From Planotetraspora silvatica (lineage in GTDB: Bacteria > Actinomycetota > Actinomycetes > Streptosporangiales > Streptosporangiaceae): a stretch of DNA of 64,000 nt. The translations under genes were made by a program, and so were the position numbers. The notes below the pieces were generated by a model that worked only from the letters and a program-made list of their open reading frames with translations, made no database searches and was not told where the DNA came from. Shown here piece after piece: positions 1 through 64,000 of the stretch (positions are counted from its first letter, which is position 1; each line of letters opens with the position of its first letter). Where the stretch lies: assembly GCF_016863315.1 (NCBI RefSeq), contig NZ_BOOQ01000021.1, positions 62,001-126,000 of the forward strand. Reading direction: 5' to 3'.

Positions 1-567
1 GTCGATGTCGTGGCACGACTTCGCGAGCAACATGGGCGCGTCCTGCTCACGCCGCCAGTTGCCGCGCACGAACGAGTGGGCCTGGTGCCACCAGCCGACC
101 GGCTCGAGGTGCTGCACGCTCACGATCTCGCCGATCCGCCCGGACGCGAGAAGCGAGGTGAGCACGCGGGTGTAGACGGTGTAGCGGAGCACATGGCAGA
201 CCGTGAGGATCACTCCGGCCGCCTCCACCGCGTCCACGATGCGCCGTGCGTCGGCCTCCGAGGTGGCCATCGGCTTCTCCAGCAGCAGGTGGTGTCCCGT
301 GCGGGCGAACGCCACGGCCTGGTCGGCGTGCTGCCCGTCCGGGCTGGCGATGACGGCGGCGTCCGCCGACCGCTGGGCGGCCAGGGCCGTCCAGTCCGCG
401 TGGACGTGTTCCGGCGCCAGCCCGTGCTCGGCGGCGAAGGCCGCCCGGCGCTTCGGATCGGGATCGGCGACGGCGACCACGCGGGCGCCCGCGGCCGCCG
501 CGTGGCGGGCGTAGACCGTGCCCCGCATGCCCGCTCCGACGACGACCAGTGTGACCGGCCGGCTCAT
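1..567 (-). CDS. Gfo/Idh/MocA-family oxidoreductase, C-terminus cut by window edge
   Basis: NAD(P)-dependent sugar or inositol dehydrogenase-like protein. About 189 N-terminal residues are visible. The Rossmann start reads MSRPVTLVVVGAGMRGTVYA, with the glycine-rich VGAGMRG turn, and the family signature EKPMA follows near residue 95 (the lysine is catalytic in this family). The GNWR segment near the edge is also typical. The ATG at 567 lies 20 bp after the upstream permease stop, so it is the last visible gene of the sugar-uptake operon and probably oxidises or epimerises the imported sugar. The exact substrate cannot be read from the sequence. Confidence 0.9.
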   Translation of the reverse strand, partial: MSRPVTLVVVGAGMRGTVYARHAAAAGARVVAVADPDPKRRAAFAAEHGLAPEHVHADWTALAAQRSADAAVIASPDGQHADQAVAFARTGHHLLLEKPMATSEADARRIVDAVEAAGVILTVCHVLRYTVYTRVLTSLLASGRIGEIVSVQHLEPVGWWHQAHSFVRGNWRREQDAPMLLAKSCHDID

Positions 568-586
568 GTTCGATCCTCTCCGCGGG

Positions 587-1399
587 TCATCCCTTGAGCC
601 CGCTGAACGACATGGTCGCGATGAAGTGCCGCTGGGCCACGAGGAACGCCGCGATCAGCGGGAAGGTCGCCAGCACGTTGCCGGCCATCAGCGCCGACCA
701 CTGGGTGTGCCGGGCTCCCGCGAACGTCGTGAGACCCACCTGCAGGGTGTAGGTCTCCTCGGAGTTGATGGCGATCAGCGGCCAGATCAGGTCGTTCCAC
801 GCGCCGAGGAACGTGAAGACGGCCAGGGTCGCGAGCGCGGGACGGGCGAGCGGCAACACCACGCGGAAGAACACGCCGAGGCGGTTGCAGCCGTCGATCC
901 GGGCGGCCTCCTCCAGTTCGCGCGGCAGGCTGAGGAAGAACTGCCTCATCAGGAAGACCCCGAAGGCCGTCGCCAGCCAGGGCAGGAACGCCGCGGCCAG
1001 CGTGTCGATCAGGCCGAGGCTCTTGAAGACGAGGAACGTCGGGATCATCAGCACCTGGGTCGGCACCATGACGGTCGCCATGATGGCCACGAAGGCGACG
1101 CCCCTGCCGCGGAAGCGCAGCCGGGCGAAGCCGTACCCGGCGAGGGAGCACAACACCAGGTGGGCGACGACGGCGACGGCGGTGACGAGCAGCGTGTTGC
1201 CGAACCACCGCGGGTAGCTGTCCTCGGTGAGGACCTTGAGGTACCCGCCGAAGTCGATGTGGCTGGGCCACAGGTGCGGCGGGAACGCGTTGATCTCGGC
1301 GTCGGGCATGAACGACGTGATGAGCATCCACACCAGCGGCGCCGCGAACAACAACGACAGCGGCATGAGGACCAGGTGGTAGGGCCACTGACGCTTCAT
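587..1399 (-). CDS. carbohydrate ABC transporter permease (MalG type)
   Basis: Inner-membrane permease of a CUT1-type sugar importer, 270 residues, the usual length. Six hydrophobic segments can be traced. The cytoplasmic EAA loop reads EAARIDGCNRLGVFFRVVLP, which docks the ATPase. The start ATG overlaps the stop of the partner permease (ATGA), indicating translational coupling. No ATPase gene is present in the visible operon. That is normal for actinomycete CUT1 systems, which share a multitask MsiK-type ATPase encoded elsewhere (established for Streptomyces, inferred here). Confidence 0.93.
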   Translation of the reverse strand: MKRQWPYHLVLMPLSLLFAAPLVWMLITSFMPDAEINAFPPHLWPSHIDFGGYLKVLTEDSYPRWFGNTLLVTAVAVVAHLVLCSLAGYGFARLRFRGRGVAFVAIMATVMVPTQVLMIPTFLVFKSLGLIDTLAAAFLPWLATAFGVFLMRQFFLSLPRELEEAARIDGCNRLGVFFRVVLPLARPALATLAVFTFLGAWNDLIWPLIAINSEETYTLQVGLTTFAGARHTQWSALMAGNVLATFPLIAAFLVAQRHFIATMSFSGLKG

Positions 1400-2313
1400 G
1401 AGGGTGCCTCCCCTCGCCGGGCGTACCAGAGCGCGCCCCCGGACACGACCAGGGTGACCACGAACAGCGCGTAGGCCACGGCCGCCCCGTATCCGGCGTG
1501 GAACAGCTGGAAGGCCTGCTGGTACAGGTAGAACACGATCACGGTGGTGGAGTCGAGGGGCTGCCCCTTGGTGGTCGTGTACACCAGGTCGAACAGTTGC
1601 AGCGCGTCGATCGTCTGCCAGATCACCAGGAAGACGGTGGCGGGCCTGAGCTGGGGCAGGGTCACCGCCCGGAAGACCCGGAACGCGCCCGCGCCGTCGA
1701 CCCGCGCCGCTTCGAGCAGTTCGCGCGGGATGTCCTGCAACGCGGCCAGGTAGACCACGATGGGCAGGCCCACCGAGCCCCACAACGACACCATGACCAG
1801 GGTGAGCAACGCCTGCGAGGGGTCCTGCAGGAATCCCTGCCGGGCGATGCCCGCGCCCGCGAGCAGGTCGTTCACGATGCCGAACTGCGGATCGAGGATG
1901 AAGTTGGCGAGGATGCCCGTGGCGGCCGCCGAGACGACGTACGGCACGAACAGGCAGGTCCGGTAGAACGCGCGGAACCGGATCGGCCGGTTGAGCGCGA
2001 GCGCGATCGGCAGCCCGATGATGAGCGATCCCGGGACGTACAGGACGGAGTACAGCAGGGTGTGCAGGGTCGCCGCCCGCAGATCCGGGTCGTCGAGCAG
2101 GTCGCGGTAGTTCTGCAGCCCCACGAACGAGCCGGGCGCCAGCAGGTTGTCGTCCCGCAGCGAGAGGATCAGCGCCCAGACCGCCGGGAAGATCGACAGG
2201 CCGACGATGACGAGCGTCGCCGGCCCGACGAAGCCCCACCCGGTCAGGTGGGGCATCAGCCGTACCCGGGGCCTGGCCCGCCGCCCGCGCATCGTGAGCG
2301 CGTCGGCGGCCAT
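1396..2313 (-). CDS. carbohydrate ABC transporter permease (MalF type)
   Basis: Second permease subunit of the same importer, 305 residues. A short basic cytoplasmic N-terminus precedes six membrane segments, and the EAA loop reads EAARVDGAGAFRVFRAVTLP. The start MAADALTM was chosen because it begins one base after the binding-protein stop and matches the family length; a longer in-frame extension would run into the upstream gene. It should form a heterodimer with the neighbouring MalG-type subunit. Confidence 0.92.
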   Translation of the reverse strand: MAADALTMRGRRARPRVRLMPHLTGWGFVGPATLVIVGLSIFPAVWALILSLRDDNLLAPGSFVGLQNYRDLLDDPDLRAATLHTLLYSVLYVPGSLIIGLPIALALNRPIRFRAFYRTCLFVPYVVSAAATGILANFILDPQFGIVNDLLAGAGIARQGFLQDPSQALLTLVMVSLWGSVGLPIVVYLAALQDIPRELLEAARVDGAGAFRVFRAVTLPQLRPATVFLVIWQTIDALQLFDLVYTTTKGQPLDSTTVIVFYLYQQAFQLFHAGYGAAVAYALFVVTLVVSGGALWYARRGEAPS

Positions 2314-2314
2314 G

Positions 2315-3595
2315 TCAGCCCTTCGCCAGGATCTTGTCGGCCTCCGCGGCCGCGCCGGAGAGCGCCTGCTGTGCCGTCGCCTGGCCGAGGAGAACCTGGT
2401 CGATCGCATCGCCGACCTTCGCCGAGATGTCGGGATACCCCGCGATCGACGGGCGGGCCTGCATCGCGTTGTCCTGGTTGGCCAGGAACGCGTCCGCCCC
2501 GGTGAACTGCTCCGCGAACTTCTTGTAGGCGGGCAGCTTCGAGGTGGCCTGGCGGATGGGCAGGTTGCCCGATCCGAGCGACCAGCGGGCGTCCTGTTCC
2601 GGCTTGGTCAGCCAGGCGAGGAAGTCCTTGGCCGCCTGGGCCCGCTTGGAGCCGTTGTCGAACACCACCCAGTTGTCCGGGCCGGAGATCGTCTGGTGGT
2701 TGCCGCCATAACCCGGGAGCGGCACCACGCCGTAGTCGACGTCGTGGTCGGCGAGGTCGCGCATCGCCCATGGGCCCGCCATCTCCATGCCGACCTTGCC
2801 GCTGTAGAAGAGCGGCAGGAACTTCTCGCCGTTCTGGTCCAGGTAGACCGACTTGTCGTCGACCGCCATGGCCCGCCAGAGGTCGAGGCTCTGCACGGCC
2901 TGCGGCGACGCGAAGGCGGCGGTCTTGCCGTCGGAGTTCAGGATCGACCCGCCCTGCTGCCAGACCATGGGCCAGAAGCGCCAGACGGTGTCCTCGTCAC
3001 CGGTGACCACGTACGACGTGCCGAAGACGCCCTTGCCGGGATCGGTCAGCTTCTTCGCCGCCGTGCGGAAGTCGTCCCAGGTCCAGTCCTTCGTCGGGTA
3101 CGGCACGCCCGCGGCGTCGAAGAGCTTCTTGTTGTAGATCAGTCCCAGGTTGTCGACGACGGACGGGACGCCGATGACCTTGCCGTCGACCGTGGCGGCC
3201 TCACGCGCGGCGGGCCAGAAGTCGTCCCAGCCGAACGACGGGTCCTTCACCATCGAGGACAGGTCGACGACCTTGGGGGTGTCGGCGAGGGTCGAGGACC
3301 AGGAGCCGTACATGTACGCGACGTCAGGCGGTTCGCCGCCGGCCAGCGCGGCCTGGACCTTCTGCAGCATCTCGTCCACGTTGGTCGTGCCGACCTCGGG
3401 GTCGACCACCACCCCCGGGTGCGACTTGTTGTACTCGTCGGCGAGGTCCTTGAGGGTCTGGCCCTCGGCCTCGGTCTGGCCGTGCCACCACACGACCTTG
3501 ACCTTGCCGCCGTCATCGCCGGACTGGCCGCCGCACGCGGTCGCGAAGCCGAGCGCGGGGACGATGGCAAGGACGATGGCGAGCTTGCGGATCAT
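2315..3595 (-). CDS. sugar ABC transporter substrate-binding lipoprotein
   Basis: Extracellular solute-binding protein of the SBP_bac_1 / MalE-like group, 426 residues. The signal peptide MIRKLAIVLAIVPALGFATA is followed by Cys21, a lipobox cysteine that would anchor it to the outer face of the membrane. The mature start KVKVVWWHGQTEAE and the IGVPSVVDNLGLIYNKKLF segment are typical of this class. Its ATG overlaps the GH4 stop (ATGA). The ligand is probably the oligosaccharide released by the co-encoded secreted GH114 enzyme, which is an inference from context. Confidence 0.93.
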   Translation of the reverse strand: MIRKLAIVLAIVPALGFATACGGQSGDDGGKVKVVWWHGQTEAEGQTLKDLADEYNKSHPGVVVDPEVGTTNVDEMLQKVQAALAGGEPPDVAYMYGSWSSTLADTPKVVDLSSMVKDPSFGWDDFWPAAREAATVDGKVIGVPSVVDNLGLIYNKKLFDAAGVPYPTKDWTWDDFRTAAKKLTDPGKGVFGTSYVVTGDEDTVWRFWPMVWQQGGSILNSDGKTAAFASPQAVQSLDLWRAMAVDDKSVYLDQNGEKFLPLFYSGKVGMEMAGPWAMRDLADHDVDYGVVPLPGYGGNHQTISGPDNWVVFDNGSKRAQAAKDFLAWLTKPEQDARWSLGSGNLPIRQATSKLPAYKKFAEQFTGADAFLANQDNAMQARPSIAGYPDISAKVGDAIDQVLLGQATAQQALSGAAAEADKILAKG

Positions 3596-4875
3596 GGCTT
3601 CATCTCCTCTCGGAGCGACTCGGGCAGCAGGTCGGAGTGCGCGCGCACCATCTCGTCGCACAGCTCCCAGATCTGCTCCAGGGTGAGGGTCGCCGCGGTG
3701 TTCGGGTCCACCATCGCGGCGTGGCGGATGTGCTCGGGCCTGCCGTCGACGGCGGCCCGGACGGTGAGTTCGCCGACGGTGGCGAAGGAGCGGTTCAGCG
3801 CCGCGCACTGCGGCGGGAGGTCTCCGACGGCCATCGGATGCACGCCCAGCCGGTCCACCAGGCAGGGGACCTCCACGGCGTAGCCGGCGGGCAGGTTGGA
3901 GATCAGCCCGTGGTTCGGCAGGTTGCCGTAGACCACACGTGGCCGGCCGGTCACCATGGCGTGGATGATCTGCGGGGCGTACTCCATCGTGGCGTCGGGC
4001 GGCTCGAACTCCCCCGCGCGGGCGCGCTCGTACGTGGCCACGTTGTCCGCGCTGATCTGGACGTACTCTCCGACGTTCAGCCGGAACCGCTCGATCTCCT
4101 CGTCGTGGCGCAGGAACCAGGGGAGGTATTCGGAGGAGTGCTCGCTGGACTCGGTCGGGTAGTAGCCGAGCCGCCGGTACATCTCCACCCGGACGCGCCG
4201 CCGCAGTTCGGGGTCCTTCTCGATGGCCGCGTCCAGACGCGGGTAGAGGTCCTCCCCGTTCGCCGAGAAACGCAACACCCACGACTGGTGGTTGACGCCG
4301 GCGCACAGGTAGTCGATCTCGTCGTACGGCACGCCGACCAGGTCGGCCAGGCCGTCCATCGTCCAGTGGACCGAATGGCACAGGCCGACCACCCGGGGCA
4401 GCTTGCGCGCCAGGTAGGTGATGTTCATGGCCATCGGGTTGGTGTAGTTGAGCAGCCACGCGCCGGGACAGACGTCGGTGATGTCGGCCGCCAGCGCGTC
4501 CAGGAAGGGGAAGGTGCGCAGTGCCCGGAAGATCCCGCCCACGCCCAGTGTGTCGCCGATCGTCTGGCGCAGGCCGTACCGTGCGGGGATCTCGAAGTCG
4601 GTCACGGTGGCGGCGTGCATGCCCACCTGGACCATGTTGATCACGAAGTCGGCTCCGGCGAGCGCCTCGCGCCGGTCGCGGTGAGTGGTGATGACCAGAC
4701 CGGTACGGCTCTCGCCGGCGATCCTGCGCGCTCCGGTCTCCGCGACCGCGAGCCGTTCCGCTGAGATGTCGTGGAGGGCGATCTCACTTTCCGCGAGCTC
4801 CGGGAAGCTCGCCAGGTCGGCCAGCAGGCCCTGGGTGAACACGACGCTGCCGGCGCCGATGAAAACAATCTTCAA
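3592..4875 (-). CDS. glycoside hydrolase family 4 (alpha-galactosidase/glucosidase type)
   Basis: Cytoplasmic NAD- and Mn-dependent glycosidase, 427 residues. The N-terminal Rossmann motif is KIVFIGAGSVVFT. The metal-binding CHSVH motif begins at Cys166 and the NHQ motif covers residues 195-197. Family 4 works by oxidation-elimination rather than direct hydrolysis. A TTG at 4875 is the start: AGGAG (minus strand, 4883-4887) sits 7 nt upstream and the Rossmann fold begins immediately after. The CHSV form recalls alpha-galactosidase/galacturonidase members rather than 6-phospho enzymes, consistent with ABC rather than PTS uptake. In this operon it may cleave imported amino-sugar or galacto-oligosaccharides. 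Confidence 0.92.
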   Translation of the reverse strand: MKIVFIGAGSVVFTQGLLADLASFPELAESEIALHDISAERLAVAETGARRIAGESRTGLVITTHRDRREALAGADFVINMVQVGMHAATVTDFEIPARYGLRQTIGDTLGVGGIFRALRTFPFLDALAADITDVCPGAWLLNYTNPMAMNITYLARKLPRVVGLCHSVHWTMDGLADLVGVPYDEIDYLCAGVNHQSWVLRFSANGEDLYPRLDAAIEKDPELRRRVRVEMYRRLGYYPTESSEHSSEYLPWFLRHDEEIERFRLNVGEYVQISADNVATYERARAGEFEPPDATMEYAPQIIHAMVTGRPRVVYGNLPNHGLISNLPAGYAVEVPCLVDRLGVHPMAVGDLPPQCAALNRSFATVGELTVRAAVDGRPEHIRHAAMVDPNTAATLTLEQIWELCDEMVRAHSDLLPESLREEMKP

Positions 4876-4890
4876 TGGGTCGCTCCTAGC

Positions 4891-4924
4891 GGGTGGGCCC
4901 TGATGAGGGCCCACCCCGGGGTGG
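4891..4924. terminator. overlapping palindromes between GH114 and GH4 genes
   Basis: A 10-bp perfect stem (gggtgggccc, loop tgatga, gggcccaccc; 4891-4916) overlaps a second palindrome, ccaccccggggtgg (4911-4924). Only one can form at a time. The structures lie between the secreted GH114 gene and the rest of the operon. They could be a partial terminator or attenuator setting the ratio of extracellular enzyme to uptake genes. There is no U-tract. Confidence 0.5.
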
Positions 4925-4925
4925 T

Positions 4926-5774
4926 TCAGACGCCGCGGCAGGCCACGCGGTAGGCGTCCAGTTCCAGATGTTTCTTCAATGAGTTGAAGTTCTGCGCGTT
5001 GGCCTTCGCGCAGAACTTGGACGTGGCGAGGTCGTACTCGACCTGCATGACGGCCTTGCCCGCGGCGACGAACTGGTCGTAGCCGTAGCCGCCGTTGTCC
5101 GCGGTCGTGCACTCCTTGTATGTGAAGCACTCCTCGTTCAGCGCCCAGTCGAAGTACGGCAACAGCTGCGGGATCTGGGCGTTGTCGTTCTTCAGGGCCA
5201 CGGAGAGGCCTCTGTTGTGGGCCTCGTTCGCCAGCCACGAGTTGTAGGCGAGCTGGTCGGCCTTCGTGAGGGGGAAGCCCGTCTTGTTGGTGTAGCCGTC
5301 GACGTTGTCCGGTTCGACCGCGTCGAAGCCCTTCGCCTTGCACATGTCGAGCCGGGCCCGCATGATCGCGCCGAGGGGCCCGCCGTACTGGCGGATGTCC
5401 AGCCAGCGCTCTCCCGCCCAGCCGTCGAGGTTCTTGCCCAGCACCGCGGCCGGGAACTGGGCGGCGTCGGGGCGCCAGTCCTCATAGGAACCGGCGCTGA
5501 TGTAGCAGACGACCTTGCGGCCCTGCCTCGTCCCGTGCAGATCGGAGACCAGGCCGACGGGAGCATCAAATCCATCGATGTCGTACATATCGACATTTAG
5601 ATAGGGACTCGTCGGCAGTGACGACAGTTGCCACTGCCAACTGGTCCGCAGGGCGGGATGCCAGCAGCTGGGGCAGGCGACGGGGGCCGGCAGAGCGGCG
5701 CCCTGCGCGGGGCTCGCGGTGACGATCAGGCTGACCGCGAAGATGGCGGTGAACAACGCCTTGAGATAGCGCAT
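4926..5774 (-). CDS. secreted endo-alpha-1,4-polygalactosaminidase-like GH114 protein
   Basis: A 282-residue exported protein. The signal peptide (MRYLKALFTAIFAVSLIVTA, cleaved near SPAQGA) precedes a single TIM-barrel domain of the GH114 type. Family landmarks include GRKVVCYISAGSYEDWRPDA, the WLDIRQ strand, CKAKGFDAVEPDNVDGY and the late ALNEECFTYKEC segment. The acidic residues in EPDNVD and NEEC are the likely catalytic groups. Members cleave galactosamine-containing polysaccharides. The ATG at 5774 follows GAGGAG by 6 nt and replaces a longer start at 5807 that lacks a good site. It is the first gene of the operon that imports and processes the product. Confidence 0.88.
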   Translation of the reverse strand: MRYLKALFTAIFAVSLIVTASPAQGAALPAPVACPSCWHPALRTSWQWQLSSLPTSPYLNVDMYDIDGFDAPVGLVSDLHGTRQGRKVVCYISAGSYEDWRPDAAQFPAAVLGKNLDGWAGERWLDIRQYGGPLGAIMRARLDMCKAKGFDAVEPDNVDGYTNKTGFPLTKADQLAYNSWLANEAHNRGLSVALKNDNAQIPQLLPYFDWALNEECFTYKECTTADNGGYGYDQFVAAGKAVMQVEYDLATSKFCAKANAQNFNSLKKHLELDAYRVACRGV

Positions 5775-5968
5775 GTGCACTCCTCGCATGGACTGACGTT
5801 CAGGCAAGGGGCGTCATGCGTGCTGTTCCTCACTCTCCCTCACCGCTCGGCCCACGATGCGGTGGGAGTGACAAGACCCATAGTGATCAGCAGGACCATG
5901 TCAGCACGCCTCGTTCGGCTTCCTTCCTCGCGACTGGCTCAAGACTTGCGCGTATTAGCTCGATTCGC

Positions 5969-5984
5969 AATGCTTTCGAGCATT
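5969..5984. promoter_or_regulatory. candidate operator between GH114 and PfkB genes
   Basis: The 237-bp divergent region 5775-6011 contains a locally AT-rich stretch with the inverted repeat aatgc-tttcga-gcatt. This is a plausible LacI/ROK-type half-site pair controlling the two divergent sugar units. No regulator gene lies next to it in the window, so the factor is unknown. Confidence 0.35.
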
Positions 5985-6011
5985 AATTCGCACGAAATGG
6001 AGTCCCGAGCG

Positions 6012-7112
6012 ATGTTCGACCTCCTCGTGGTAGGCGACGCCAATCCCGACGTGATCCTCTCGAGCGCCCCCCGACGTCCCGCGTACGGCCAGCGCGAGGA
6101 ACTCGTCGACACCGGCGTCCTCACCGTCGGCGGCTCCGGCGCGATCATGGCGTGCGGAGCGGCGCGACTCGGTCTGCGCACGGCGTTCGTGGGCCGGGTG
6201 GGCGACGACGAGGCGGGCCGCTTCATGTTGTCCTCGCTGGAGGCACGGGGCGTCGACGTGTCGGCCTGCGTCGTGGACCCCGCACTGCCGACGGCGCTGA
6301 CGGTCGTGCTGGTCGACGGCGGAGGGGACCGGGCCATCCTCACCGCGCCGGGGTGCCTGCCGCATCTGTCCGGGGCGGACGTCCCCCGGGAACTCCTCGC
6401 GTCCTCCCGCCACGTGCACGCGGCGTCGTTCTTCCTCCAGCCTCGGCTGGCCGCGGACCTTCCGTCCCTCTTCTCCGTCGCGCGATCTCACGGGGCGACC
6501 ACATCGCTCGACACCAACGACGACCCGTCGGGCCGGTGGGAGGGACTGGCGGAGGTCCTCGCGGAGACCGACGTGCTGCTGCCCAACGAGGCCGAAGTGC
6601 TGGCGATCGCCGGCCGGATCGCCGGGGGCTCGCCGTCCGCTCATGCGCCATCCGTTCAGGCACCGTCGACTCACGCGCCATCCGCTCATGCGCCATCCGC
6701 TCAGGCACCGTCGACTCATGCACCGTCGACCCGTGTGCCGTCGGCCCGCGTGCCCTCGACCCTCCCGTCCGGCGCCTCCGTGGCGCCCTCCGCCGTCGAG
6801 GCCGCCGCGCGTGATCTGGCCGCGCGGGGCATGCTCCCCGTCGTCAAGCTCGGACGGGACGGCGTGCTCGCGTGGACGGACGCGGGAGCCGTACGCGCTC
6901 CGGCCGTGGCGGTCACCCCGGTCGACACGGTCGGGGCCGGCGACAGTCTCGACGCCGGGTTCGTCGCGGCGCTGCTGCGGGGGCTGCCGCCGGCCACCGC
7001 GCTGCGGATCGCCGCGGCCTGTGGTTCGCTGTCGACGCGGGCGGCGGGCGGGACCTCGGCTCAGGCGACCTGGGAGGAGGCGGTGAGCGCCGCCTCCGTC
7101 TCCCTCCCGTGA
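6012..7112 (+). CDS. PfkB-family carbohydrate kinase with pentapeptide-repeat insert
   Basis: Ribokinase-like sugar kinase, 366 residues. The N-terminus reads FDLLVVGDANPDVIL, the G-G motif is TVGGSGAIMACGAARLG, and the C-terminal PfkB signature is DTVGAGDSLDAGF with catalytic Asp311. Residues of about 207-252, in a loop before the ATP-binding half, are a low-complexity insert of [HQR][AV]PS[ATV] repeats not expected in the family. The start at 6012 has GGAG at 5999-6002; an in-frame ATG at 5997 is possible. It is divergent from the sugar operon and probably phosphorylates the released monosaccharide. Confidence 0.9.
   Translation: MFDLLVVGDANPDVILSSAPRRPAYGQREELVDTGVLTVGGSGAIMACGAARLGLRTAFVGRVGDDEAGRFMLSSLEARGVDVSACVVDPALPTALTVVLVDGGGDRAILTAPGCLPHLSGADVPRELLASSRHVHAASFFLQPRLAADLPSLFSVARSHGATTSLDTNDDPSGRWEGLAEVLAETDVLLPNEAEVLAIAGRIAGGSPSAHAPSVQAPSTHAPSAHAPSAQAPSTHAPSTRVPSARVPSTLPSGASVAPSAVEAAARDLAARGMLPVVKLGRDGVLAWTDAGAVRAPAVAVTPVDTVGAGDSLDAGFVAALLRGLPPATALRIAAACGSLSTRAAGGTSAQATWEEAVSAASVSLP
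6636..6763 (+). repeat. 15-bp in-frame tandem repeats inside the PfkB gene
   Basis: About eight degenerate 15-bp units alternate between two versions (roughly cgccatccgctcatg and caccgtcgactcatg). They encode HAPSA, QAPST, HAPST and RVPSA type pentapeptides. The frame is kept throughout, so the gene stays open. Confidence 0.85.
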
Positions 7113-7621
7113 TCCCCGTGGACCGCGGCGCGGACAACGGCGCGGGCAGCGGCGGGGCGGTGTTCACCGACGACAGGCATCCGGCTGGCCTGGCCGGCTC
7201 GCCCGCTCATCTCACAAGAGGTCGTCGCTCGCGGATCCAGGGGCAAGGGGCCGCTTTTTCGTTTCTCATGGAATCTCGGACGGCTTCCATGAGAAACGAA
7301 AAGGCCGAGACTGCACGAGCGACCGGCCACGGCCGTTGGCCAGATCCGCCTCGGATGGTGCGGCGAAAGCGAACGGGGATGAACAGGCACTCGTTCGACT
7401 GCGCTGTCTCCTGAACACGGGCATGCCGGTCGACATGAGTCGGCCAAAGATACGACGGAAACCGGCAACCAGTGATCTTGAGTTGAACTTGCCGCAGGTG
7501 AGGTGCTGGGGCGGATCGGCGTCGGCTGCCCGACCAGGGACAGCGATGCGCAAACGCAGCCGGAGGCCCGATCTTGTGTCACCGTTCGCAGTGGACTTCT
7601 TCGCGTACCCGCTCAGATCAG
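7113..7621. other. gene-free stretch downstream of PfkB
   Basis: No convincing gene is seen in 509 bp. The short open frames here have no family resemblance or ribosome binding site. The main content is the long hairpin at 7256-7302. The segment around 7475-7500 is less G+C-rich than its surroundings. Confidence 0.5.
7256..7302. terminator. 18-bp perfect-stem hairpin
   Basis: The arms ttttcgtttctcatggaa (7256-7273) and its exact complement (7285-7302) flank an 11-nt loop. GGCC occurs just outside both arms. The T-rich outer arm and A-rich partner make it look like a rho-independent terminator for either strand, but it is longer and less G+C-rich than neighbouring terminators. It could also be the remnant of a small inverted-repeat element. 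Confidence 0.6.
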
Positions 7622-8203
7622 TCAACGGCGTACCCGATAGCGCAGGTGAAGCACCCGGTTGCCCTGAATCACCACCTCAGGATCCTCCAACATGTGCTGC
7701 GCGTGGACCGACCCGAAGTAGCGCTTGCCGGACCCGAACACGACGGGCACGACGTCCATGCGCACCTCGTCGATCAGGCCCGCGGCCAGCACCTGGCCAC
7801 CGACGTCGCCAGCGGCGACCTCGACCATGCGGTCACCCGCAAGTTCCTGCGCCTTGGCCACGGCTGCCTTGACGCCGTCGACGAAGTGAAACGGCGCCTC
7901 GGGGTCCCAGCCTTCGGGCTCCGGCCGGTGCGTCACGACGACCACGTGATCGATCCCGCCCGGAGGTTTCCCGTCCCAGCCGTCCGTCATGTCGAAGACG
8001 TGGCGGCCGACGATCGTGACTCCGATCTGGTCCCAGTACGGCCGGGTGTAGTCGTAGGACGTCTGCGACACCTTCAGCTCGCCGCTCTCGTCCAACGGGA
8101 CGTCGCCGCTGGACAACCAGTCGAACAGCGGTCCGGGCTGGTCATTCTCGTCCGCGACGAAGCCGTCCACCGACACCGAGCTGTACATGACCACCTTGCC
8201 CAC
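7622..8203 (-). CDS. dihydrofolate reductase family protein (RibD C-terminal domain)
   Basis: A 193-residue single-domain protein of the RibD-C/DHFR-like superfamily. The start VGKVVMYSSVSVDGFVADEN carries the family SxDG motif. The central VTIVGRHVFDMTDGWDG and the later DEVRMDVVPVVFGSGKRYF match the conserved substrate-loop and last-strand motifs. The GTG at 8203 was chosen because AGGAG lies 6-7 nt upstream; the longer frame to 8233 lacks a site. Members reduce pteridine- or flavin-precursor-like substrates with NADPH, but most actinobacterial copies are uncharacterised. The AraC gene 66 bp upstream reads the same way and may control it. Confidence 0.85.
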   Translation of the reverse strand: MGKVVMYSSVSVDGFVADENDQPGPLFDWLSSGDVPLDESGELKVSQTSYDYTRPYWDQIGVTIVGRHVFDMTDGWDGKPPGGIDHVVVVTHRPEPEGWDPEAPFHFVDGVKAAVAKAQELAGDRMVEVAAGDVGGQVLAAGLIDEVRMDVVPVVFGSGKRYFGSVHAQHMLEDPEVVIQGNRVLHLRYRVRR

Positions 8204-8269
8204 GGGGCTCTCCTCTGCTTTGGGTGCCCCCAAATTAGCGTGTCGTGAGCTGTCGCTTCTTGTAAGAAA

Positions 8270-9115
8270 TCAATCGGCCGGCAGCGGCCAGCCGTCCAGC
8301 ACGTGGCCGGGATGTTCGCGCAGGAACCGCCGCCGGACTTCGACGTACCGGGTCGGCGTGAGCCCGGTGAACGCCCGGAACTCGTGGCCGAAGTGGGCCT
8401 GGTCGAAGTAGCCTGCGCCACCGGCGAGGTCGCCCCAGTCGATCGGTCCGGCGGGGTTGATCGCGAACACGGTGGCGGTGAAGCGGTAGGTGCGCGCCAG
8501 CCGCTTCGGCGTGACGCCGATGAGCTCCTTGAACCGCTGTGCCAGATGAGTGCTGCTGACACCGGCTGCCACGCTCAGGTCGCCGATCGCCACCGCCCCG
8601 CTGGCCGCCGCGATGACGCTGCTCGTATGGCGGACCAGCCCCAGACCGGCGGTCTCGCACAGCCGTCGCATCAGCTCCTCCTCGAGCAGCGTCAGCATCT
8701 CGTACGGCCCGTCCGCCGTAGCCAGCCGGTCTCGCAGCTCGGCAATGGCGGGTCGGCCCCAAACCTGCTCCACCGTCACCGGCCGGTCACACAGCTCGGC
8801 CGCGGGCATCGGCAGGAACGGCGCCAGCCCCCACGGCTTGAAGTGCACGCCGACTGACCGGGTCCCCGGCGGATAGCCGAACTCGAAGGCGCGGGTGGGC
8901 ATGGTGACCACGCAGCCGTCGGCATACTCGGCCGTCTCGATGTCGGTGCCGGCGCGGATGCGGAACGGCGCCCCGAGGTTGACGATGAGCAACGCCGACG
9001 GACTCGGCGGCAGCATCAGACGGGCGTACGGCGGCGCACCCTCCAGGTAGTAAAGGTCGTCGATCAGCCCGTCCAGCGGCGGTCGCGGCACTCTGGACAC
9101 GTACTCCACGCCCAC
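8270..9115 (-). CDS. AraC-family transcriptional regulator
   Basis: A 281-residue regulator. The N-terminal half, with RAFEFGYPPGTRSVGVHFKP, resembles the effector-binding domain common in actinobacterial AraC proteins next to RibD-C reductases. The C-terminal AraC DNA-binding domain has two helix-turn-helix units: IGDLSVAAGVSSTHLAQRFK and the conserved GYFDQAHFGHEFRAFTGLTP. A GTG at 9115 is used; no good ribosome binding site precedes it. It probably regulates the downstream reductase gene, co-directional at 66 bp. Confidence 0.9.
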   Translation of the reverse strand: MGVEYVSRVPRPPLDGLIDDLYYLEGAPPYARLMLPPSPSALLIVNLGAPFRIRAGTDIETAEYADGCVVTMPTRAFEFGYPPGTRSVGVHFKPWGLAPFLPMPAAELCDRPVTVEQVWGRPAIAELRDRLATADGPYEMLTLLEEELMRRLCETAGLGLVRHTSSVIAAASGAVAIGDLSVAAGVSSTHLAQRFKELIGVTPKRLARTYRFTATVFAINPAGPIDWGDLAGGAGYFDQAHFGHEFRAFTGLTPTRYVEVRRRFLREHPGHVLDGWPLPAD

Positions 9116-9140
9116 AGCATCGCCGCCACCGTGTTCGCGA

Positions 9141-9239
9141 TCAACCCCGCCACCCGACCTCCTGGAACGCCTTGTAGATCTGGTTCTTGCGCGAGTTCGA
9201 CGACAATCGGCGCATCGGCGTCACCGAAGACACTTTGCA
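9141..9239 (-). pseudogene. remnant of a Tn3-family transposase
   Basis: Minus strand, about 32 codons ending at TGA 9141-9143, reading VTPMRRLSSNSRKNQIYKAF and then QEVG. This resembles the conserved C-terminal part of Tn3-family TnpA (segment RRLSS.SRKN..Y.AF.E.GR followed by the family's TxxLLRY). It diverges right after QEVG and has an in-frame stop (TAA) just upstream, so only a scar remains. The identification is from memory of the family and rests on a short segment. Confidence 0.45.
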
Positions 9240-9338
9240 TGGTGAAGAGCCGCGTTACATCAGCGGCTTTTCTGCGCTTCCTGAGGGAGTCCCACCGGCC
9301 CGCTGGGGGCGGTGCCGGCCGTCCCGGCGTGCACGCGT

Positions 9339-9372
9339 CGAGGCCCCGCGCCGGATAGGGCGCGGGGCCTCG
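9339..9372 (-). terminator. terminator of the small secreted protein gene
   Basis: A 14-bp perfect G+C-rich stem (9339-9352 with 9359-9372, loop 9353-9358) starts 10 bp after the stop at 9382. There is no U-tract. A second, weaker hairpin (agccgc/gcggct followed by tttt) lies at 9248-9271. Confidence 0.7.
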
Positions 9373-9381
9373 GCGAGGGCT

Positions 9382-9732
9382 TTAGTCCTCGGCCTCCGCC
9401 TCCGACTTGGAGTCGCTGTCCTGCCTCTGCCACGGGGTGGCCTCGTTGTCATTGCGCTGGAACGGCGACACGACCAGGGTGAAGTCGCGCATCAGGTGCT
9501 GGCTCTGGTGCTCGTGCTGGCGCGCCTGCTGCCACTGCCTGTTGTGGTTGCGGTTGTGGTTGCTGTTCCGGTTGCTCCGGCCCCAGCCGCCGCCGCAGCC
9601 GCCACCGCCGCAGCCCATGACCGTGGCGGCGCTCGCGGTGCTGGTGGTGACCGCTGCACCGAGGGCGACCGCCCCGCCGGTCAGCGCGGTGCTGATGGCG
9701 AGAGCGCCGACGAGGCTCTTGAAGTTGGGCAT
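9382..9732 (-). CDS. small secreted Asn/Gln/His-rich protein
   Basis: 116 residues. A signal peptide with a hydrophobic core (LVGALAISTALTGGAVALGA, cleavage near TASA) precedes CGGGGCGGGWGR and a basic polar stretch of RNSNHNRNHN type, then an acidic C-terminus ending EAEAED. GGGAG lies 8 nt before the ATG. No family is recognised. Small exported proteins with Gly/Asn-rich mature parts are common in sporulating actinomycetes and some are surface proteins, but no function can be assigned. Confidence 0.7.
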   Translation of the reverse strand: MPNFKSLVGALAISTALTGGAVALGAAVTTSTASAATVMGCGGGGCGGGWGRSNRNSNHNRNHNRQWQQARQHEHQSQHLMRDFTLVVSPFQRNDNEATPWQRQDSDSKSEAEAED

Positions 9733-10229
9733 TTAATTTCTCCCTTGAAAGGACTGTCGCCCTATATGCTCTGACTTTTTCCAAACACTGTGGAAAATGT
9801 CTTTCCGTCGACCTTTGATAGGCCGTGCCTGCAATGCGTTATTTTCCGCACCATCCAGCCGACAAACGGCGAGCATCGCCTTTTATACAGCACTTATCAA
9901 TCTATTGACGATGTTGACCCTATAAATATTGTTTTGATCTGAAATGTCATTTATATCCGATTTCGAATGCCCCTTATGGGTGCTATGACCGCTTTCAAGT
10001 CGAGCAATCACCGCCGTGATCCTTAGAGGTCATCCATTGCGTGAGTCGGCGGCAGCAAAGGCGGGCGGCAACGGCGCCGAAGTGGTCGGCTCGACGTACG
10101 CGTCGATGTGGTCACCGGCAGCCGGGGAACCTGGTCACGGCTTGACTGCGGCAGCCCGCCGGAGTCGCCGGTGCCGCGCCGCGCGGGAGGGTCTTGCGCA
10201 CTAACTCTATCTAGGTAGATATTGGAGTC
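9733..10229. other. AT-rich intergenic region
   Basis: About 500 bp without a gene. 9770-10020 is markedly richer in A+T than the surrounding sequence (for example attgacgatgttgaccctat). It contains a hairpin ttttcca/tggaaaa (9777-9797) just upstream of the secreted-protein gene. It probably holds the minus-strand promoter of that gene. The right part (10100-10200) is ordinary G+C-rich sequence. Confidence 0.5.
10208..10221 (+). promoter_or_regulatory. PadR-type operator
   Basis: Perfect palindrome tatctaggtagata, ending 8 bp before the PadR start. Near-identical TATCTA..TAGATA dyads are typical autoregulatory sites of small actinobacterial PadR proteins, so autorepression is likely. Confidence 0.7.
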
Positions 10230-10559
10230 ATGGCACGCGCACGACGCCCCTCCCCGCAGACCGCGGCCGTGCTCACCACCCTCGCCGAGACGGGCGCGGA
10301 CTGGAGCCACGGCTACGACCTGTGCCGCGCCCTCGGCCTGAAGGCAGGCACGGTCTACCCGATCCTCATCCGCCTCTTCGAGCGCGGGCTGGTGGAGACC
10401 TCCTGGGAGACCGACCCGCCACGCGGGCGGCCGGCCCGGCACCTGTACCGGCTCACCACCGCGGGCGCCGAGCTCGCGCGCTCCGTCGCCGTGCCGGCGC
10501 CTGCCGGTGACGGTGCACCCGCCCCCGGCGCGGCCCGGCTCGCGCCCAGGACCACCTGA
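10230..10559 (+). CDS. PadR-family transcriptional regulator
   Basis: A 109-residue winged-helix regulator. SHGYDLCRALGLKAGTVYPI and LIRLFERGLVETSWE form the recognition helix and wing, and GRPARHLYRLTTAGAELAR is the family's closing strand. The C-terminal 20 residues are Ala/Pro-rich and lack the long dimerisation helix of larger PadR proteins. GGAG lies only 2 nt before the ATG, so translation may be leaderless or weak. It is in tandem with the membrane protein 48 bp downstream, a pairing common in actinomycetes. Confidence 0.9.
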   Translation: MARARRPSPQTAAVLTTLAETGADWSHGYDLCRALGLKAGTVYPILIRLFERGLVETSWETDPPRGRPARHLYRLTTAGAELARSVAVPAPAGDGAPAPGAARLAPRTT

Positions 10560-10607
10560 CCAGCGACCGCTCGACCCCCGGCCCGCCCTGTCGTTCGGAG
10601 GCCCTCG

Positions 10608-11864
10608 ATGCTCGATTTCCTCCTCTTCCTGGGGGTGCTCGCGCCCGCGCCCCTGCTTGCGATCGTCGTGCTCGCGGCCCGGCTGCGTGGCGCCGTACGC
10701 CGGGACGGTGTGGGCACATTCGCCGCCCGCATCCGCGCAGCATGGCGGGACGGCACCCGACGCCCCGTGTGGCCGGCACTGATCGGTGTCGCCGCCGGTG
10801 CGGCGCTCCTCACCGTCGGCCTGGGGCGCGCGTACCTGGCCACGGTCACGAACGGCCCGCGCTGGGGCTTCGACGTGGTGCTGCTGTCCATCGTGCTCGG
10901 ACTGCTCGCGGCGGCCGGGTGCGGCGCGTTCGCCGGTCTGGCCGCCGCCGCGGTCGCCCGCACCCGCGGATTCGGAGCCGGGACCATCGCCGGGCTGCTC
11001 GCCCTCGTCGCCGTCGCCGCGGGCACCGTGTCCGTGCACCTGCCGCTGCGCGCCGCCTACCTGGCGGTGCCCGGCGATTTTCCCGTCGTCGCGAACCTCG
11101 CCGGCGGCGACCTGCTCATACCGTTCGAGGTGTTCCTCGCCGCGCTGATCTGGGCCCTGCCGTGGCCCGTCCTCGGAGCCGCGCTCGGCGCCCGCGCCGA
11201 GATCGCGGGCCGCCGGCACGCGGTACGCGACGTCTGGCAACTCCTGCTCGACCTGGCCACCGCCGACCTGCCCGGCAACCGGTCCGCGTGGGGTGCCGCG
11301 CTGCGGTCCGAGCTCGCGGCGATCGACCCGCCGGCCGAGCGCCGCAGGTTCGCCTTCGGAGGCGCGTGGGCCGCGCTGCGGTCCGGGCGGCCGCACGGCG
11401 CGCGGATGCAGGCGGGAGGGGTGGCACTCCTCGTGGCAGGTGGGTCGTTCGCCGCCTCACGCTGGTCGCTCGCGCATGACCAGGGCGGCATACCCGGCTT
11501 CTGGGTGCCCGCCCCGAGCGCATTGCTGCTCGCCGTCGCGCTCGCCACGGCCTGGCGCGACCGATCCTTCGGGTCGGGGCTGCGCGCCGGAGTGCTAGGA
11601 GGGATCGGGGCCCTGGTGGCCATACTCGCCGTCGGCATCCCCGAGGCCGTGGTCTGGATGCGCGAGCGGGCCGGTTACCTGAGCACCGGCGACGCCGTCC
11701 CGCCGACGTGGCAGGCGGCAGTCCTCGACGTGCTGCGCCCCGAGTTCGTCGTCGTCATGATCGTGTTCTGGGCCGTGGGTGTGGTCGGCGGCTCGGCGCT
11801 CGGCTCGGCGCTCGGGCGCCGGCGCTCCGACGAACCTGACGACCTCCCCGCGGCCGCCCGCTGA
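10608..11864 (+). CDS. PadR-linked multipass membrane protein of unknown function
   Basis: 418 residues with about eight hydrophobic segments. The first two are at residues 1-25 and 55-75, four lie in 88-205, and the last group is at 270-395. A cytoplasmic loop around residues 205-265 (WQLLLDLATADLPGNRSAWG ... ELAAIDPPAERRRF) separates the halves. Such loops recur in integral membrane proteins paired with PadR regulators. GGAGG precedes the ATG. No transporter or enzyme motif is visible. Confidence 0.75.
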   Translation: MLDFLLFLGVLAPAPLLAIVVLAARLRGAVRRDGVGTFAARIRAAWRDGTRRPVWPALIGVAAGAALLTVGLGRAYLATVTNGPRWGFDVVLLSIVLGLLAAAGCGAFAGLAAAAVARTRGFGAGTIAGLLALVAVAAGTVSVHLPLRAAYLAVPGDFPVVANLAGGDLLIPFEVFLAALIWALPWPVLGAALGARAEIAGRRHAVRDVWQLLLDLATADLPGNRSAWGAALRSELAAIDPPAERRRFAFGGAWAALRSGRPHGARMQAGGVALLVAGGSFAASRWSLAHDQGGIPGFWVPAPSALLLAVALATAWRDRSFGSGLRAGVLGGIGALVAILAVGIPEAVVWMRERAGYLSTGDAVPPTWQAAVLDVLRPEFVVVMIVFWAVGVVGGSALGSALGRRRSDEPDDLPAAAR

Positions 11865-11871
11865 TGCCGGT

Positions 11872-11967
11872 CCACAGCCCCGACTCCTGCGGCGGGTTCA
11901 CCGCCTGCTGGCGCGCGGTCCACAGCCCCGACTCCTGCGGCGGGTTCACCGCCTGGTGGCGCGCGGT
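11872..11967. repeat. two tandem 48-bp repeats
   Basis: Units 11872-11919 and 11920-11967 differ at one base (ctgctgg versus ctggtgg). Each contains a small hairpin (ggcgg-gttca-ccgcc). They sit between the end of the membrane protein gene and the convergent SDR gene. The near identity points to a recent duplication of an intergenic REP-like unit. Confidence 0.85.
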
Positions 11968-12035
11968 CCGCGGACGCGGCCACCTCTGGCGGATCGATGC
12001 GCGGGCAGACCGGCCCGCGCATCGCCGTACAGGTG

Positions 12036-12725
12036 TCAGACCGAGGCCGCCAGGGGTGCGGACAGGTTCTGCTTGGCGAGGCGGCTGCCTTCGTCGGCGA
12101 TGATCTCCGGCGTCCCGGCGGCGATCCCGTCGAGGGCGGCCGACGCGACGACCGCCGGGTCGATCTTGTGGTCCGGGTCGACGTAGGAGGCCATGTCGGT
12201 GTCCATGTAACCGACGTGCAGGGCGGCGACGTGGATGCCCTTGGGGGTCAGTTGCCGCCGGACCACATTGGTCATCGCCCACGCCGCGGCCTTCGCCGCT
12301 GAGTAGGCGCCGTAGTCCACCGGATGGACCCAAGAGAGCACGGACAACACGTTGAGGATCGCGCCGCCGCCGTTGGACTCGATGATCGGCGCGAACGCCC
12401 GCGTCACGGCGAGGGTTCCGAAGTAGTGGGTCTCCATCTCAAGACGGATCGTGTCGAAATCACCGTCGATCAATGGTGTGTGAGTGGAGATGCCCGCGTT
12501 GTTGATCAGCAGGGTCGCGTCAGTGGCGATCCGTGCCGCCTCCGCCACGGATTCCGGGTCGGTGAGATCCAGCCGCAGCGGCACCGCGCCCGGCACGTCC
12601 ACCGTCTCGGGCCTGCGAGCGGCGGCGTACACCTTCGCGCCGCGTTCGATCAGCTGCGCGACGAACTGACGGCCGAGCCCGCGGTTGCCGCCGGTCACGA
12701 TCGCCACAGAGTTCTCGATCTTCAT
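12036..12725 (-). CDS. short-chain dehydrogenase/reductase
   Basis: Classical SDR, 229 residues. NAD(P) is bound by TGGNRGLGR (residues 11-19). LLINNAGIS is the NNAG motif, the catalytic Ser lies in LNVLSVLSW and the catalytic Tyr/Lys pair in YSAAKAA. GGGAG lies 5-6 nt before the ATG at 12725. It is divergent from the HxlR regulator, with shared dyads in between, so it is probably that regulator's target. HxlR-controlled SDRs often respond to aldehydes or quinones, but the substrate here is unknown. Confidence 0.92.
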   Translation of the reverse strand: MKIENSVAIVTGGNRGLGRQFVAQLIERGAKVYAAARRPETVDVPGAVPLRLDLTDPESVAEAARIATDATLLINNAGISTHTPLIDGDFDTIRLEMETHYFGTLAVTRAFAPIIESNGGGAILNVLSVLSWVHPVDYGAYSAAKAAAWAMTNVVRRQLTPKGIHVAALHVGYMDTDMASYVDPDHKIDPAVVASAALDGIAAGTPEIIADEGSRLAKQNLSAPLAASV

Positions 12726-12843
12726 GGTGCTCCCTTTCGCAATGGGACCTGAGATCGCCGGCCGACGGTCAGCGACCGGCCGTACGCATCGGACTTCCGA
12801 GGTGACCGGTCATCTCAGACGGTACGGCCGCCTAGGTCTTGAA

Positions 12844-12878
12844 ATCCAAGCTAGCCATCCTTGCTTGGATAAAGCAAG
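12844..12878. promoter_or_regulatory. overlapping dyads in the SDR/HxlR divergent promoter
   Basis: Perfect 8-bp arms atccaagc (12844-12851) and gcttggat (12863-12870) overlap a second dyad, cttgc...gcaag (12860-12878). The position just upstream of the HxlR start fits an HxlR operator controlling both directions. Confidence 0.6.
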
Positions 12879-12898
12879 TTAGGAGGTAGATTGGTCGC

Positions 12899-13363
12899 GT
12901 GAGAAGGACCACCCGTGACGCCCTGCTGGACTCCTCGTGCTCGATCCAGCGCAGCCTGGAGGTCGTCGGAGATCCCTGGACGATTCTCATCCTGCGTGAG
13001 GCGTTCATGGGGGTCACGAGATTCGGCGACTTCGGTACCGCCCTCGGCATCTCCACCGATCTGCTCTCCGACCGGCTGACGACTCTGGTCGAGGCCGGTG
13101 TCATGGAGAAGCGCCCCTACAACGAGCCCGGCAAGCGCTCGCGGCACAGCTACCACCTCACCTCCACGGGCAAGGAACTGCGTCTCGTGCTCGGCGCGCT
13201 TCAGCAGTGGGGTGATCGGCACCGTCTCGGCGACGACCCTCCTTCGTCGGAACGTCGCAGCCGCACCACCGACGGGCGCCTCTCGGTGGCCTTCGTCGAC
13301 GAGTCGGGCAGCGCGGTGGCACTGGACGACGTCGACTTCGTTCCCGTGACCGATCCGCACTGA
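12899..13363 (+). CDS. HxlR-family transcriptional regulator
   Basis: A 154-residue winged-helix protein. CSIQRSLEVVGDPWTILILR is the HxlR hallmark, with the family's near-invariant Cys at about residue 18. FGDFGTALGISTDLLSDRL is the recognition helix and KRSRHSYHLTSTGKEL the wing. A GTG start is used; AGGAGG at 12881-12886 is 12 nt away, longer than ideal. The C-terminal 30 residues form an extra tail (TTDGRLSVAFVDESGSAVAL). It is divergent from the SDR gene. Confidence 0.9.
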   Translation: MRRTTRDALLDSSCSIQRSLEVVGDPWTILILREAFMGVTRFGDFGTALGISTDLLSDRLTTLVEAGVMEKRPYNEPGKRSRHSYHLTSTGKELRLVLGALQQWGDRHRLGDDPPSSERRSRTTDGRLSVAFVDESGSAVALDDVDFVPVTDPH

Positions 13364-13376
13364 CCGGGTCTTTCGC

Positions 13377-13925
13377 TCACCCCAGGTCGAGCTCGACCTC
13401 CACGCCCACGGGGTCCGCCAGCCGCAGCGCGCCGAAGAACGCGCTGTACGGCTTGATGCCGTGGTCGGACTGCACGACCGTGCCCGTCCCCCGGAGACGG
13501 CCCTCCTCCGTCCGGGTGACCTGAAGCCGGAACGGGCGTTCCACACCGCGAACGGACAGCGTGCCCTCGACGACGCCCTCGTCAGGGCCGGTGGCGGTGA
13601 TCCCGCTGGAGACGAATCTCACCTCAGGATGCCGGTCGGCGTCCAGCAGCTTCCCGGCGGTCTGCGTGATCTCCCGCCTGTCCCTGTCCATGAGGGGGAC
13701 GGCGCCGCCCGTGCCTTCCACGACTCGCAGGGACCCCATCTCGGCTGTGACGGTCACGGTGCTCGCGGCGAGGTCGTCCTCCGCCACGAAGACCTCGCCC
13801 GCCCACCGCCTCACCTCGATGGTGAGATCGTGGCCCATGCGTCCGGCGAGGCCCTGCCGTGAGGTCTTCACGACCAGCGTGCCGCAATCGGGGCCGATCC
13901 GATGGTGTTGTCCTGGTACCGACAT
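13377..13925 (-). CDS. YceI-like domain protein
   Basis: 182 residues. The lipocalin-like YceI fold is suggested by VKTSRQGLAGRMGHDLTIEV near the start, by ITQTAGKLLDADRHPEVRFV with the conserved DxxxxPxxxF strand, and by VEGTLSVRGVERPFRL. The C-terminus (HGIKPYSAFFGALRLAD) matches the family's final IKPYxAxxGxLKVxD motif. There is no signal peptide, so it is probably cytoplasmic, unlike the periplasmic E. coli member. Such proteins bind isoprenoid-like lipids; the ligand here is unknown. Its gene end converges on HxlR with 13 bp between. Confidence 0.85.
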   Translation of the reverse strand: MSVPGQHHRIGPDCGTLVVKTSRQGLAGRMGHDLTIEVRRWAGEVFVAEDDLAASTVTVTAEMGSLRVVEGTGGAVPLMDRDRREITQTAGKLLDADRHPEVRFVSSGITATGPDEGVVEGTLSVRGVERPFRLQVTRTEEGRLRGTGTVVQSDHGIKPYSAFFGALRLADPVGVEVELDLG

Positions 13926-13978
13926 ACACGCACCGTAGGACCGCGGACACGCGACGCAAAGGATCCGCGCCGTGTCCC

Positions 13979-14087
13979 GGCCCCACCGTCACCCGGGCCA
14001 CCATCGCCCGGGCCCACCGTCACCTGGGCCAAGCCCGCCGTCAGCCCTCCCCCGGACACACCGTCCGGGCCAAGCCCGCCGTCAGCC
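13979..14087. repeat. degenerate tandem repeats reaching into the end of hypF
   Basis: A 21-bp direct repeat beginning gggccaagcccgccgtcagc occurs at 14026-14046 and 14067-14087. It is preceded by looser units of the type ccaccgtcacccgggcc. The right copy overlaps the last codons and stop of hypF, so the array looks like an expansion of the gene's 3' end. Confidence 0.75.
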
Positions 14088-16385
14088 GTCGCCGGTCGCC
14101 GGAAGGCGATCCCTCGCCGCGGCGACGGCCGCCTGCCCGACGCTGATCCCGCCGTCGTTCGGCGGCACCCGGACGTGCGTGAGCACCCGGAAGCCGCTCG
14201 CGTTCAGCCCGCCGACGGTCCGCCCGAGCAGCAGCAGGTTCTGGAAGACCCCTCCGGACAGCGCCACGGCCGAGACGCCGGAAGAGTCGCGCAGGATCTC
14301 GCAGGTCCGCACGATGACATCGGCCGTACCGTTGTGGAACCTGGCGGCGACGACCCCGGGCTCCACGCCCGCGAGCACATCCTCCGCCGCCGCTCTGACC
14401 AGGTCCGCACCGGCCACCAGGAGCGGGCGTCCGCCTGAGATCGCCGCGCGGTAGGCGCCGCGCTCGGCGGGGTCGGCGCGCTGCTCCAGGTCGACCGCCG
14501 CCTGGCCCTCGTAGGTGATCGTGTCGCGCAGGCCGAGCACGGCGGACACCGCGTCGAACAGCCGCCCCGCGCTGGAGGTCGCCGGAGAGTTCAGGCCGGC
14601 CCTGCCGATCGTGAGGACGTCCGCCCACGTCGCCTGGTTGCGGCGGACCACGTCCAGCCCCTGGGGCGGCCGGCCGCCGTACGCCGCGTCGAGGTAGGCG
14701 GCCGCCATCCGCCACGGCTGCCGGATCGCCGCCGTGCCGCCCGGCATGGGGACCGGGGCAAGGTGGCCGAGCCGTTCGAAGGAGACCAGGTCGGCGAGGA
14801 GGAACTCGCCACCCCAGATCGTGCCGTCGGCGCCGTAGCCGAGCCCGTCGAAGGCCACGCCGAGCACCGGCCCCGCCTCGCCGTTGTCGGCGAGGCAGGA
14901 CGCGATGTGCGCGTGGTGGTGCTGCACGCCGGTCAGTTCGACACCGGTCATCGCCAGGGCGTGCTTGGTCGACAGGTATTCGGGATGCAGATCGTGCGCC
15001 ACGAGTTCGGGCCGGACGTCGAAGAGTTTCGTGAAGTGGTCGATGCCGGTGACGAACGACCGCATCGTCTCGTAGTTCTCCAGATCGCCGATGTGGTGCG
15101 AGACGAACGCGTGCCGTCCCTTGACGAGGCAGAACGTGTTCTTGAGCTCGGCGCCGCACGCGAGTATCGGCCGGCGCGCCGGTGGGCCGAGCCGTACGGG
15201 ATCGGGCACGTGGCCCCGGGAGCGGCGCAGCACCGACTCCCCGCCGAGGAACGGGCGCACGACGGAGTCGTCGGTGCGGATGTGAATGGGCCGGTCGTGG
15301 ACGAGGAAGGCGTCCGCGATGCCCGAGAGCCGTCCCAGCGCGTCGGCGTCGTCGTAGGCGATCGGCTCGTCGGACACGTTTCCGCTGGTCAAAACGATCG
15401 GGACGGCCAGCTCCGCCAGCAGCAGAAGGTGGACGGGCGTGTACGGAAGCATGAGGCCGAGCCGGCGGTTCCCCGGAGCCACAGAGGGCGCCACGGACGG
15501 CGCGTCCCTTCGCGGGAGCAGCACGATGGGCCGGGCCCGACCGGTGAGCGAGGCGGCGGCGGTCTCGTCGACCTCGCACAGCGCGGCGGCCGTCTCGACG
15601 TCGGGGACCATCACCGCGAACGGCTTGTCCTCACGATGCTTGCGGGCACGCAACGTCGACGCGGCGGCCTCGTCGTCGGCTCTGACCGCCAGGTGGTAGC
15701 CGCCGAGGCCTTTGATCGCCAGGACCCCGCTCCCCCGCAACAACGCCGCGGCCTCCCGCACGGGGTCGCCGGGGAGTTCGGCCCCGTGCGCGTCCACCAG
15801 CCGGAGCCGGGGACCGCAGTCCCAGCAGGAGATCGGCTGCGCGTGGAACCGCCGGTCGGCCGGATCGCCGTACTCGGCCGCGCAGGCCGGGCACATCGGG
15901 AAGGCCGCCATCGTCGTGTTCGGGCGGTCGTACGGCACGTCACGCACGATCGTGAACCGCGGCCCGCAGTTGGTGCAGTTGATGAACGGGTAGCCGAACC
16001 GGCGGTCGGCGGGATCGGCCAGTTCGGCCAGGCAGTCGCCGCAGGTCGCGCCATCCGGGGAGACGAGGGCCCGGCGCGGTCCGGAGCCGTCGCTGTCCAC
16101 GATCGTGAACCCGCCGGCGCCGCCGGGCTCGCCGGCTCTGACAGTGACCCGCTCGATCTCGGCCAGCGGAGGGGCGTCACGTTCGAGCGCGGCGAGGAAC
16201 GCGTGAACATCGGCGGAGGCCCCCTCGATCTCCACGAACACGCCGCCTGCGTCGTTCCCCACTCTGCCTGCGAGGCCGAGCCGGGTGGCCAGGCCGTACA
16301 CGAAGGGCCGGAAGCCGACCCCCTGGACGACGCCCTCCACCCGAACGTCGCGGCGTATCCGCCCGTCGAGTGGCTCAGTGTGCAT
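14082..16385 (-). CDS. hypF: carbamoyltransferase HypF
   Basis: 767 residues, full length. Domains in order: acylphosphatase-like (VEGVVQGVGFRPFVYGLATR, residues 17-36); two zinc-finger repeats (CGDCLAEL...CTNCG and CPACAAEY...CWDCG, about 115-195); YrdC-like (IKGLGGYHLAVRADDEAAAS); and a Kae1-like carbamoyltransferase domain with metal ligands in QHHHAHIASCLADN and the final PPNDGGISVGQA. HypF makes thiocarboxamide on HypE for the cyanide ligands of [NiFe]-hydrogenase. No other hyp or hydrogenase gene is in the window, so it is an orphan here. It overlaps the next gene upstream by 11 bp. Confidence 0.95.
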   Translation of the reverse strand: MHTEPLDGRIRRDVRVEGVVQGVGFRPFVYGLATRLGLAGRVGNDAGGVFVEIEGASADVHAFLAALERDAPPLAEIERVTVRAGEPGGAGGFTIVDSDGSGPRRALVSPDGATCGDCLAELADPADRRFGYPFINCTNCGPRFTIVRDVPYDRPNTTMAAFPMCPACAAEYGDPADRRFHAQPISCWDCGPRLRLVDAHGAELPGDPVREAAALLRGSGVLAIKGLGGYHLAVRADDEAAASTLRARKHREDKPFAVMVPDVETAAALCEVDETAAASLTGRARPIVLLPRRDAPSVAPSVAPGNRRLGLMLPYTPVHLLLLAELAVPIVLTSGNVSDEPIAYDDADALGRLSGIADAFLVHDRPIHIRTDDSVVRPFLGGESVLRRSRGHVPDPVRLGPPARRPILACGAELKNTFCLVKGRHAFVSHHIGDLENYETMRSFVTGIDHFTKLFDVRPELVAHDLHPEYLSTKHALAMTGVELTGVQHHHAHIASCLADNGEAGPVLGVAFDGLGYGADGTIWGGEFLLADLVSFERLGHLAPVPMPGGTAAIRQPWRMAAAYLDAAYGGRPPQGLDVVRRNQATWADVLTIGRAGLNSPATSSAGRLFDAVSAVLGLRDTITYEGQAAVDLEQRADPAERGAYRAAISGGRPLLVAGADLVRAAAEDVLAGVEPGVVAARFHNGTADVIVRTCEILRDSSGVSAVALSGGVFQNLLLLGRTVGGLNASGFRVLTHVRVPPNDGGISVGQAAVAAARDRLPATGDG

Positions 16386-17316
16386 TCGGCGGGTCTTCCG
16401 GTCCGGCGAACAGGTACGCGTGTTCCGCGACGAACCGTTCGACGCTCTGCGCCGGAGCCCCGGTGATCTCCTCGACGGTGCGCGTCGAACGGTCGTACCG
16501 GTTGTGCCGGGTCAGCCGGGCCATCGTGATGATGTGCTGGCACACGTGGGGCGGCAGTTCGGGGTGGGCGGCGAGCCGCCGGGCCCACACGTCAGGCGGC
16601 ACGTCCACATAGGTGACGGGCCTGCCGAGCGCGCGGGAGTACTCGGCGGCGACGCCGTTCATGTCCTGCGACCGGGGTCCCGTCAGCTCGAGCACCTGAC
16701 CGATGTGGCGGGCCGGGTCGTCCAGGACGGCGAGCACCACCCGGGCGACGTCGGCCGCGGCGACCGGCGACGTTCGGCCGTCGCCGAAGGGCAGCGGCAG
16801 CGTCCCCGCCTCCGCGACCGGCCGTGCGACCAGGGTGGTGAAGAGCGGGTTGTCCAGGAAGGCCGTGGGGCGTACGTGCACGACCGGGAGACCGGACCAG
16901 TCCAGCACCTGCTCCGACAACCAGTGCAGCCGTTGCTGGCTCGACTCCTCGGTGCTCACCGCGGTCATCTGGGACACGGTCATCTGCGAGATGTTGACCA
17001 GCGCTTCGAGACCGCCGGCCGCGCGGGCCACCGTGGCGACGGTCGCCGTCGCCTCCAGGTAGGAGGACGACACGCTCAGGCTGAAGAACATCCGCTCGAC
17101 GCCGTCGAGCGCCTCGGCCACGGCGTCCGGCCGCGTGAGGTCGCCCGCGACCACCTGCGCGCCCAGGGAGCGCAGATGGGCGGCGCGCTCGTCGTCGCGA
17201 TGCACCATCGCGCGCACCGGGACGCCCCGCTCGCGCAGCGACTCGACGACCATGCGGCCGACGCCTCCGACACCGCCGCCCGCGCCGGTCACCAGGATGC
17301 GCGGCTTCGCCTCCAT
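16375..17316 (-). CDS. NmrA-like NAD(P)H-binding protein
   Basis: 313 residues. The atypical SDR/NmrA Rossmann motif is ILVTGAGGGVGGVGRMVVES. GDLTRPDAVAEALDGVERMF is the conserved second strand, and HVRPTAFLDNPLF is the NmrA-type central motif. Later segments (VAAADVARVVLAVLDDPARH) fit NAD(P)-binding quinone-oxidoreductase or redox-sensor relatives. ATG 17316 is preceded by GGAGGGGG; a longer frame to 17379 lacks a site. Overlap with hypF suggests co-transcription, but no functional link is known. Confidence 0.85.
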   Translation of the reverse strand: MEAKPRILVTGAGGGVGGVGRMVVESLRERGVPVRAMVHRDDERAAHLRSLGAQVVAGDLTRPDAVAEALDGVERMFFSLSVSSSYLEATATVATVARAAGGLEALVNISQMTVSQMTAVSTEESSQQRLHWLSEQVLDWSGLPVVHVRPTAFLDNPLFTTLVARPVAEAGTLPLPFGDGRTSPVAAADVARVVLAVLDDPARHIGQVLELTGPRSQDMNGVAAEYSRALGRPVTYVDVPPDVWARRLAAHPELPPHVCQHIITMARLTRHNRYDRSTRTVEEITGAPAQSVERFVAEHAYLFAGPEDPPNAH

Positions 17317-17691
17317 CGGTCTGCACCCCCTCCGTAGGACCTGCCCTGACCTGCGGCGCAATCCTACGAGTGGCCTCACTCTCCGAGGCGGTACGGCACG
17401 GCACGCACAGGTCCCGGTTCCCCCACAGCTCGGCGAAGCACGGGAGCGACCTGGAGCGGCGAGGCCCGCGCCCTCTCGCCGCCGCGTACCCGCTGATCCG
17501 GCCGTGCCGTACGGCCAGGTGGAACCGGGGCGGGCACCTGCCGGTCGGCCGGGACGAAGACGGCACTATCTTTCGAGACGGAAGGAAAGCGTGTCGTACC
17601 GGGTTAAGTCCGGCGGCACGCAGGCGACCGGACATGATCGGCCGCCACACACCAGGGTCATACCGATCATCACCGCGGAGGGGGCTTTTCC
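17317..17691. other. gene-free divergent region
   Basis: 375 bp between divergent genes. It contains no convincing small gene. It should hold the promoter of the DUF5709 gene; no clear -35/-10 pair stands out. Confidence 0.4.
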
Positions 17692-18195
17692 ATGGCCGAC
17701 CAAGACGACGACTTCGACGGCGATTTCCAGGAGGACGTTCTTGAGGACGACGGAGTCCTGGAGCCTTCGGACTCCCTGCTGACCGACGACCTCGGCGACG
17801 ATCCGCTCGACACCGGGCTGACGGCGGCCGAGCGCTGGTCGGCCGGTCAGAGGTACGGCACGACGGCGGCCGAGGCCGAGGAGGGCGAGTCGCTCGACCA
17901 GTTGCTGGACGAGGAGGAGCCCGAGCTCGACCCGGCCCTGCTCGCCGGACGCTGGGACGAGGAGGAGCCGCGCAGCGGCCGGCTGATCGGCGAGGAAGGC
18001 GACCGTTCCGGGGCGCTCCTGGGCCGTGACATCGGCATCGACGCCGGCGCGTCGAGCGCCGAGGAGGCCGCCGTGCATCTCACGGACGAGGACACGGACC
18101 GGGACGCCGAGCTCGACGACCCCCTGGACGAGGATCTTGACGAGGCCCTGGCCAACCTCGCGGCCGACGAGGCCCGCGACGCCGGCGACGAGTGA
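17692..18195 (+). CDS. acidic DUF5709-family protein
   Basis: 167 residues, strongly acidic (Asp/Glu-rich, few basic residues). The family core is EPSDSLLTDDLGDDPLDTGL followed by AAERWSAGQRYGTTAAEAEE and, later, EEPRSGRLIGEEGDRSGALL. GGAGGGGG precedes the ATG by about 8 nt. DUF5709 proteins are abundant small soluble proteins of actinomycetes without known function. No signal peptide or membrane segment is visible; most of the chain is probably disordered. Confidence 0.85.
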   Translation: MADQDDDFDGDFQEDVLEDDGVLEPSDSLLTDDLGDDPLDTGLTAAERWSAGQRYGTTAAEAEEGESLDQLLDEEEPELDPALLAGRWDEEEPRSGRLIGEEGDRSGALLGRDIGIDAGASSAEEAAVHLTDEDTDRDAELDDPLDEDLDEALANLAADEARDAGDE

Positions 18196-18360
18196 CCGGG
18201 GCGGCCGTGTGACGCGGCCGCCCCGGCGCCCGGGGAGCCGATCGTTGGCCCCCCGTTCACCTTTGCGTACGGAACAAGGAAGTAACTGTTAAGTCAGGCG
18301 GAATTGGGTTTCATCATCTGCACTCCAAATCTGAACTTTTACGTCCAGAAAGGTGCACTT

Positions 18361-19791
18361 GTGACCTCTCCCATTTCACGTCGAAACCTTCTCCGTTCCG
18401 GTGCGGTCGGCGGTCTGGGCATCGCCATCGGCGGCAGCATCGAAGCGATCGCCGGCCCTGCGGCGGCGCAGGCCGCCCAGTCCGGTGTGGGCCGGACGGC
18501 CGGCTACGGGCCCGTCGTTCTGGACCCGAAGGGCCTCCTCTCCCTCCCCCGCGGCTTCTCCTACAAGATCGTCGCCGAGGCCGGCAAGACCCTCCTCGAG
18601 ACGGGCCAGCCCACGCCCAGCGACGCCGACGGCACCGGCTGCTTCCGCGGACCCAAGGGCTTCGTGCTGGTCAACAACCACGAGATCGGCGGGGGCGAGC
18701 CGTACGGCGTGCCGCCTCTCGCGGGGCTGACCTACGACCCGGGCGCCCAGGGCGGCACCACCAACATCGAGGTCGACAGGCACGGCAACCGCGTCCGCGA
18801 GTACGTAAGCGTGGCGGGCACCCACAACAACTGCGCGGGCGGCATCACGCCGTGGGGCACCTGGCTCACCTGTGAGGAGACCGAGCAGCGCGCCGGTGGC
18901 GTCTTCCAGAAGGACCACGGGTACGTCTTCGAGGTCGACCCCTTCGACCGGAAGGCCAACCAGAACCCGGTCCCGCTGAAGTTCCTCGGCCGGTACGCCC
19001 ACGAGGCGGTCGCGGTCGACCCCCACACCTCGGCCATCTACCTCACCGAGGACGCCGGCAGCCCGAACGGGCTGTACTTCCGCTGGCTCCCCCCGAAGCA
19101 CTTCCACGGCCGCAAGGGCGAACTGCGGGAACTCGCGCTCGGCAAGGGCGGCGACAGCGCGGGCACGCTGCAGGCCATGAAGTGCTCCAAGGGCGGCAAG
19201 CACATCGGCGACCTGTCGGAGGCCACCGTCCCGGGCACGCGCTACAAGGTCACCTGGGTCGACGTCCCCGACCGCGACGCCAAGACCGTCTCGGTGCGCA
19301 AGCAGTTCACCGACGACCAGATCACCCGGAGCCGCAAGCTCGAGGGCGCCTGGTGGGGCGACGGCGGCGCCTACTTCGTCGCCAGCTTCGCCCGGCACGA
19401 CGACGGCAGCCGCAACGAGCACGACGGGCAGGTCTGGTTCTACGACCCCGACTCCGAGACGATCACGCTCAAGACGATCTTCGGCGTGAACCCGGACCCG
19501 GAGGCGGACACCGATTACGACGGACCGGACAACATCACCGTCTCGCCGTACGGCGGGGTCATTCTCGCCGAGGACGGCGAGGGCCTGTCCCACCTGGTCG
19601 GCGTCACCGAGCAGGGCAAGCCGTACGCGCTGGCGCGCAACGAGCTCAACGACAGCGAGTTCACCGGCCCCACCTTCAGCCATGACGCGCAGATCCTGTT
19701 CGCCAACATCCAGACGCCCGGCTACGTCTTCGCCATCACCGGGCCCTGGGGCCGCAAGGACGACCACGGCCACGGTCACGACCACCACTGA
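18361..19791 (+). CDS. Tat-exported PhoX-type phosphatase (DUF839)
   Basis: 476 residues. The N-terminus has a twin-arginine signal, SRRNLLRSGAVGGLGIAIGG, followed by an AQAA cleavage region. The body is a PhoX/DUF839 beta-propeller: GFVLVNNHEIGGGEPYG, GTWLTCEETEQRAGG, YLTEDAGSPNGLYFRW, GAWWGDGGAYFVASFA and DGPDNITVSPYGGVILAEDG. These acidic positions bind Ca/Fe in characterised PhoX enzymes. A His-rich tail closes it. The GTG at 18361 starts directly before the Tat signal with AAGGTG upstream; the frame can extend to 18304 but that part is not signal-like. It probably releases phosphate from extracellular organophosphates. Confidence 0.9.
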   Translation: MTSPISRRNLLRSGAVGGLGIAIGGSIEAIAGPAAAQAAQSGVGRTAGYGPVVLDPKGLLSLPRGFSYKIVAEAGKTLLETGQPTPSDADGTGCFRGPKGFVLVNNHEIGGGEPYGVPPLAGLTYDPGAQGGTTNIEVDRHGNRVREYVSVAGTHNNCAGGITPWGTWLTCEETEQRAGGVFQKDHGYVFEVDPFDRKANQNPVPLKFLGRYAHEAVAVDPHTSAIYLTEDAGSPNGLYFRWLPPKHFHGRKGELRELALGKGGDSAGTLQAMKCSKGGKHIGDLSEATVPGTRYKVTWVDVPDRDAKTVSVRKQFTDDQITRSRKLEGAWWGDGGAYFVASFARHDDGSRNEHDGQVWFYDPDSETITLKTIFGVNPDPEADTDYDGPDNITVSPYGGVILAEDGEGLSHLVGVTEQGKPYALARNELNDSEFTGPTFSHDAQILFANIQTPGYVFAITGPWGRKDDHGHGHDHH

Positions 19792-19802
19792 GCCGCGACG
19801 CT

Positions 19803-19832
19803 GGTCGCGGGGGCAGGACCGTCCCCGCGACC
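19803..19832 (+). terminator. terminator after phoX-like gene
   Basis: Stem ggtcgcgggg/ccccgcgacc (19803-19812, 19823-19832) starts 11 bp after the stop. A second near-perfect hairpin (13-bp arms, one G-T pair) follows at 19869-19909, giving a double terminator. Confidence 0.75.
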
Positions 19833-20050
19833 GCCCCAGGCAACTCCCCCTGCCTGCGGAACCGCGGGCACGACGCCGCCCTCCCCCTTCTGGGACGGGC
19901 GGTGTCGTGTCTCACCCGCCGTTCCGTCGTCCATCGTCGGCACGTCGCGAAATGGGACCAATCCGCCGGCCTTTCGGCTCCGAAGTCTGGGCGGCTGGTT
20001 CCGCCCGGTGATTTCATCGGGTGACTCGACGCTGCGATGGGAGGGCGCGC

Positions 20051-20644
20051 ATGCGACCGGAGGACGAGTCGCCGCCGGAGGGGCGTCCGCATGCCGGCCC
20101 GCCCGGTCTGGACGAACTGCTGAGCCGGGTGGCGCGCGGAGACCGAGGTGCGTTCGAGCAGGTGTACGCGCTGGTCTCGGCCCCCGTCTACGGGGTGGTG
20201 CTGCGCGTCGTCCGTGATCGGGCCCAGAGCGAGGAAGTCACGCAGGAGGCCCTGGTGGAGGTGTGGCGCGCCGCCGCCCGCTACGACCGGGAGCGGGGCT
20301 CGGCGATGGCGTGGGTGATGACCATCGCCCATCGCCGCGCCATCGATCGTGTCCGGTCGGCCCAGGCCGGCGCCGACCGGGAGTCCCGTGCGGCGCGGAT
20401 GGACGTGCACCGGCCGTTCGACGAGGTGGCCGAGTCGGTGGCCGCCCGGCTGGAGCAGGAACGGCTCCGGCGATGTCTGACGGGATTGACGGATCTTCAG
20501 CGAGAATCGGTTACTTTCGCCTACTACGGCGGATACTCCTATCGTGAGGTCGCCGAGCTGTTGAAGGTTCCGCTGGCGACGGTGAAGACACGGATGCGAG
20601 ACGGGCTGATCCGCCTGCGCGACTGCCTGGGGGTGGAACGATGA
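20051..20644 (+). CDS. sigK: ECF RNA polymerase sigma factor, SigK type
   Basis: 197 residues. Region 2 runs from AFEQVYALVSAPVYGVVLRV through QSEEVTQEALVEVWRAAARY to AMAWVMTIAHRRAIDRVRSA. Region 4 is LTDLQRESVTFAYYGGYSYR and LLKVPLATVKTRMRDGLIRL. GGGAGG lies about 6 nt before ATG 20051; an earlier in-frame ATG at 20021 lacks a site. The stop overlaps the anti-sigma start (ATGA). The adjacent RskA-type anti-sigma places it in the SigK-like ECF group. Confidence 0.93.
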   Translation: MRPEDESPPEGRPHAGPPGLDELLSRVARGDRGAFEQVYALVSAPVYGVVLRVVRDRAQSEEVTQEALVEVWRAAARYDRERGSAMAWVMTIAHRRAIDRVRSAQAGADRESRAARMDVHRPFDEVAESVAARLEQERLRRCLTGLTDLQRESVTFAYYGGYSYREVAELLKVPLATVKTRMRDGLIRLRDCLGVER

Positions 20645-21432
20645 CCGGCCAGGGCGGTGGGCCCGACGTGCACGCGCTGGCAGGGGCCTACGCGCTGCAC
20701 GCCATCGACGACGACGGCGAACTGCGCCGGTTCGAGAGACATCTGGCCCGGTGTGCCGAGTGCTCCCAGGAGGTGCGCGGACTCGCGGAGACGGCCGCGC
20801 GGCTGGGACAGGCCGCGGCCGTGGAGCCCTCTCCCGCGCTGCGTGACCGGATCATGGCGGAGATCGGCCAGGTCCGTCAGCTGCCTCCACTCGTCGCCCC
20901 GTCGCCGCGTTCCGCGCTCTCCGGCTCCCCGGCGCGGCCATGGCGGGGCCTCCTGGCCGGATGGCTCCGCTGGCGGCCCCGGCTCGCCGCCGCGATCGCC
21001 GCGACGGCGGTGGCGGCCGCGGTCGTGCTCGGCGTCGTGACGGTCCGGACCCAGACCGGCCTCGATCAGCTGCGAGCGGCCGACCGGGAGGTCACCGCCG
21101 TGCTCGCGGCACCGGACGCGCGGTCGACCACGGTCCCGGCGGGAGCCGCGGGCGGAACCGTGGTGGTCTCCCGCTCCCAGGGCAAGATGGTGTTCCTCGC
21201 CTCGGGGCTGGCCGCCCTGCCGGACAGCAGCACCTACCAGCTCTGGCAGATCGGCCCACGGGGAGCGCGTTCGGCCGGCCTGTTCCGCCAGGACGGCACC
21301 GGCTACATCTCGCCGGTGGTAGCCGCGACGGCGGACGGCGCCACCAAGGTCGGAGTGACCGTCGAACCCGCGGGCGGCTCGGAGCAGCCCACCACCCAGC
21401 CGCTCCTCCTGCTTAATCTGCCCACTGCCTGA
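20641..21432 (+). CDS. rskA: RskA-family anti-sigma factor
   Basis: 263 residues. The N-terminal anti-sigma domain has the zinc-type motif HLARCAECSQEV (His34, Cys38, Cys41). One transmembrane helix, AAAIAATAVAAAVVLGVVTV, lies near residues 116-136. The extracytoplasmic RskA C-terminal domain contains SSTYQLWQIGPRGARSAGLF. In mycobacteria the RskA C-terminal domain senses the environment and is cut by regulated proteolysis to free SigK. Overlap with sigK sets near-equal expression. Confidence 0.93.
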   Translation: MTGQGGGPDVHALAGAYALHAIDDDGELRRFERHLARCAECSQEVRGLAETAARLGQAAAVEPSPALRDRIMAEIGQVRQLPPLVAPSPRSALSGSPARPWRGLLAGWLRWRPRLAAAIAATAVAAAVVLGVVTVRTQTGLDQLRAADREVTAVLAAPDARSTTVPAGAAGGTVVVSRSQGKMVFLASGLAALPDSSTYQLWQIGPRGARSAGLFRQDGTGYISPVVAATADGATKVGVTVEPAGGSEQPTTQPLLLLNLPTA

Positions 21433-21485
21433 AAACCGGATCGCTCCGGACCAATCCGAAGTCGCGGGGGCTCCGAAGCCCTGAT

Positions 21486-23111
21486 GTGACAGTCGAAAAG
21501 CGGGCCCGCCCTCCGATCGCAGCAGCCGTCTCCGGCCTGCTGGCGGCGACGGCGGCGCTGGGCGCGGCGGAACTGGGCGCCGCGCTGCTCCGGCCGCAGG
21601 CGAGCCCCCTGCTCGCGGTGGGCTCGGCGTTCATCGACCTCACCCCCGCATGGCTCAAGGACTTCGCGATCCGCACGTTCGGAGCCAATGACAAGACCGT
21701 CCTGTTGCTCGGCCTGGTGACCGCGGTCGCCGCGTGCGCGGCCGCCGTCGGCGTCCTGTCGACCCGCCGGCCCCGCGTCGCGGCCGGCGGCCTGGCGGCG
21801 CTCGGGGCCGTCGCGACCGTGGCGGCGCTGTCGCGCCCCGACGCGGTGCCCACTGACGCGCTGCCATCGCTGGTGGCGGCCGTCACGGGTGCGCCGGCCC
21901 TTCTGGTGTTGCGCCGAGCCCGCGCACCGCGGGAGCCGCACCGAGCCCTCGAAACCGCGCCGCAGACGACGCACCGGAAAGCAGCCGCACCGGCGCCCGG
22001 GAAAGCAGCCGAACGGCTGCAGGAGACGGCGCCCGAGACGGTTCGTACCGACAGGCGGGCGCTGCTGCGAACGGGAGTCGCGGTGCTGGGCTTCGCCGCG
22101 ATCAGCGGCGGGACCGCGCGTGCGGTGAACGCCGCCCGAGATGCCGCGGCCGGCGGCGCCGGTCTCACCCTGCCCCTGCCGTCCGATCCCGCACGGCCCC
22201 TGCTCCCGGGCGGCGATCTGCGCCTGCCCGGGCTGAGCTCCTTCACCACGCCGAACCGGAGCTTCTACCGGGTCGACACCGCCCTGGTGGTCCCGCGCGT
22301 GCCGTACCGGGACTGGCGGCTGCGCATCCACGGGCTGGTCGACCGGCCGGTCGAGCTGACCTTCGACCAGATCCTCTCCCGGCCGCTCGTCGAGCGGGAC
22401 ATCACGCTGACCTGTGTGTCGAACGAGGTCGGCGGCCCGTACGCCGGGCACGCGCGCTGGCTCGGCGTCGACCTGGCCGGGCTGCTGCGCGAGGCGGGAG
22501 TGCGGGCCGGGGCCGACCAGATCCTCTCTCGCTCCGCCGACGGGTGGACCGGCGGCACCGCGGTGGAAGCCGTCCTCGACGGCCGCGACGCGCTGCTCGC
22601 CATCGGCATGAACGGCGAGGTCCTCCCCGCCGCGCACGGCTTCCCCGCCCGCATGATCGTCCCGGGCCTGTACGGCTACGTCTCGGCGACCAAATGGGTG
22701 ACCGAGCTCAAGCTCACCCGTTTCGCCGACGAGCAGGCCTACTGGACCCGCCGCGGATGGGCGGAGAACGCCCCGATCAAGACCGCCTCCCGCATCGAGG
22801 TCCCCAAGGCGTTCGCCCGCATCCCGGCAGGCCGTACCACCATCGCCGGGACCGCCTGGGCCCAGCACCGCGGGGTGGCCGCGGTCGAGGTCCGGGTGGA
22901 TGAGGGGCCGTGGACGCAGGCCCTTCTCGCTCCGTCGCCGACGCCCGACACCTGGCGGCAGTGGCACCTGGACTGGCCGGCCACGCCCGGCGACCACCAT
23001 CTGGAAGTCCGCGCCACCGACACCGCCGGCGAGGTCCAGCCGTCGCAGCGGACGCCGCCCTTTCCCGACGGCGCGACCGGCCGCCACTCGGTCCTCGTGA
23101 CCGTCCGATGA
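21486..23111 (+). CDS. membrane-anchored molybdopterin-dependent oxidoreductase
   Basis: 541 residues. The N-terminal third is membrane (four hydrophobic segments in about 1-150), then a Tat-like RRALLRTGVAVLGFAAISGG at about 187. The sulfite-oxidase-type Moco domain follows (YRDWRLRIHGLVDRPVELTF), with the Moco-ligand Cys310 in LTCVSNEVGG. The Moco dimerisation domain (TTIAGTAWAQHRGVAAVEVR) comes last. This MPT oxidoreductase form is often next to SigK-like operons. It probably acts on the outer face of the membrane; the substrate is unknown, with sulfite or methionine-sulfoxide-like compounds as candidates. The GTG start has only a weak ribosome binding site. Confidence 0.88.
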   Translation: MTVEKRARPPIAAAVSGLLAATAALGAAELGAALLRPQASPLLAVGSAFIDLTPAWLKDFAIRTFGANDKTVLLLGLVTAVAACAAAVGVLSTRRPRVAAGGLAALGAVATVAALSRPDAVPTDALPSLVAAVTGAPALLVLRRARAPREPHRALETAPQTTHRKAAAPAPGKAAERLQETAPETVRTDRRALLRTGVAVLGFAAISGGTARAVNAARDAAAGGAGLTLPLPSDPARPLLPGGDLRLPGLSSFTTPNRSFYRVDTALVVPRVPYRDWRLRIHGLVDRPVELTFDQILSRPLVERDITLTCVSNEVGGPYAGHARWLGVDLAGLLREAGVRAGADQILSRSADGWTGGTAVEAVLDGRDALLAIGMNGEVLPAAHGFPARMIVPGLYGYVSATKWVTELKLTRFADEQAYWTRRGWAENAPIKTASRIEVPKAFARIPAGRTTIAGTAWAQHRGVAAVEVRVDEGPWTQALLAPSPTPDTWRQWHLDWPATPGDHHLEVRATDTAGEVQPSQRTPPFPDGATGRHSVLVTVR

Positions 23112-23155
23112 CCGTTCCCCATCATCAGTCCGACCCGACCCGAAGGAAGATCATC

Positions 23156-23773
23156 ATGAGGAAGACCCTGCTCACCCTGCCCGTCCTCGCGGGAGCCCTC
23201 TGCCTGTCCGCGGCGTGCGGCGGCGGCACAGAGGCGACCCCGGCGTCCACCGCCGCCGCGCCGGCCACCCAGGCCCCCATGTCACCGGCGCCCGCCGTGG
23301 CCATGCCGTTCGGCACCGCCTGCTCGGCCGTGCCCGCCTCCGGCGAGGGGAGCTTCACCGGAATGGCCGACGACCCGGTGGCGACTGCCGCCTCCAACAA
23401 CCCCGTCCTGTCCACCCTGGTCACGGCGGTGAAGAAGGCAGGGCTTGTCGACACGCTCAACTCCGCCGAGGACATCACCGTCTTCGCGCCGACCAACGAC
23501 GCCTTCGCCAAGATCCCGAAGGACACGCTGGACAAGGTGCTGGCCGACAAGAAGACGCTCACGAGCATCCTCACCTACCACGTGGTCGCCGGTCGCAAGA
23601 CTCCGGCCGACCTGGAGAACGGCTCGTTCACCACGCTGGAGGGCGCCAAGGTGACCACGACCGGCTCGGGTGAGAACTTCACGGCGGGTGGCGCCAACGT
23701 CGTCTGCGGCGACGTTCCGACCAGGAACGCGACCGTCTACATCATCGACACCGTCCTGATGCCGAAGAGCTGA
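23156..23773 (+). CDS. fasciclin-domain surface lipoprotein (MPT70/83-like)
   Basis: 205 residues. Signal with lipobox: MRKTLLTLPVLAGALCLSAA followed by Cys21. A Thr/Ala/Pro linker precedes one FAS1 domain with H1 box ITVFAPTNDAFAKIP, the middle LTSILTYHVVAGRKTP, and H2 box ATVYIIDTVLMP. A GAAGG site lies upstream of the ATG. In M. tuberculosis the FAS1 proteins MPT70 and MPT83 belong to the SigK regulon. Here the FAS1 gene ends the sigK-rskA-oxidoreductase cluster, supporting the same regulatory logic. Confidence 0.92.
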   Translation: MRKTLLTLPVLAGALCLSAACGGGTEATPASTAAAPATQAPMSPAPAVAMPFGTACSAVPASGEGSFTGMADDPVATAASNNPVLSTLVTAVKKAGLVDTLNSAEDITVFAPTNDAFAKIPKDTLDKVLADKKTLTSILTYHVVAGRKTPADLENGSFTTLEGAKVTTTGSGENFTAGGANVVCGDVPTRNATVYIIDTVLMPKS

Positions 23774-23797
23774 CCCTCTCCGGCTGACGCGGGGCCG

Positions 23798-23831
23798 CGG
23801 CACCGCCCTGAATTCCGGGAGGGCGGTGCCG
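23798..23831 (+). terminator. terminator of the sigK cluster
   Basis: A 12-bp perfect stem cggcaccgccct/agggcggtgccg with a 10-nt loop, 25 bp after the fasciclin stop. There is no strong U-tract. The remaining 23832-24109 holds no convincing gene. Confidence 0.75.
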
Positions 23832-24109
23832 CCCGCGTGTGCGCGGTCGGCGTGACGCCGTACGGCCGGACGGTCCCCGATCAGGTCACCACGCCTCAGG
23901 TCACCACCCGCCGAGGACGGCCGGGGCGATCACGCGGTGACGGCCGACCGGATGAGGGCGTGGAACATGTCAGCCCTCGCTCGCACATAAGGGGCAAAGT
24001 GCTCGTCAACTGGTGTTACCGGACACTCCCCGCCGGGCATCGCGGGCATACGACGTGATTCATCACCGCCATTCGACTCACGCTCGATATGTCGCCCTCG
24101 GAGGACGCC

Positions 24110-24367
24110 ATGGCCCAGACATCGCACGTCATCACCAGTGCGCGCAGGAAACTGGACGAGCCGCACCGTGTCACCCTGCCGCTGGTCGGGACGGTGACCA
24201 TGCCTCCGCCCGACCGCCTCGCCTTCTACGCGGTGCTGGGACTGCTCGGCGTCATGGAGATCGTCGAGTGGCCGATAGTGCTTCTCGTCGGGGCGGGCCA
24301 TTTCCTCGCCCATCAGCGCCGGTACCCCGCGCTGATAGGGGTGGGCGAGGCCGCCGAGGCCGCGTAG
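24110..24367 (+). CDS. small membrane protein
   Basis: 85 residues. An amphipathic N-terminus (ITSARRKLDEPHRVTLPLVG) precedes one or two hydrophobic segments (LAFYAVLGLLGVMEIVEWPI and VLLVGAGHFLAHQ). GGAGG lies 5 nt before ATG 24110, which was preferred over an upstream ATG at 24089. Similar short PPPDRLAFYAGLGALAALEI-type proteins are found in other actinomycetes without known role. It converges with the FMN oxidase gene 4 bp away. Confidence 0.7.
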   Translation: MAQTSHVITSARRKLDEPHRVTLPLVGTVTMPPPDRLAFYAVLGLLGVMEIVEWPIVLLVGAGHFLAHQRRYPALIGVGEAAEAA

Positions 24368-24371
24368 CGGG

Positions 24372-25535
24372 TCACGGGCCGGCCAGCACCTCCGGAGTGA
24401 TCTCCCCGAGGCTCGGGATGCCGCACACCATCATCGTGATGTCCAGATCGGCCAGCAGGCTGCGGATCACATGGCGGACTCCCGCCTCCCCCGCGAGCCC
24501 GAGTGCGTAGACGTAGGGACGGCCGAGCAGCACCGCCCTGGCGCCCAGGGCGAGCGCCTTGATCACATCCGACCCGGTGCGGATCCCGCTGTCGAACAGC
24601 ACGCTGATCCGGTCCCCCACGGCCGCGGCCACCGCAGGCAGGGCGTCCAACGAGGCGATCGCCCCGTCGGCCTGCCGTCCGCCGTGGTTGGAGACGACGA
24701 CGCCGTCCATCCCCGCGGCGGCGGCGCGGCGCGCGTCGTCGGCGTGCAGGATGCCCTTCAGGATGATCGGGCCGTCCCAGCGTTCCCGCAGGAACGGGAG
24801 GTCCTTCCAGCTCAATGACGCGTCGCCGAAGGTCGCCGTCCAGGCGAGGACGGCGTCGTGCAGGTCGTGGTCGCCGATCGGAGAGCCGACCGCCTTCTGG
24901 AACACCGGATCGGTGACGTAGTTGGCGAGGCCGATCCCTCGGAGGAAGGGCAGGAATGCCTGGTCCAGGTCACGCGGCCGCCAGGCGAGCGTGTGGCTGT
25001 CCAGCGTGACGACGAGGGCGCGATAGCCGGCCGCCCGCGCGCGGTCGAGGAAGCTTTCTGCCAGGTCGCGGTCCTTCGGCCAGTAGAGCTGGAACCACCG
25101 GGGGCCGCCCTCGCTCGCCTCCGCCACCTGCTCGATCGAGTGGGCGGCGGCCGTGCTCAGCACCATGGTCGTGCCGAGGCCTGCCGCGGCGCGGGCCACG
25201 GCGAGCTCCCCTTCGGGATTCATGATCGCCAGAACCCCGACCGGGGCGAGCAGAACCGGCGCGGGCATCCGCGCGCCGAACAACTCCAGCGACGTGTCCG
25301 GTTCCGCGACGCCGCTCAGCATCCTCGGGACGATGCGGTGCCGCTCGAAGGCCGCGCGGTTGGCACGCGCGGTGGATTCCGTGCCGGCGGCCCCGGCGAC
25401 ATAGGCGAACGCCCGGGGCTCGAGCCGCTCTCCCGCCGTCCGTTCCAGCGCGTCGAGGTCGGTCGGCAGGCCGGGCAGCACGCCTTCGAGCCCGCGGAAA
25501 TAGATTTCGCGCTGATAATCGGCGAGCACAGCCAT
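24372..25535 (-). CDS. FMN-dependent alpha-hydroxy-acid oxidase (lactate 2-monooxygenase-like)
   Basis: 387 residues, full length. TIM-barrel enzyme of the LldD/lactate 2-monooxygenase/glycolate oxidase family. Conserved parts are FAYVAGAAGTESTARANRAA, PVLLAPVGVLAIMNPEGELA, and the active-site VVVSNHGGRQADGAIASLDA, where the His is the base and the Arg binds the carboxylate. ILFDSGIRTG-type and GRPYVYALGLAGEAGV are the FMN-phosphate motifs. GGGGAG precedes the ATG. It oxidises L-lactate-like 2-hydroxy acids; the length and insert (WRPRDLDQAFLPF) favour the monooxygenase branch. Confidence 0.9.
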   Translation of the reverse strand: MAVLADYQREIYFRGLEGVLPGLPTDLDALERTAGERLEPRAFAYVAGAAGTESTARANRAAFERHRIVPRMLSGVAEPDTSLELFGARMPAPVLLAPVGVLAIMNPEGELAVARAAAGLGTTMVLSTAAAHSIEQVAEASEGGPRWFQLYWPKDRDLAESFLDRARAAGYRALVVTLDSHTLAWRPRDLDQAFLPFLRGIGLANYVTDPVFQKAVGSPIGDHDLHDAVLAWTATFGDASLSWKDLPFLRERWDGPIILKGILHADDARRAAAAGMDGVVVSNHGGRQADGAIASLDALPAVAAAVGDRISVLFDSGIRTGSDVIKALALGARAVLLGRPYVYALGLAGEAGVRHVIRSLLADLDITMMVCGIPSLGEITPEVLAGP

Positions 25536-25899
25536 GATCGCTCCCCTTCCTGTGACGCGGCTCAGGCGGGTGTCCGGCCGTGCGGCCGCATCGGGCGATC
25601 AGCGAGTCTCCTGCGGGCGATCATCGACCGCCCCACCTCGCACCTTGCACTATGCAAGATCTCGATACCGTCGACACTACGCCTGCGATTTCCGCCCGGG
25701 TGAGGCAGCTTGGCTCTCTCCCCCGTGGTGGCCCCGCGGGGATCCGATTTCCTCGTCCGGGACTCCCAGCGGAGGACCGTAGTCTCACCGGTATGAATCT
25801 TGGACGGTTGAGCAGCGCGGGCCTGATGCCGCCCGGTGGCGCGAGGGCACGGGAGTCCGCGAGGTCCCGGCGCCGGGCACGCTCGTCCGCCCAGACGCG
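25536..25899. promoter_or_regulatory. intergenic region with a perfect dyad
   Basis: 364 bp between divergent genes. It holds the dyad cttgca-cta-tgcaag (25644-25658) plus a locally less G+C-rich stretch. This is a likely operator for the hydroxy-acid oxidase and/or the small membrane gene. No regulator is adjacent and no further gene is seen. Confidence 0.45.
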
Positions 25900-26307
25900 A
25901 TGAGCGACACCACGGACACGGCCCCTGAGCTGAGCCCGCGCCGGCCCTTCGCGCTTCGTCTCCCCCCGGCGCTGCTGGCCTGCGCGGCCGTGCCGGTAGG
26001 GATGATCACGCTGCCGTGGGCGGCGTTCATCGTGGTGATATCCGTGAGATCGCTGCTCGGCGGCTCCGATGGGACCTGGCTCGGGCTGGTGACGATGGGC
26101 GTCGCCCCCCTCGTCGGGTACCCGGCGGCGGCCGTGTTGTGGTCGCGCTCCCGCCGGGCCGCGACCCCGCGCCGAGCATGGATCCTCGCGCTGCTGGGCG
26201 TCGTCGTGATCGTCGCCGTTTCCTTCATGTCCGTTTACGCGCTCGGATACGGCTTCTACGACGAGTGGAAGGAGACCCAGCCCGGCGGCCGGGGCTATCA
26301 CCCCTGA
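25900..26307 (+). CDS. small multipass membrane protein
   Basis: 135 residues with three to four hydrophobic segments (about 20-50, 60-80 and 95-117). A basic stretch SRSRRAATPRR sets the cytoplasmic side, and a soluble tail ends EWKETQPGGRGYHP. No family is recognised. It stands alone, 117 bp before the LAL regulator gene, in the same direction. A shared transcript is possible, but the spacing suggests separate promoters. Confidence 0.65.
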   Translation: MSDTTDTAPELSPRRPFALRLPPALLACAAVPVGMITLPWAAFIVVISVRSLLGGSDGTWLGLVTMGVAPLVGYPAAAVLWSRSRRAATPRRAWILALLGVVVIVAVSFMSVYALGYGFYDEWKETQPGGRGYHP

Positions 26308-26424
26308 CGAACCCGGGTGGGCCTTGCCGTACGAGGGCGCCCCTTCGAAGGGACGAGAATGTCCGCGGGGCGAGGTTGGCGACAACCGGTGCCTCCGTGA
26401 TCGTCTCGCCGTAAGATCACAGGA

Positions 26425-29130
26425 GTGTTGCTGGGGAGAGACCCGGAGCTCGGGGTCATCGATCGGCTGGTTGACGATGTCCGGGCGAGCACGGGACGGG
26501 CCCTCGTGCTGAAGGGCGATCCGGGAATCGGCAAGTCGGCTCTGCTGGACCATGCGGTGATGCGAGCCGGGCGGGACATGCGTGTGCTCCGGGTGGCGGG
26601 TGTCGAGGGTGAGGCCGAGCTGCCCTACTCCGCCCTTCACCTTCTGCTGCGTTCCGTCGTCGACCGGATCGGCGTGCTGCCCGCTCCCCAGGCCGCCGCG
26701 CTCCGTGGCGCCTTCGGGATGGGGCCCGCCTCAGGCGCCGACCGCTTTCTGGTCGGGCTCGCCACCCTCACCCTGCTGTCCGAACTGGCCACGGAGCAGC
26801 CGCTGTTGTGCCTGGTCGACGATGGTCACTGGGTCGACACCGCATCCGCCGACGCTCTGCGTTTCGCGGGACGCCGCCTTGAGCACGACCCCGTCGGCCT
26901 GATGATGGCGGCCAGGGACGGCGGGCGACCGGCCGGCCACGCGTCGTCCTCCACGGACCTGCCGGTCATGTGGCTCGGCGGACTGCCGCACGACGCGGCG
27001 GCGGCCCTGCTCGCCCAGGAGGCTCCCGGTTTGTCGGCGCGGCTCCGAGACCGGGTGCTGGCCGCCGCGGGCGGCAATCCGCTCGCCCTGCGGGAACTGC
27101 CCAAGACGGTGGGAGACGAGGACTCGCCCACTGATCCACTGCCGATCACCGAACGCCTGCAACGCGCCTTCACCGGGCAGATCGACCGGTTGGCGGAGGC
27201 CACCAGGAATCTCCTCGTCATCGTCGCGGCGGAGGGCACCGGTGAGCTGGGCACGGTCATGCGGGCCGCCGACCAACTCGGGGTGCCGACGACGGCCCTG
27301 GCCGAAGCCGAGCAGGCCGGACTCGTCGTCGTCACCGCCGGCTCGGTGCGGTTCCGGCATCCGCTGGTCCGGACCGCGGCCTACCAGGGCGCCCTGTTCA
27401 CCCAACGGCGTACCGTGCACCAGGCCCTTGCCGGCATCGTCGCCGGGAGCGATCCGCACCGATGGGCCTGGCATCTCGCCGCCGCGGCGTTCGGACCGGA
27501 CGAGAGAGCCGCCGCCGCCCTGGAACGGACGGCGGAGAGCTCTGTGCAACGGGACGGCCAGGCCGCGGCCGTCGCGGCCTACGAGCGGGCGGCACAACTC
27601 AGCGAGGACGGTACGGCGCAGAGCCGGCGCCTGTCGGCCGCCGCCATGGCGGCGATCGAGGCCGGCCTGTTCCAGCGCGCCGAGGAGTTGTGCGACGCGG
27701 CCGCGCGGCTCACCGATGAACCGGTCGTCCTCGCCCGGCTGGCCAACGCCCGTGGCCGGCTGGAGTTCGAGCATGGCAGCCCGCGGGTCGCCGCGCGCCT
27801 CACGCTCGACGGAGCCGTCAAAATCGCCGTCGAGGCGCCGGCCGAGGCCGCCGGAATGCTGGTGCTGGCGACCTACTACGCCGGGCACGGCGTGGACCTC
27901 CCGCTGGCGGGTGAAGCGGTGGCGATCCTGGACACCCTCGATCTGCCGGCGGACCACGACTTCCAGCCGTACATGCGTCAGGCACGCGGCTTCTACAAGA
28001 TCATCGCGGGTGATGTCGCCGACCCCGCCATGTTCTTCGCGCTCCGTCCCACCTCGGTCTGGGAGCGGACCTGGACGGCGCGCGTGCTCACCGTCGCCGG
28101 GCACGCGTCGGCGGCGCTGGAGATGTCCGCGGCCATGGTCGCCGAGACCCGGACGACCGGGCTCATCGGGCACCTCGCCAACGCGCTCTTTCACCAGGCC
28201 TGCGCTCAGGCGCTGCTCGGGCGGCATCAGGCCGCGGCCGAGTCGGCCGAACAGGCCCTCACGATCGCGGCCGACACGGGCCAGGGCTCGGTCGCGACCT
28301 ATCTGCGCGGCCTGCTCGCCTGGCTGGCGGCGCTGGACGGGGACGACGAGCGATGCGTCGCCTACGCCGACGAGGCGATCCGCTATGCCGACGACCATCG
28401 CGCCCCGCCCAGCGCGGCGGACGCCACCTGGGCGCTGGCCCTGCTCGATCTCGGTCGCGGCCGCTACGAATCCGCGCTGAGCCGAATGGAGAACCGGTGG
28501 CGCTCCTGGCCGTACAGCACCGCATGGGCCCGGAGCACCGCCGACCATGTCGAGGCCGCGATCCGGGCCGGGAAGCCCGGCATCGCGGCCCGGCTCGTCG
28601 GCGAACTCGAAGCCGACATCGGGAAGCTTCTCGACCCGTGCGGCCCGTCCATCGTGGCCCGTTGCCGCGCCCTGGTCAGCCCGGCGGAGGAGGCCGAACA
28701 CCACTTCAGGACGGCCCTGGGGCCGGGAGCGTGCGAGGACCGGCCGTTCGAGCGGGCGCGCACGCTGCTCGTCTACGGCGAGTGGCTCCGGCGTGAGCAT
28801 CGCAAGACCGAGGCGCGGGTCCAGCTCCGGGCGGCTCTGGAGATCTTCCGGCGCACCGGGGCGGAGCTCTGGGCGAGCCGCGCCCAGGCCGAACTACGGG
28901 CCACCGGCGACCGCTCTGCCACCCGTGTCCCCGAATCCCGCCTGGTCGGCCGGCTGACCCCTCAGGAACTCCAGGTCGTACGGCTCGCCGCGACCGGTGC
29001 CACCAACCGTGACATCGGAGCGCAGATGTTCCTCAGTCCGCGCACGGTGGCCCAGCACCTCTACCGGGCGTTCCCCAAGCTCGGCATCACCACCCGCACC
29101 GAACTCGCCGCCCTCGACCTCGATCTCTGA
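26425..29130 (+). CDS. LAL-type LuxR-family regulator with AAA ATPase domain
   Basis: 901 residues, typical for MalT-like large ATP-binding LuxR regulators. Walker A is GDPGIGKS at residues 31-38. The Walker B-like segment is LLCLVDDGHWVDTASADALR, followed by winged-helix and TPR-like helical repeats (about 320-820). The C-terminal LuxR HTH is LTPQELQVVRLAATGATNRD and then LSPRTVAQHLYRAFPKLGI. The GTG/TTG start is directly preceded by AGGAG without spacing. A -10-like taagat at 26412 suggests a leaderless transcript. Its ligand and targets are unknown. Confidence 0.92.
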   Translation: MLLGRDPELGVIDRLVDDVRASTGRALVLKGDPGIGKSALLDHAVMRAGRDMRVLRVAGVEGEAELPYSALHLLLRSVVDRIGVLPAPQAAALRGAFGMGPASGADRFLVGLATLTLLSELATEQPLLCLVDDGHWVDTASADALRFAGRRLEHDPVGLMMAARDGGRPAGHASSSTDLPVMWLGGLPHDAAAALLAQEAPGLSARLRDRVLAAAGGNPLALRELPKTVGDEDSPTDPLPITERLQRAFTGQIDRLAEATRNLLVIVAAEGTGELGTVMRAADQLGVPTTALAEAEQAGLVVVTAGSVRFRHPLVRTAAYQGALFTQRRTVHQALAGIVAGSDPHRWAWHLAAAAFGPDERAAAALERTAESSVQRDGQAAAVAAYERAAQLSEDGTAQSRRLSAAAMAAIEAGLFQRAEELCDAAARLTDEPVVLARLANARGRLEFEHGSPRVAARLTLDGAVKIAVEAPAEAAGMLVLATYYAGHGVDLPLAGEAVAILDTLDLPADHDFQPYMRQARGFYKIIAGDVADPAMFFALRPTSVWERTWTARVLTVAGHASAALEMSAAMVAETRTTGLIGHLANALFHQACAQALLGRHQAAAESAEQALTIAADTGQGSVATYLRGLLAWLAALDGDDERCVAYADEAIRYADDHRAPPSAADATWALALLDLGRGRYESALSRMENRWRSWPYSTAWARSTADHVEAAIRAGKPGIAARLVGELEADIGKLLDPCGPSIVARCRALVSPAEEAEHHFRTALGPGACEDRPFERARTLLVYGEWLRREHRKTEARVQLRAALEIFRRTGAELWASRAQAELRATGDRSATRVPESRLVGRLTPQELQVVRLAATGATNRDIGAQMFLSPRTVAQHLYRAFPKLGITTRTELAALDLDL

Positions 29131-29427
29131 CCGAGTCCGGGCACGTGCCCGTGTGGAGGCGATGCCGGCGGATATACGCGGCCTGCCGGACATGGCACAC
29201 GCTCTTCGGTCGCACGAACCTTTGCGGGGAACGAATTGAGTCATCTGACTTAGTTCTCCGATCGCGGTCGAATTCGAAATGGCGACCGGTTTAACCCGTC
29301 ACGGACCGCCGGTGAACGGCCAGAGCCGCCCTCGTGGCGATTTTGAGCATTCCGTCGGATTCATTTGAAGATCGCGCCCTCATACCGTTGCCGATGGATA
29401 ACGGCCAATTCGACGGGAAGGCCCCCC

Positions 29428-29832
29428 ATGAAGAACATCTTGCAGCGGACCGCCGTGCTCGCGGGTGCCGCGGCCCTGGCCGGCACGGTGATGGCGGCTC
29501 CGGCCTCCGCCGCCACCCCCGCCAGCATCTGCGGCTCCGGTTACTACGTGCTCGACTCGCACGCCGTCGGCGCCTACGCGACGGTCTACGTGCTGTACAA
29601 GAGCGGCGGCGACAACTGCGCCGTCACCCTCCTGAAGAAGCCGGACGGCAAGAAGCACCAGCTCGGCGTCTACCTTCGGTACCAGGGTGGCACGATGCAG
29701 AAGGACGTGGACATGTACAGCACCTACGCCGGCCCTGTGTATGTGCACGCCCCGTCGAAGTGCATCGAGTGGAGCGGCCTGTCCGGCATCGACGACGGCA
29801 CCTACGTCAGCCCTTGGGAGTTCTGCGACTGA
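29428..29832 (+). CDS. spore-associated protein A-like secreted protein
   Basis: 134 residues. The signal peptide NILQRTAVLAGAAALAGTVM ends near APASA. The mature part ASICGSGYYVLDSHAVGAYA, then TVYVLYKSGGDNCAVTL with further paired cysteines, resembles the SapA family (spore-associated protein of Streptomyces). SapA is found on aerial hyphae and spores, with unknown biochemical role. The ATG at 29428 has GGGAAGG upstream. Codon use is like the rest of the window. Confidence 0.65.
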   Translation: MKNILQRTAVLAGAAALAGTVMAAPASAATPASICGSGYYVLDSHAVGAYATVYVLYKSGGDNCAVTLLKKPDGKKHQLGVYLRYQGGTMQKDVDMYSTYAGPVYVHAPSKCIEWSGLSGIDDGTYVSPWEFCD

Positions 29833-29851
29833 CCCGTCGCCCAGGTGCGTG

Positions 29852-29887
29852 GACCCCGCTCCCCGGCCAATGGGGCGCGGGGTCTTT
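29852..29887 (+). terminator. terminator after SapA-like gene
   Basis: Arms gaccccgc (29852-29859) and gcggggtc (29877-29884), with an inner cccc/gggg pairing, then ttt. It starts 20 bp after the stop. Confidence 0.75.
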
Positions 29888-29934
29888 CCGATCACTGATT
29901 TCCGTACGGCAGGCCTGAACATAAGGGGAAGCCC

Positions 29935-32406
29935 TTGTACGGCATACGACGAAAAGGTAAGAAACGACTCAGACTACTGGCCGCATCGTTGGGCATGGCA
30001 ACGCTCGCGAGCATGCTGATCGGCCTGCCCGCCCAGGTCGCGCGGGCGGACCCGGCCGGAGCGCCGACGTACCGGGCGCTGGCCGGCGGCGGCTCGGCGA
30101 CGACCCAAGGCCTGATGGACGCGCTGGCGAATGTGATCACGGTGAACGGGCAGAAAGTGCTGGCCTCCTACTCCGCGGCCACCCCCCCGCTGAACTCGGC
30201 CACGATCACCACCAAGGACCCCGCGACCAATCCGGGCTGCACGCTGACCCGCCCGGCGGACGACGCGAGCGCACAGGGCGCCCTGCGGTACTCGATGGGG
30301 GCCGGCGACGGGTGTCTCGACTTCGCCCGGCTGGCTGGCGAGCCGATCCAGCAGTCGATCAACCCGGTCACCGACGTCACGTACATGCCGTACGCGCTGG
30401 ACGGGATCACGTACGCGACGAACCGGGGCAACGTCCTGAACGGCCCGAGCCTGGACTTCCTGCACGCGGTCTACACCTGCGCGGCCACCTCGACGCCGTT
30501 CCACCCCCTGCTGCCGGCCTCGGGGTCGCAGTTGCGCAGTGAGTGGCTGGCGGCCATCGACATCAGCGAGGAGGACGTGCGCGGCGGGAAGTACCCGTGC
30601 GTCAAGGACACCGACTCGGCCGGACGGCCGATCGGCGAGAACGACATCTCGCCGCTGAACACCGACCATGCCGCGATCTTGCCGGTGTCGATCGGGCAGT
30701 ACGTGGCGCGCGGATGGAGCAACGTCCGGATCGGGAACATCCAGCTCGCGCCGGAGACCGACGGGCGGGGTCCGGTGGTGCCCAACACCGCCGCGTTCCC
30801 CGACGGCGTCGGCTACACCTCGTACACCCCGTTGACGGGCGAGCTGACCGCCCAGGAGTTGACGGACGTCTACCAGTGCCGGATGACGGAGATCGGCTCG
30901 GCTCCGGTGACGCCGGTGCTCCCGGCGGCGAGTTCGGTACGGTCGGCGTGGCTGGCGAGGGTCGGCATCACCGAAGCCGACATCACCGCGGGCAAGTACC
31001 CGTGCATCCGCACCAAAGGAAGCGACGGCGCCCCGATCCCGGTCAACGACGGCACCGTGGCGGCGAGGACGGAGATCCTGCCGTACTCCATCGCCGAGTA
31101 CATCCGCCAGGCGGTCGGCTACAGCGGCGGCGTGACGACCGTGGACAAACGCAACGACCGCACACTGGGCGGCCTCATTCAGAGCGACGGGGTGGTGAAA
31201 CGGCCGTTCGTGCTCAACACCGGCTACGGCCGTCCGCTGGTGCACCGGTTGTACAACGTGATCCCCGCGGAGAAGCAGCGGATCAGCCCGTGGCGGGAGG
31301 TCTTCACCGGAAGAACCTCGCTGATCTGCCAGAACACCGCGCTCATCGAGACCTACGGGTTCACCCCGCTGGCCCCGGAGGCCTGTGGCGGCGGCGATCG
31401 CCCGCTTACCGACCCGGCGCCGCCCAGCTACCGGATCCGGAATGTGAAGAGCGGCAAATGTCTGGCGATCGACGGCGGAAGCACCGCCAGCGCCGCGCAG
31501 GCCGTGCAGCGGACCTGCACCAGCGGCGGCACCGAACAGCGGTGGACCTGGTACGGGACGACGGGACGGCAGCTCAAGAACACCCGCAGCGGGCAGTGCC
31601 TGGCGATCGGCGGCGGCAACACCGCCAACGGCGCGCAGGCCATCCAATGGCCCTGCGGGACCGGGAACGAACAGCAATGGATCCTGCAAGCCGACCCGGC
31701 GGGCGCACAGAACCGCCTCAAGAACCTCAACAGCTCGCTGGTGTTGTCGGTCTCCGGTGGGGGCAGCACCGCGGACGGCGCCAAGGTGATCCAGTGGGCG
31801 GTCAACAACGGCCCCGAACAGGGCTGGACCCTGGAGACCGCCACCACCGCGGCACTCGATGAAGACACGACGGGCGCGCCGACCAGCGCGCTTGTCTCCG
31901 CCACGGCAGGCGTCGCACCGGCGAAGGCGGCGGCCGGCGAGTACGCCTCGGTGACCTACCCGGCGCGGATGGTCGACTTCCGCAACGGCAGGTGCAGAAT
32001 GCAGGGCTGGTGGAGCCAGGCGAACCTCAGGCCCGGCACCGGGCCCATCGGTGGTGCCTTCCTGGACACCACCGCGTATGTCGTCGGCCCCAAGTGCGCG
32101 ATCACGATGCAGCTGCAGGTCGTCAGCTACCAGTTGAGAATCGTGGAGTCATTCACCGCCGACTTCTACTACGACGCCAGTCAGCCCACCTGGAGCGGCC
32201 ACAACGAGCGCTGGAAGTTCTGGGGCCCCATCCTCGGCGGGGCCTACGTGCCGAAAATCAACAACATGGTCTATCTCCTCAGCTACACCCTGAAGGACAT
32301 GACCGACCCGAACGGTCTTCCCTCGATCGGTCAGGTCTGGGGACCGAAGGCGAACTGGTGCGACCACTGGCGCCCGCCGAGCAGCCCGCCTGGCTGCACC
32401 GCGTGA
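29935..32406 (+). CDS. secreted solute-binding-like / ricin-B-lectin multidomain protein
   Basis: 823 residues. A long basic signal peptide (RKGKKRLRLLAASLGMATLA, cleaved near ARA) precedes a region of about 450 residues beginning YRALAGGGSATTQGLMDAL. That start resembles PstS-like phosphate-binding proteins (the GGGSATT loop). A ricin-type lectin with three QxW-like repeats follows (about 498-632: SGKCLAIDGG...EQRWTW, SGQCLAIGGG...EQQWIL, EQGWTL). An unrecognised C-terminal domain (about 655-823) contains paired Cys and Trp (RCRMQGWWSQ, KANWCDHW). The TTG start follows AAGGGGAA. A close paralogue lies at 35624-38083 on the other strand. Sugar binding on the cell surface or substrate is likely; catalytic activity is not evident. 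Confidence 0.8.
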   Translation: MYGIRRKGKKRLRLLAASLGMATLASMLIGLPAQVARADPAGAPTYRALAGGGSATTQGLMDALANVITVNGQKVLASYSAATPPLNSATITTKDPATNPGCTLTRPADDASAQGALRYSMGAGDGCLDFARLAGEPIQQSINPVTDVTYMPYALDGITYATNRGNVLNGPSLDFLHAVYTCAATSTPFHPLLPASGSQLRSEWLAAIDISEEDVRGGKYPCVKDTDSAGRPIGENDISPLNTDHAAILPVSIGQYVARGWSNVRIGNIQLAPETDGRGPVVPNTAAFPDGVGYTSYTPLTGELTAQELTDVYQCRMTEIGSAPVTPVLPAASSVRSAWLARVGITEADITAGKYPCIRTKGSDGAPIPVNDGTVAARTEILPYSIAEYIRQAVGYSGGVTTVDKRNDRTLGGLIQSDGVVKRPFVLNTGYGRPLVHRLYNVIPAEKQRISPWREVFTGRTSLICQNTALIETYGFTPLAPEACGGGDRPLTDPAPPSYRIRNVKSGKCLAIDGGSTASAAQAVQRTCTSGGTEQRWTWYGTTGRQLKNTRSGQCLAIGGGNTANGAQAIQWPCGTGNEQQWILQADPAGAQNRLKNLNSSLVLSVSGGGSTADGAKVIQWAVNNGPEQGWTLETATTAALDEDTTGAPTSALVSATAGVAPAKAAAGEYASVTYPARMVDFRNGRCRMQGWWSQANLRPGTGPIGGAFLDTTAYVVGPKCAITMQLQVVSYQLRIVESFTADFYYDASQPTWSGHNERWKFWGPILGGAYVPKINNMVYLLSYTLKDMTDPNGLPSIGQVWGPKANWCDHWRPPSSPPGCTA

Positions 32407-32422
32407 CACCCACGGATCTCCC

Positions 32423-32469
32423 GCGCCCCGGCATCTCCCGCGCACCCCGCTCGGGACATGCCGGGGCGC
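32423..32469. terminator. bidirectional hairpin between convergent genes
   Basis: Perfect 12-bp arms gcgccccggcat (32423-32434) and atgccggggcgc (32458-32469) with a 23-nt loop. It lies between the lectin gene end and the oxidoreductase gene end. Confidence 0.65.
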
Positions 32470-32562
32470 ACATCTCGTGCTCATGAGGCTCCCCACGATG
32501 GGACTCTCACCTCATCACCGGTGAGCGACACGACGTATCGCCGGCCGGACCACGTCTCCGGT

Positions 32563-33570
32563 TCACGACGTCACGTCGTCGTGGGCGACGGTGACGACGA
32601 TCTTGCCGACCTGGCCGTTGGCCTCCACGTAGTGGTGGGCCGCGGCGATGTCCGCGAGGTCGAAGGTGCGGTCGATGACCGGGGTGAAGGATCCCGAGGC
32701 GAGGCCCGCGTTGACGAAGGCGACAGCGCGGCGCAGGCGCTCAGGATTCGTGGTTATCGCGTGCATGTTGTAGGTGCTGCTGGTCAGTTCCGGGTAGGCG
32801 TGCGCGTTGGGCAGCGGGGTGAGGCGAGGGTCGAGAGCGCCGTAGACGACCAGGCTGCCGCCGGGGGCGATGCCCTGGGCGATGGTCTCGACGCCGGGGC
32901 CGGCGATCGGGTCGAAGGCCAGGCGGACGCCTTCACCGCCGGTGATCTCCTTGACGCGGGCAGGGAGGTCCTCCGCGTCGGTGGCGATGACGTGGGCCGC
33001 GCCGGCGTCCAGGAGGCACTGCTTCTTGCCGATGCCGCGCGTGGTGGCGATGGGGATCGCGCCGATGTGGCGGGCGATCTGGATGGCGGCCAGTCCGACG
33101 CTGCTGGAGGCCGCGGTGATCAGGACATGGTCGCCGGGACGTACCTGGCCGGACTCGACGAGGGGGCCGTAGGCGGTGATGTAGGCCATCCACACGGCCG
33201 CGGCCTGCACGGGGTCGACATCTGCCGGACGGGGGACGACGGCGGCGGCGGGAACGATGACGTGGTCGCCGTAGGTGCCGTACTCGCTCTGCAGGAACGA
33301 GGGCACGACGGCGACCGGGTCGCCCTCGGCGAGGCCGCCCACTCCCTCGCCGACCGCCTCGACCACACCTGCGGCCTCGTAACCGAGTTTGGAGGGGAAG
33401 ACCGGCCTGTCGAAGTAGACGCCCTCGCGGTACATGATCTCGGCCCGGTTCAGGCCGATCGCGTCGACGCGGATCCGCACCTCTCCCGCTCCCGGAGCGC
33501 CCACCTCCACGTCGCGGAGGGTCAGGACCTCGGGTCCGCCGAGCCGGTCGAACTGTACAAGTCTTGCCAT
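32563..33570 (-). CDS. quinone oxidoreductase-like medium-chain dehydrogenase
   Basis: 335 residues of the zinc-independent MDR/QOR group. The N-terminal GroES-like domain contains GLNRAEIMYREG and GYEAAGVVEAVGEGV. The Rossmann part is HVLITAASSSVGLAAIQIAR, a variant of the usual AAAGGVG motif. The terminal segment ADIAAAHHYVEANGQVGKIV matches QOR ends. Zinc-binding residues of alcohol dehydrogenases are absent. It should reduce quinones or enones with NADPH. The ArsR-type gene upstream reads in the same direction 150 bp away. Confidence 0.9.
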   Translation of the reverse strand: MARLVQFDRLGGPEVLTLRDVEVGAPGAGEVRIRVDAIGLNRAEIMYREGVYFDRPVFPSKLGYEAAGVVEAVGEGVGGLAEGDPVAVVPSFLQSEYGTYGDHVIVPAAAVVPRPADVDPVQAAAVWMAYITAYGPLVESGQVRPGDHVLITAASSSVGLAAIQIARHIGAIPIATTRGIGKKQCLLDAGAAHVIATDAEDLPARVKEITGGEGVRLAFDPIAGPGVETIAQGIAPGGSLVVYGALDPRLTPLPNAHAYPELTSSTYNMHAITTNPERLRRAVAFVNAGLASGSFTPVIDRTFDLADIAAAHHYVEANGQVGKIVVTVAHDDVTS

Positions 33571-33719
33571 GGCGCATCCGTCCTAGGGGCGGCAATCGGG
33601 GAAGTGCACCGATTGAGCTCGGTGCTCACATCCACCCTGGCCCAAAGTTCGATGGCCGTCAAATATTGAGCACCATCGAAAGATGTACTCGTCGGGCGAG
33701 CGGCGCCGACCGGGCGACC

Positions 33720-34070
33720 TCAGGCCACGCCCGCCTCGGACTCCGCGGCGGAGGCGTCCACCACGGCCGTCAGCAAGCCGGGGAACTGCTCTTCCATCTC
33801 ATCCGCGCGCAGCGTGTTCAGCTTCGCCGTCCCCACGTAGTACTGCCGGATCACGCCGGCCTCGCGCAGCACGTTGAGGTGGTGGGTGAGCGTCGAGAGC
33901 GACACCGGCGCGTCGAAGGTGCCGCAACTCTTGTCCTCACCCGCCCCGGCCAGCTGGGACACCACCATGCGCCGGACCGGATCCACCAACGCCTCCAGGA
34001 CCTGCTGCAGCGAAACCTCCGACAGATCGGGGTGTTCCACAGTCCGAGCGGCGGTGCGGGGGCGGGCCAC
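33720..34070 (-). CDS. ArsR-family winged-helix regulator
   Basis: 116 residues. VSLQQVLEALVDPVRRMVVS is the ArsR helix 1-2 region, and PVSLSTLTHHLNVLREAGVI the recognition helix. No CxC metal site is present, only one Cys near residue 50, so metal sensing is unlikely. GTG 34070 was chosen because AAGGAG lies 6 nt upstream; a longer frame starts at 34109. It lies upstream of the quinone oxidoreductase in the same direction and is the probable regulator of it. Confidence 0.85.
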   Translation of the reverse strand: MARPRTAARTVEHPDLSEVSLQQVLEALVDPVRRMVVSQLAGAGEDKSCGTFDAPVSLSTLTHHLNVLREAGVIRQYYVGTAKLNTLRADEMEEQFPGLLTAVVDASAAESEAGVA

Positions 34071-34218
34071 GGTTGACTCCTTGAGACGGCATCGATCCGA
34101 TCCGGCCATAGTACGACCGGCATCGAAACCGGACCTGCTCCAAGATCGATCTCACCGGTGCCGGCCGCACCGAGATGCACCCCCGGAAAGGGAACTCACC
34201 GGCGTGCGGCATGTGGGC

Positions 34219-35094
34219 TCAGGAGACGCTCGCCATGGCGAGGTTGTCGCGGCGTTCCTGGAGATGGGCCCACCCGATGAGGCCGAACAGGACGGCGAGG
34301 AGGACGGCGGAGGAGCCGACGGTTCCGAGGTCGAGACCGCCCTTGGCGGTCGGCTTGGTGAGGAGGTCACCCGCGGTGGCACCGAAGGGTCGGGTCAGGA
34401 CGAAGGCGAGCCAGAACAGCAGCACGTTGGGCACGGCGGGGACGTACTTCAAGGCGAGAAGCAGCGCGAGCAGAGCGGTGATGAGCACCACGCCTCCGCT
34501 GTAGCCGAGGCCTGAGCTGTCGGACAGGAAGTCGCCCAGGGAGGTGCCGAGCGTGTTGGAGACGAGGATCGCCGACCAGAAGAGGGTTTCGCCGCGGAAG
34601 GTGTCGATGTCACGGATCGCGAAGGTCAGCCCGGTGAACTTCCAGACGACGAAGACGGCGACGAGGATCGAGATCAGGATCGCGGCGCCGGCGGGGTAGC
34701 CCAGGCCGAGGCCCTGCGGCCCCCAGCCCAGCGACGTCGCTCCATCGGGCAGGTATTCGGCGCCGGCGTCGCGGTTCATGAAGTCCGACATCGTCGTGCC
34801 GGCCATGCTGGTGGACAGGATTACCGTCCAGTAGAAGAACGGGTTGTACCGCTTGGAGGCGAGCTGGATCACCAGGGTGACGAGGAAGATCAGGAGCAGC
34901 GCGACCGTGGTGAGGAAGTATCCGATCTTCAGCGTCTGGGCGAACAGGTCGCCGGCGGTCTCGCCGAGCGTGGTGGCGGCGACCTTCATGATCCAGAAGG
35001 CCAGCGTGACCTCGGGCAGCTTCTTCATCACGTAGTCGCCGGGCCGCTGGATCCAGTGCATGTCCCTACTGGGCGCCTGGTCGTCGTTTCGCAC
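34219..35094 (-). CDS. COG4705-type membrane protein with internal repeats
   Basis: 291 residues, about eight hydrophobic segments. Each pair is introduced by a related motif: TLGETAGDLF near the start, NTLGTSLGDFLSD in the middle and RPFGATAGDLLTKP near the end. A related MAGTTMSDFMNRD also occurs. This four-fold G.(T/S).(G/S)D repeat is characteristic of a widespread uncharacterised membrane family. A GTG start with AGGGGA upstream is used; a shorter start at the ATG inside MHWIQRPGDY is possible. No regulator or partner gene is evident. Confidence 0.8.
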   Translation of the reverse strand: MRNDDQAPSRDMHWIQRPGDYVMKKLPEVTLAFWIMKVAATTLGETAGDLFAQTLKIGYFLTTVALLLIFLVTLVIQLASKRYNPFFYWTVILSTSMAGTTMSDFMNRDAGAEYLPDGATSLGWGPQGLGLGYPAGAAILISILVAVFVVWKFTGLTFAIRDIDTFRGETLFWSAILVSNTLGTSLGDFLSDSSGLGYSGGVVLITALLALLLALKYVPAVPNVLLFWLAFVLTRPFGATAGDLLTKPTAKGGLDLGTVGSSAVLLAVLFGLIGWAHLQERRDNLAMASVS

Positions 35095-35623
35095 GCTTGA
35101 GTCCCCTCACTTCCCGTGACCGATGCCTTGCGGAGATGCGGTACGACGCTCCGGAGCGCCTGACGCCCCAGACGGCGGGGCGACGGCCAGAGGGCGAGTG
35201 CGGGGCCCCGTTCAACACCTGCACGATCGCATCGCCCTCGCGTCGATTCAGCAGGGCGTCTCCAGCGGCGGATGCCGCCGGGCGGAGTCGACCGAAGCCG
35301 CGAGATCGTCAGCTCGCTCCATGCGCCACAACCGCGCCGCATCACCATCAGTAATCACTACATCACTAAAGGCTACTGATGTGCATCGGGCAGCGCGGGA
35401 GGATCGGGTAAGCAAAGACGGAACTTCACCTCAAGGACCGGGAAGCACCGAGCGCCGCGAACGCGGCCTCGTCCGCCAGTAGTCGGTCGGCGCACCCTGT
35501 CCGGCACCTCATACGTAGACGGCGGCACACCCGGTGCCGCCGTCTACGTCACTTATTTCGCGGGGTCACGCCACCCGATCTTCACCCGATCCTCGACCGG
35601 GCTGAGAATCCGGGCCCACCCAC
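35095..35623. other. gene-free stretch with operator-like dyad
   Basis: 529 bp without a supported gene. It contains the perfect inverted repeat catcagta/tactgatg (35346-35353, 35374-35381) around atcact direct repeats, in a less G+C-rich pocket. A regulator probably binds here for the membrane protein gene at 34219-35094. It also contains the terminator at 35513-35549. Confidence 0.45.
35513..35549. terminator. 16-bp-stem terminator
   Basis: acgtagacggcggcac (35513-35528) pairs perfectly with 35534-35549 around a 5-nt loop. It lies 75 bp beyond the stop of the minus-strand lectin gene. Confidence 0.8.
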
Positions 35624-38083
35624 TCACGCGGAGCATCCCGGAGGGCTTCCGGGCGGGGGCCAGCCGGCGCACCAGTTGGCCTTCGGCCCCCAGACCTGGC
35701 CGGTCGAGAAGGAGACGTCGGTGGTGGTGAGGTCCTTGAGCTTGAAGTTCAGCAGATAGGGGACGTTGCCGACCTTGATGTCGTAGGACCCGCCCTGGAT
35801 CGGGCCCCAGAACATCCAGCGCTCGTTCTTTCCCGGGCCGGTCGGCTTACTGGCGTCGAACCAATGGTCCGTGGACATGAGCCAATCGGCTCGCCGATCG
35901 TAGTTGACGCCGCGGAACTCCATCGTGACCAGGCATTTGGGGCCGTCGACGTACCCGTCGACGTAGAGGAAGGTGCCGCCGATCGGCGCGCTCGCGCCGC
36001 CCTTGCCGTAGGCGCCCATCCTCCACCAGCCCTGGAACCGGCACCTTCCGTGGCGGACGTCGACCATGCGCTCCGGATAGTGCGCGGCGACGAACTCGCT
36101 GGTCGTGGCGGCGCTGGTCAGACGGGTGGCGGCCGGACCGGTGCCGGTCGTGGCCGCGAGGGTCGTCGGCGCGCTCAGAACGTCCTCCCCCGGCGAGGCC
36201 GTCGTGGCCGTCTGGAGCGTCCAGCTCTGTTCGGAGGAGCCGTCCGCCGTCCACTGCACGACCCTGACCCCGTCCGCCGTGTCGCCGCCCGGGACCGTCA
36301 GCATCTTGCCGCTGCGGACGTTCTTGAAGCCGACCGCGGTGCTTCCCGCCCCCGCCGTCGACATCCACTGCTGCCCGGTATCGGAACCACACGGCGCCAG
36401 GACGGCCTGCGCGCCGGACAGGTCACCCGTAGTCGCAACACATTTGCCACTGTTCGCGCTCTTGAGCTGCAGTTTGTCCGTTCCCGCCCAGCTCCATCGC
36501 TGCGCGGCGGCGCTGCCGCAGGTCCGCTGAACGACCGGGTCTCCGTTGGAGGTTCCGGCTGCCTCCAGGCACTTGCCGCTCCTTGCGTTGCGGATCGTGT
36601 AGGAGGGCGGCGTCGGATCGGAGAGCATCTGTGCTCCGCCGCCACATGCCTCCGGCGCCAGCGGAACGAAGCCATAGGTCTCGATGAGCGCGGTGTTCTG
36701 GCAGATCAGCGACGTGTCGCCGGTGAAGACCTCCCGCCATGGCGTGGCCCGCTGCTTCTCCGCGGGGACGACGTTGTAGAGCCGGTGGAGCAACGGGCGT
36801 CCGAAGGACGAATTGAGCACGAACGGCCGCTTCACGACCCCGTCGCCCTGGACCAGCCCGCCCAGCACGAGCCCGTAACGCTTGTCCTTGACCACCTGGG
36901 ACTCGTCAAGGACGACCGCCTGCCGCAGGTACTCGGAGATCGAGAACGGGACGATCTCGTGCTCCGCGATCCCGAACCCGTCGTCGACGGGAGGCGGCGA
37001 GTCGTCCGGCCGCCACAGCCGCAGGCACGGGTACTGGCCGGCCTCGATGTCGGCCTCGGACATCTCCATCGTCTGCAGCCACCAACTCCGGACCAGGCTC
37101 GGCCCCGGCAGCACCGGCGTCACCCATTTCCCGTCGATGTACGACGTCGAGCACTGGTAGATGCTCCGCAGCTCGTCGAGGCTCAGATCCCGCAATTGCC
37201 CGCGGTGAATGGCGTAGCCGACCCCGCCGGGGAACACCTCGGTGTCGGGCACCACGGGGCCTCGCCCATCCGACTCGGGAACCGACCGGATGTTCCCGAT
37301 TCGCACGTTGGGCCATCCCTCGGCCACGTAGCGGCCGATCGACACCGGCATGATCGCGTCCGGGTCCGCCGCCACCGGCGCGACGTCGTTCTCCCGGATC
37401 GGCTGGCCGGCGTTCGTGTCCTTGACGCACGGGTACTTTCCGCCGCTCACGTCCTCCTCACGGATGCCCAGCGCGGCCAGCCACTCGCTGCGCAACTGAG
37501 ATCCCGATGCCGGTAGCAGCGGGTGGAGCGTGATGCCGGGCGTCGATCCGCAGGTGTAGACACCGCGAAGATAGGTCAGGCTCGGTCCGTACAGGTTCTT
37601 CGACGTGTTCATCGCGAAGGTGATCCCGTCCACCGCGAACGGCAGGTAGGTCACGTCCTTGACCGGCGCGATCGACTGCTGGTGCGGCTCGCCCGCCAAC
37701 CGGGCGAAGTCGAGGCAGCCGTCGCCCCACGCCACCGAATTCCCCAGGGCCATCTGGCCTGAGGCGTCGCCTGCCGGCCGGTTCACCGTGCAGTTCGCCT
37801 TGGTCGTGATCGTGCTCGTCAGCCCAGGCCGGGCCGCGTCGTAGGACGACAGCACCTTCTGGCCGTTCACCGTCACCTTTTCCGCGAGCGCGTTCATCAA
37901 CGCGTCCGTGGTCGCGGAGCCACCTCCGGCGAGCGCCCGGTACGTGGGTGCTCCACTCGGATCCGCATGTGCGGTCTGCATGGGCATGGCGCTCATCAAG
38001 GTCGCGAGCAACGTCGCACCGAGCGACGCGGCCAGCAATCTATACCGGCCAGTTTTCCTGACTTTTCGCCTTAAGCCGTTCAA
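35624..38083 (-). CDS. secreted solute-binding-like / ricin-B-lectin protein, paralogue
   Basis: 819 residues. Same architecture as the protein at 29935-32406: basic signal peptide (KVRKTGRYRLLAASLGATLL, cleaved near AHA), YRALAGGGSATTDALMNAL, shared blocks such as HPLLPASGSQLRSEWLAAL and SLICQNTALIETYGF, then ricin repeats (SGKCLEAAGT, SGKCVATTGD, SGKMLTVPGG) and the C-terminal RCRFQGWW...KANWC domain. The TTG at 38083 matches the paralogue's start and follows AAAGGGAAAG; a longer frame reaches 38191. The two genes are about 3 kb apart in opposite orientation. The ricin repeats are less conserved than in the other copy, suggesting different sugar preference. Confidence 0.8.
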   Translation of the reverse strand: MNGLRRKVRKTGRYRLLAASLGATLLATLMSAMPMQTAHADPSGAPTYRALAGGGSATTDALMNALAEKVTVNGQKVLSSYDAARPGLTSTITTKANCTVNRPAGDASGQMALGNSVAWGDGCLDFARLAGEPHQQSIAPVKDVTYLPFAVDGITFAMNTSKNLYGPSLTYLRGVYTCGSTPGITLHPLLPASGSQLRSEWLAALGIREEDVSGGKYPCVKDTNAGQPIRENDVAPVAADPDAIMPVSIGRYVAEGWPNVRIGNIRSVPESDGRGPVVPDTEVFPGGVGYAIHRGQLRDLSLDELRSIYQCSTSYIDGKWVTPVLPGPSLVRSWWLQTMEMSEADIEAGQYPCLRLWRPDDSPPPVDDGFGIAEHEIVPFSISEYLRQAVVLDESQVVKDKRYGLVLGGLVQGDGVVKRPFVLNSSFGRPLLHRLYNVVPAEKQRATPWREVFTGDTSLICQNTALIETYGFVPLAPEACGGGAQMLSDPTPPSYTIRNARSGKCLEAAGTSNGDPVVQRTCGSAAAQRWSWAGTDKLQLKSANSGKCVATTGDLSGAQAVLAPCGSDTGQQWMSTAGAGSTAVGFKNVRSGKMLTVPGGDTADGVRVVQWTADGSSEQSWTLQTATTASPGEDVLSAPTTLAATTGTGPAATRLTSAATTSEFVAAHYPERMVDVRHGRCRFQGWWRMGAYGKGGASAPIGGTFLYVDGYVDGPKCLVTMEFRGVNYDRRADWLMSTDHWFDASKPTGPGKNERWMFWGPIQGGSYDIKVGNVPYLLNFKLKDLTTTDVSFSTGQVWGPKANWCAGWPPPGSPPGCSA

Positions 38084-38515
38084 GCACTTTCCCTTTGTGT
38101 TCGCATGCGGACGGAGCGGGAAATCATCGGAGATGACCTTTGTCAAGGCGGTCGGACGTGGCTTGGTAATACGTGTGGGCGTGCCGCTCAAACCACTTCG
38201 GGCCGTCCCTCGCTCGAAATACGTTCACTGAGGAAATATTCGGAGTCTGCGAAACGGAAGATGATCACAAGGCGAACGGTCGATGCCACTTGCGGGACCG
38301 ATTGAAGATCATGATGCGAAGCACCGCGACCAAAGCCACGGTTCCGCTGGACCAGGGGCCCGCATCGGAGGGATCGTCACGCCGGTCGGCAGCATGACAG
38401 CCGCCGGTCGTCAATCAGGTGTTCATGTTCGGCTCCCGAAACGACTCCCCATTGTTTGATCTTGAAAGTCAATCTGGCACCCCGATCGCCCTTATAGATC
38501 AAGGGGTCCCTCCGT
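38084..38515. other. gene-free divergent promoter region
   Basis: 432 bp, below the window average in G+C. It separates the two divergently transcribed lectin genes and should contain both promoters. No further gene, repeat or clear operator is seen. Confidence 0.4.
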
Positions 38516-39049
38516 ATGCGTAAGCGCATCATCGCCGTTGCGGCACTGAGCCTGACCACGCTCCTGTCCACGGCCGTCTCCGCTCAGACGGCCTCGGCCG
38601 CCGACGTTCAGACGTCCTCGGCCACCAGTCAGCAGGCCGCCTCCGGTGTGATCTACTGGTCCTTCCAGAATGCCTAGACCGACAAGTGCCTGACAATGTG
38701 GTCCAGCGGTGTCATCCGCGCCGTCGACTGCGACGGCGGCACCGCCCAGCAGTGGTACTGGCTCAACAGCGCATGGAATGTGGACGAGCTGGGCGAGCCC
38801 TATAGGCGGCTGAAGAACAGGTGGACGGGAAAGTGCCTGGTCGCCGTCGCCGAGGATGAGGACGTCAAATCCGGCCCATGCGACGACTGGACCAGCAGGC
38901 ACTGGAGACTCCTGTCAGGAATCACCCTCTCCCAATTCTCATCCGACATCGCGGACGGCTGGCTCATGAACAACGTCGGTACCGACCACGTGCACTTGGG
39001 CTATGGGACTGGTTATACGGAATGCTGGTACAAGATCAGGATGAATTAG
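38516..39049 (+). pseudogene. small secreted ricin-type lectin interrupted by an in-frame TAG
   Basis: AAGGGG precedes ATG 38516, which opens a signal peptide (RKRIIAVAALSLTTLLSTAV, cleaved near SAQTASA). After 53 codons the frame hits TAG (38675-38677) inside SFQNA-stop-TDKCLTM. The same frame then stays open for 123 codons with ricin/RICIN-like features: SSGVIRAVDCDGGTAQQWYW, RWTGKCLVAVA and HWRLLS. Apart from this one amber codon the gene is intact (177 residues). It is a fresh nonsense mutation, a sequencing error or a readthrough site. It lies beside the larger lectin genes. Confidence 0.8.
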
Positions 39050-39171
39050 CACGTGTGAGGGGCGCAACGGCGTAGTGGCCGCAGGTCACCCGGGCCGAGG
39101 CGGTGATCGGGACGGCACTCCTCCTCTCCCCGCACCACGCCTGCGCCCCACCGCCGTGGTGTCAGCGCCAC

Positions 39172-40407
39172 CTATTGTGTTGTCGCCAGCGAGTGGTAGT
39201 CCCCGGCCGAGATCTGGGTCACCCAGCTCAGCCCAGGCACGGCGACCGGGGTGCGGCGGCCGGTGAAGGTGCCGTCGCCGAGTTGCCCGTAGTAGTTGTC
39301 TCCCCAGGCCGCCACGGTGCCGTCCCAGCGCACCGCGAGGCTGTGGGAAAGGCCACCGGCGATCCGCGTCACCCCGCTCAACCCCGACACCTGCACGGGG
39401 GTGGTGTGGTTGCCGGTGGTTCCGTCACCGATCTGCCCACTGGCGTTTCTTCCCCAGGCGAGCACTGTGCTGTTCGAACGCACCGCAAGATTGTGGTAGC
39501 CGCCGGCGGCGATCTGGGTCACCTCTGTCGTCCCGGCCACCTGTACGGGCGTGGTGCGGTTGGTGGTGGTGCCGTCACCGACCTGCCCGAATTCGTTGTT
39601 GCCCCAGGCCACCACGGTGCCGTCCGTGCGTAACGCGACACCGTGGTAGTAGCCGCTCGCGATTTGCGTCACCCCGCTCAGGCCACTGACCGCGAGAGGG
39701 GTGGCGCGGTTGGTGGTGGTGCCGTCGCCGAGCTCCCCGAAGAGGTTAGAGCCCCAGGTCCACACGGTGCCGTCCGCGCGTAACGCGACACTGTGGTACC
39801 CGCCGGTGGCGATCTGGGTCACCCCTGTAAGCCCGGCCACCTTCACCGGGGTGGCGCGGTTGGTGGTGCTGCCGTCACCGAGCTCCCCGTAGGCGTTGTT
39901 GCCCCAGGCCCACACCGTGCCGTCCGAACGCAACGCCAGGCTGTCGTTGTAGCCCGCGGCGACCTGCACGATTCCGCTCACGCCGGTCACCTGCACAGGT
40001 GACGAGCTGGCCGTCGTCGTCCCGTTTCCCAGCTCGCCCTTGCTGTTGTCTCCCCACGCCCACACGGTGCCGTCCGCGCGTAACGCGACACTGTGGTAGG
40101 CGCCGCCCGCGACCTGGGTCGCGTGACTCAGGGCGATCGGCCGCACAGATGCCGAGTTGGTCAGCGGCGTCCCGGTGCCCAGCTGCCCGAAGCCACCCTG
40201 TCCCCACGCGTAGGAGTTGCCGCCGGTGGCAGCCGCCGACCCGGTGGGACTCAGCGCCGCCACAGCGCCACCGGTCACGACGGCGAGCACCGCGGCGACC
40301 ACCGCGGTCCGCACTCGGACGCCCGGCACCCACCTTCGCAGCCGTCCCGCTCCTGCCGGCCCGGTGTGAGGAGAGCCGGGCGAAGCCTCAGGCATCAGAT
40401 CAGTCAT
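39172..40407 (-). CDS. exported RCC1-repeat beta-propeller protein
   Basis: 411 residues. An N-terminal membrane/signal segment (TAVVAAVLAVVTGGAVAALS) follows a basic cytoplasmic stretch. Seven RCC1-type repeats of about 50 residues follow, each with YHSVALRADGTVWAWGDN...GELGDGTT(T)NRATPVxVxGLxGVTQIA. They form a seven-bladed propeller. The DNA repeats follow the protein repeats at about 150-bp spacing. ATG 40407 was chosen with AAGGAC upstream; a longer frame reaches 40539. Bacterial RCC1 proteins are poorly known; a binding or scaffold role at the surface is likely. Confidence 0.85.
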   Translation of the reverse strand: MTDLMPEASPGSPHTGPAGAGRLRRWVPGVRVRTAVVAAVLAVVTGGAVAALSPTGSAAATGGNSYAWGQGGFGQLGTGTPLTNSASVRPIALSHATQVAGGAYHSVALRADGTVWAWGDNSKGELGNGTTTASSSPVQVTGVSGIVQVAAGYNDSLALRSDGTVWAWGNNAYGELGDGSTTNRATPVKVAGLTGVTQIATGGYHSVALRADGTVWTWGSNLFGELGDGTTTNRATPLAVSGLSGVTQIASGYYHGVALRTDGTVVAWGNNEFGQVGDGTTTNRTTPVQVAGTTEVTQIAAGGYHNLAVRSNSTVLAWGRNASGQIGDGTTGNHTTPVQVSGLSGVTRIAGGLSHSLAVRWDGTVAAWGDNYYGQLGDGTFTGRRTPVAVPGLSWVTQISAGDYHSLATTQ

Positions 40408-40743
40408 GCGATGCGTCCTTTGCGATTGGAGCAGCCATGTCGTCGGCTGTGGTCGGTGCCTGCCGCCGCCGGCCCGGCCTTGCGCCGGACCGTTCCACGC
40501 CAGACGACAGCAGGGTGGGGCGGGCCGGTTGATGGTCACTTGACGGCGGATTGCAGTTACGTGAGGTGGTGTTGTGAACCAGGGGCAGTCACTCCAAGCG
40601 AATACTTAAGCAGGCACTTGACTATTGCTGGCACGTGAGCGAATAGTTAAGTACATGCCTAACCATTCAGAAGCGGGTGTCCGGACGCCGGAACCCGCGG
40701 GGACAGAGGGAATCCGCCGACCCGCACCGAGCAGGGGGCCGTC
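40408..40743. promoter_or_regulatory. intergenic region with repeated operator-like sites
   Basis: 336 bp between divergent genes. It contains two near-identical 14-mers, agcgaatacttaag (40597-40610) and agcgaatagttaag (40638-40651), 41 bp apart, about four helical turns. They are AT-rich, unlike the flanks, and probably bind a regulator controlling the exporter gene at 40744. Confidence 0.5.
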
Positions 40744-42168
40744 ATGAGAAGGACCCGCCGGCACGTGCTCGCCCTGCTGGGAACGGCGTTTTTCATGACC
40801 ATCCTGGACGGCACCAGCCTGCTGTCGGCCCTGCCCTCCATCGAGGGTGATCTGGGGCTGCGCGGCCCCGCGATTCAGTGGGCGGTGACGGCCTACGCGT
40901 TGGCCTTCAGCGGCCTGCTGTTACCGTCCGGCCGGGCCGCCGACGTGCTGGGACGCCGCAGGGTGTTCCTGGCCGGGATGGCGCTGCGGGTGCTGTCGTC
41001 GCTGCTGTGCGGGCTGGCGCCCTCCCTCGAAGTGCTGGTGGCCGCCCGCGCCCTGCAGGGCGTCTCGGCGGCGATCATCGCTCCCGCCGCACTGTCCATG
41101 GTGATGAACGCCTTCCCCGAGGGCCCGGAGCGCAACAGGGCGCTCGGCGTCTGGGGCGGGCTCGGCGGGTTCGGGGCGACCGCGGGGCTGCTGCTCGGCG
41201 GGCTGATCACCGACACACTCGGCTGGCAGTGGGTCTTCTGGGTCAACGTGCCCATCGGGACGACGGTCCTGCTGCTGGCGCCGGCGCTGCTCCACGAGAG
41301 TCGTGCACACACACGAGGGTTCGACCTCGCGGGCGCGCTGGCGATCACTCCGGCACTCGTCCTGCTGGTGTACGTCCTCAGCCGGGTGCCGAGCGACGGG
41401 TTCGACGGCAGGCTGCCGGCCGCGGCGGCGGTGCTCGTCGCGCTGTTCGTGACGATCGAACGGCGTTCCGCGGCTCCCCTGCTGCCGCTTCGCCTGCTGC
41501 GCTCGCGGGTGCTGGTCGGGGGGAACCTGCTGCTGCTGATCGCCGGGATGTCGGTCGACGGCATGCTGATCACTCTGACATCGCACGTCCAGCGAGTGCT
41601 GGGCTGGTCCGCCGTGCAGTTCGGGCTGGCGGCCGCGGCGATGACCGCGGCGTCGGTGGCGGTCGCGCTGTTCAGCCGGCACGTGACGACCTGGGGCATA
41701 CGGCGGCTCGCCGCCTCCGGAACCGTGCTGCTGGGCACGGCCTGCCTGCTGCTGACCCGGTTCTCGACCGACTACTCGCTCGGCCTCCTGCTCCTCGCAC
41801 TGCTGGTGTTCGGCGCCGGGATGGGCACGGCGGCCGTGTGCTCGCAGATCTCCGCGCTGACCGGAGTCACCCAGCGCGACTCGGGCCTGGCCGCCGGGCT
41901 CGCCGACACCTCCTTCGCCATCGGCACCGCGCTCGGCGTCGCCATCTGCTCCAGCGTCGCCACCGCGAGGGCGTCCGCGATCGGCGGGCCCGCGACGCTC
42001 GCCCTCAGCTCCGGGCACCGCACCGCGTTCGCGACTGCCGCCGTCTTCGCCGCAGCGGGCCTGGTCGTCGCTCTGACCATGCTGGGCAAGCGCCCGAGCC
42101 GTCCGGATTCCAGGAACCCCGAGTCCCGCGGGGCCGGCGGCCGACCGGCGAGCGCCACCACGCCTTGA
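40744..42168 (+). CDS. MFS drug exporter, DHA2 (14-TMS) family
   Basis: 474 residues, about 14 membrane helices. Motif A reads LLPSGRAADVLGRRRVFLAG. Motif B-like RALQGVSAAIIAPAALSMVM and motif C-like GATAGLLLGGLITDTLGWQW then WVFWVNVPIG are the DHA2 landmarks. Helix 1 carries ILDGTSLLSALPSIEGDLGL; the acidic residue there is conserved in proton-coupled pumps. The start has a G-rich site. The repeats upstream suggest specific control. Substrates are probably small toxic organics. Confidence 0.92.
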   Translation: MRRTRRHVLALLGTAFFMTILDGTSLLSALPSIEGDLGLRGPAIQWAVTAYALAFSGLLLPSGRAADVLGRRRVFLAGMALRVLSSLLCGLAPSLEVLVAARALQGVSAAIIAPAALSMVMNAFPEGPERNRALGVWGGLGGFGATAGLLLGGLITDTLGWQWVFWVNVPIGTTVLLLAPALLHESRAHTRGFDLAGALAITPALVLLVYVLSRVPSDGFDGRLPAAAAVLVALFVTIERRSAAPLLPLRLLRSRVLVGGNLLLLIAGMSVDGMLITLTSHVQRVLGWSAVQFGLAAAAMTAASVAVALFSRHVTTWGIRRLAASGTVLLGTACLLLTRFSTDYSLGLLLLALLVFGAGMGTAAVCSQISALTGVTQRDSGLAAGLADTSFAIGTALGVAICSSVATARASAIGGPATLALSSGHRTAFATAAVFAAAGLVVALTMLGKRPSRPDSRNPESRGAGGRPASATTP

Positions 42169-42184
42169 CGCCTCAGCCTGGACC

Positions 42185-42499
42185 TCATCGCGAGCGCGCG
42201 GCGGCGACCACGGCCAGCACACCCGCACCGAGGATCGGGAGACCGATCGACAGGATGCCGAGGATCCCCAACAGCATCAGCACCACGCCCGACACCGCCA
42301 GCGCCAATCCCCGCCGGGGCGCCGCGTGGGCCACGCCGTAGATCCCGAGAAGCGCGGCCACGGCCAGCCCGCCGAGGAACCAGGCCGCCGCGTGGCCGCC
42401 TTGCTGGCGTATGAGGACCACGTACAGGACCAGCATGGCCACGGCGATCAGAACCGCGATCGCTGCCAGAGGATCCCAGCCGTTACGCGATGAGATCAT
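42185..42499 (-). CDS. small four-helix membrane protein
   Basis: 104 residues with three to four hydrophobic segments (DPLAAIAVLIAVAMLVLYVV, AAWFLGGLAVAALLGIYGVA, ALAVSGVVLMLLGILGILSI, GLPILGAGVLAVVAAARSR). No family is recognised. It converges with the MFS gene end 16 bp away and is divergent from the epoxide hydrolase. The ATG at 42499 has no strong site upstream, so confidence is moderate. Confidence 0.6.
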   Translation of the reverse strand: MISSRNGWDPLAAIAVLIAVAMLVLYVVLIRQQGGHAAAWFLGGLAVAALLGIYGVAHAAPRRGLALAVSGVVLMLLGILGILSIGLPILGAGVLAVVAAARSR

Positions 42500-42752
42500 G
42501 ATTCATCGTCGCAGAGCCCAGGGCGCCGATCGAGACTTTCCCGCGAAATGCCTACTCGTCCGCATGGTCGCGTTCGCCCGGTTCAAGCACCGGCCCGCCG
42601 TCGTGAGTGTGCCCGGAGGTCCGCACGGTGTGATCCACCGCCGAAGGAGAGCTATCTTGCTGGGGCAGGTCGGTCCGTGGTCGCGGCTTCGGCGGCGAAT
42701 GCCGAGCGCCGTACGTGGCGTGCGGACCTCGGTGACGGTCGAGGAGACGACG

Positions 42753-44009
42753 ATGAGCAACGAAACCACCCCGTCGCACGGTGCCGGGGCCCGGCCGTTC
42801 CCGTTGGAACCGACGCCGATCCACGTGCCCGACGACGTGCTCGCCGACCTCCGTCAGCGCCTGGAGCTGACTCGCTGGCCGGACGACGTGGGCAACGAGG
42901 ATCGGCATTACGGCGTGAACCGCGCCTACCTGCAGGAACTCATCGACTACTGGCGCACCGGCTACGACTGGCGCAAGGCCGAGGCGGCGATCAACGCGTA
43001 CGAGCACCACCACGTCGAGGTCGAGGGCGTGCCGGTGCACTTCATGCGCAAACCCGGAGTCGGCCCTGACCCGACACCGCTGATCCTCACGCACGGCTGG
43101 CCCTGGACGTTCTGGCACTGGTCCAAGGTCATCGACCCGCTGGCCGACCCGGGCGCGTACGGCGGCGATCCCGCCGAGGCGTTCGACGTGATCGTCCCCT
43201 CGTTTCCCGGCTTCGGGTTCTCCGCCCCGCTGCCGAACCACCCGGACATGAACTTCTGGAAGGTCGCCGACCTCTGGCACACCCTCATGACCCGCACGCT
43301 CGGCCACGAGAAGTACGCCGCCGCCGGCTGCGACGTCGGAGCCATGGTCACCGGCCAGCTCGGGCACAAGTACGCCGATGAGCTCTACGCCATCCACATC
43401 GGATCCGGCCAGAAGCTCACCCTGTTCAACGGCGACCGGGCCTGGGACCTGAGCGGCGGCCGGCCCATCCCCGAGGGTCTGCCCGCAGACGTCCACGCCC
43501 AGCTCGTCGCGTTCGAGAAGCGGTTCGCCGTCCATCTCGCCGCACACGTGCTCGGCCCGAGCACGCTCGCCTACGGGCTGTCCGACTCGCCCGCCGGAAT
43601 GCTCGCCTGGATTCTGGACCGCTGGGTGAACTGGAGCGACAACGGCGGCGACATCGAGACCGTCTTCACCAAAGACGACCTGCTCACCCACGCCATGATC
43701 TTCTGGGTCACCAACACGATCGGCACCTCGATCCGCACCTACGCCAACAACAACCGCTACCCGTGGACCCCGTCCCACGACCGGCAGCCGGCCGTCGAGG
43801 CGCCCACCGGCATCACCTTCGTCGCCTACGAGAACCCGCCCGGCGTCAGCACCGACCGGCGCGTCCAGAGCTTCCTCGACGGTGACCGCGCCGCCTGGTA
43901 CAACCACGTCAACCTCACCGCCCACGACCACGGCGGCCACTTCATCCCCTGGGAGATCCCCGACCTGTGGGTCGACGACCTCCGGCGAACCTTCCGCGGA
44001 CGCCGTTAG
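42753..44009 (+). CDS. epoxide hydrolase (EHN / microsomal type)
   Basis: 418 residues. The N-terminal EHN domain is PIHVPDDVLADLRQRLELTR. The alpha/beta hydrolase fold follows, with the oxyanion HGWPWTFWHWSKVI and the nucleophile elbow AAGCDVGAMV, in which the Asp takes the place of the family's D in GGDWG. The catalytic His lies in AHDHGGHFIPWEIPD near the end. GAGGAG lies 7 nt before ATG 42753; much longer frames upstream lack signals. It should open epoxide rings to diols. Confidence 0.9.
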   Translation: MSNETTPSHGAGARPFPLEPTPIHVPDDVLADLRQRLELTRWPDDVGNEDRHYGVNRAYLQELIDYWRTGYDWRKAEAAINAYEHHHVEVEGVPVHFMRKPGVGPDPTPLILTHGWPWTFWHWSKVIDPLADPGAYGGDPAEAFDVIVPSFPGFGFSAPLPNHPDMNFWKVADLWHTLMTRTLGHEKYAAAGCDVGAMVTGQLGHKYADELYAIHIGSGQKLTLFNGDRAWDLSGGRPIPEGLPADVHAQLVAFEKRFAVHLAAHVLGPSTLAYGLSDSPAGMLAWILDRWVNWSDNGGDIETVFTKDDLLTHAMIFWVTNTIGTSIRTYANNNRYPWTPSHDRQPAVEAPTGITFVAYENPPGVSTDRRVQSFLDGDRAAWYNHVNLTAHDHGGHFIPWEIPDLWVDDLRRTFRGRR

Positions 44010-44175
44010 GTCGCGTGCGCTCGACGGCGTGACCCCAGGCCCGAAGTCGCCTCGAACTCGGCGACGGCTTCGCCGGCCGGTCCGACCAAAGTCGTAGGCG
44101 GGCGGCACCTCGGTCGGACTCGGGATGACCGCGCGCCCGATGCGGCGGCAGGGCCGTGACGGTGATGCTGTCCCC

Positions 44176-45312
44176 ATGACTCCCCCCCTCGGTTACCTGA
44201 CGACAGTGGCCCTCACCGCGGTCGGTGTGCTGCTCGGCCTTCGCCCGGTGGGCAGGCCGTGGCCGCTCGCCTATCTGAGCTTCCGCATCGGCATCGTGAT
44301 CGACGAGTTGCCCTTCGTCGTCCTCTACTGGCTCCTGGCCTCGACGGCGCTGGCTCTCGGCCAGGGCTCCATCGACCTACTGGGCGGGTGGCCGGCCGTC
44401 GTCGTGCTGGCCGGAATGGCGGTCGTCGTCCGGCAGGGGCTACGGACGGGCCCGGTCGTCGACCACGCCCTGGCCGAGGGCCTCGGCAGCGGGTGGCGCG
44501 CCGCCGCCGGCGTGAATCGGCGCCGCCGGCTCCCGCTCCTGCGCATCCTCTTCCTGCCGGTCGCGATACGCCCCCGCGACGTCGAGCGGCGGGCGGACAT
44601 CAGCTACGGCGACGCGGGCCGGCGCAATCTCCTCGACGTCTACCGCCATCGCTCCCACCCCTCGGGCGGTCCCCTGCTGATCCACCTGCACGGGGGCGGG
44701 TTCGACAGCGGCAGGAAGAACACTCAGTCGCTTCCTCTGATCCACCGGCTCGCACGGCGAGGGTGGGTGTGCGTCAGCGCGAACTACCGCCTCAGGCCTG
44801 CGGCCCGGTTCCCCGAGCACCTGGTCGACCTCAAGAAGGTGATCGCCTGGGCGCGGGAACACGCGCACGAGTACGGCGCCGACCCGTCGATGATCTTCGT
44901 TTCGGGCAGCTCCGCGGGAGGTCACCTCGCCTCGATGGCCGCCCTCACCCCCAACGACCCCGCCTTCCAGCCGGGATTCGAGCACGCGGACACCTCGGTC
45001 ACCGCCGTCGTCTCCCTGAACGGCTGGTACGGGAACTACTACGGCCAGGGCCCCGAATCCTCCCCCATGACCTACATCGGGCAGGACGCGCCGCCGTTCT
45101 TCATCGCACACGGCGACCGGGACTCGATCGCGCCCGTCGACGGCGCCCGGCTCTTCGCCGGGAAGCTGCGCGGCACCTCGTCCGCCCCGGTCGTCTACGC
45201 GGAGTTGCCCGGCGCGCAGCACGCGTTCGACCTGTTCCACTCCCCGCGTTTCGAAAGGGTCGTCGACGGGATCGAGGCCTTCGCCGCCTGGGTGCTCTCC
45301 CACCGGCGATAG
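44176..45312 (+). CDS. alpha/beta hydrolase with N-terminal membrane segments
   Basis: 378 residues. Residues 1-100 contain two or three hydrophobic helices (LTTVALTAVGVLLGL, VVLYWLLASTALALG, AVVVLAGMAVVV). The catalytic domain is of the BD-FAE/HSL esterase type: oxyanion motif LLIHLHGGGFDSGR, nucleophile FVSGSSAGGHLASM, acid in FFIAHGDRDSIAPVD and final His in PGAQHAFDLF. ATG 44176 was chosen, although an earlier start at 44125 is open. It is an esterase anchored to the membrane; the side is unclear. It is followed by a strong terminator that closes this region. Confidence 0.85.
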   Translation: MTPPLGYLTTVALTAVGVLLGLRPVGRPWPLAYLSFRIGIVIDELPFVVLYWLLASTALALGQGSIDLLGGWPAVVVLAGMAVVVRQGLRTGPVVDHALAEGLGSGWRAAAGVNRRRRLPLLRILFLPVAIRPRDVERRADISYGDAGRRNLLDVYRHRSHPSGGPLLIHLHGGGFDSGRKNTQSLPLIHRLARRGWVCVSANYRLRPAARFPEHLVDLKKVIAWAREHAHEYGADPSMIFVSGSSAGGHLASMAALTPNDPAFQPGFEHADTSVTAVVSLNGWYGNYYGQGPESSPMTYIGQDAPPFFIAHGDRDSIAPVDGARLFAGKLRGTSSAPVVYAELPGAQHAFDLFHSPRFERVVDGIEAFAAWVLSHRR

Positions 45313-45313
45313 G

Positions 45314-45359
45314 ACGCCGCCTCTTCGGGTGCCCGGCCGTGCGCCCGAAGAGGCGGCGT
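45314..45359. terminator. 16-bp-stem terminator at the left border of the CIS locus
   Basis: Perfect 16-bp arms 45314-45329 and 45344-45359 with a 14-nt loop begin 2 bp after the hydrolase stop and end in tt. The structure insulates the contractile-injection locus from upstream genes. Confidence 0.85.
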
Positions 45360-45369
45360 TAGGTGCACG

Positions 45370-45407
45370 TTGACCGCACGTTAGGGCCCGCTTCGCATAC
45401 TGACCGC
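45370..45407 (+). promoter_or_regulatory. candidate promoter of the CIS regulator, leaderless
   Basis: ttgacc (45370-45375) and catact (45396-45401) are separated by 20 bp, with the GTG start 7 nt after the -10. This is the layout of a leaderless actinobacterial transcript, and no ribosome binding site is seen. The direct repeat gcacgtt lies across the -35. Confidence 0.5.
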
Positions 45408-46022
45408 GTGAATCGCATCGCGGTGTACGTGCAGGCCCACGACCCCATCCTCCGAGCCGGGGTGACCAGTCAGCTGCGCCAGCGCCCCGAGGTGCGGCTG
45501 GTGGACCAGGACGAGGCGCGGGTCGCCCTCGTCGTCGGCGACACCGTCGACGAGGAGCTGCTGCGATCGTTGAAGGCCCTGCGCTGCCGGGCCGACCTGC
45601 GCATCCTCGTGATCTCCCGGCACGTCGACGACGCCGGCCTGATCGCGGTGATGGAGATCGGGGTCGCCGGGCTGGTCCGCCGGGCGGAGGCCACGCCCGA
45701 CCGGCTCCTGGCCATCGTCGAAGCGGCCTCCAAGGGAGAGGGATCCCTGCCGCCCGATCTGCTGGGCCGGCTGCTCTCCCAGGTGGGCAGCGTCCAGCGC
45801 GACGTGCTCGGCCCTCGCGGCCTGTCGTTCACCGGCCTCGCCGACCGGGAGGTGCAGGTGCTGCGCCTGGTCGCGGATGGTTACGACACCGCCGAGATAG
45901 CGGCGCGGCTCTGCTACTCCCAGCGCACCGTGAAGAGCGTCATGCACGACGTCACGACGCGGCTCAACCTGCGCAACCGCTCGCACGCGGTGGCCTACGC
46001 GCTGAGGAACGGCCTCCTGTGA
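45408..46022 (+). CDS. LuxR-type regulator with degenerate receiver, first gene of CIS locus
   Basis: 204 residues. The N-terminal half follows a response-regulator receiver in outline (VYVQAHDPILRAGVTSQLRQ ... RILVISRHVDDAGLIAVMEI ... GLVRRAEATPDRLLAIVEAA). It lacks the usual DD acidic pair and a clear phospho-acceptor Asp at the end of strand 3, where VALVVGDTVDEE occurs. The C-terminal LuxR HTH is intact (LADREVQVLRLVADGYDTAE and YSQRTVKSVMHDVTTRLNLR). GTG 45408 is probably leaderless. The stop overlaps the next start (GTGA), so it is coupled to the CIS genes and is their likely regulator. Confidence 0.88.
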   Translation: MNRIAVYVQAHDPILRAGVTSQLRQRPEVRLVDQDEARVALVVGDTVDEELLRSLKALRCRADLRILVISRHVDDAGLIAVMEIGVAGLVRRAEATPDRLLAIVEAASKGEGSLPPDLLGRLLSQVGSVQRDVLGPRGLSFTGLADREVQVLRLVADGYDTAEIAARLCYSQRTVKSVMHDVTTRLNLRNRSHAVAYALRNGLL

Positions 46023-46636
46023 TCCACGAAATCGACGAGGCCCTGCGGAACCTGATCCGCGAGAACGCGCTAGCCGGCAGCGGAATCGAGGTGCTGCTGG
46101 AGGCGCCGACGAAGGAGTGGGCGGCCCGGCGGAACACCCCCACCGTCAACATGTACCTCTACGACATCCGCGAGGACCTGCGCAGGCGCGAACTGGGCCG
46201 GATCCCGGAGTACGACTCCGACGGCCGGATCGCGGCACGCCACCGGCCGCCTCGCCACATGAAGCTGTCCTACCTCGTCACCGCCTGGACGCAGCGGCCG
46301 GAGGACGAGCACCGGCTGCTCTCGTCGATGCTCGTCGTCCTGCTCGCCAACGAGATGATGCCGCCGTCGCGGCTCACCGGTTCCCTGGCCGAACTGGGGC
46401 TTCCCGTGCCGATGACCGTGGCGTCGCCGCCTCCGGAGGACCGCGCGTTCGCCGACGTCTGGACGGCGCTCGGCGGCGAGCTGAAGCCCTCCCTGGACGT
46501 GGTCGTCAGCGTGCCCGTTCCCGCCGTGCCGCCGGAGCCGGCCGCCCCGCTGGTGACGGAGGACCTGGTCGCCCGCGTCGTGACCAGGCAGACCCGCGTC
46601 GCGATGTCCCGCCAGGCGAAGGACCGGCGACCGTGA
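46019..46636 (+). CDS. Pvc16/DUF4255 family CIS protein (tail terminator or cap)
   Basis: 205 residues. The DUF4255 start IHEIDEALRNLIRENALAGS is followed by NTPTVNMYLYDIREDLRRRE, a family signature. HMKLSYLVTAWTQRPEDEHR and LLSSMLVVLLANEMMPPSRL are typical later. In Photorhabdus PVC and Serratia Afp the homologue (Pvc16/Afp16) caps the distal end and sets sheath-tube length. It is joined to both neighbours by 4-nt overlaps. The Ala/Pro-rich stretch after residue 165 is variable. Confidence 0.92.
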   Translation: MIHEIDEALRNLIRENALAGSGIEVLLEAPTKEWAARRNTPTVNMYLYDIREDLRRRELGRIPEYDSDGRIAARHRPPRHMKLSYLVTAWTQRPEDEHRLLSSMLVVLLANEMMPPSRLTGSLAELGLPVPMTVASPPPEDRAFADVWTALGGELKPSLDVVVSVPVPAVPPEPAAPLVTEDLVARVVTRQTRVAMSRQAKDRRP

Positions 46637-48708
46637 CCGACCCCAGCGTGACGCACCTGTTCGGGCGGCTCGGTCTCGTCGAGCGGCGGGTCCGCGGCGC
46701 CGTCGCCGCCCTCCGCGCCCGTGATCCGATCCCGGACGACCCCTTCCGCGGCCTCTACCTCTCCGACCAGGCGATCGACGAGATCCTACGATCGCGACGG
46801 CTGCCCATCGGGGACGGCGATCCGGGTCTCGCCGAAGTGGAGGCCGCCGCGGACCAGGCGGAGGCCGCGGGCGGCCGGTCCCGGCTCCGCCACCTCACCG
46901 CCGCCGCCCGCCTGAGCCACCTCGATGTCGAACTGCTGCTCGCCGCCGTGCTGCCCGACGTGGACAGCCGCTACGAGCAGCTCTACGGCTATCTGAACGA
47001 CGACGTCACGCGGCGGCGGGCCACGGCCGGGCTCGCCCTCCGACTCTGCGGCATGCAGGAGGCCTCGGCCCACGCGCGGGCCAGGCTGGACGCGCTGGCC
47101 GATCTCGGGCTCCTGGTCGTGGAGGAGCCCGAGCGGCCGCTGCTGTCCCGCACGCTCCGGGTGCCGGACCGGGTGGTCGCGCACCTGCTCGGCGACGACC
47201 GGCCCGACCCCGCGCTCGCGGCGGTTCTCACCCTCCCCGCGGCCGGCGCGACAGCCGACACGGCAGCCGGCAGAGCAGGCGAGACGGCAGCCGGGGGGCG
47301 GGCAACGGTGACGCTCCCCGGAGCCGAACGGCTGGCGCGAGCCGTACTGAACGGTGTCCGCCTCATCTACCTGCGGGAACGCGCCGGAGGAAGCGGGCAC
47401 GCCCTCGCCGTGGCCGCGCTGTCCCGAGCGGGCGCCGGCGCGCTCTGCGCGGACGCCGCCCGGCTCACCCCCGACCTCGCGCGCTCCCTCTACCGGGAGG
47501 CGCTGCTCACCGGGCGCGGAATCGTCCTCGGTCCGATCTCCGGACCGCTTCCCGCGCCGCCGACCGCGGACGTCGTCGTCATCATGTACGGCACGGCCCC
47601 CTTCGACCCGCACTGGAGCTCCACTCCCCCGCTGCCGGCCGACGTCGAAGCCGTGCCCGGCGCGGTGCGGGCGGAGTTGTGGCGCGACGCGCTGAACGGC
47701 CGGCTCGCGCCGGGAGCCGACCCGGACGCGGCGACCGCCCATTTCACGCTGGGCCCCCAGCAGATCACCCGGGCGGCGACGGCGGCCACCCTCATCGCGC
47801 TCGCGGAGGAGAGCCCGCTGCGCGCCGACCATCTGCGGCTCGGCGCACGCGCCCAGAACGCGGGCGGCCTCGAACGGCTGGCCCGCAGAATCGAGCCGGC
47901 CGTGGGCTGGGACGATCTCGTCCTTCCCCCCGACGTCACGGCACAACTGCGGGAGCTCGCCGCACGGGCGATGCACCGGGACACGGTGCTCGGCGAATGG
48001 CGGATGCGGCCGGGAGGCGGGCGCGGCCGTGGCGTGACCGCCCTGTTCGCGGGCGACTCGGGCACGGGCAAGACCATGTCGGCGGAGGTCATCGCCGCGT
48101 CGCTCGGGCTCGACCTGTACACCGTGAACCTGGCGACCGTCGTCGACAAGTACGTCGGCGAGACCGAGAAGAACCTGGAGCGGATCTTCGCCGAGGCGTC
48201 CGGGGTCAACGGCGTCCTGCTGTTCGACGAGGCCGACGCGATCTTCGGCAGGCGTTCGGAGGTCCGCGACGCGCACGACAGGTACGCCAACATCGAGAGC
48301 GCGTACCTGTTGCAGCGCATGGAGACCTTCGACGGACTCGCGATCCTGGCCACCAACCTGCGCGCCAACCTCGACGAGGCCTTCACCCGGCGGCTCGACC
48401 AGGTGGTGGACTTCCCCGTGCCCTCCTCCGACCTGCGGCGCACGTTGTGGGACCGGTGCCTGGGGGCGCGGCTGCCACGCGACCCCGACGTGGACCTCGA
48501 CTTCCTCGCGCGCTCCTTCGAACTCGCGGGCGGGCACATCCGGTCGGTCGCGATCACGGCCGCCTACCTGGCGGCGACGTCAGGTGAACCAGTGTGCATG
48601 GCGGACGTCGTCGGGGCCGTCGCCCGGGAGTACCGCAAACTCGGACGGCTCTGCCTGGAGCGGGAGTTCGGGTCCTATCTCTCCCTCGTCAGCCCGGAGC
48701 GTCAATGA
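46633..48708 (+). CDS. CIS-associated AAA+ ATPase (Pvc15-like)
   Basis: 691 residues. The N-terminal 440 residues (GLYLSDQAIDEILRSRRLPI, RLSHLDVELLLAAVLPDVDS) match the long helical domain of eCIS ATPases. The AAA+ module has Walker A GDSGTGKT at 474-481, Walker B LLFDEADAIFGRRSEV with Asp532/Glu533, sensor-1 LAILATNLRANLDEAF and the arginine finger region RRLDQVVDFP. In related systems the ATPase is needed for assembly or cargo loading. GTG 46633 overlaps the DUF4255 stop by 4 nt. Confidence 0.95.
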   Translation: MTDPSVTHLFGRLGLVERRVRGAVAALRARDPIPDDPFRGLYLSDQAIDEILRSRRLPIGDGDPGLAEVEAAADQAEAAGGRSRLRHLTAAARLSHLDVELLLAAVLPDVDSRYEQLYGYLNDDVTRRRATAGLALRLCGMQEASAHARARLDALADLGLLVVEEPERPLLSRTLRVPDRVVAHLLGDDRPDPALAAVLTLPAAGATADTAAGRAGETAAGGRATVTLPGAERLARAVLNGVRLIYLRERAGGSGHALAVAALSRAGAGALCADAARLTPDLARSLYREALLTGRGIVLGPISGPLPAPPTADVVVIMYGTAPFDPHWSSTPPLPADVEAVPGAVRAELWRDALNGRLAPGADPDAATAHFTLGPQQITRAATAATLIALAEESPLRADHLRLGARAQNAGGLERLARRIEPAVGWDDLVLPPDVTAQLRELAARAMHRDTVLGEWRMRPGGGRGRGVTALFAGDSGTGKTMSAEVIAASLGLDLYTVNLATVVDKYVGETEKNLERIFAEASGVNGVLLFDEADAIFGRRSEVRDAHDRYANIESAYLLQRMETFDGLAILATNLRANLDEAFTRRLDQVVDFPVPSSDLRRTLWDRCLGARLPRDPDVDLDFLARSFELAGGHIRSVAITAAYLAATSGEPVCMADVVGAVAREYRKLGRLCLEREFGSYLSLVSPERQ

Positions 48709-50579
48709 ACTGCATCAGTTGCGGCACCAGCAATCCACCCGGAGCCCGGTTCTGCGCGAACCCCGGCTGCGGGGCGTATCTCTCCTGGTCCGGGCAGGCC
48801 CCGGCCGAGGAGAGGCAACCGCAGACCTCGTTGCGGCCACAGGCGGGCGGCAAGACGGGAATGCGGATGGAACTCGACGTCACGGACCTGGCGGCCGAGC
48901 CCGGCACCGGCGCGCACGCACGGGCCACCGTGCACAACACCGGGACCCGGGTCGAGCGGTTCGCGCTGACCGTCACCGGCACCGCGGCCCGCTGGGCCGC
49001 GGTCGACCCCGGAGAGCTCACGGTCTACCCGGGCGACGCCGCCACCGCGACGGTCACGTTCACGCCGCCCCGCTCCCCCGCCGGACCGGCGGGCACCTGG
49101 GACTTCGTCGTGGCGGCGGCCTCCATGGTCAGCGGCGGCCTGCGCGACGACGTGCCCGGCAGGCTCACGATCGGGAGGTTCCACGCGCTGAAGGCCGTCC
49201 TGTCACCCGCAGCGTCCCGTGGCGGCGTCCGTACGCGGCACTCGCTGATGCTGGAGAACCAGGGCAACGCCCCGGAGGACCTGCGGCTCGGCGCCACCGA
49301 CGCGGAGAACGAGTTACGCATCGGGCTGCCCGCCCAGGTGCGGCTCGACCCCGGCAGGGCGACGGTCCCCGTCGAGGTCGGGGCGGCGCCCGCGACGTTC
49401 GGCATGCCGAAACGGGTGCCGTTCACGGTCGTCGTCACCCCGGCGGGCGAACCACCCGTCACCGTGGAGGGCACCCGCATAGTCACCCCCCGCTTCGGCC
49501 GCTGGCCGCTGATCGTGGCGCCTGTGCTGGTCGTCGCCCTCGTCGCGGGCGTCCTCGCGCTGACCCGTTCCTCCACCGGCCCGCCCGCCACGGCGGGTGC
49601 GGGGAGCACGGCCGCCGCGGACGGCGGGGACGGCGGCTCGGACACGACCGCCACAGAGAAGGCCACGGAGGAAGGCACGAAGAAAGCGGAGAACTCGGCC
49701 GCACCGGGCGGCGGGGCGAAGCCCACCCCCAAGGCGACCGTGAAGAAGACGCAGAAGCCGGTGACCCCTCCGGCGTACGTCGCGGGCAAGGGCGAGCTCA
49801 CGGGCGGCGTGGCCGAGGTCGCCGTACGGAACCTCGCCTCCGGCACGAGGATCTTCCTCACGCCGGATCTGACCGCCATCACGATGGCGGGCACGACCAT
49901 TGGCGACGACCGTCCGCGCACCGGGGGCAACTTCCCCGCCGCGGCGCTGCGGGTGACCGGGCGGGAGAAGAGCTCGTTCCAGGTCGGGCCGGTCACCGGT
50001 GATTCGCCTGACGGCCTGCGTTTCAGCTATCTCGTGGTCGACCGGCAGCGGGGAACCCTCGGCGGCCTGCCGTACGAGGCGGGCAGTGCGCGCATCGGAA
50101 CCGGCCAGCAACGGGTGCAGGTCTCCGGCATCGAGACCGCGACCCCGGACAGCGTGATCATCCTGACCGTGCGGGAGGGCGGCCAGGCCGTACGGATCGA
50201 CGACAAGGAGCAGGGCGGCTTCATCGCGTCGACCCTCGACGCCTCGGCCGCGACGGCCGAGGTGGCCTTCGACTACCTCGTCGTGGACCCGGCCGGGGAC
50301 GGGAAGGGGCAGGCGAAGGCCGCCGCCGGGCTCGCCAGGACCGTCCCGGGCAACGTCGGCGTCGCCGCTCCCCGGCTGGAGCACGACGTGATCGGCCCCC
50401 GATCGGCGGTCCTCCTCACGCCGGACGCCACGAGTTACCGGGACGACGCCGGCCTCTACGCCTCGGCGTTGACGGACGTCTGCGTGCTGAGCCAGGGCGA
50501 CGGCTTCGCCGAGGTCGAGCCGTTCTACACCCGGCGACCATTCGTGAAGATCCCATATGACTGGCTGGTCGTGACATGA
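48705..50579 (+). CDS. zinc-ribbon single-pass membrane protein, copy 1
   Basis: 624 residues. A zinc ribbon with Cys3, Cys6, Cys17 and Cys22 (CxxC...CxxxxC) opens the protein. Two Ig-like beta-sandwich regions follow (about 55-150 and 160-255: TVHNTGTRVERFALTVTGTA, LENQGNAPEDLRLGATDAEN), then one membrane helix near 267-287 (WPLIVAPVLVVALVAGVLAL), a charged Glu/Lys/Thr linker and a long C-terminal beta-rich domain (about 365-624). The cytoplasmic zinc part and outer C-terminus suit a sensor or membrane anchor. Start overlaps the ATPase stop (ATGA). It is the first of three tandem paralogues. Confidence 0.85.
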   Translation: MNCISCGTSNPPGARFCANPGCGAYLSWSGQAPAEERQPQTSLRPQAGGKTGMRMELDVTDLAAEPGTGAHARATVHNTGTRVERFALTVTGTAARWAAVDPGELTVYPGDAATATVTFTPPRSPAGPAGTWDFVVAAASMVSGGLRDDVPGRLTIGRFHALKAVLSPAASRGGVRTRHSLMLENQGNAPEDLRLGATDAENELRIGLPAQVRLDPGRATVPVEVGAAPATFGMPKRVPFTVVVTPAGEPPVTVEGTRIVTPRFGRWPLIVAPVLVVALVAGVLALTRSSTGPPATAGAGSTAAADGGDGGSDTTATEKATEEGTKKAENSAAPGGGAKPTPKATVKKTQKPVTPPAYVAGKGELTGGVAEVAVRNLASGTRIFLTPDLTAITMAGTTIGDDRPRTGGNFPAAALRVTGREKSSFQVGPVTGDSPDGLRFSYLVVDRQRGTLGGLPYEAGSARIGTGQQRVQVSGIETATPDSVIILTVREGGQAVRIDDKEQGGFIASTLDASAATAEVAFDYLVVDPAGDGKGQAKAAAGLARTVPGNVGVAAPRLEHDVIGPRSAVLLTPDATSYRDDAGLYASALTDVCVLSQGDGFAEVEPFYTRRPFVKIPYDWLVVT

Positions 50580-51598
50580 CTTTGACATGCGCCAAGTGCG
50601 GCTTCCAGAACGTCGGCGGCGCCCAGTTCTGCGCGAACCAGACGTGCGGCGCCTACCTTCCGTGGGACCGTGCCCGGCAGCCGGAGACGGGCCGGGTACC
50701 CGTCGCCGAGCAGCGCGCGGGCCTGCGCGTCGATCTCGCGGAGGCGTCCCTGACGGTCGAGCCTGGTCAGACGATCGGGACCCAGGTGACGATCCACAAC
50801 ACCGGGACCCGCGTCGAGCAGTTCCAGCTGCGGCTGTTCGGGCCCGCCGCCGCGTGGGGGCAGGCCGACCCGGCCGAGCTCGCCGTCTATCCGGGCACCA
50901 AGGCCACCTGTGCGTTGCGCTTCACCCCGCCCCGCTCGTCGGCGGCCGGCGCCGGCCGGTGGGATTTCGGCGTCCTCGTCGAGTCGTCGGTCAACACCGG
51001 TCTGCACGCGGACGCGACCGGCTGGCTCACGGTCGGCACGTTCTCCGCGCTCACGGCCGAGCTGTGGCCGCAGGTCACGCGTGGCCGGGGAACGACGGAG
51101 CACTCCCTCATCCTCGACAACCAGGGCAACCTCTCCGAGGTGGTGAAGCTGAGCGCCACCGACGAGTCCGGCGAGCTCCGGCTCGACCTGCCCACATCGG
51201 TCTCCGCCGTTCCCGGCCGGACGACCGTGCCCATCAGGGTGACCGTGGTGAGCGGCCAGGACGACGGCCGGACCTACCGCTTCACCGTCACCGCGGCCGC
51301 GCGCGACCGCGCGCCGATCACCGTGAACGGCTCCCGCGCGGTCCCGGCTCCGCCGCCGCGGCCTAAGCCGGCGCCCGCGCCTCCGCCGCCGCCGCGGCCC
51401 GAGCCGCCGCCGGAACCGCCCCGGCCCCAGGTCGTGTACGTTCCGTCGGGAGTCCAGCGGCAGCGCAGGGCAGGCTGCCTCGGCGGGCTGGCCAGACTGG
51501 TGCTCTGGTGTGTCGTCATCGCCCTGCTGCTCGCGGCCGCATCCTGGGCGTACGACAACCAGGACCAGGTGCGATCGTGGCTGGAGGGGTTGCAATGA
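50576..51598 (+). CDS. zinc-ribbon single-pass membrane protein, copy 2
   Basis: 340 residues. Zinc ribbon Cys5, Cys8, Cys19, Cys24; two beta-sandwich regions (VTIHNTGTRVEQFQLRLFGP and LILDNQGNLSEVVKLSATDE) as in copy 1. A Pro-rich stretch of PPPRPKPAPAPPPP type precedes a membrane helix near the C-terminus (LARLVLWCVVIALLLAAASW, about 305-325) and a 15-residue tail. It lacks the long extracytoplasmic domain of copies 1 and 3. Start overlaps the previous stop (ATGA). Confidence 0.85.
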   Translation: MTLTCAKCGFQNVGGAQFCANQTCGAYLPWDRARQPETGRVPVAEQRAGLRVDLAEASLTVEPGQTIGTQVTIHNTGTRVEQFQLRLFGPAAAWGQADPAELAVYPGTKATCALRFTPPRSSAAGAGRWDFGVLVESSVNTGLHADATGWLTVGTFSALTAELWPQVTRGRGTTEHSLILDNQGNLSEVVKLSATDESGELRLDLPTSVSAVPGRTTVPIRVTVVSGQDDGRTYRFTVTAAARDRAPITVNGSRAVPAPPPRPKPAPAPPPPPRPEPPPEPPRPQVVYVPSGVQRQRRAGCLGGLARLVLWCVVIALLLAAASWAYDNQDQVRSWLEGLQ

Positions 51599-53067
51599 GC
51601 GTCACGTGTGCGGTCTGCGGCCAGGTCAACGCCGAAGGCACCCAGTTCTGCGTCAACCCCTCCTGCGGCGCGTACCTGCCGTGGGACCGGGCGGCGGCCC
51701 ATGGCCCATCCGCCCAGGAGCCGCCGCCGGCGGACCCGCGGGGTTCGAGTGTTCCCCCTCACCCGCCGCAGCCGGAGGCGCAACCGCAGACCGCCCGGCA
51801 CGAGCGGGTGGAACAGGAGCAGCGGTCGGGGGCGCGGATCGAGCTCGCGGACCCGGCGCTCACGGTCGACCCCGGGCAGATCGCGGAGACCCAGGCGACC
51901 ATCCACAACACCGGGAACCGGGTGGAGCGGTTCCTGGTCCGCGTCTCCGGCCCCGCGGCGTCCTGGGCGAGCGTCGAGCCCGCCGACCTCACCGTCTATC
52001 CCGGCCGTCCGGGTGTCTGCACCGTGAGGTTCACGCCCTCCCGCCAGGCGGCCTCGTCCGCGGGCACGTGGAGCTTCGGTGTGCTCGCCGACTCGCAGGT
52101 CACCTCCGGTCTGCAGGCGAGCGCCGTCGGAGCCGTGCACCTGGGCGGTTACCGGTCGCTCACGCTGGCGCTCGAACCGGGCGCCGCCCGCGGCGGGAGC
52201 CGTACGACGCAGACACTGCTGATCGACAACCAGGGCAACGTTCCCGAGCGGTTACGACTCACCGCGTCCGACACCGACGGGCTGCTGACTTTCGAACTCC
52301 CGGCGGGCACGACCGTCGAGCCGGGCAGGTCGGCGGTCCCGTTCCAGGTGCACGCCCGGCAGGAATGGCTGGGCAAGCCGCAGCGGGTTCCGTTCCACGT
52401 CGTGGCCACGCCGGAGGAGGGTCAGCCGGTGAGCGCCAACGGCGTACGGATCGTCCAGCCGCGGCTGGGCGTGCTGCCGCTGGTCCTGGCCGGCGCCTTG
52501 GTGGCCGTCCTCGCCGGGGGTCTGGCGCTCAACCTGCGGCCGTCCTCGTCCGACTCGGGATCCGGCCCGCTCGTGGTGGCGGGATCGCCCACGCAGGAGG
52601 ACGCCTCTCCGGCTCCGGGCGTCACGATGCGGCCTCCTGAACCACCCTCGCCGTCGCCTTCTCCCCCTCCTGCTCCGTCGCCGTCACCGTCACCTTCGCC
52701 GTCGCCGCGGGTGAAGACCCCCGCACCTCCTCCGGTGAACCCCGCGTCGCAACTGCTCGTCGAGTATCACCGGGCGGGCGGCTTCGCCGGGTTCGCCGAT
52801 CGGATCACGGTGTTCGGGGACGGCCGCGCCACGGTCACCCGGGTGACGACCAACGTGGACACCACCCTCACGCCCGAGGAGTTGACCGGCCTCACCGAGA
52901 ATCTCGAGCGACTGCAACTCGGCGAACCCGCGCCAGAACCCGGCGGGGCCGACCACATCACGTACGAGCTGATCGTGGACGGCGAGCGGTCCGTCCGTTA
53001 CGACGCCCTGCCGCAGGACTGGCAGGACGTGACGGCCATCCTCGACCAGGTGATCGAGCGCCAGTAG
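51595..53067 (+). CDS. zinc-ribbon single-pass membrane protein, copy 3
   Basis: 490 residues. Zinc ribbon Cys5, Cys8, Cys19, Cys24; a Pro-rich linker; two beta-sandwich regions (ATIHNTGNRVERFLVRVSGP, LIDNQGNVPERLRLTASDTD); a membrane helix near 291-313 (LGVLPLVLAGALVAVLAGGL); a Pro/Ser wall-spanning linker (SPSPSPPPAPSPSPSPSPSP); then a separate C-terminal domain (LLVEYHRAGGFAGFADRITV ...). That domain resembles stand-alone exported proteins of actinomycetes. It is the last gene of the overlapping block; hairpins follow. Confidence 0.85.
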   Translation: MSVTCAVCGQVNAEGTQFCVNPSCGAYLPWDRAAAHGPSAQEPPPADPRGSSVPPHPPQPEAQPQTARHERVEQEQRSGARIELADPALTVDPGQIAETQATIHNTGNRVERFLVRVSGPAASWASVEPADLTVYPGRPGVCTVRFTPSRQAASSAGTWSFGVLADSQVTSGLQASAVGAVHLGGYRSLTLALEPGAARGGSRTTQTLLIDNQGNVPERLRLTASDTDGLLTFELPAGTTVEPGRSAVPFQVHARQEWLGKPQRVPFHVVATPEEGQPVSANGVRIVQPRLGVLPLVLAGALVAVLAGGLALNLRPSSSDSGSGPLVVAGSPTQEDASPAPGVTMRPPEPPSPSPSPPPAPSPSPSPSPSPRVKTPAPPPVNPASQLLVEYHRAGGFAGFADRITVFGDGRATVTRVTTNVDTTLTPEELTGLTENLERLQLGEPAPEPGGADHITYELIVDGERSVRYDALPQDWQDVTAILDQVIERQ

Positions 53068-53081
53068 GGAGGGCCGTGCTC

Positions 53082-53124
53082 GAAGGGGCGGTCCCCGCCG
53101 CCCTTTCGTACGGACCTCCGGTCC
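53082..53124 (+). terminator. hairpins after the zinc-ribbon genes
   Basis: A G+C-rich stem around 53082-53106 (arms related to aagggcgg) ends in ttt. A second short stem ggacc/ggtcc (53112-53124) is followed by ttctt. Together they probably end the first CIS transcript and precede a separate one. Confidence 0.5.
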
Positions 53125-53184
53125 TTCTTGCCCGCTGCGGAGCGTGTCAGCGTCGGGGAAACGACACTGCTCCCAGGGGGCGCT

Positions 53185-53826
53185 ATGCACAGGCATGCCG
53201 GTGACCTCGGCGCGGAGTTCCGACCGCCGGGCGACCGCGCGCGAACCGACGAGGGGGCGGCTCTCGACGCGGGGGGAATGGATCCACGCGGCCTGCTCGG
53301 CCTGCAGCGCACGGCGGGCAACGCGGCGGTCAGCGGGATGCTGGAGGAGGAACGCTCGCCGGTCCACGACGTGATCTCCTCGGGTGGTCAGGCCCTCGAC
53401 CACGAGGTCAGGGCCGACATGGAGGGCAGGTTCGGCGCGGACTTCTCCGACGTGCGGATCCACACGGGCGAGCAGGCCCGGCACTCGGCCACCTCCGTGA
53501 ACGCCCAGGCGTACACGGTCGGGTCGGATGTCGTGTTCCAGCACTACGACCCGTCCTCCGACGCCGGCCGTCACATGCTCGCCCACGAGCTCACGCACGT
53601 CATCCAGCAGCGCAACGGCCCGGTGGACGGCACGGAGTCGGGGGGCGGCGTGCGGGTCAGCGACCCGTCCGACCGCTTCGAGCGCGAGGCCTCGGCCACC
53701 GCCGACCACGTGATGTCGGCCCCCGCTCCCGCCGTTCAGCGCGAGGAGGCGCCGGAGGAAGAGGAGGCGACGGCGCAGACGCACGTCCAGCGCCAGGAAG
53801 AGCCCGAGGAAGAGCAGGCGGAGTAG
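53185..53826 (+). CDS. eCIS core DUF4157 protein (HELTH metallopeptidase-like)
   Basis: 213 residues. The N-terminus has DPRGLLGLQRTAGNAAVSGM, a motif frequent in eCIS-linked cargo. The DUF4157 domain (about 90-150) contains GADFSDVRIHTGEQARHSAT, VNAQAYTVGSDVVF and the zinc-type HELTH at 134-138 within HMLAHELTHVIQQ. The tail (VQREEAPEEEEATAQTHVQR) is strongly acidic with VQR motifs. DUF4157 is among the strongest eCIS markers and may guide or process cargo. Here it stands without a fused toxin and precedes the candidate cargo by 2 bp. AGGGGG precedes the ATG. Confidence 0.92.
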   Translation: MHRHAGDLGAEFRPPGDRARTDEGAALDAGGMDPRGLLGLQRTAGNAAVSGMLEEERSPVHDVISSGGQALDHEVRADMEGRFGADFSDVRIHTGEQARHSATSVNAQAYTVGSDVVFQHYDPSSDAGRHMLAHELTHVIQQRNGPVDGTESGGGVRVSDPSDRFEREASATADHVMSAPAPAVQREEAPEEEEATAQTHVQRQEEPEEEQAE

Positions 53827-53828
53827 CC

Positions 53829-56800
53829 GTGCCGCCGATCGTGGACCACTCGCGGAGCGAACCTCTTCGTCGTCCGGCACAGGTGCAGCGGTGTGGAAGA
53901 GATCACCCCTGCGACTGTTCGGAGGAGCAACAGGCGGCGGCCGCCGTGCAGCGCACGGTCAGCGACCCGTCCCAGGCGGTGCGGTCACCTACCGCCCTCC
54001 TCAGCCTGCAACGGACTTCGGGAAACCTCTCGGTCGCCCACCTGGTCGTCCAGCGGAACACCTACACCAGCGACAAGGTGAAGACACTCCTCACGGAAAC
54101 GGCGGCCGATGACGTGCCGGGGGCGATCACTTCCGACCACGGCGCATGGCTGGGCCAGGCGAGCGACGACGAACGCATCGCACTGCTCAACGCATGCACC
54201 GGCGGTTCGTCCAAACAGGCCGAGCAGGCGATCGACCTCATCTGGCACCGCACGCAGAACTGGCGGGCCCTCGCCGCGGCCAATCCCGGCGTGTGGCAGC
54301 GCAGCGTCAAGGCACTCCCAAGCGACGGCTCCTTCTTCCGTAACCTCGAGGACGCCTTTCTCGAGGACACCGAGCAGGTGGCGCGTGGCTACCTGACGAT
54401 GAACGAGCAGTACTGCGACTCCTCGCTCACCTCTATGGCGTACGACAGGAACGGAAAGCCAATCATCGGGCCGCCGACCGCCGAGCAGGCCAAGGCCAGG
54501 GAGAACCCGGTCGACCAGCAGGCCGCGAAGGACCTCGTCGTCCTGCAGGAGAAACTGTCGGAAGCCCGGAAGATCGAGCTCGGCACGCGCCCAGTGGTCA
54601 CCGGGTCCGCGGAGAGCCCCTCGACGGAGTGGGTGCCCGTGTACTTCAACCCGGACGCGGCTCCGGCCGATTATTCGAAGAGCCCGTCCGCCCCGCCGTA
54701 CGAGGAGCTGAAGAAGGCCTACGACTTCGGCGTGGAGGCCATAGGCGACCTTCTCTCACTGCACCCCCGCCTGTACATCCTCGTCCGCGACAAGATCGAG
54801 GACACCTCCAAGACCGCACGCGTCTCCTCCGACACGTCGGCCGGCCGCCAGGACACGCTGACCCTGATCGCGACCGAACTGGCCGCGACGATCGCCAGCA
54901 TCGGGACGACTCGGCCGATGCTGGGCAAGGTCGTCGCGAAGGAGCTCACCCCGATCCACCGGCAGCTGCGCCAGGGCACGGCCACCAGCCCCGCCAGGCC
55001 CGGACGTAACTGGAGCAACGATCCCGTGTGGAAACCGGTCGCCGACATGTACGCCGAGCGCTCCGGCGATCCGCCATGGTGGGTGAAGCTCGGGCTCACC
55101 GCACTGGAGATGGGCGTGTACGTCATCGCCGGCCTCGCCACCGGAGGCATCGGTTTCGCGGCGGCCATGGCGATCAAGGGTGCCGGCGAGGCCGCACTGG
55201 CGGCGGGAAAGGCCGGCATCCTTACAGCCGCATCCCGGGCCAGCGTCAGTGACGACACCAAACTGGCTGACTCCCGCAAAGCCGAGGAAGCTCAGTCCGA
55301 GGTCAAGATGGCGCTGGCGTTCGCCGCGCTCGACGCCGTGATGATCGGCGTGGAGGTCCGGTCTCTCCTCATCGCCGGGAAGGTCGCCACCGCCGAGGGC
55401 GCGCAGGCGATCAAGGCGATCGAGATGTCCGGCGAGGTACTCACCATGGAACGCAAGCTCCTCGGACGAGTGCCGCTGGCCGAGGCCGAGGAGACCACCG
55501 CGCTGGCCCGCACCAAGGCGGACGAGGTGCGCAAACTCGCCGGGGAGGCGCGCGCCGCGGCGGCCAAGAGCGGCGGCAAGGACGCCCAACTGGAAGCCAG
55601 AGCACGCATGGCCGAGGCCGCGGCCGAGCGAGCAGACAAGGCCGCCAACCGGGTCAAGGACCTCAAGGACAAGATCGCGATCAGCGAGCAGGCCAAGTCC
55701 GCGGTGCCCAAGGAGGAGTTGGGCGAGGCGTTCTCGATCGGCCTGGAAGGTGGCGGCGAGCTGATCGTCACCAAGACCGGGAAGCTCTTCGTCTGCCAGT
55801 CCCCGTGCATGGCGCTCACCGAGCGCTACGCGGCCGTCATCTCCCGCAATCGCGAACTCACCCAGCGCGCCGTGGCCGTCAGGATGGCGGAGCAGGACGC
55901 GGAGAAGCTGCTGCCGGGGATGAAGGCGCCGTCGGCGAAGGCCGTACAGGCCCGGCTGGGTGCTCTGGCTCAGACATTCCAGCGGGACTGTGTGCTCTTC
56001 CAGCGCGCCGAGGAGATCGCCGGCTGGTTGCACACGGCCGAGAGCACCTATCCAGGGCTCAAGGGCGCTAATCTCGACGCCGCCGCGGTCGTCCGCGTCC
56101 TCAAGAAGGGGCCGGGTGTGGAGGCGGCGAAAGGGCAACTCCTCGAGGAGATCGCCGCTGTCCAGGTCAAATCGATGCTGGCGACGTCCGAGGGGAGGGC
56201 GAAGCTCGCCGGCCAGTTCGCGGGTGAGGCGCTGGAGTTCATCCCCGGCCACAGGTTGCGGGACGCGCAGGGCCGGCAACTCACCGACGGCATCATCGGG
56301 TTCTGGGAGGGGCCGAAGTTCCGGATCGTCACCGTGATCGAGTCGAAGGCGGGACGCTGGTCGGCCGAGGGGTTGCGCTACGGCAAGCAGGATCTCCAGG
56401 CGATTCTCACCGCCCGGTCGAGAGTCATCCGCAAGGCGTTCGCGCAGAATCCGGACGCGGTGCCCAACATCCGGGCGCTGTCTCTCGACGACTTCATCCA
56501 GCTGTACGACCCCGAGATCAAGGCGGCGCTGCGCAGGGTCGAGTCGGAGGACGACTGGAAGCGGGAAGCCCTGGAAGAGGTGAAGAAGCGGGCCGCGGCC
56601 GAAGTCAGAGCCGCCGGAAACGCCCGCGAGGCCGCCAGGATCCAGGGCATGGGCCTGAAGGAGTTCTCGGCGAAGTTCCCCGAGAAGGCGGCGCTGGCCG
56701 ACGACCTGGTGCCGTTGCCCGAGGCCGGGCAGTTCGCCCTGGATCTCGAACGCGCCGAGCAGATCGGCGGCCAGATACTCGACGCCGGCAACCTGCCGCA

Positions 56801-57068
56801 GATCGCGGAGGACGGAAAACTCGGCAAGGGATGGGCCGGCGCCCAAGTGCCGTCCGGCACCTGGAAACCGACCGAGTTCGTGGGGAACCGCGGTTCCGTC
56901 CGGATGCAGGGATTCGTCCCGGCCGACGCCAACGCCGGCCAAATCGCCGCCAACATGCAGTCCACCCAGGGCCTGCAGGGAGACGTCGCCAAGAGCGGCC
57001 TGTCCACCACCGAGTTCCACGACATAGCCGACGAGATCGTCAAGCGCGGCAAGAACCAGTCGAAGTAG
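53829..57068 (+). CDS. candidate CIS cargo with PD-(D/E)XK-like C-terminal domain
   Basis: 1079 residues, GTG start 2 nt after the DUF4157 stop. N-terminal 80 residues: VQR motifs, a Cys-rich CGRDHPCDC (22-30) and ALLSLQRTSGNLSVAHLVVQ (56-75), matching the motif of the DUF4157 protein. A helical region follows, then a hydrophobic segment (about 417-460: WWVKLGLTALEMGVYVIAGL...) and a long Ala/Glu/Lys coiled-coil (about 550-640). The C-terminal part reads LTDGIIGFWEGPKFRIVTVI then ESKAG, with Asp820 and Glu838-Ser839-Lys840 spaced like PD-(D/E)XK nucleases. No immunity gene follows. DNA-cutting activity is inferred, not shown. Confidence 0.8.
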   Translation: MPPIVDHSRSEPLRRPAQVQRCGRDHPCDCSEEQQAAAAVQRTVSDPSQAVRSPTALLSLQRTSGNLSVAHLVVQRNTYTSDKVKTLLTETAADDVPGAITSDHGAWLGQASDDERIALLNACTGGSSKQAEQAIDLIWHRTQNWRALAAANPGVWQRSVKALPSDGSFFRNLEDAFLEDTEQVARGYLTMNEQYCDSSLTSMAYDRNGKPIIGPPTAEQAKARENPVDQQAAKDLVVLQEKLSEARKIELGTRPVVTGSAESPSTEWVPVYFNPDAAPADYSKSPSAPPYEELKKAYDFGVEAIGDLLSLHPRLYILVRDKIEDTSKTARVSSDTSAGRQDTLTLIATELAATIASIGTTRPMLGKVVAKELTPIHRQLRQGTATSPARPGRNWSNDPVWKPVADMYAERSGDPPWWVKLGLTALEMGVYVIAGLATGGIGFAAAMAIKGAGEAALAAGKAGILTAASRASVSDDTKLADSRKAEEAQSEVKMALAFAALDAVMIGVEVRSLLIAGKVATAEGAQAIKAIEMSGEVLTMERKLLGRVPLAEAEETTALARTKADEVRKLAGEARAAAAKSGGKDAQLEARARMAEAAAERADKAANRVKDLKDKIAISEQAKSAVPKEELGEAFSIGLEGGGELIVTKTGKLFVCQSPCMALTERYAAVISRNRELTQRAVAVRMAEQDAEKLLPGMKAPSAKAVQARLGALAQTFQRDCVLFQRAEEIAGWLHTAESTYPGLKGANLDAAAVVRVLKKGPGVEAAKGQLLEEIAAVQVKSMLATSEGRAKLAGQFAGEALEFIPGHRLRDAQGRQLTDGIIGFWEGPKFRIVTVIESKAGRWSAEGLRYGKQDLQAILTARSRVIRKAFAQNPDAVPNIRALSLDDFIQLYDPEIKAALRRVESEDDWKREALEEVKKRAAAEVRAAGNAREAARIQGMGLKEFSAKFPEKAALADDLVPLPEAGQFALDLERAEQIGGQILDAGNLPQIAEDGKLGKGWAGAQVPSGTWKPTEFVGNRGSVRMQGFVPADANAGQIAANMQSTQGLQGDVAKSGLSTTEFHDIADEIVKRGKNQSK

Positions 57069-57213
57069 CACGTGACCAGCGGTGCCGGCCGCCAACAGAC
57101 CTGCCCCTTGGGGCAGCGGACGAGGGACCAAAGGGTGGGCGCGCGGACGCTGTGCTCACGGCCTGGGCGTCTGATTCTGGATGCGGGACGAGATTCCGCG
57201 AACGGAGGCAAGG
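57069..57213 (+). promoter_or_regulatory. leader of the sheath operon with perfect hairpin
   Basis: 145 bp upstream of the sheath gene. It contains the palindrome ctgcccc-tt-ggggcag (57101-57116), a terminator of the cargo unit or an operator. A separate promoter here is plausible, since the structural genes need far higher expression than the cargo gene; no clear -10/-35 is seen. Confidence 0.4.
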
Positions 57214-58728
57214 ATGCCCACATATCTGACCCCGGGTGTGTACGTCGAGGAGGTCGAGGCGGGCTCACGACCGATCGAGGGGGTCGGTACGGCGGTCGCC
57301 GCGTTCGTCGGCTTCGCGGCTCTCGGGCCGTACAACACCGCGACCCTCGTCACGAGCTGGAGCCAGTTCACCCAGACCTTCGGGGACTTCATCCCGGGAT
57401 GCAATCTCGCACACGCCGTTTATGGATATTTCCTGAACGGCGGCGGCACCTGCTACGTCGTCCGCATCGGCGGCGACGGCGCGGGGACCATGCCGGAACC
57501 GCAGGCGATGCTCGGCACCTACCGCGTCGCCGCGAAGGAGCTGAAGAACGGCACGCCCGAGATCGTCGTCGAGGTGGCGCAGCCGGCCGGGCAGGAAGAG
57601 GCGGGCGACAGGTTCAACCTGGTCGTGAAGCGCGACGGCAAGGTCGAGGAGACCTACGACGGCGTCACCGCCAAGCGCGGCAAGGACAACGTGGCGACCC
57701 AGGTGCAGAGCAAGTCCCGGCTGATCACGCTCGTGGACACCGGCACCACCGCCGCCGTGCCGTCGCCCCAGTCGGTCACCCTGCGGACGCCGCCGGCCCC
57801 CGCCGCCGTGCCGGACCACGTGTCGGCCGACGACTACGTCGGCAACGTCGCGGAGCGCACGGGCTTCGGTGGTCTGGAGGCCGTCGACGAGATCACCATG
57901 GTGGCGGTGCCCGACCTGATGGGCGCCTACGAGCGGGGGGCGATCGACCTCGAGGGAGTGAAGGTCGTCCAGGACGCGATCATCGCGCACTGCGAGCTGA
58001 TGGGCGACCGCATGGCGATCCTCGACGCGCCTCCCGGCATGACGGCCCACCAGGTGAAGGAGTGGCGCACCGACCTGGCCGGATACGACAGCAAGTACGC
58101 CACGCTCTACTACCCCTGGGTCAAGATCTTCGACCCGGCGGTGAACGCCACCCGATTCCTGCCGCCCAGCGGCCACGTCGCCGGGATCTGGGCGCGCAGC
58201 GACGCCACGCGCGGTGTGCACAAGGCCCCGGCCAACGAGGTCGTGCGCGGCGCGGTCGCCCTGCAGACCCAGCTCACCAAGGGTGAGCAGGAATTGCTGA
58301 ACCCGATCGGAATCAACTGCATCCGGGCGTTCTCCGGCCGCGGGATCCGGATCTGGGGCGCGCGGACGTTGTCCTCCGACCCGGCCTGGCGCTACCTCAA
58401 CGTCCGGCGCCTGTTCAACTACCTGGAGGAGTCGATCCTCACCGGCACCCAGTGGGTGGTGTTCGAGCCCAACGACGACGCCCTGTGGGCCCGGATCCGG
58501 CGTTCGATCGGCGCCTTCCTGATCCTCGGCTACCAGCAGGGCTCGCTGTTCGGCCGCACGCCCGACGAGGCCTTCTACGTCAAGTGCGACGGCGAGACGA
58601 ACACCGCGGAGAGCATCGAGGCGGGACAGGTCATCTGCGAGATCGGCGTCGCCCCGGTGAAGCCGGCCGAGTTCGTGGTCTTCCGGCTCGCCCAGATATC
58701 GGGCGGCGCCGGCCTCATCGGCGAATAG
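57214..58728 (+). CDS. contractile tail sheath protein
   Basis: 504 residues. The N-terminal PTYLTPGVYVEEVEAGSRPI with the following GVGTAVAAFVGFA is the classic sheath start. NCIRAFSGRGIRIWGARTLS and WRYLNVRRLFNYLEESILTG then WVVFEPND are the highly conserved C-terminal core that forms the contractile lattice. GGAGG lies 6 nt upstream of ATG 57214. It is the only sheath gene visible, unlike PVC/Afp loci with three. In actinobacterial CIS a single sheath is usual. Confidence 0.96.
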   Translation: MPTYLTPGVYVEEVEAGSRPIEGVGTAVAAFVGFAALGPYNTATLVTSWSQFTQTFGDFIPGCNLAHAVYGYFLNGGGTCYVVRIGGDGAGTMPEPQAMLGTYRVAAKELKNGTPEIVVEVAQPAGQEEAGDRFNLVVKRDGKVEETYDGVTAKRGKDNVATQVQSKSRLITLVDTGTTAAVPSPQSVTLRTPPAPAAVPDHVSADDYVGNVAERTGFGGLEAVDEITMVAVPDLMGAYERGAIDLEGVKVVQDAIIAHCELMGDRMAILDAPPGMTAHQVKEWRTDLAGYDSKYATLYYPWVKIFDPAVNATRFLPPSGHVAGIWARSDATRGVHKAPANEVVRGAVALQTQLTKGEQELLNPIGINCIRAFSGRGIRIWGARTLSSDPAWRYLNVRRLFNYLEESILTGTQWVVFEPNDDALWARIRRSIGAFLILGYQQGSLFGRTPDEAFYVKCDGETNTAESIEAGQVICEIGVAPVKPAEFVVFRLAQISGGAGLIGE

Positions 58729-58758
58729 CACCCCGAACAGCACTCAAGGAGTTAGGTG

Positions 58759-59202
58759 ATGGCACTCCCCGAGATGGACACCTCTGTCGGTCACTCCTTC
58801 GGCCTGGAGATCGACGGCATCGTCATCAAGCAGATCAGCGAGGTGTCCGGGCTCAAGATGGAGCAGGACGTCATCGACCTGCCGCAGAACACGGCCGACG
58901 GCAAGTTCATGCGCAAGAAGCTGCCCGGCCGTCCGAAGCCCGGAGAGGTGACGCTCTCGCGTGGTCTCACGAACGACCAGAGCTTCGAGAAATGGGCCAA
59001 GGACGCCCAGTTCGGCAAGATGAAGGACGCCAGGAAGGGCGGCGCCATCATCGTGTACGACTTCGAGGGCGTCGCCATCAAGCGGTACAAGCTGCACAAC
59101 GCCTGGCCGAAGAGCCTGGAGATCGGCACCCTCAAGGCCGGCGACGCCACCGTGCTGATGGAGAAGCTCGTCATCGTGCATGAGGGGATGGAGCCCGCGT
59201 GA
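58759..59202 (+). CDS. inner tube protein (T4 gp19-like, Pvc1-like)
   Basis: 147 residues. HSFGLEIDGIVIKQISEVSG is the tube-protein first hairpin. LPGRPKPGEVTLSRGLTNDQ and FEKWAKDAQFGKMKDARKGG are the conserved core, and YKLHNAWPKSLEIGTLKAGD the last sheets. AGGAG lies 7 nt before ATG 58759. It follows the sheath by 30 bp. It should assemble as stacked hexamers to form the rigid tube. Confidence 0.95.
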   Translation: MALPEMDTSVGHSFGLEIDGIVIKQISEVSGLKMEQDVIDLPQNTADGKFMRKKLPGRPKPGEVTLSRGLTNDQSFEKWAKDAQFGKMKDARKGGAIIVYDFEGVAIKRYKLHNAWPKSLEIGTLKAGDATVLMEKLVIVHEGMEPA

Positions 59203-59762
59203 TGCGCCGCACCGCCCCGGCCGCCATGTCACCGGCCCTGTCACCGGCCCTGTCACCGGCCCTGTCACCGGCCCTGTCCCCTGTCGCCGCGGCCGTCCCC
59301 GGTACGGGCGATCCCGGCATGGCCGCGGCCGTCACCGGTGACCACGCACAGAACGGCCGGCCGTACGGCGCGGCCGAGTCCCGGCGCGAGACCATGCGCA
59401 CGGAGTTCGCGTTCGAACTGCCCCGGGGCTACGTCGACGAGTACGGCACGGTCCACCGCGACGGCGTCATGCGCCTGGCCACCGCGCGGGACGAGCTGGT
59501 CCCGCTCAGGGACGACCGGGTGCGCGAGAACCGCGCCTATCTCACGGTGGTGCTGCTCGGCCGGGTCGTCACGCGCATCGGGACCATCACCGACGTCCAT
59601 CCCGGGCTGATCGAGAACTTCTTCGCCTCCGATCTGGCCTTCCTGCAGGACCTGTACCGGCGGGTGAACAGCGAGGGTCAGTCGCGGGCGGCCGTCGCCT
59701 GCCCCGAGTGCCGCCACGAGTTCACGGTCGACCTCTCGGGCAGCCGCCTGGGGGAACCATGA
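59202..59762 (+). CDS. phage-tail assembly-type protein with repeat-extended N-terminus
   Basis: 186 residues. The conserved body starts near MRTEFAFELPRGYVDEYGTV with HRDGVMRLATARDELVPLRD and ENRAYLTVVLLGRVVTRIGT. It ends in CPECRHEFTVDLSGSRLGEP with a CxxC pair. Actinobacterial homologues usually start at that methionine (59394 here). The first 64 residues are extra and include four SPAL repeats. The ATG at 59202 overlaps the tube stop (TGATG), supporting the long form; both starts are possible. Its position suggests a tail-assembly chaperone or baseplate adaptor. Confidence 0.8.
   Translation: MRRTAPAAMSPALSPALSPALSPALSPVAAAVPGTGDPGMAAAVTGDHAQNGRPYGAAESRRETMRTEFAFELPRGYVDEYGTVHRDGVMRLATARDELVPLRDDRVRENRAYLTVVLLGRVVTRIGTITDVHPGLIENFFASDLAFLQDLYRRVNSEGQSRAAVACPECRHEFTVDLSGSRLGEP
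59229..59276 (+). repeat. four perfect 12-bp repeats
   Basis: tcaccggccctg repeated four times in a row, in frame, coding SPAL units at the N-terminus of the assembly protein. A slippage-prone site. Confidence 0.9.
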
Positions 59763-59890
59763 CCGACCGGCTGTACGAGGAGATCACCTATCTCGCGTAC
59801 CACCTGCACTGGCCGCTCGACGACCTCCTCGACCTGGAGCATCACGAACGCCGCCGGTTCGTCGCCGAGACCGGCCGGCTGGCCGGGTAG
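59759..59890 (+). CDS. DUF6760-like small CIS protein
   Basis: 43 residues: YEEITYLAYHLHWPLDDLLD followed by LEHHERRRFVAETGRL. This YxxxAYHFHWxxDxxLxLEHxERRR pattern is the DUF6760 signature found in actinobacterial CIS loci. It overlaps the previous stop (ATGA). Its size and place recall the small Afp6/Pvc6 proteins between tube and LysM genes, but homology is not established here. Confidence 0.85.
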   Translation: MTDRLYEEITYLAYHLHWPLDDLLDLEHHERRRFVAETGRLAG

Positions 59891-59896
59891 GCCACG

Positions 59897-62077
59897 ATGC
59901 GGTGGCCATGGACGCGCTCCGAGCCCGGGCGACCCGGCGAGGACGGCGCACGGACCGGGACCCGGGAGGACGCCCTGGTCGAGACTCGGCCGGCTCCCGT
60001 GCATCGCGGTGAGTGGCGGTCGTTGCCCCCGCTCCAGCGAGTGGTCGGCCCGCACCCGCTGGCCAATCCGGGCGACGCGTTCTCCGGCGCGCTGACGGCC
60101 TGGCGGAACCCGTCGTCGCTGGCCCCGCTCGGCCACTACGTCGTGGACCGGACCGGCGGCCTCATCGGCTCCCTCTCCCCCGATACGGCTCCCGCCGCAC
60201 GGCCGGGCACACCGGGTGACGACCACCCGCCGGTACGGCCGGCGCCCCCGGCCGGGCACGAGCCGGTGGCCATCTCCCGGTGGACGGCTCCGGCACCCTC
60301 TCCCGGCGCGCTGCCGGTCGTGAGCCGTGAGGACGGATCCTCGCTCGCGGACGCGGGGTCGCACGGCCAGATGGGGGAAGGCGTGCACGTCGACGTTTCT
60401 CATGGAAACACCCAGGCGTTCCCGGGAGAATCCTCGGGCGACACCCTCCGCCATGCTGCCAGCGCCTCCGCCGACTATCCCCCGGACCACTCCTGGGGGG
60501 CCCACGCGGACGACGCCCCACACGGCGCCGGGGGCACCCACGCCATCGGCACCTGGGACGGCTCGGCGCACGTTCACGCAGGTGACGCGGGCCTCGCGGG
60601 AAGCGGCATGCGTGCGCTCGCGGGCGACACGTCCTTGAGCACGAATGCCGCCGAGCCCGCTCCGCCGCTCTTTCACGAGACCGCCTCAGGGCAGGTCTCC
60701 GCGAAGGTGACCGGGCCGCGGAACCACCGCGAACCGCAGGCAGCGGGTCTTCCCTCTGTGCAGCCATCCGTGCAGCGCACGGCCGGACGGCGGCTCGGAC
60801 TCGGCCCGCCCCTCGAAGGCGACGCGCTGGGAAACGGCCACTCTGCGGACGCGCTGGGAAACGGCCGGCCTGCGGACGCACTGGGAAACGGCCGGCCTGC
60901 GGACGCGCTGGGAGGCTCGCCGACCCGGACATCCGGCGCAGGACGGTCATCCGGCGGGACAAGCGGGTCGGACATGATTCCCACGGTCGCGCGGATGGAA
61001 GCGCCCGGCACCACCGGCCTCGCGAACTCGTCGATCCAGCCGCACACGCTCACCCGATGGGCCACCCGCGACCCGGCGGAGACGCCGTCCGGCGTGCGGG
61101 CACAGGTAGACGCGGACCCCGTCGCGTCCACGCTCGGGTGGGATCGGCTCGACCTGACCGTGTCCCCGGCCGACTCCGGTCGCACCACCACCGGCACGGA
61201 GCGAGCGGGCACCACGGCCACCCGAGGGCCCGGCGAACCCGTCCAACGGACGCCGGCGGGCACCGTCACCTCCCGAGGCCCGGATGAACCCGTTCGACGG
61301 ACCGCAGCTGGAACCGATGTCCTGGGCAGCCCGGCCGGCGCCCGGCCGGATGTCGTCGCGCGAGCCGTACGGCCGGAAGTGGCGGAGACGCGCCCACTTC
61401 TGGGCCTGAGCCTCATGCCCGAGGCGCCGCAGGCCGTTTCCGGCCTGCTCTTCGACGGCGGTCCGCAGCCGTCCCCCGGCGATCCCGCCGCAGGCGCCTC
61501 CCCGGTCACGCGGCCGAGCATGAGGCAGGCGGAGCAGCCCGGGCTCCAGCGCTCCACGGACATGCGGGGGCGCACCACGCTCCGGACGGCGGCCTGGCCG
61601 GAGAGGCCCCCGGGGATCCGGACGGCCGGCTTCAGCGCACAGGCCATGCCTGCCGTCCAAGCGTTCAGCGCATACGCCATGCCTGCCGTACAGACCGCAC
61701 AGACCGTGCAGGCCGTGCAGGCCGTGCAGGCCCTCGGCACTCCCGCGGACTCCTCCGGCACCGGAGCGGAGTCCGGCCACGCGGCGCCGTACGGCATGGC
61801 GGAGATGGCGGAGCGCGTCGTGATGCGGCTGGCCGCGTCGGGAATCCCGGTGGCCCGCCAGGAGGATCCGGCCGCCGACCCGCCGGCAGTCGTGGAACCA
61901 CCACCGCCAGTCGCGCCGCCGGCCGAACGGGCGGGACGCGCGCCGGGGGACGCGAAGCAGGATCAGGAACTGGTGGGACGGCTGCTCGAACCGCTGCTGC
62001 GCCGCCTCCGGGCCGAGCTCTGGCTGGAACGCGAGCGCCGCGGCGACCTGTCGGAACCCGGCGGGAGGCGTTTCTGA
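59897..62077 (+). CDS. long disordered CIS protein with C-terminal helix
   Basis: 726 residues. Most is Pro/Ala/Gly/Thr-rich and predicted disordered; no folded domain is seen between residues 90 and 680. Ordered parts are the N-terminus (LPPLQRVVGPHPLANPGDAF ... LTAWRNPSSLAPLGHYVVDR) and the C-terminal helix (QELVGRLLEPLLRRLRAELW then LERERRGDL). VQRT motifs occur near 290 and 450, and three 27-bp repeats (ADALGNGRP) near 310-337. Homologues in other CIS loci vary greatly in length and keep these two ends. It may be a flexible scaffold or baseplate linker. Confidence 0.75.
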   Translation: MRWPWTRSEPGRPGEDGARTGTREDALVETRPAPVHRGEWRSLPPLQRVVGPHPLANPGDAFSGALTAWRNPSSLAPLGHYVVDRTGGLIGSLSPDTAPAARPGTPGDDHPPVRPAPPAGHEPVAISRWTAPAPSPGALPVVSREDGSSLADAGSHGQMGEGVHVDVSHGNTQAFPGESSGDTLRHAASASADYPPDHSWGAHADDAPHGAGGTHAIGTWDGSAHVHAGDAGLAGSGMRALAGDTSLSTNAAEPAPPLFHETASGQVSAKVTGPRNHREPQAAGLPSVQPSVQRTAGRRLGLGPPLEGDALGNGHSADALGNGRPADALGNGRPADALGGSPTRTSGAGRSSGGTSGSDMIPTVARMEAPGTTGLANSSIQPHTLTRWATRDPAETPSGVRAQVDADPVASTLGWDRLDLTVSPADSGRTTTGTERAGTTATRGPGEPVQRTPAGTVTSRGPDEPVRRTAAGTDVLGSPAGARPDVVARAVRPEVAETRPLLGLSLMPEAPQAVSGLLFDGGPQPSPGDPAAGASPVTRPSMRQAEQPGLQRSTDMRGRTTLRTAAWPERPPGIRTAGFSAQAMPAVQAFSAYAMPAVQTAQTVQAVQAVQALGTPADSSGTGAESGHAAPYGMAEMAERVVMRLAASGIPVARQEDPAADPPAVVEPPPPVAPPAERAGRAPGDAKQDQELVGRLLEPLLRRLRAELWLERERRGDLSEPGGRRF
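60821..60901 (+). repeat. three 27-bp tandem repeats
   Basis: Units at 60821-60847, 60848-60874 and 60875-60901 code DALGNGxxA and differ by only a few bases. They lie in the disordered protein gene. Confidence 0.9.
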
Positions 62078-62126
62078 ATGACTCGAATGGGCGGGCTCGG
62101 ACAGGCGACCCGGATAGGTGATCCGC

Positions 62127-62567
62127 ATGGATGAGGACCTGATCGCGGTCTCGGTGTGCTTCGTCGTCACGATCGACGGCAAGAACATCGGGGCGTTCAA
62201 CAGCTGCGAGGGCCTGGGCTGCGAGGTCATGATCGAGCAGCGTGAGGTGGGCGGCAACAACGGGATGGTGCTGCAGTTGCCGACCCGGTTGAAGTACCCG
62301 AACGTGAAGCTGACCAGGCCGATCACCAAGGCGACCGCCGACAAGATCCCCATGTGGCTGACGAGCCTGGCCAAGGGCGTGCAGCGCAAGACCGCGACCA
62401 TCGAGGCGCGTACGGCCATGGGCGAGGTCATCGTCGCCTGGGGCCTCACGGGGGTGGTCCCCGTGAGATGGACCGGGCCGCAGTTCACGCTCGACTCGCC
62501 CAAGGTGGCCACCGAGACGCTGGAGCTCGCCCATCACGGGTTCACCGGACCGGGATGGGGGGGCTGA
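62127..62567 (+). CDS. second tube protein / tube initiator (Pvc5-like)
   Basis: 146 residues. CFVVTIDGKNIGAFNSCEGL is the tube-fold start, with GLGCEVMIEQREVGGNNGMV then LKYPNVKLTRPITKATADKI and the TRPI motif. It differs clearly from the main tube protein (58759-59202), having extra Cys residues. By PVC/Afp analogy the second tube-like protein initiates polymerisation on the baseplate. ATG 62127 has AGGTGA 5 nt upstream; an in-frame GTG at 62118 is possible. Confidence 0.93.
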   Translation: MDEDLIAVSVCFVVTIDGKNIGAFNSCEGLGCEVMIEQREVGGNNGMVLQLPTRLKYPNVKLTRPITKATADKIPMWLTSLAKGVQRKTATIEARTAMGEVIVAWGLTGVVPVRWTGPQFTLDSPKVATETLELAHHGFTGPGWGG

Positions 62568-62570
62568 GCG

Positions 62571-63302
62571 ATGGCCGCCACTCCCGTCACCTTCAGCGCC
62601 CCCGGCGTCACCGGCGCGGCTCCGGCCAGCGTGCAGGAGGCGTTCCTCGCGATCCACGAGCCGCCGAAGACGCCGACGGACCGCAATCCCGGCGCGCAGA
62701 TCGGCACCGTGAAGTTTCAGTACAACCCGAAGGAGCTCTCGCTCACCAAGTCGGCGAGCTGGGAGCGCAAGGCGCAGAAGAAGACCGATCGCAGCGCCCG
62801 TCCGCAGTATCTGGGGTCGGACCCCTGCAAGCTGCAGCTGGAGATGTTCCTCGACGCGACCGAGAAGATGGACGACGGCGTGGTCAAGGCGGTGGAGCGG
62901 CTGTTCTCCTGCATGGTCTGCGCGGAGGGCAAGCCGACGCCGCCTTGGGTGATCTTCAACTGGGGCGGGCTGACCGGCTTCCCCGCGTTCGTCAGCAGCG
63001 TGACCGCGAAGTACACCCTGTTCACCCCCGGCGGGATGCCCGTACGCGCCCTGTGCACGATCGCCGTGGAGGAGGTGTTCGGCACCACGAAGCGGCAGAA
63101 CCCCACGTCGGGCTCCCTGGCCGCCAGGGACGTGCACGTGGTGGTCGCCGGGGACACCCTGGCCGGCATGGCCTACGCCTACTACGGCGAGCCCGGCTTC
63201 TGGCGGGAGATCGCGAAGGCCAACGACATCGGGGACCCGATGCGGCTCCGGCCGGGCGCCCGGCTGCTGATCCCCGCGAGGGAGGAACTCGGTGGCGGGT
63301 GA
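62571..63302 (+). CDS. LysM tube-initiator / baseplate protein (Pvc7-like)
   Basis: 243 residues. The CIS tube protein N-terminal domain has VKFQYNPKELSLTKSASWER and PCKLQLEMFLDATEKMDDGV. The C-terminal LysM domain (about 185-240) reads HVVVAGDTLAGMAYAYYGEP, IAKANDIGDPMRLRPGARLL and ends in LIPA. The order (tube 2, LysM protein, VgrG-like hub) is the same as Pvc5-Pvc7-Pvc8. LysM may bind glycan or act as a structural adaptor. The hub gene starts inside its last codons. Confidence 0.93.
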   Translation: MAATPVTFSAPGVTGAAPASVQEAFLAIHEPPKTPTDRNPGAQIGTVKFQYNPKELSLTKSASWERKAQKKTDRSARPQYLGSDPCKLQLEMFLDATEKMDDGVVKAVERLFSCMVCAEGKPTPPWVIFNWGGLTGFPAFVSSVTAKYTLFTPGGMPVRALCTIAVEEVFGTTKRQNPTSGSLAARDVHVVVAGDTLAGMAYAYYGEPGFWREIAKANDIGDPMRLRPGARLLIPAREELGGG

Positions 63303-64000
63303 GACGTTCTCCAGTGCCCTGCTGGTGGAGGTGGGCGGCGCCGAGCTTCCGCCGGAGATCGCGGCGCTGCTCGTCCACGGCTACGTGGAGGACAGCAGGA
63401 ACCTGCTCGACACGTTCCTCCTGCGGTTCCGCGACCCGGGCCACCTGGTGGTGGAGAAGGGCGGGCTGACGGTGGGCGCGAAGGTGACGCTGAAGGCGCA
63501 GACCTCCGACCCCGGCCCGCCGGTGACGCTGATGACGGGCGAGGTGGCCGGGCTGACGCTCGACCTGGACGCGGCGGGCACGATCACCGAGGTGCGCGGC
63601 TTCGACGCGGCCCACCGGCTGATGCGCGGCCGCCGCGTCGCGGCGTACCCGAACATGACGGTCAGCGACGTGGTCCGCCAGGTCGCCAGACGGGCGAACA
63701 TCCCGGTCGGGCAGATCGATCCGCTGCCCGGCGTCGGCGGGCGGCTGCACACCCAGCTCAGCCAGGACAACGTGAGCGACTGGACGTTCCTGACCCGGCT
63801 GGCCGACCGGGTCGGCGCGCAGGTGGGGGTCTCCGACGGCAAGCTCTTCTTCCGCCTGCCCGCTCCCCCGTCCGGCGCCCCGGGGCCGACGGAGAAGGCC
63901 GAGCAGAACCCGCTCGTGCTGGAGGCCGACGCGAACCTGGTCTCGCTGCGCGCCTCGGTGACCGCCGCCTCGCAGACCGCCGAGGTGGAGGTTCGCGGGT
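63292..64000 (+). CDS. baseplate hub/spike protein (VgrG/gpD, Pvc8-like), truncated by window
   Basis: About 236 N-terminal residues are visible. GTG 63292 overlaps the LysM gene by 11 nt and is preceded by GGGAGG. The body has the phage late control D/VgrG hub fold: LLDTFLLRFRDPGHLVVEKG, GEVAGLTLDLDAAGTITEVR, FDAAHRLMRGRRVAAYPNMT and SDWTFLTRLADRVGAQVGVS. In PVC/Afp this is the trimeric central spike hub. The rest of the gene and downstream baseplate genes lie outside. Confidence 0.92.
   Translation, partial: MAGETFSSALLVEVGGAELPPEIAALLVHGYVEDSRNLLDTFLLRFRDPGHLVVEKGGLTVGAKVTLKAQTSDPGPPVTLMTGEVAGLTLDLDAAGTITEVRGFDAAHRLMRGRRVAAYPNMTVSDVVRQVARRANIPVGQIDPLPGVGGRLHTQLSQDNVSDWTFLTRLADRVGAQVGVSDGKLFFRLPAPPSGAPGPTEKAEQNPLVLEADANLVSLRASVTAASQTAEVEVRG

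Follow-up and report, generated by a model that had tools for sequence, protein, structure and literature searches.

Known contractile injection system cargos

The class of contractile injection system (CIS) cargo considered here is already known from the reconfigurable Sle1-type proteins (PMC13277306) and the nuclease Tme (PMC11126660). At the Sle1/Sle2 locus, a small DUF4157 gene is followed by a large cargo gene and then by the sheath gene. Sle1-type cargos have hydrophobic stretches, an extensive coiled coil in the N-terminal part that is remotely homologous to tape measures, and a divergent, exchangeable C-terminus, which is a helical domain in Sle1 and deaminase-like in some of its published relatives (PMC13277306). 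Tme of Streptomyces davawensis has hydrophobic stretches as well, with DUF4157 in the same chain and a C-terminal EndA-like nuclease (DRGH, H-N-N) (PMC11126660). Three further toxins are relevant for comparison. BaCT, found mostly in Bacteroidetes and present in Flavobacterium hydatis, is a PD-(D/E)xK DNase domain that is sometimes fused to DUF4157 (PMC7073777), PoNe is a PD-(D/E)xK polymorphic toxin domain encoded next to a DUF1911 immunity gene (PMC6688995), and EAT16 of Photorhabdus is a CIS-associated toxin with a Holliday-junction-resolvase-like DUF4365 domain (PMC11297309). The literature searched yielded no description of the C-terminal domain family, the cassette exchange or the LQRxxGN motif reported below.

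A probable Sle1-type cargo gene in an actinobacterial CIS locus

We analyzed a stretch of 64,000 nucleotides from Planotetraspora silvatica, hereafter the window, which carries the following CIS genes.

46019..46636, plus strand: Pvc16_N gene of the CIS
46117..48708, plus strand: AAA ATPase gene of the CIS, with WHD
48594..53067, plus strand: three tandem paralogues (ORFs 48594-50579, 50576-51598 and 51508-53067), rival cargo candidates
53185..53826, plus strand: small DUF4157 (eCIS_core) gene, Sle2-like partner with LLGLQRTAGN
53829..57068, plus strand: CIS cargo gene, 1079 aa, in Sle1-type position, with a predicted PD-(D/E)XK-like C-terminal domain
57181..58728, plus strand: sheath gene (PF04984/PF17482), with a further ATG at 57214
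62118..63302, plus strand: tube protein genes (Phage_T4_gp19; CIS_tube with LysM)

The AAA ATPase gene probably starts further in than its ORF, because the protein of the congener G003 aligns from ORF residue 173. The cargo ORF opens with GTG and runs for 1079 codons with internal stops absent. Its coordinates agree with an earlier note on this DNA, which had placed a 1079-residue gene 2 nt 3' of the DUF4157 gene and ahead of the sheath. The DUF4157 gene (PF13699, E 2.4e-32) lies in an ORF that extends from 53128, with a likely ATG start at 53185, and ends at 53826. Since the order DUF4157 - cargo - sheath matches that of Sle1/Sle2 of Streptomyces lividans, the gene is best read as a Sle1-type actinobacterial CIS cargo. 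As in the Sle1-type loci, the small DUF4157 gene adjoins a large cargo that lacks DUF4157 and lies just 5' of the sheath (PMC13277306), whereas in Tme the DUF4157 domain is part of the cargo chain (PMC11126660).

The sheath ORF begins only 112 nt beyond the end of the cargo gene, too little space for a separate immunity gene in the slot, and the earlier remark that no immunity-like gene is adjacent therefore holds. The corresponding gap measures 83-116 nt in four relatives (G004, G002, G054 and G130) and 120 nt in G003; none of the six slots read (the window and these five relatives) contains a separate immunity-sized gene between cargo and sheath. This arrangement differs from that of the M. 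eburnea pair, which has an adjacent immunity gene (PMC13277306), and from that of PoNe with its DUF1911 neighbor (PMC6688995).

Outside its C-terminal domain, the cargo protein has three recognizable features.

53892..53918, plus strand: Cys/His patch CGRDHPCDC, residues 22-30
54006..54026, plus strand: LQRTSGN, residues 60-66, proposed docking/loading tag
55083..55379, plus strand: pair of modestly hydrophobic segments (residues about 419-450 and 492-517), from hydropathy only

The protein matches no Pfam family at E up to 0.1, and hence no DUF4157. The Cys-rich patch is present as described. Patches of the form CGxxxHxGCxC that resemble it occur in the G003 cargo and, as judged by eye, in another protein of the window's own genome. 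Where a single hydrophobic stretch had been noted, we find two, with peaks at 428-450 and 492-517 of only modest hydropathy (Kyte-Doolittle maximum 1.76), so that a membrane hairpin is possible; hydrophobic stretches also occur in Sle1-type cargos and in Tme. Residues 521-640, rich in Ala, Glu and Lys, are a candidate region for the coiled coil of the earlier note. No tape-measure profile of Pfam or PHROGs matched the cargo body, whereas Sle1-type proteins have remote tape-measure homology (PMC13277306).

The N-terminal LQRTSGN that the cargo had been said to have in common with the DUF4157 protein is confirmed, its counterpart being the LLGLQRTAGN of the latter. When the open segments in all six frames are taken together for the window and two further stretches (L023 and L024), a total of 110,748 residues, LQRxxGN occurs only twice, in exactly these two proteins. 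It is likewise kept, N-terminally, in 6/6 slot cargos read and in 6/6 of their DUF4157 partners. We suggest that the motif might serve in docking or loading. Cargo choice by CIS is poorly known, and a short motif that persists while the payloads of a slot differ offers a direct and cheap test of loading.

Exchange of the whole cargo gene among relatives

In relatives whose flanking DNA is up to 95-99% identical to that of the window, the cargo gene is precisely replaced as a whole. The DNA of G004 is 95.4% identical up to position 53832 and 98.5% identical from 57100, with no match between (matches over 60 nt are considered). Identity breaks alike in G002 (53814/57102), G003 (53801/57103) and G054 (53819/57111), and at 53715/57102 in the more distant G130. 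The survey covered 200 family genomes, 27 of which, the window's own included, have a related sheath; upstream of the sheath, read in nine besides our own, DUF4157 and cargo genes are found in five. In the other four (G318, G017, G270 and G733), the stretch read has no match to the window DUF4157 (tblastn 1e-4) and no LQRxxGN, and the genus mate G001 has no sheath match.

Of the five other occupants, three have a Pput_2613-like deaminase domain at the C-terminus (PF14427, E 3.4e-25 to 1.9e-24), including those of the congeners G004 and G002, which recalls the deaminase-like C-terminus among published Sle1 relatives (PMC13277306). The slot of the congener G003 holds a distant homologue of the window cargo body with a different C-terminus, and this protein matches Ntox1 (PF15500, E 1.1e-10). 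Ntox1 as a pre-toxin module common to the two proteins was dropped, because 26/500 shuffles reach the local alignment score. The slot cargos range in length between 607 and 1079 aa, beside sheaths that are 75-99% identical to that of the window. The earlier note had suggested checking whether the C-terminal domain swaps between CIS loci. The domain alone is common to proteins of different phyla, as described below, while within the genus the breaks in DNA identity near both gene edges point to exchange of the whole gene and not to a C-terminal swap. Since close relatives carry other cargo genes in exactly the same place, the CIS resembles a syringe that stays the same while its payload is exchanged. 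Congeners that pair near-identical syringes with dissimilar toxins also offer a natural experiment, in which one can ask if the phenotype (death, sporulation or competition) depends on the payload.

The C-terminal domain and its candidate catalytic residues

56046..57065, plus strand: C-terminal domain, residues 740-1079, aligned with Psychroserpens and Chloroflexi C-termini
56145..56150, plus strand: Glu773-Glu774 in the invariant KGQLLEEI, candidate helix glutamate of PD-(D/E)XK
56286..56288, plus strand: Asp820, candidate catalytic residue, invariant 3/3
56340..56348, plus strand: Glu838-x-Lys840, candidate catalytic residues, invariant 3/3

The same domain closes two otherwise dissimilar proteins, one from Psychroserpens and one from a Chloroflexi MAG, to which BLASTP similarity is confined to the C-terminus, with best-segment identities of 44% and 40%. 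The Psychroserpens protein contains two eCIS_core domains and is encoded within a CIS cluster, directly 3' of a tape-measure gene (PF19268, E 9.9e-102). Genes resembling those of gp25 and the spike lie further upstream in this cluster, and on the downstream side there are an eCIS_core gene and an AAA ATPase gene. The Chloroflexi protein is probably a CIS cargo of the same kind, so that the family has, besides the window protein, one member in a clear CIS cluster and one probable CIS cargo.

The earlier note had proposed Asp820, Glu838 and Lys840 as the active site of a PD-(D/E)XK nuclease, on the basis of their spacing. The residues lie at the positions first described, and all three, although named before any homologue had been seen, are invariant in the three sequences, which come from three phyla, as are Glu773 and Glu774; the proposal thereby withstood this attempt at refutation, on three sequences only. 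For the three residues named in advance, against a background of 52/340 invariant window positions in the three-sequence alignment, a naive hypergeometric test gives p = 0.003. As evidence by itself, the D...ExK spacing was rejected, since it is frequent by chance: the cargo protein contains 11 D-x(10-22)-[DE]xK pairs, compared with 5.9 +/- 3.0 in 300 shuffles. The PD-(D/E)XK signature consists of a helix Glu, an Asp, a hydrophobic strand and ExK, in that order, the conserved Glu lying in the helix that precedes the active-site Asp. The core fold of the superfamily is alpha-beta-beta-beta-alpha-beta. A crude Chou-Fasman profile agrees with it only in part: the upstream helix, strands near 821-836 and a further helix behind them are predicted, but so is helix for residues 800-806 and for the whole ExK segment. 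Taken together, residue order and conservation support a PD-(D/E)XK-like pattern in the predicted domain.

No significant match to known nuclease families was obtained for the protein or its C-terminal domain in Pfam or NCBIfam, and neither PHROGs (best E 0.066) nor PADLOC (best E 0.078) gave a significant match for the protein; the best PDB sequence match (E 0.02) is to a designed helical protein. Because the superfamily is divergent, the absent profile match is weak evidence against membership, and escape from sequence searches has been stated in connection with PoNe (PMC6688995). The domain resembles BaCT by description only, in its extent of about 300 C-terminal residues and its conserved (D/E)xK region, and one of its relatives is likewise from the Bacteroidota (PMC7073777). 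It would also resemble PoNe as a predicted PD-(D/E)xK toxin domain, yet the PoNe motif Kx3GE-xn-GIDx2Y-xn-Yx3ExK is absent from the window cargo, which by eye has KGQLLEE...TDGI...ESK (PMC6688995). EAT16 has a DxGxD...QxK motif and a DUF4365 profile (PMC11297309), and Pfam did not find DUF4365 in the window cargo; the DRGH and H-N-N of Tme, with which the window protein would have a C-terminal nuclease in common (PMC11126660), contrast with D...ExK, and the helical domain of Sle1 (PMC13277306) with the predicted PD-(D/E)XK-like one. We regard the domain as an unannotated toxin family, probably of nucleases, and the gene as a probable DNA- or RNA-cutting cargo of a CIS nanosyringe. The claim of a new CIS nuclease cargo is supported as to CIS cargo, given gene order, slot exchange and the Psychroserpens cluster, though not as a new class.

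Proposed function and alternative explanations

We propose that the gene at present fills an exchangeable CIS slot between the DUF4157 adaptor gene and the sheath gene. By analogy with published relatives, the cargo would be packaged and docked to its DUF4157 partner. In this model, the DUF4157 protein most likely attaches the LQRxxGN-bearing leader to the tube or baseplate, the body with its hydrophobic stretches would lie inside the tube and might enter a membrane when the system fires, and the C-terminal 300 or so residues could act, once ejected, as a metal-dependent PD-(D/E)XK-type nuclease on DNA or RNA. As a whole, we consider this account fairly likely. It is improbable, in our judgment, that the toxin ends instead in a different kind of enzyme or in a binding domain, with the conserved acidic and basic residues used for some other chemistry; the missing profile match and the chance frequency of the spacing are compatible with that possibility, as is the fact that His808, Arg809, Asp812 and Gln817 are as invariant as the proposed catalytic residues, but the signature order of elements, the invariance of residues named in advance and the elusiveness of the superfamily argue for a nuclease of the PD-(D/E)XK type. 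Less probable still is that the main effectors are the three tandem paralogues, the 1079-residue protein being structural, tape-measure-like or accessory with a decaying or dispensable C-terminus. The paralogues are similar to one another in DNA, and each combines a single strongly hydrophobic segment with an Ig-like (Cep192_D3) match, below the Pfam cut-off in the middle one; by description they resemble the one-span Sco4256-4258 of S. coelicolor with their similar N-termini, whose loss left the tube lumen empty in most particles (PMC10066040). However, replacement of a whole gene by recognizable deaminase toxins is not expected of a structural component, nor is its variation in length beside such similar sheaths, and conserved residues of catalytic type argue against decay. 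Paralogue effectors and slot cargo could also coexist.

Where the predicted nuclease would act is a separate question. The toxin families in the slot are of antibacterial type, expression of several eCIS-associated toxins is lethal to E. coli or yeast (PMC8213781, PMC11297309), and an immunity gene lies downstream of one Sle1-type effector (PMC13277306), all of which would suit a weapon of the conventional kind that leaves the cell to attack bacteria or eukaryotes, immunity being unneeded or encoded at another locus. We find this possible but doubtful, given six slots free of a separate immunity-sized gene and Streptomyces CIS that act on the producer (PMC10066040, PMC12237407, PMC11126660). 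The target may rather be the producer's own hyphae or siblings, an own-cell death mode for which Streptomyces CIS provide the precedent. More speculatively, and with doubts that it will hold in full, LQRxxGN could be an actinobacterial CIS cargo address common to the DUF4157 adaptor and to cargos without other detectable similarity, with the slot exchanged whole by flank recombination and its toxins, which attack nucleic acids, discharged inside the producer's own mycelium as a switch of death or development that differs between strains, which would explain why immunity genes are not adjacent; the present occupant would then represent a new PD-(D/E)XK family that has spread between CIS effectors in two and probably three phyla.

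Distribution of the cargo and its C-terminal domain

The genome scan that found the homologues is no census, because it depended on short peptide patterns being matched exactly and examined 80 stretches. The single C-terminal sequence retrieved, besides its own genome, three weak matches in 297 order genomes (E 0.005-0.009, two with internal stops) and three in 396 phylum genomes (E 0.003-0.008), searches in which scoring was mostly limited to 6-8 candidates per genome, so that remote members could be missed; one weak phylum match inspected proved to be a ribosomal-protein and elongation-factor gene region. For the cargo, viral contigs gave 4 and 21 pattern matches with 0 confirmed, a phage search gave no match, and three plasmid searches were without match while one returned 10 records at E 0.4-9, which is noise. 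The C-terminal alignment recovered only known carriers in 128 + 113 genomes (E 1e-5), and in 299 + 201 genomes (E 1e-3) these plus G906 (E 6.7e-4, partial); the 299 genomes, those of the Psychroserpens family, yielded Psychroserpens and one weak partial match to the three-sequence profile but no convincing further member. The full protein matched only its own genome and G003 among 100 relatives, and the body alignment gave the same two in 250 family genomes, plus a short leader match in contig C58 of the window's own genome. A second weak own-genome match lies in contig C24 (E 4e-4).

Results

The putative cargo gene of the contractile injection system (CIS) cluster starts 2 nt after a small DUF4157 gene (eCIS_core, PF13699, E 2.4e-32) and is followed, after 112 nt, by a sheath ORF (PF04984, PF17482).

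53829-57068, forward strand: intact cargo ORF, 1079 aa, start GTG
48594-53067: three tandem paralogous ORFs 5' of the DUF4157 gene, with Ig-like (Cep192_D3) matches, one of them below cut-off

The cluster also encodes Pvc16_N, an AAA ATPase and tube proteins, and ORFs with Phage_base_V, Baseplate_J and Tail_P2_I lie past the window end. These coordinates bear out the position described in the earlier note, 3' of the DUF4157 gene and 5' of the sheath, and each residue cited there was found at its given place. Neither Pfam nor NCBIfam gave a match to any part of the cargo protein (E up to 0.1).

A related sheath is present in 26 genomes besides the window's own, and we read the stretch upstream of the sheath in nine of these. 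In congeners G004 and G002 and in G054 and G130, from other genera of the family, the DUF4157 protein is 69-97% and the sheath 75-99% identical to the window's, and neither tblastn (1e-4) nor BLASTP (0.01) detects any similarity between their slot cargos and that of the window. For G004, identity to the window is 95.4% in the flank that ends at 53832 and 98.5% in the one that begins at 57100, so that the segment exchanged coincides almost to the nucleotide with the cargo gene. The cargos of G004, G002 and G054, 60-62% identical among themselves, end in a Pput_2613-like deaminase (PF14427), and that of G130 (L058:1689-3512, 607 aa) has no Pfam match up to E 1; by eye alone, its C-terminus looks HNH-like. 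In a third congener, G003, DNA identity to the window is 84% up to 53801 and 94% from 57103 onward, with no match at E 1e-5 between these positions. Its slot (L002:643-3468) holds a 941-aa ORF with a dissimilar C-terminus and a body that shares 26% identity with that of the window cargo (residues 32-509); Ntox1 (E 1.1e-10) lies mid-protein at 639-716 and, being followed by another 225 residues, is perhaps not the terminal toxin. In the other four genomes read (G318, G017, G270, G733), where the sheath is less similar, the stretch read gave neither a DUF4157 match nor LQRxxGN.

A pattern scan with residues 757-892 across a collection described as one genome per species, 84,980 species in all, gave 80 candidate stretches, two of which encode relatives, in Psychroserpens luteolus (Bacteroidota; 44% identity in the best segment) and in an uncultured Chloroflexi MAG (40%). 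BLASTP likeness is limited to the C-terminus (window 740-908 and 744-856, respectively). The Psychroserpens homologue (L016:2126-10738), a protein of 2870 aa, contains two eCIS_core stretches. Its gene starts 55 nt downstream of one for a CIS tape measure (PF19268), and gp25- and spike-like genes lie farther upstream; a vanadium-chloroperoxidase-like gene, a ParA-like gene and one more eCIS_core gene follow it within the CIS cluster (L016:10765-14504), and an AAA ATPase gene also lies downstream. Since the Chloroflexi homologue (1154 aa or more) lacks a DUF4157 match, and its 5.4-kb contig showed no structural CIS gene, we infer rather than observe that it is a CIS cargo. When all three sequences are aligned, 52 of the 340 window residues covered are the same throughout, including KGQLLEEI (768-775), GHR (807-809), D812, Q817, D820-G-I and E838-x-K840-A-G. 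D820, E838 and K840, which the earlier note had singled out in advance, are thus all among the residues conserved in 3/3 sequences (naive p 0.003). Profile searches with this alignment, own genomes included, covered 299 genomes of the Psychroserpens family and 201 of the Chloroflexi MAG phylum at E 1e-3, and 128 of the Psychroserpens phylum and 113 of the window genome's class at E 1e-5; apart from the carriers already known, they returned a single match, weak and partial. Nothing convincing came from plasmid, phage or viral collections.

Every one of the six slot cargos has a single LQRxxGN, which begins between residues 32 and 106 when counted from the ORF starts adopted here, and every one of the six DUF4157 partners likewise has one. 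Across six-frame open segments totalling 110,748 residues, from the window and stretches L023 and L024, the sole LQRxxGN sites are those of the window cargo and its DUF4157 protein, the pair said in the earlier note to share a motif.

Discussion

In the available parts of PMC13277306, the Sle1 cargo gene of Streptomyces lividans adjoins the gene for a small DUF4157 protein, Sle2, directly 5' of the sheath; Sle2 was found to interact with Sle1 through the latter's N-terminal part, and potentially with a tube initiator, and Sle1-type pairs across Actinobacteria have dissimilar C-termini. The window gene has a small DUF4157 neighbor and the same location and thus fits the Sle1 position. We consider it likely a CIS cargo, of a kind already known from the published Sle1-type reconfigurable effectors. 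A purely structural slot gene is unlikely, because relatives replace the whole gene with recognizable toxins. The three upstream paralogues, each with one strong hydrophobic span, may be additional effectors. In layout they resemble the Sco4256-4258 effectors of S. coelicolor, as partially available in PMC10066040. The earlier note asked whether the C-terminal domain swaps between CIS loci: congeners exchange the entire gene, whereas the C-terminus alone is common to the window, Psychroserpens and Chloroflexi proteins.

In PD-(D/E)XK nucleases, a Glu-bearing helix comes first, followed by an Asp that precedes a hydrophobic strand and finally by ExK. The window domain has the same order, with Glu in a predicted helix, Asp820 ahead of a predicted hydrophobic strand, and ExK; together with invariance in three sequences, this makes the C-terminal domain a probable, predicted PD-(D/E)XK-type nuclease. 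Against this reading, other polar residues are just as invariant in the alignment, a crude propensity profile agrees only in part with the PD-(D/E)XK layout, and searches with nuclease profiles and PDB sequences gave no significant match. Arguments from a comparable order of residues, in favor of PD-(D/E)XK, were made for BaCT (PMC7073777) and PoNe (PMC6688995), as far as the excerpts of these papers extend. Nuclease precedents are Tme, BaCT (compared by description only) and EAT16; Tme, a cargo of S. davawensis, is a tape-measure-related protein that has an EndA-like nuclease and serves sporulation of its producer (PMC11126660, in excerpt).

The cargo stop lies 83-116 nt from the sheath start in the window, G004, G002, G054 and G130 (120 nt in G003), and the DUF4157 stop 0-60 nt from the cargo start in the former five. 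In none of the six slots, deaminase ones included, could these gaps accommodate a distinct immunity gene without overlap, in keeping with the absence of an adjacent immunity gene noted earlier. One published Sle1-type cargo has a deaminase-like C-terminus and an immunity protein downstream (PMC13277306, in part). Judged from the slot gaps, our data are consistent with a system that fires within the producer or on targets other than bacteria, but immunity may instead be encoded elsewhere in the genome or in overlapping frames. In S. coelicolor, CIS are cytoplasmic and mediate producer cell death under stress, according to the accessible portions of PMC10066040 and PMC12237407. The window cargo may act on its producer, though this is somewhat less likely than not.

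The six cargos have three kinds of body (window and G003; G004, G002 and G054; G130) that share no other BLAST-detectable likeness, which makes LQRxxGN a candidate docking or loading tag. As far as literature searches show, the clean cassette exchange between congeners, the motif's retention through it and the occurrence of this putative domain family in three phyla are new. We found no mention of LQRxxGN or LQRTAGN in the text of the papers searched; figures were unsearchable, so the motif may already be in print. An N-terminal CIS signal has been described by composition (PMC11297309, available in part).

The Chloroflexi gene next after the homologue (L017:3497-4996) has an MQRTGGN leader, an OmpA domain (PF00691) and, by eye, an HEFGH motif; its leader suggests that the motif may extend past Actinobacteria. 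On another contig of the window's own genome (G000:C58, L015:127-2673), an 848-aa ORF carries LQGSAGN, VQRCGGEVHAGCACAEE, and, near its C-terminus, HEFGHAIGLHH, metzincin-like by eye; its best Pfam match, Peptidase_M10 (E 0.033), is below cut-off. This ORF is possibly a second CIS cargo.
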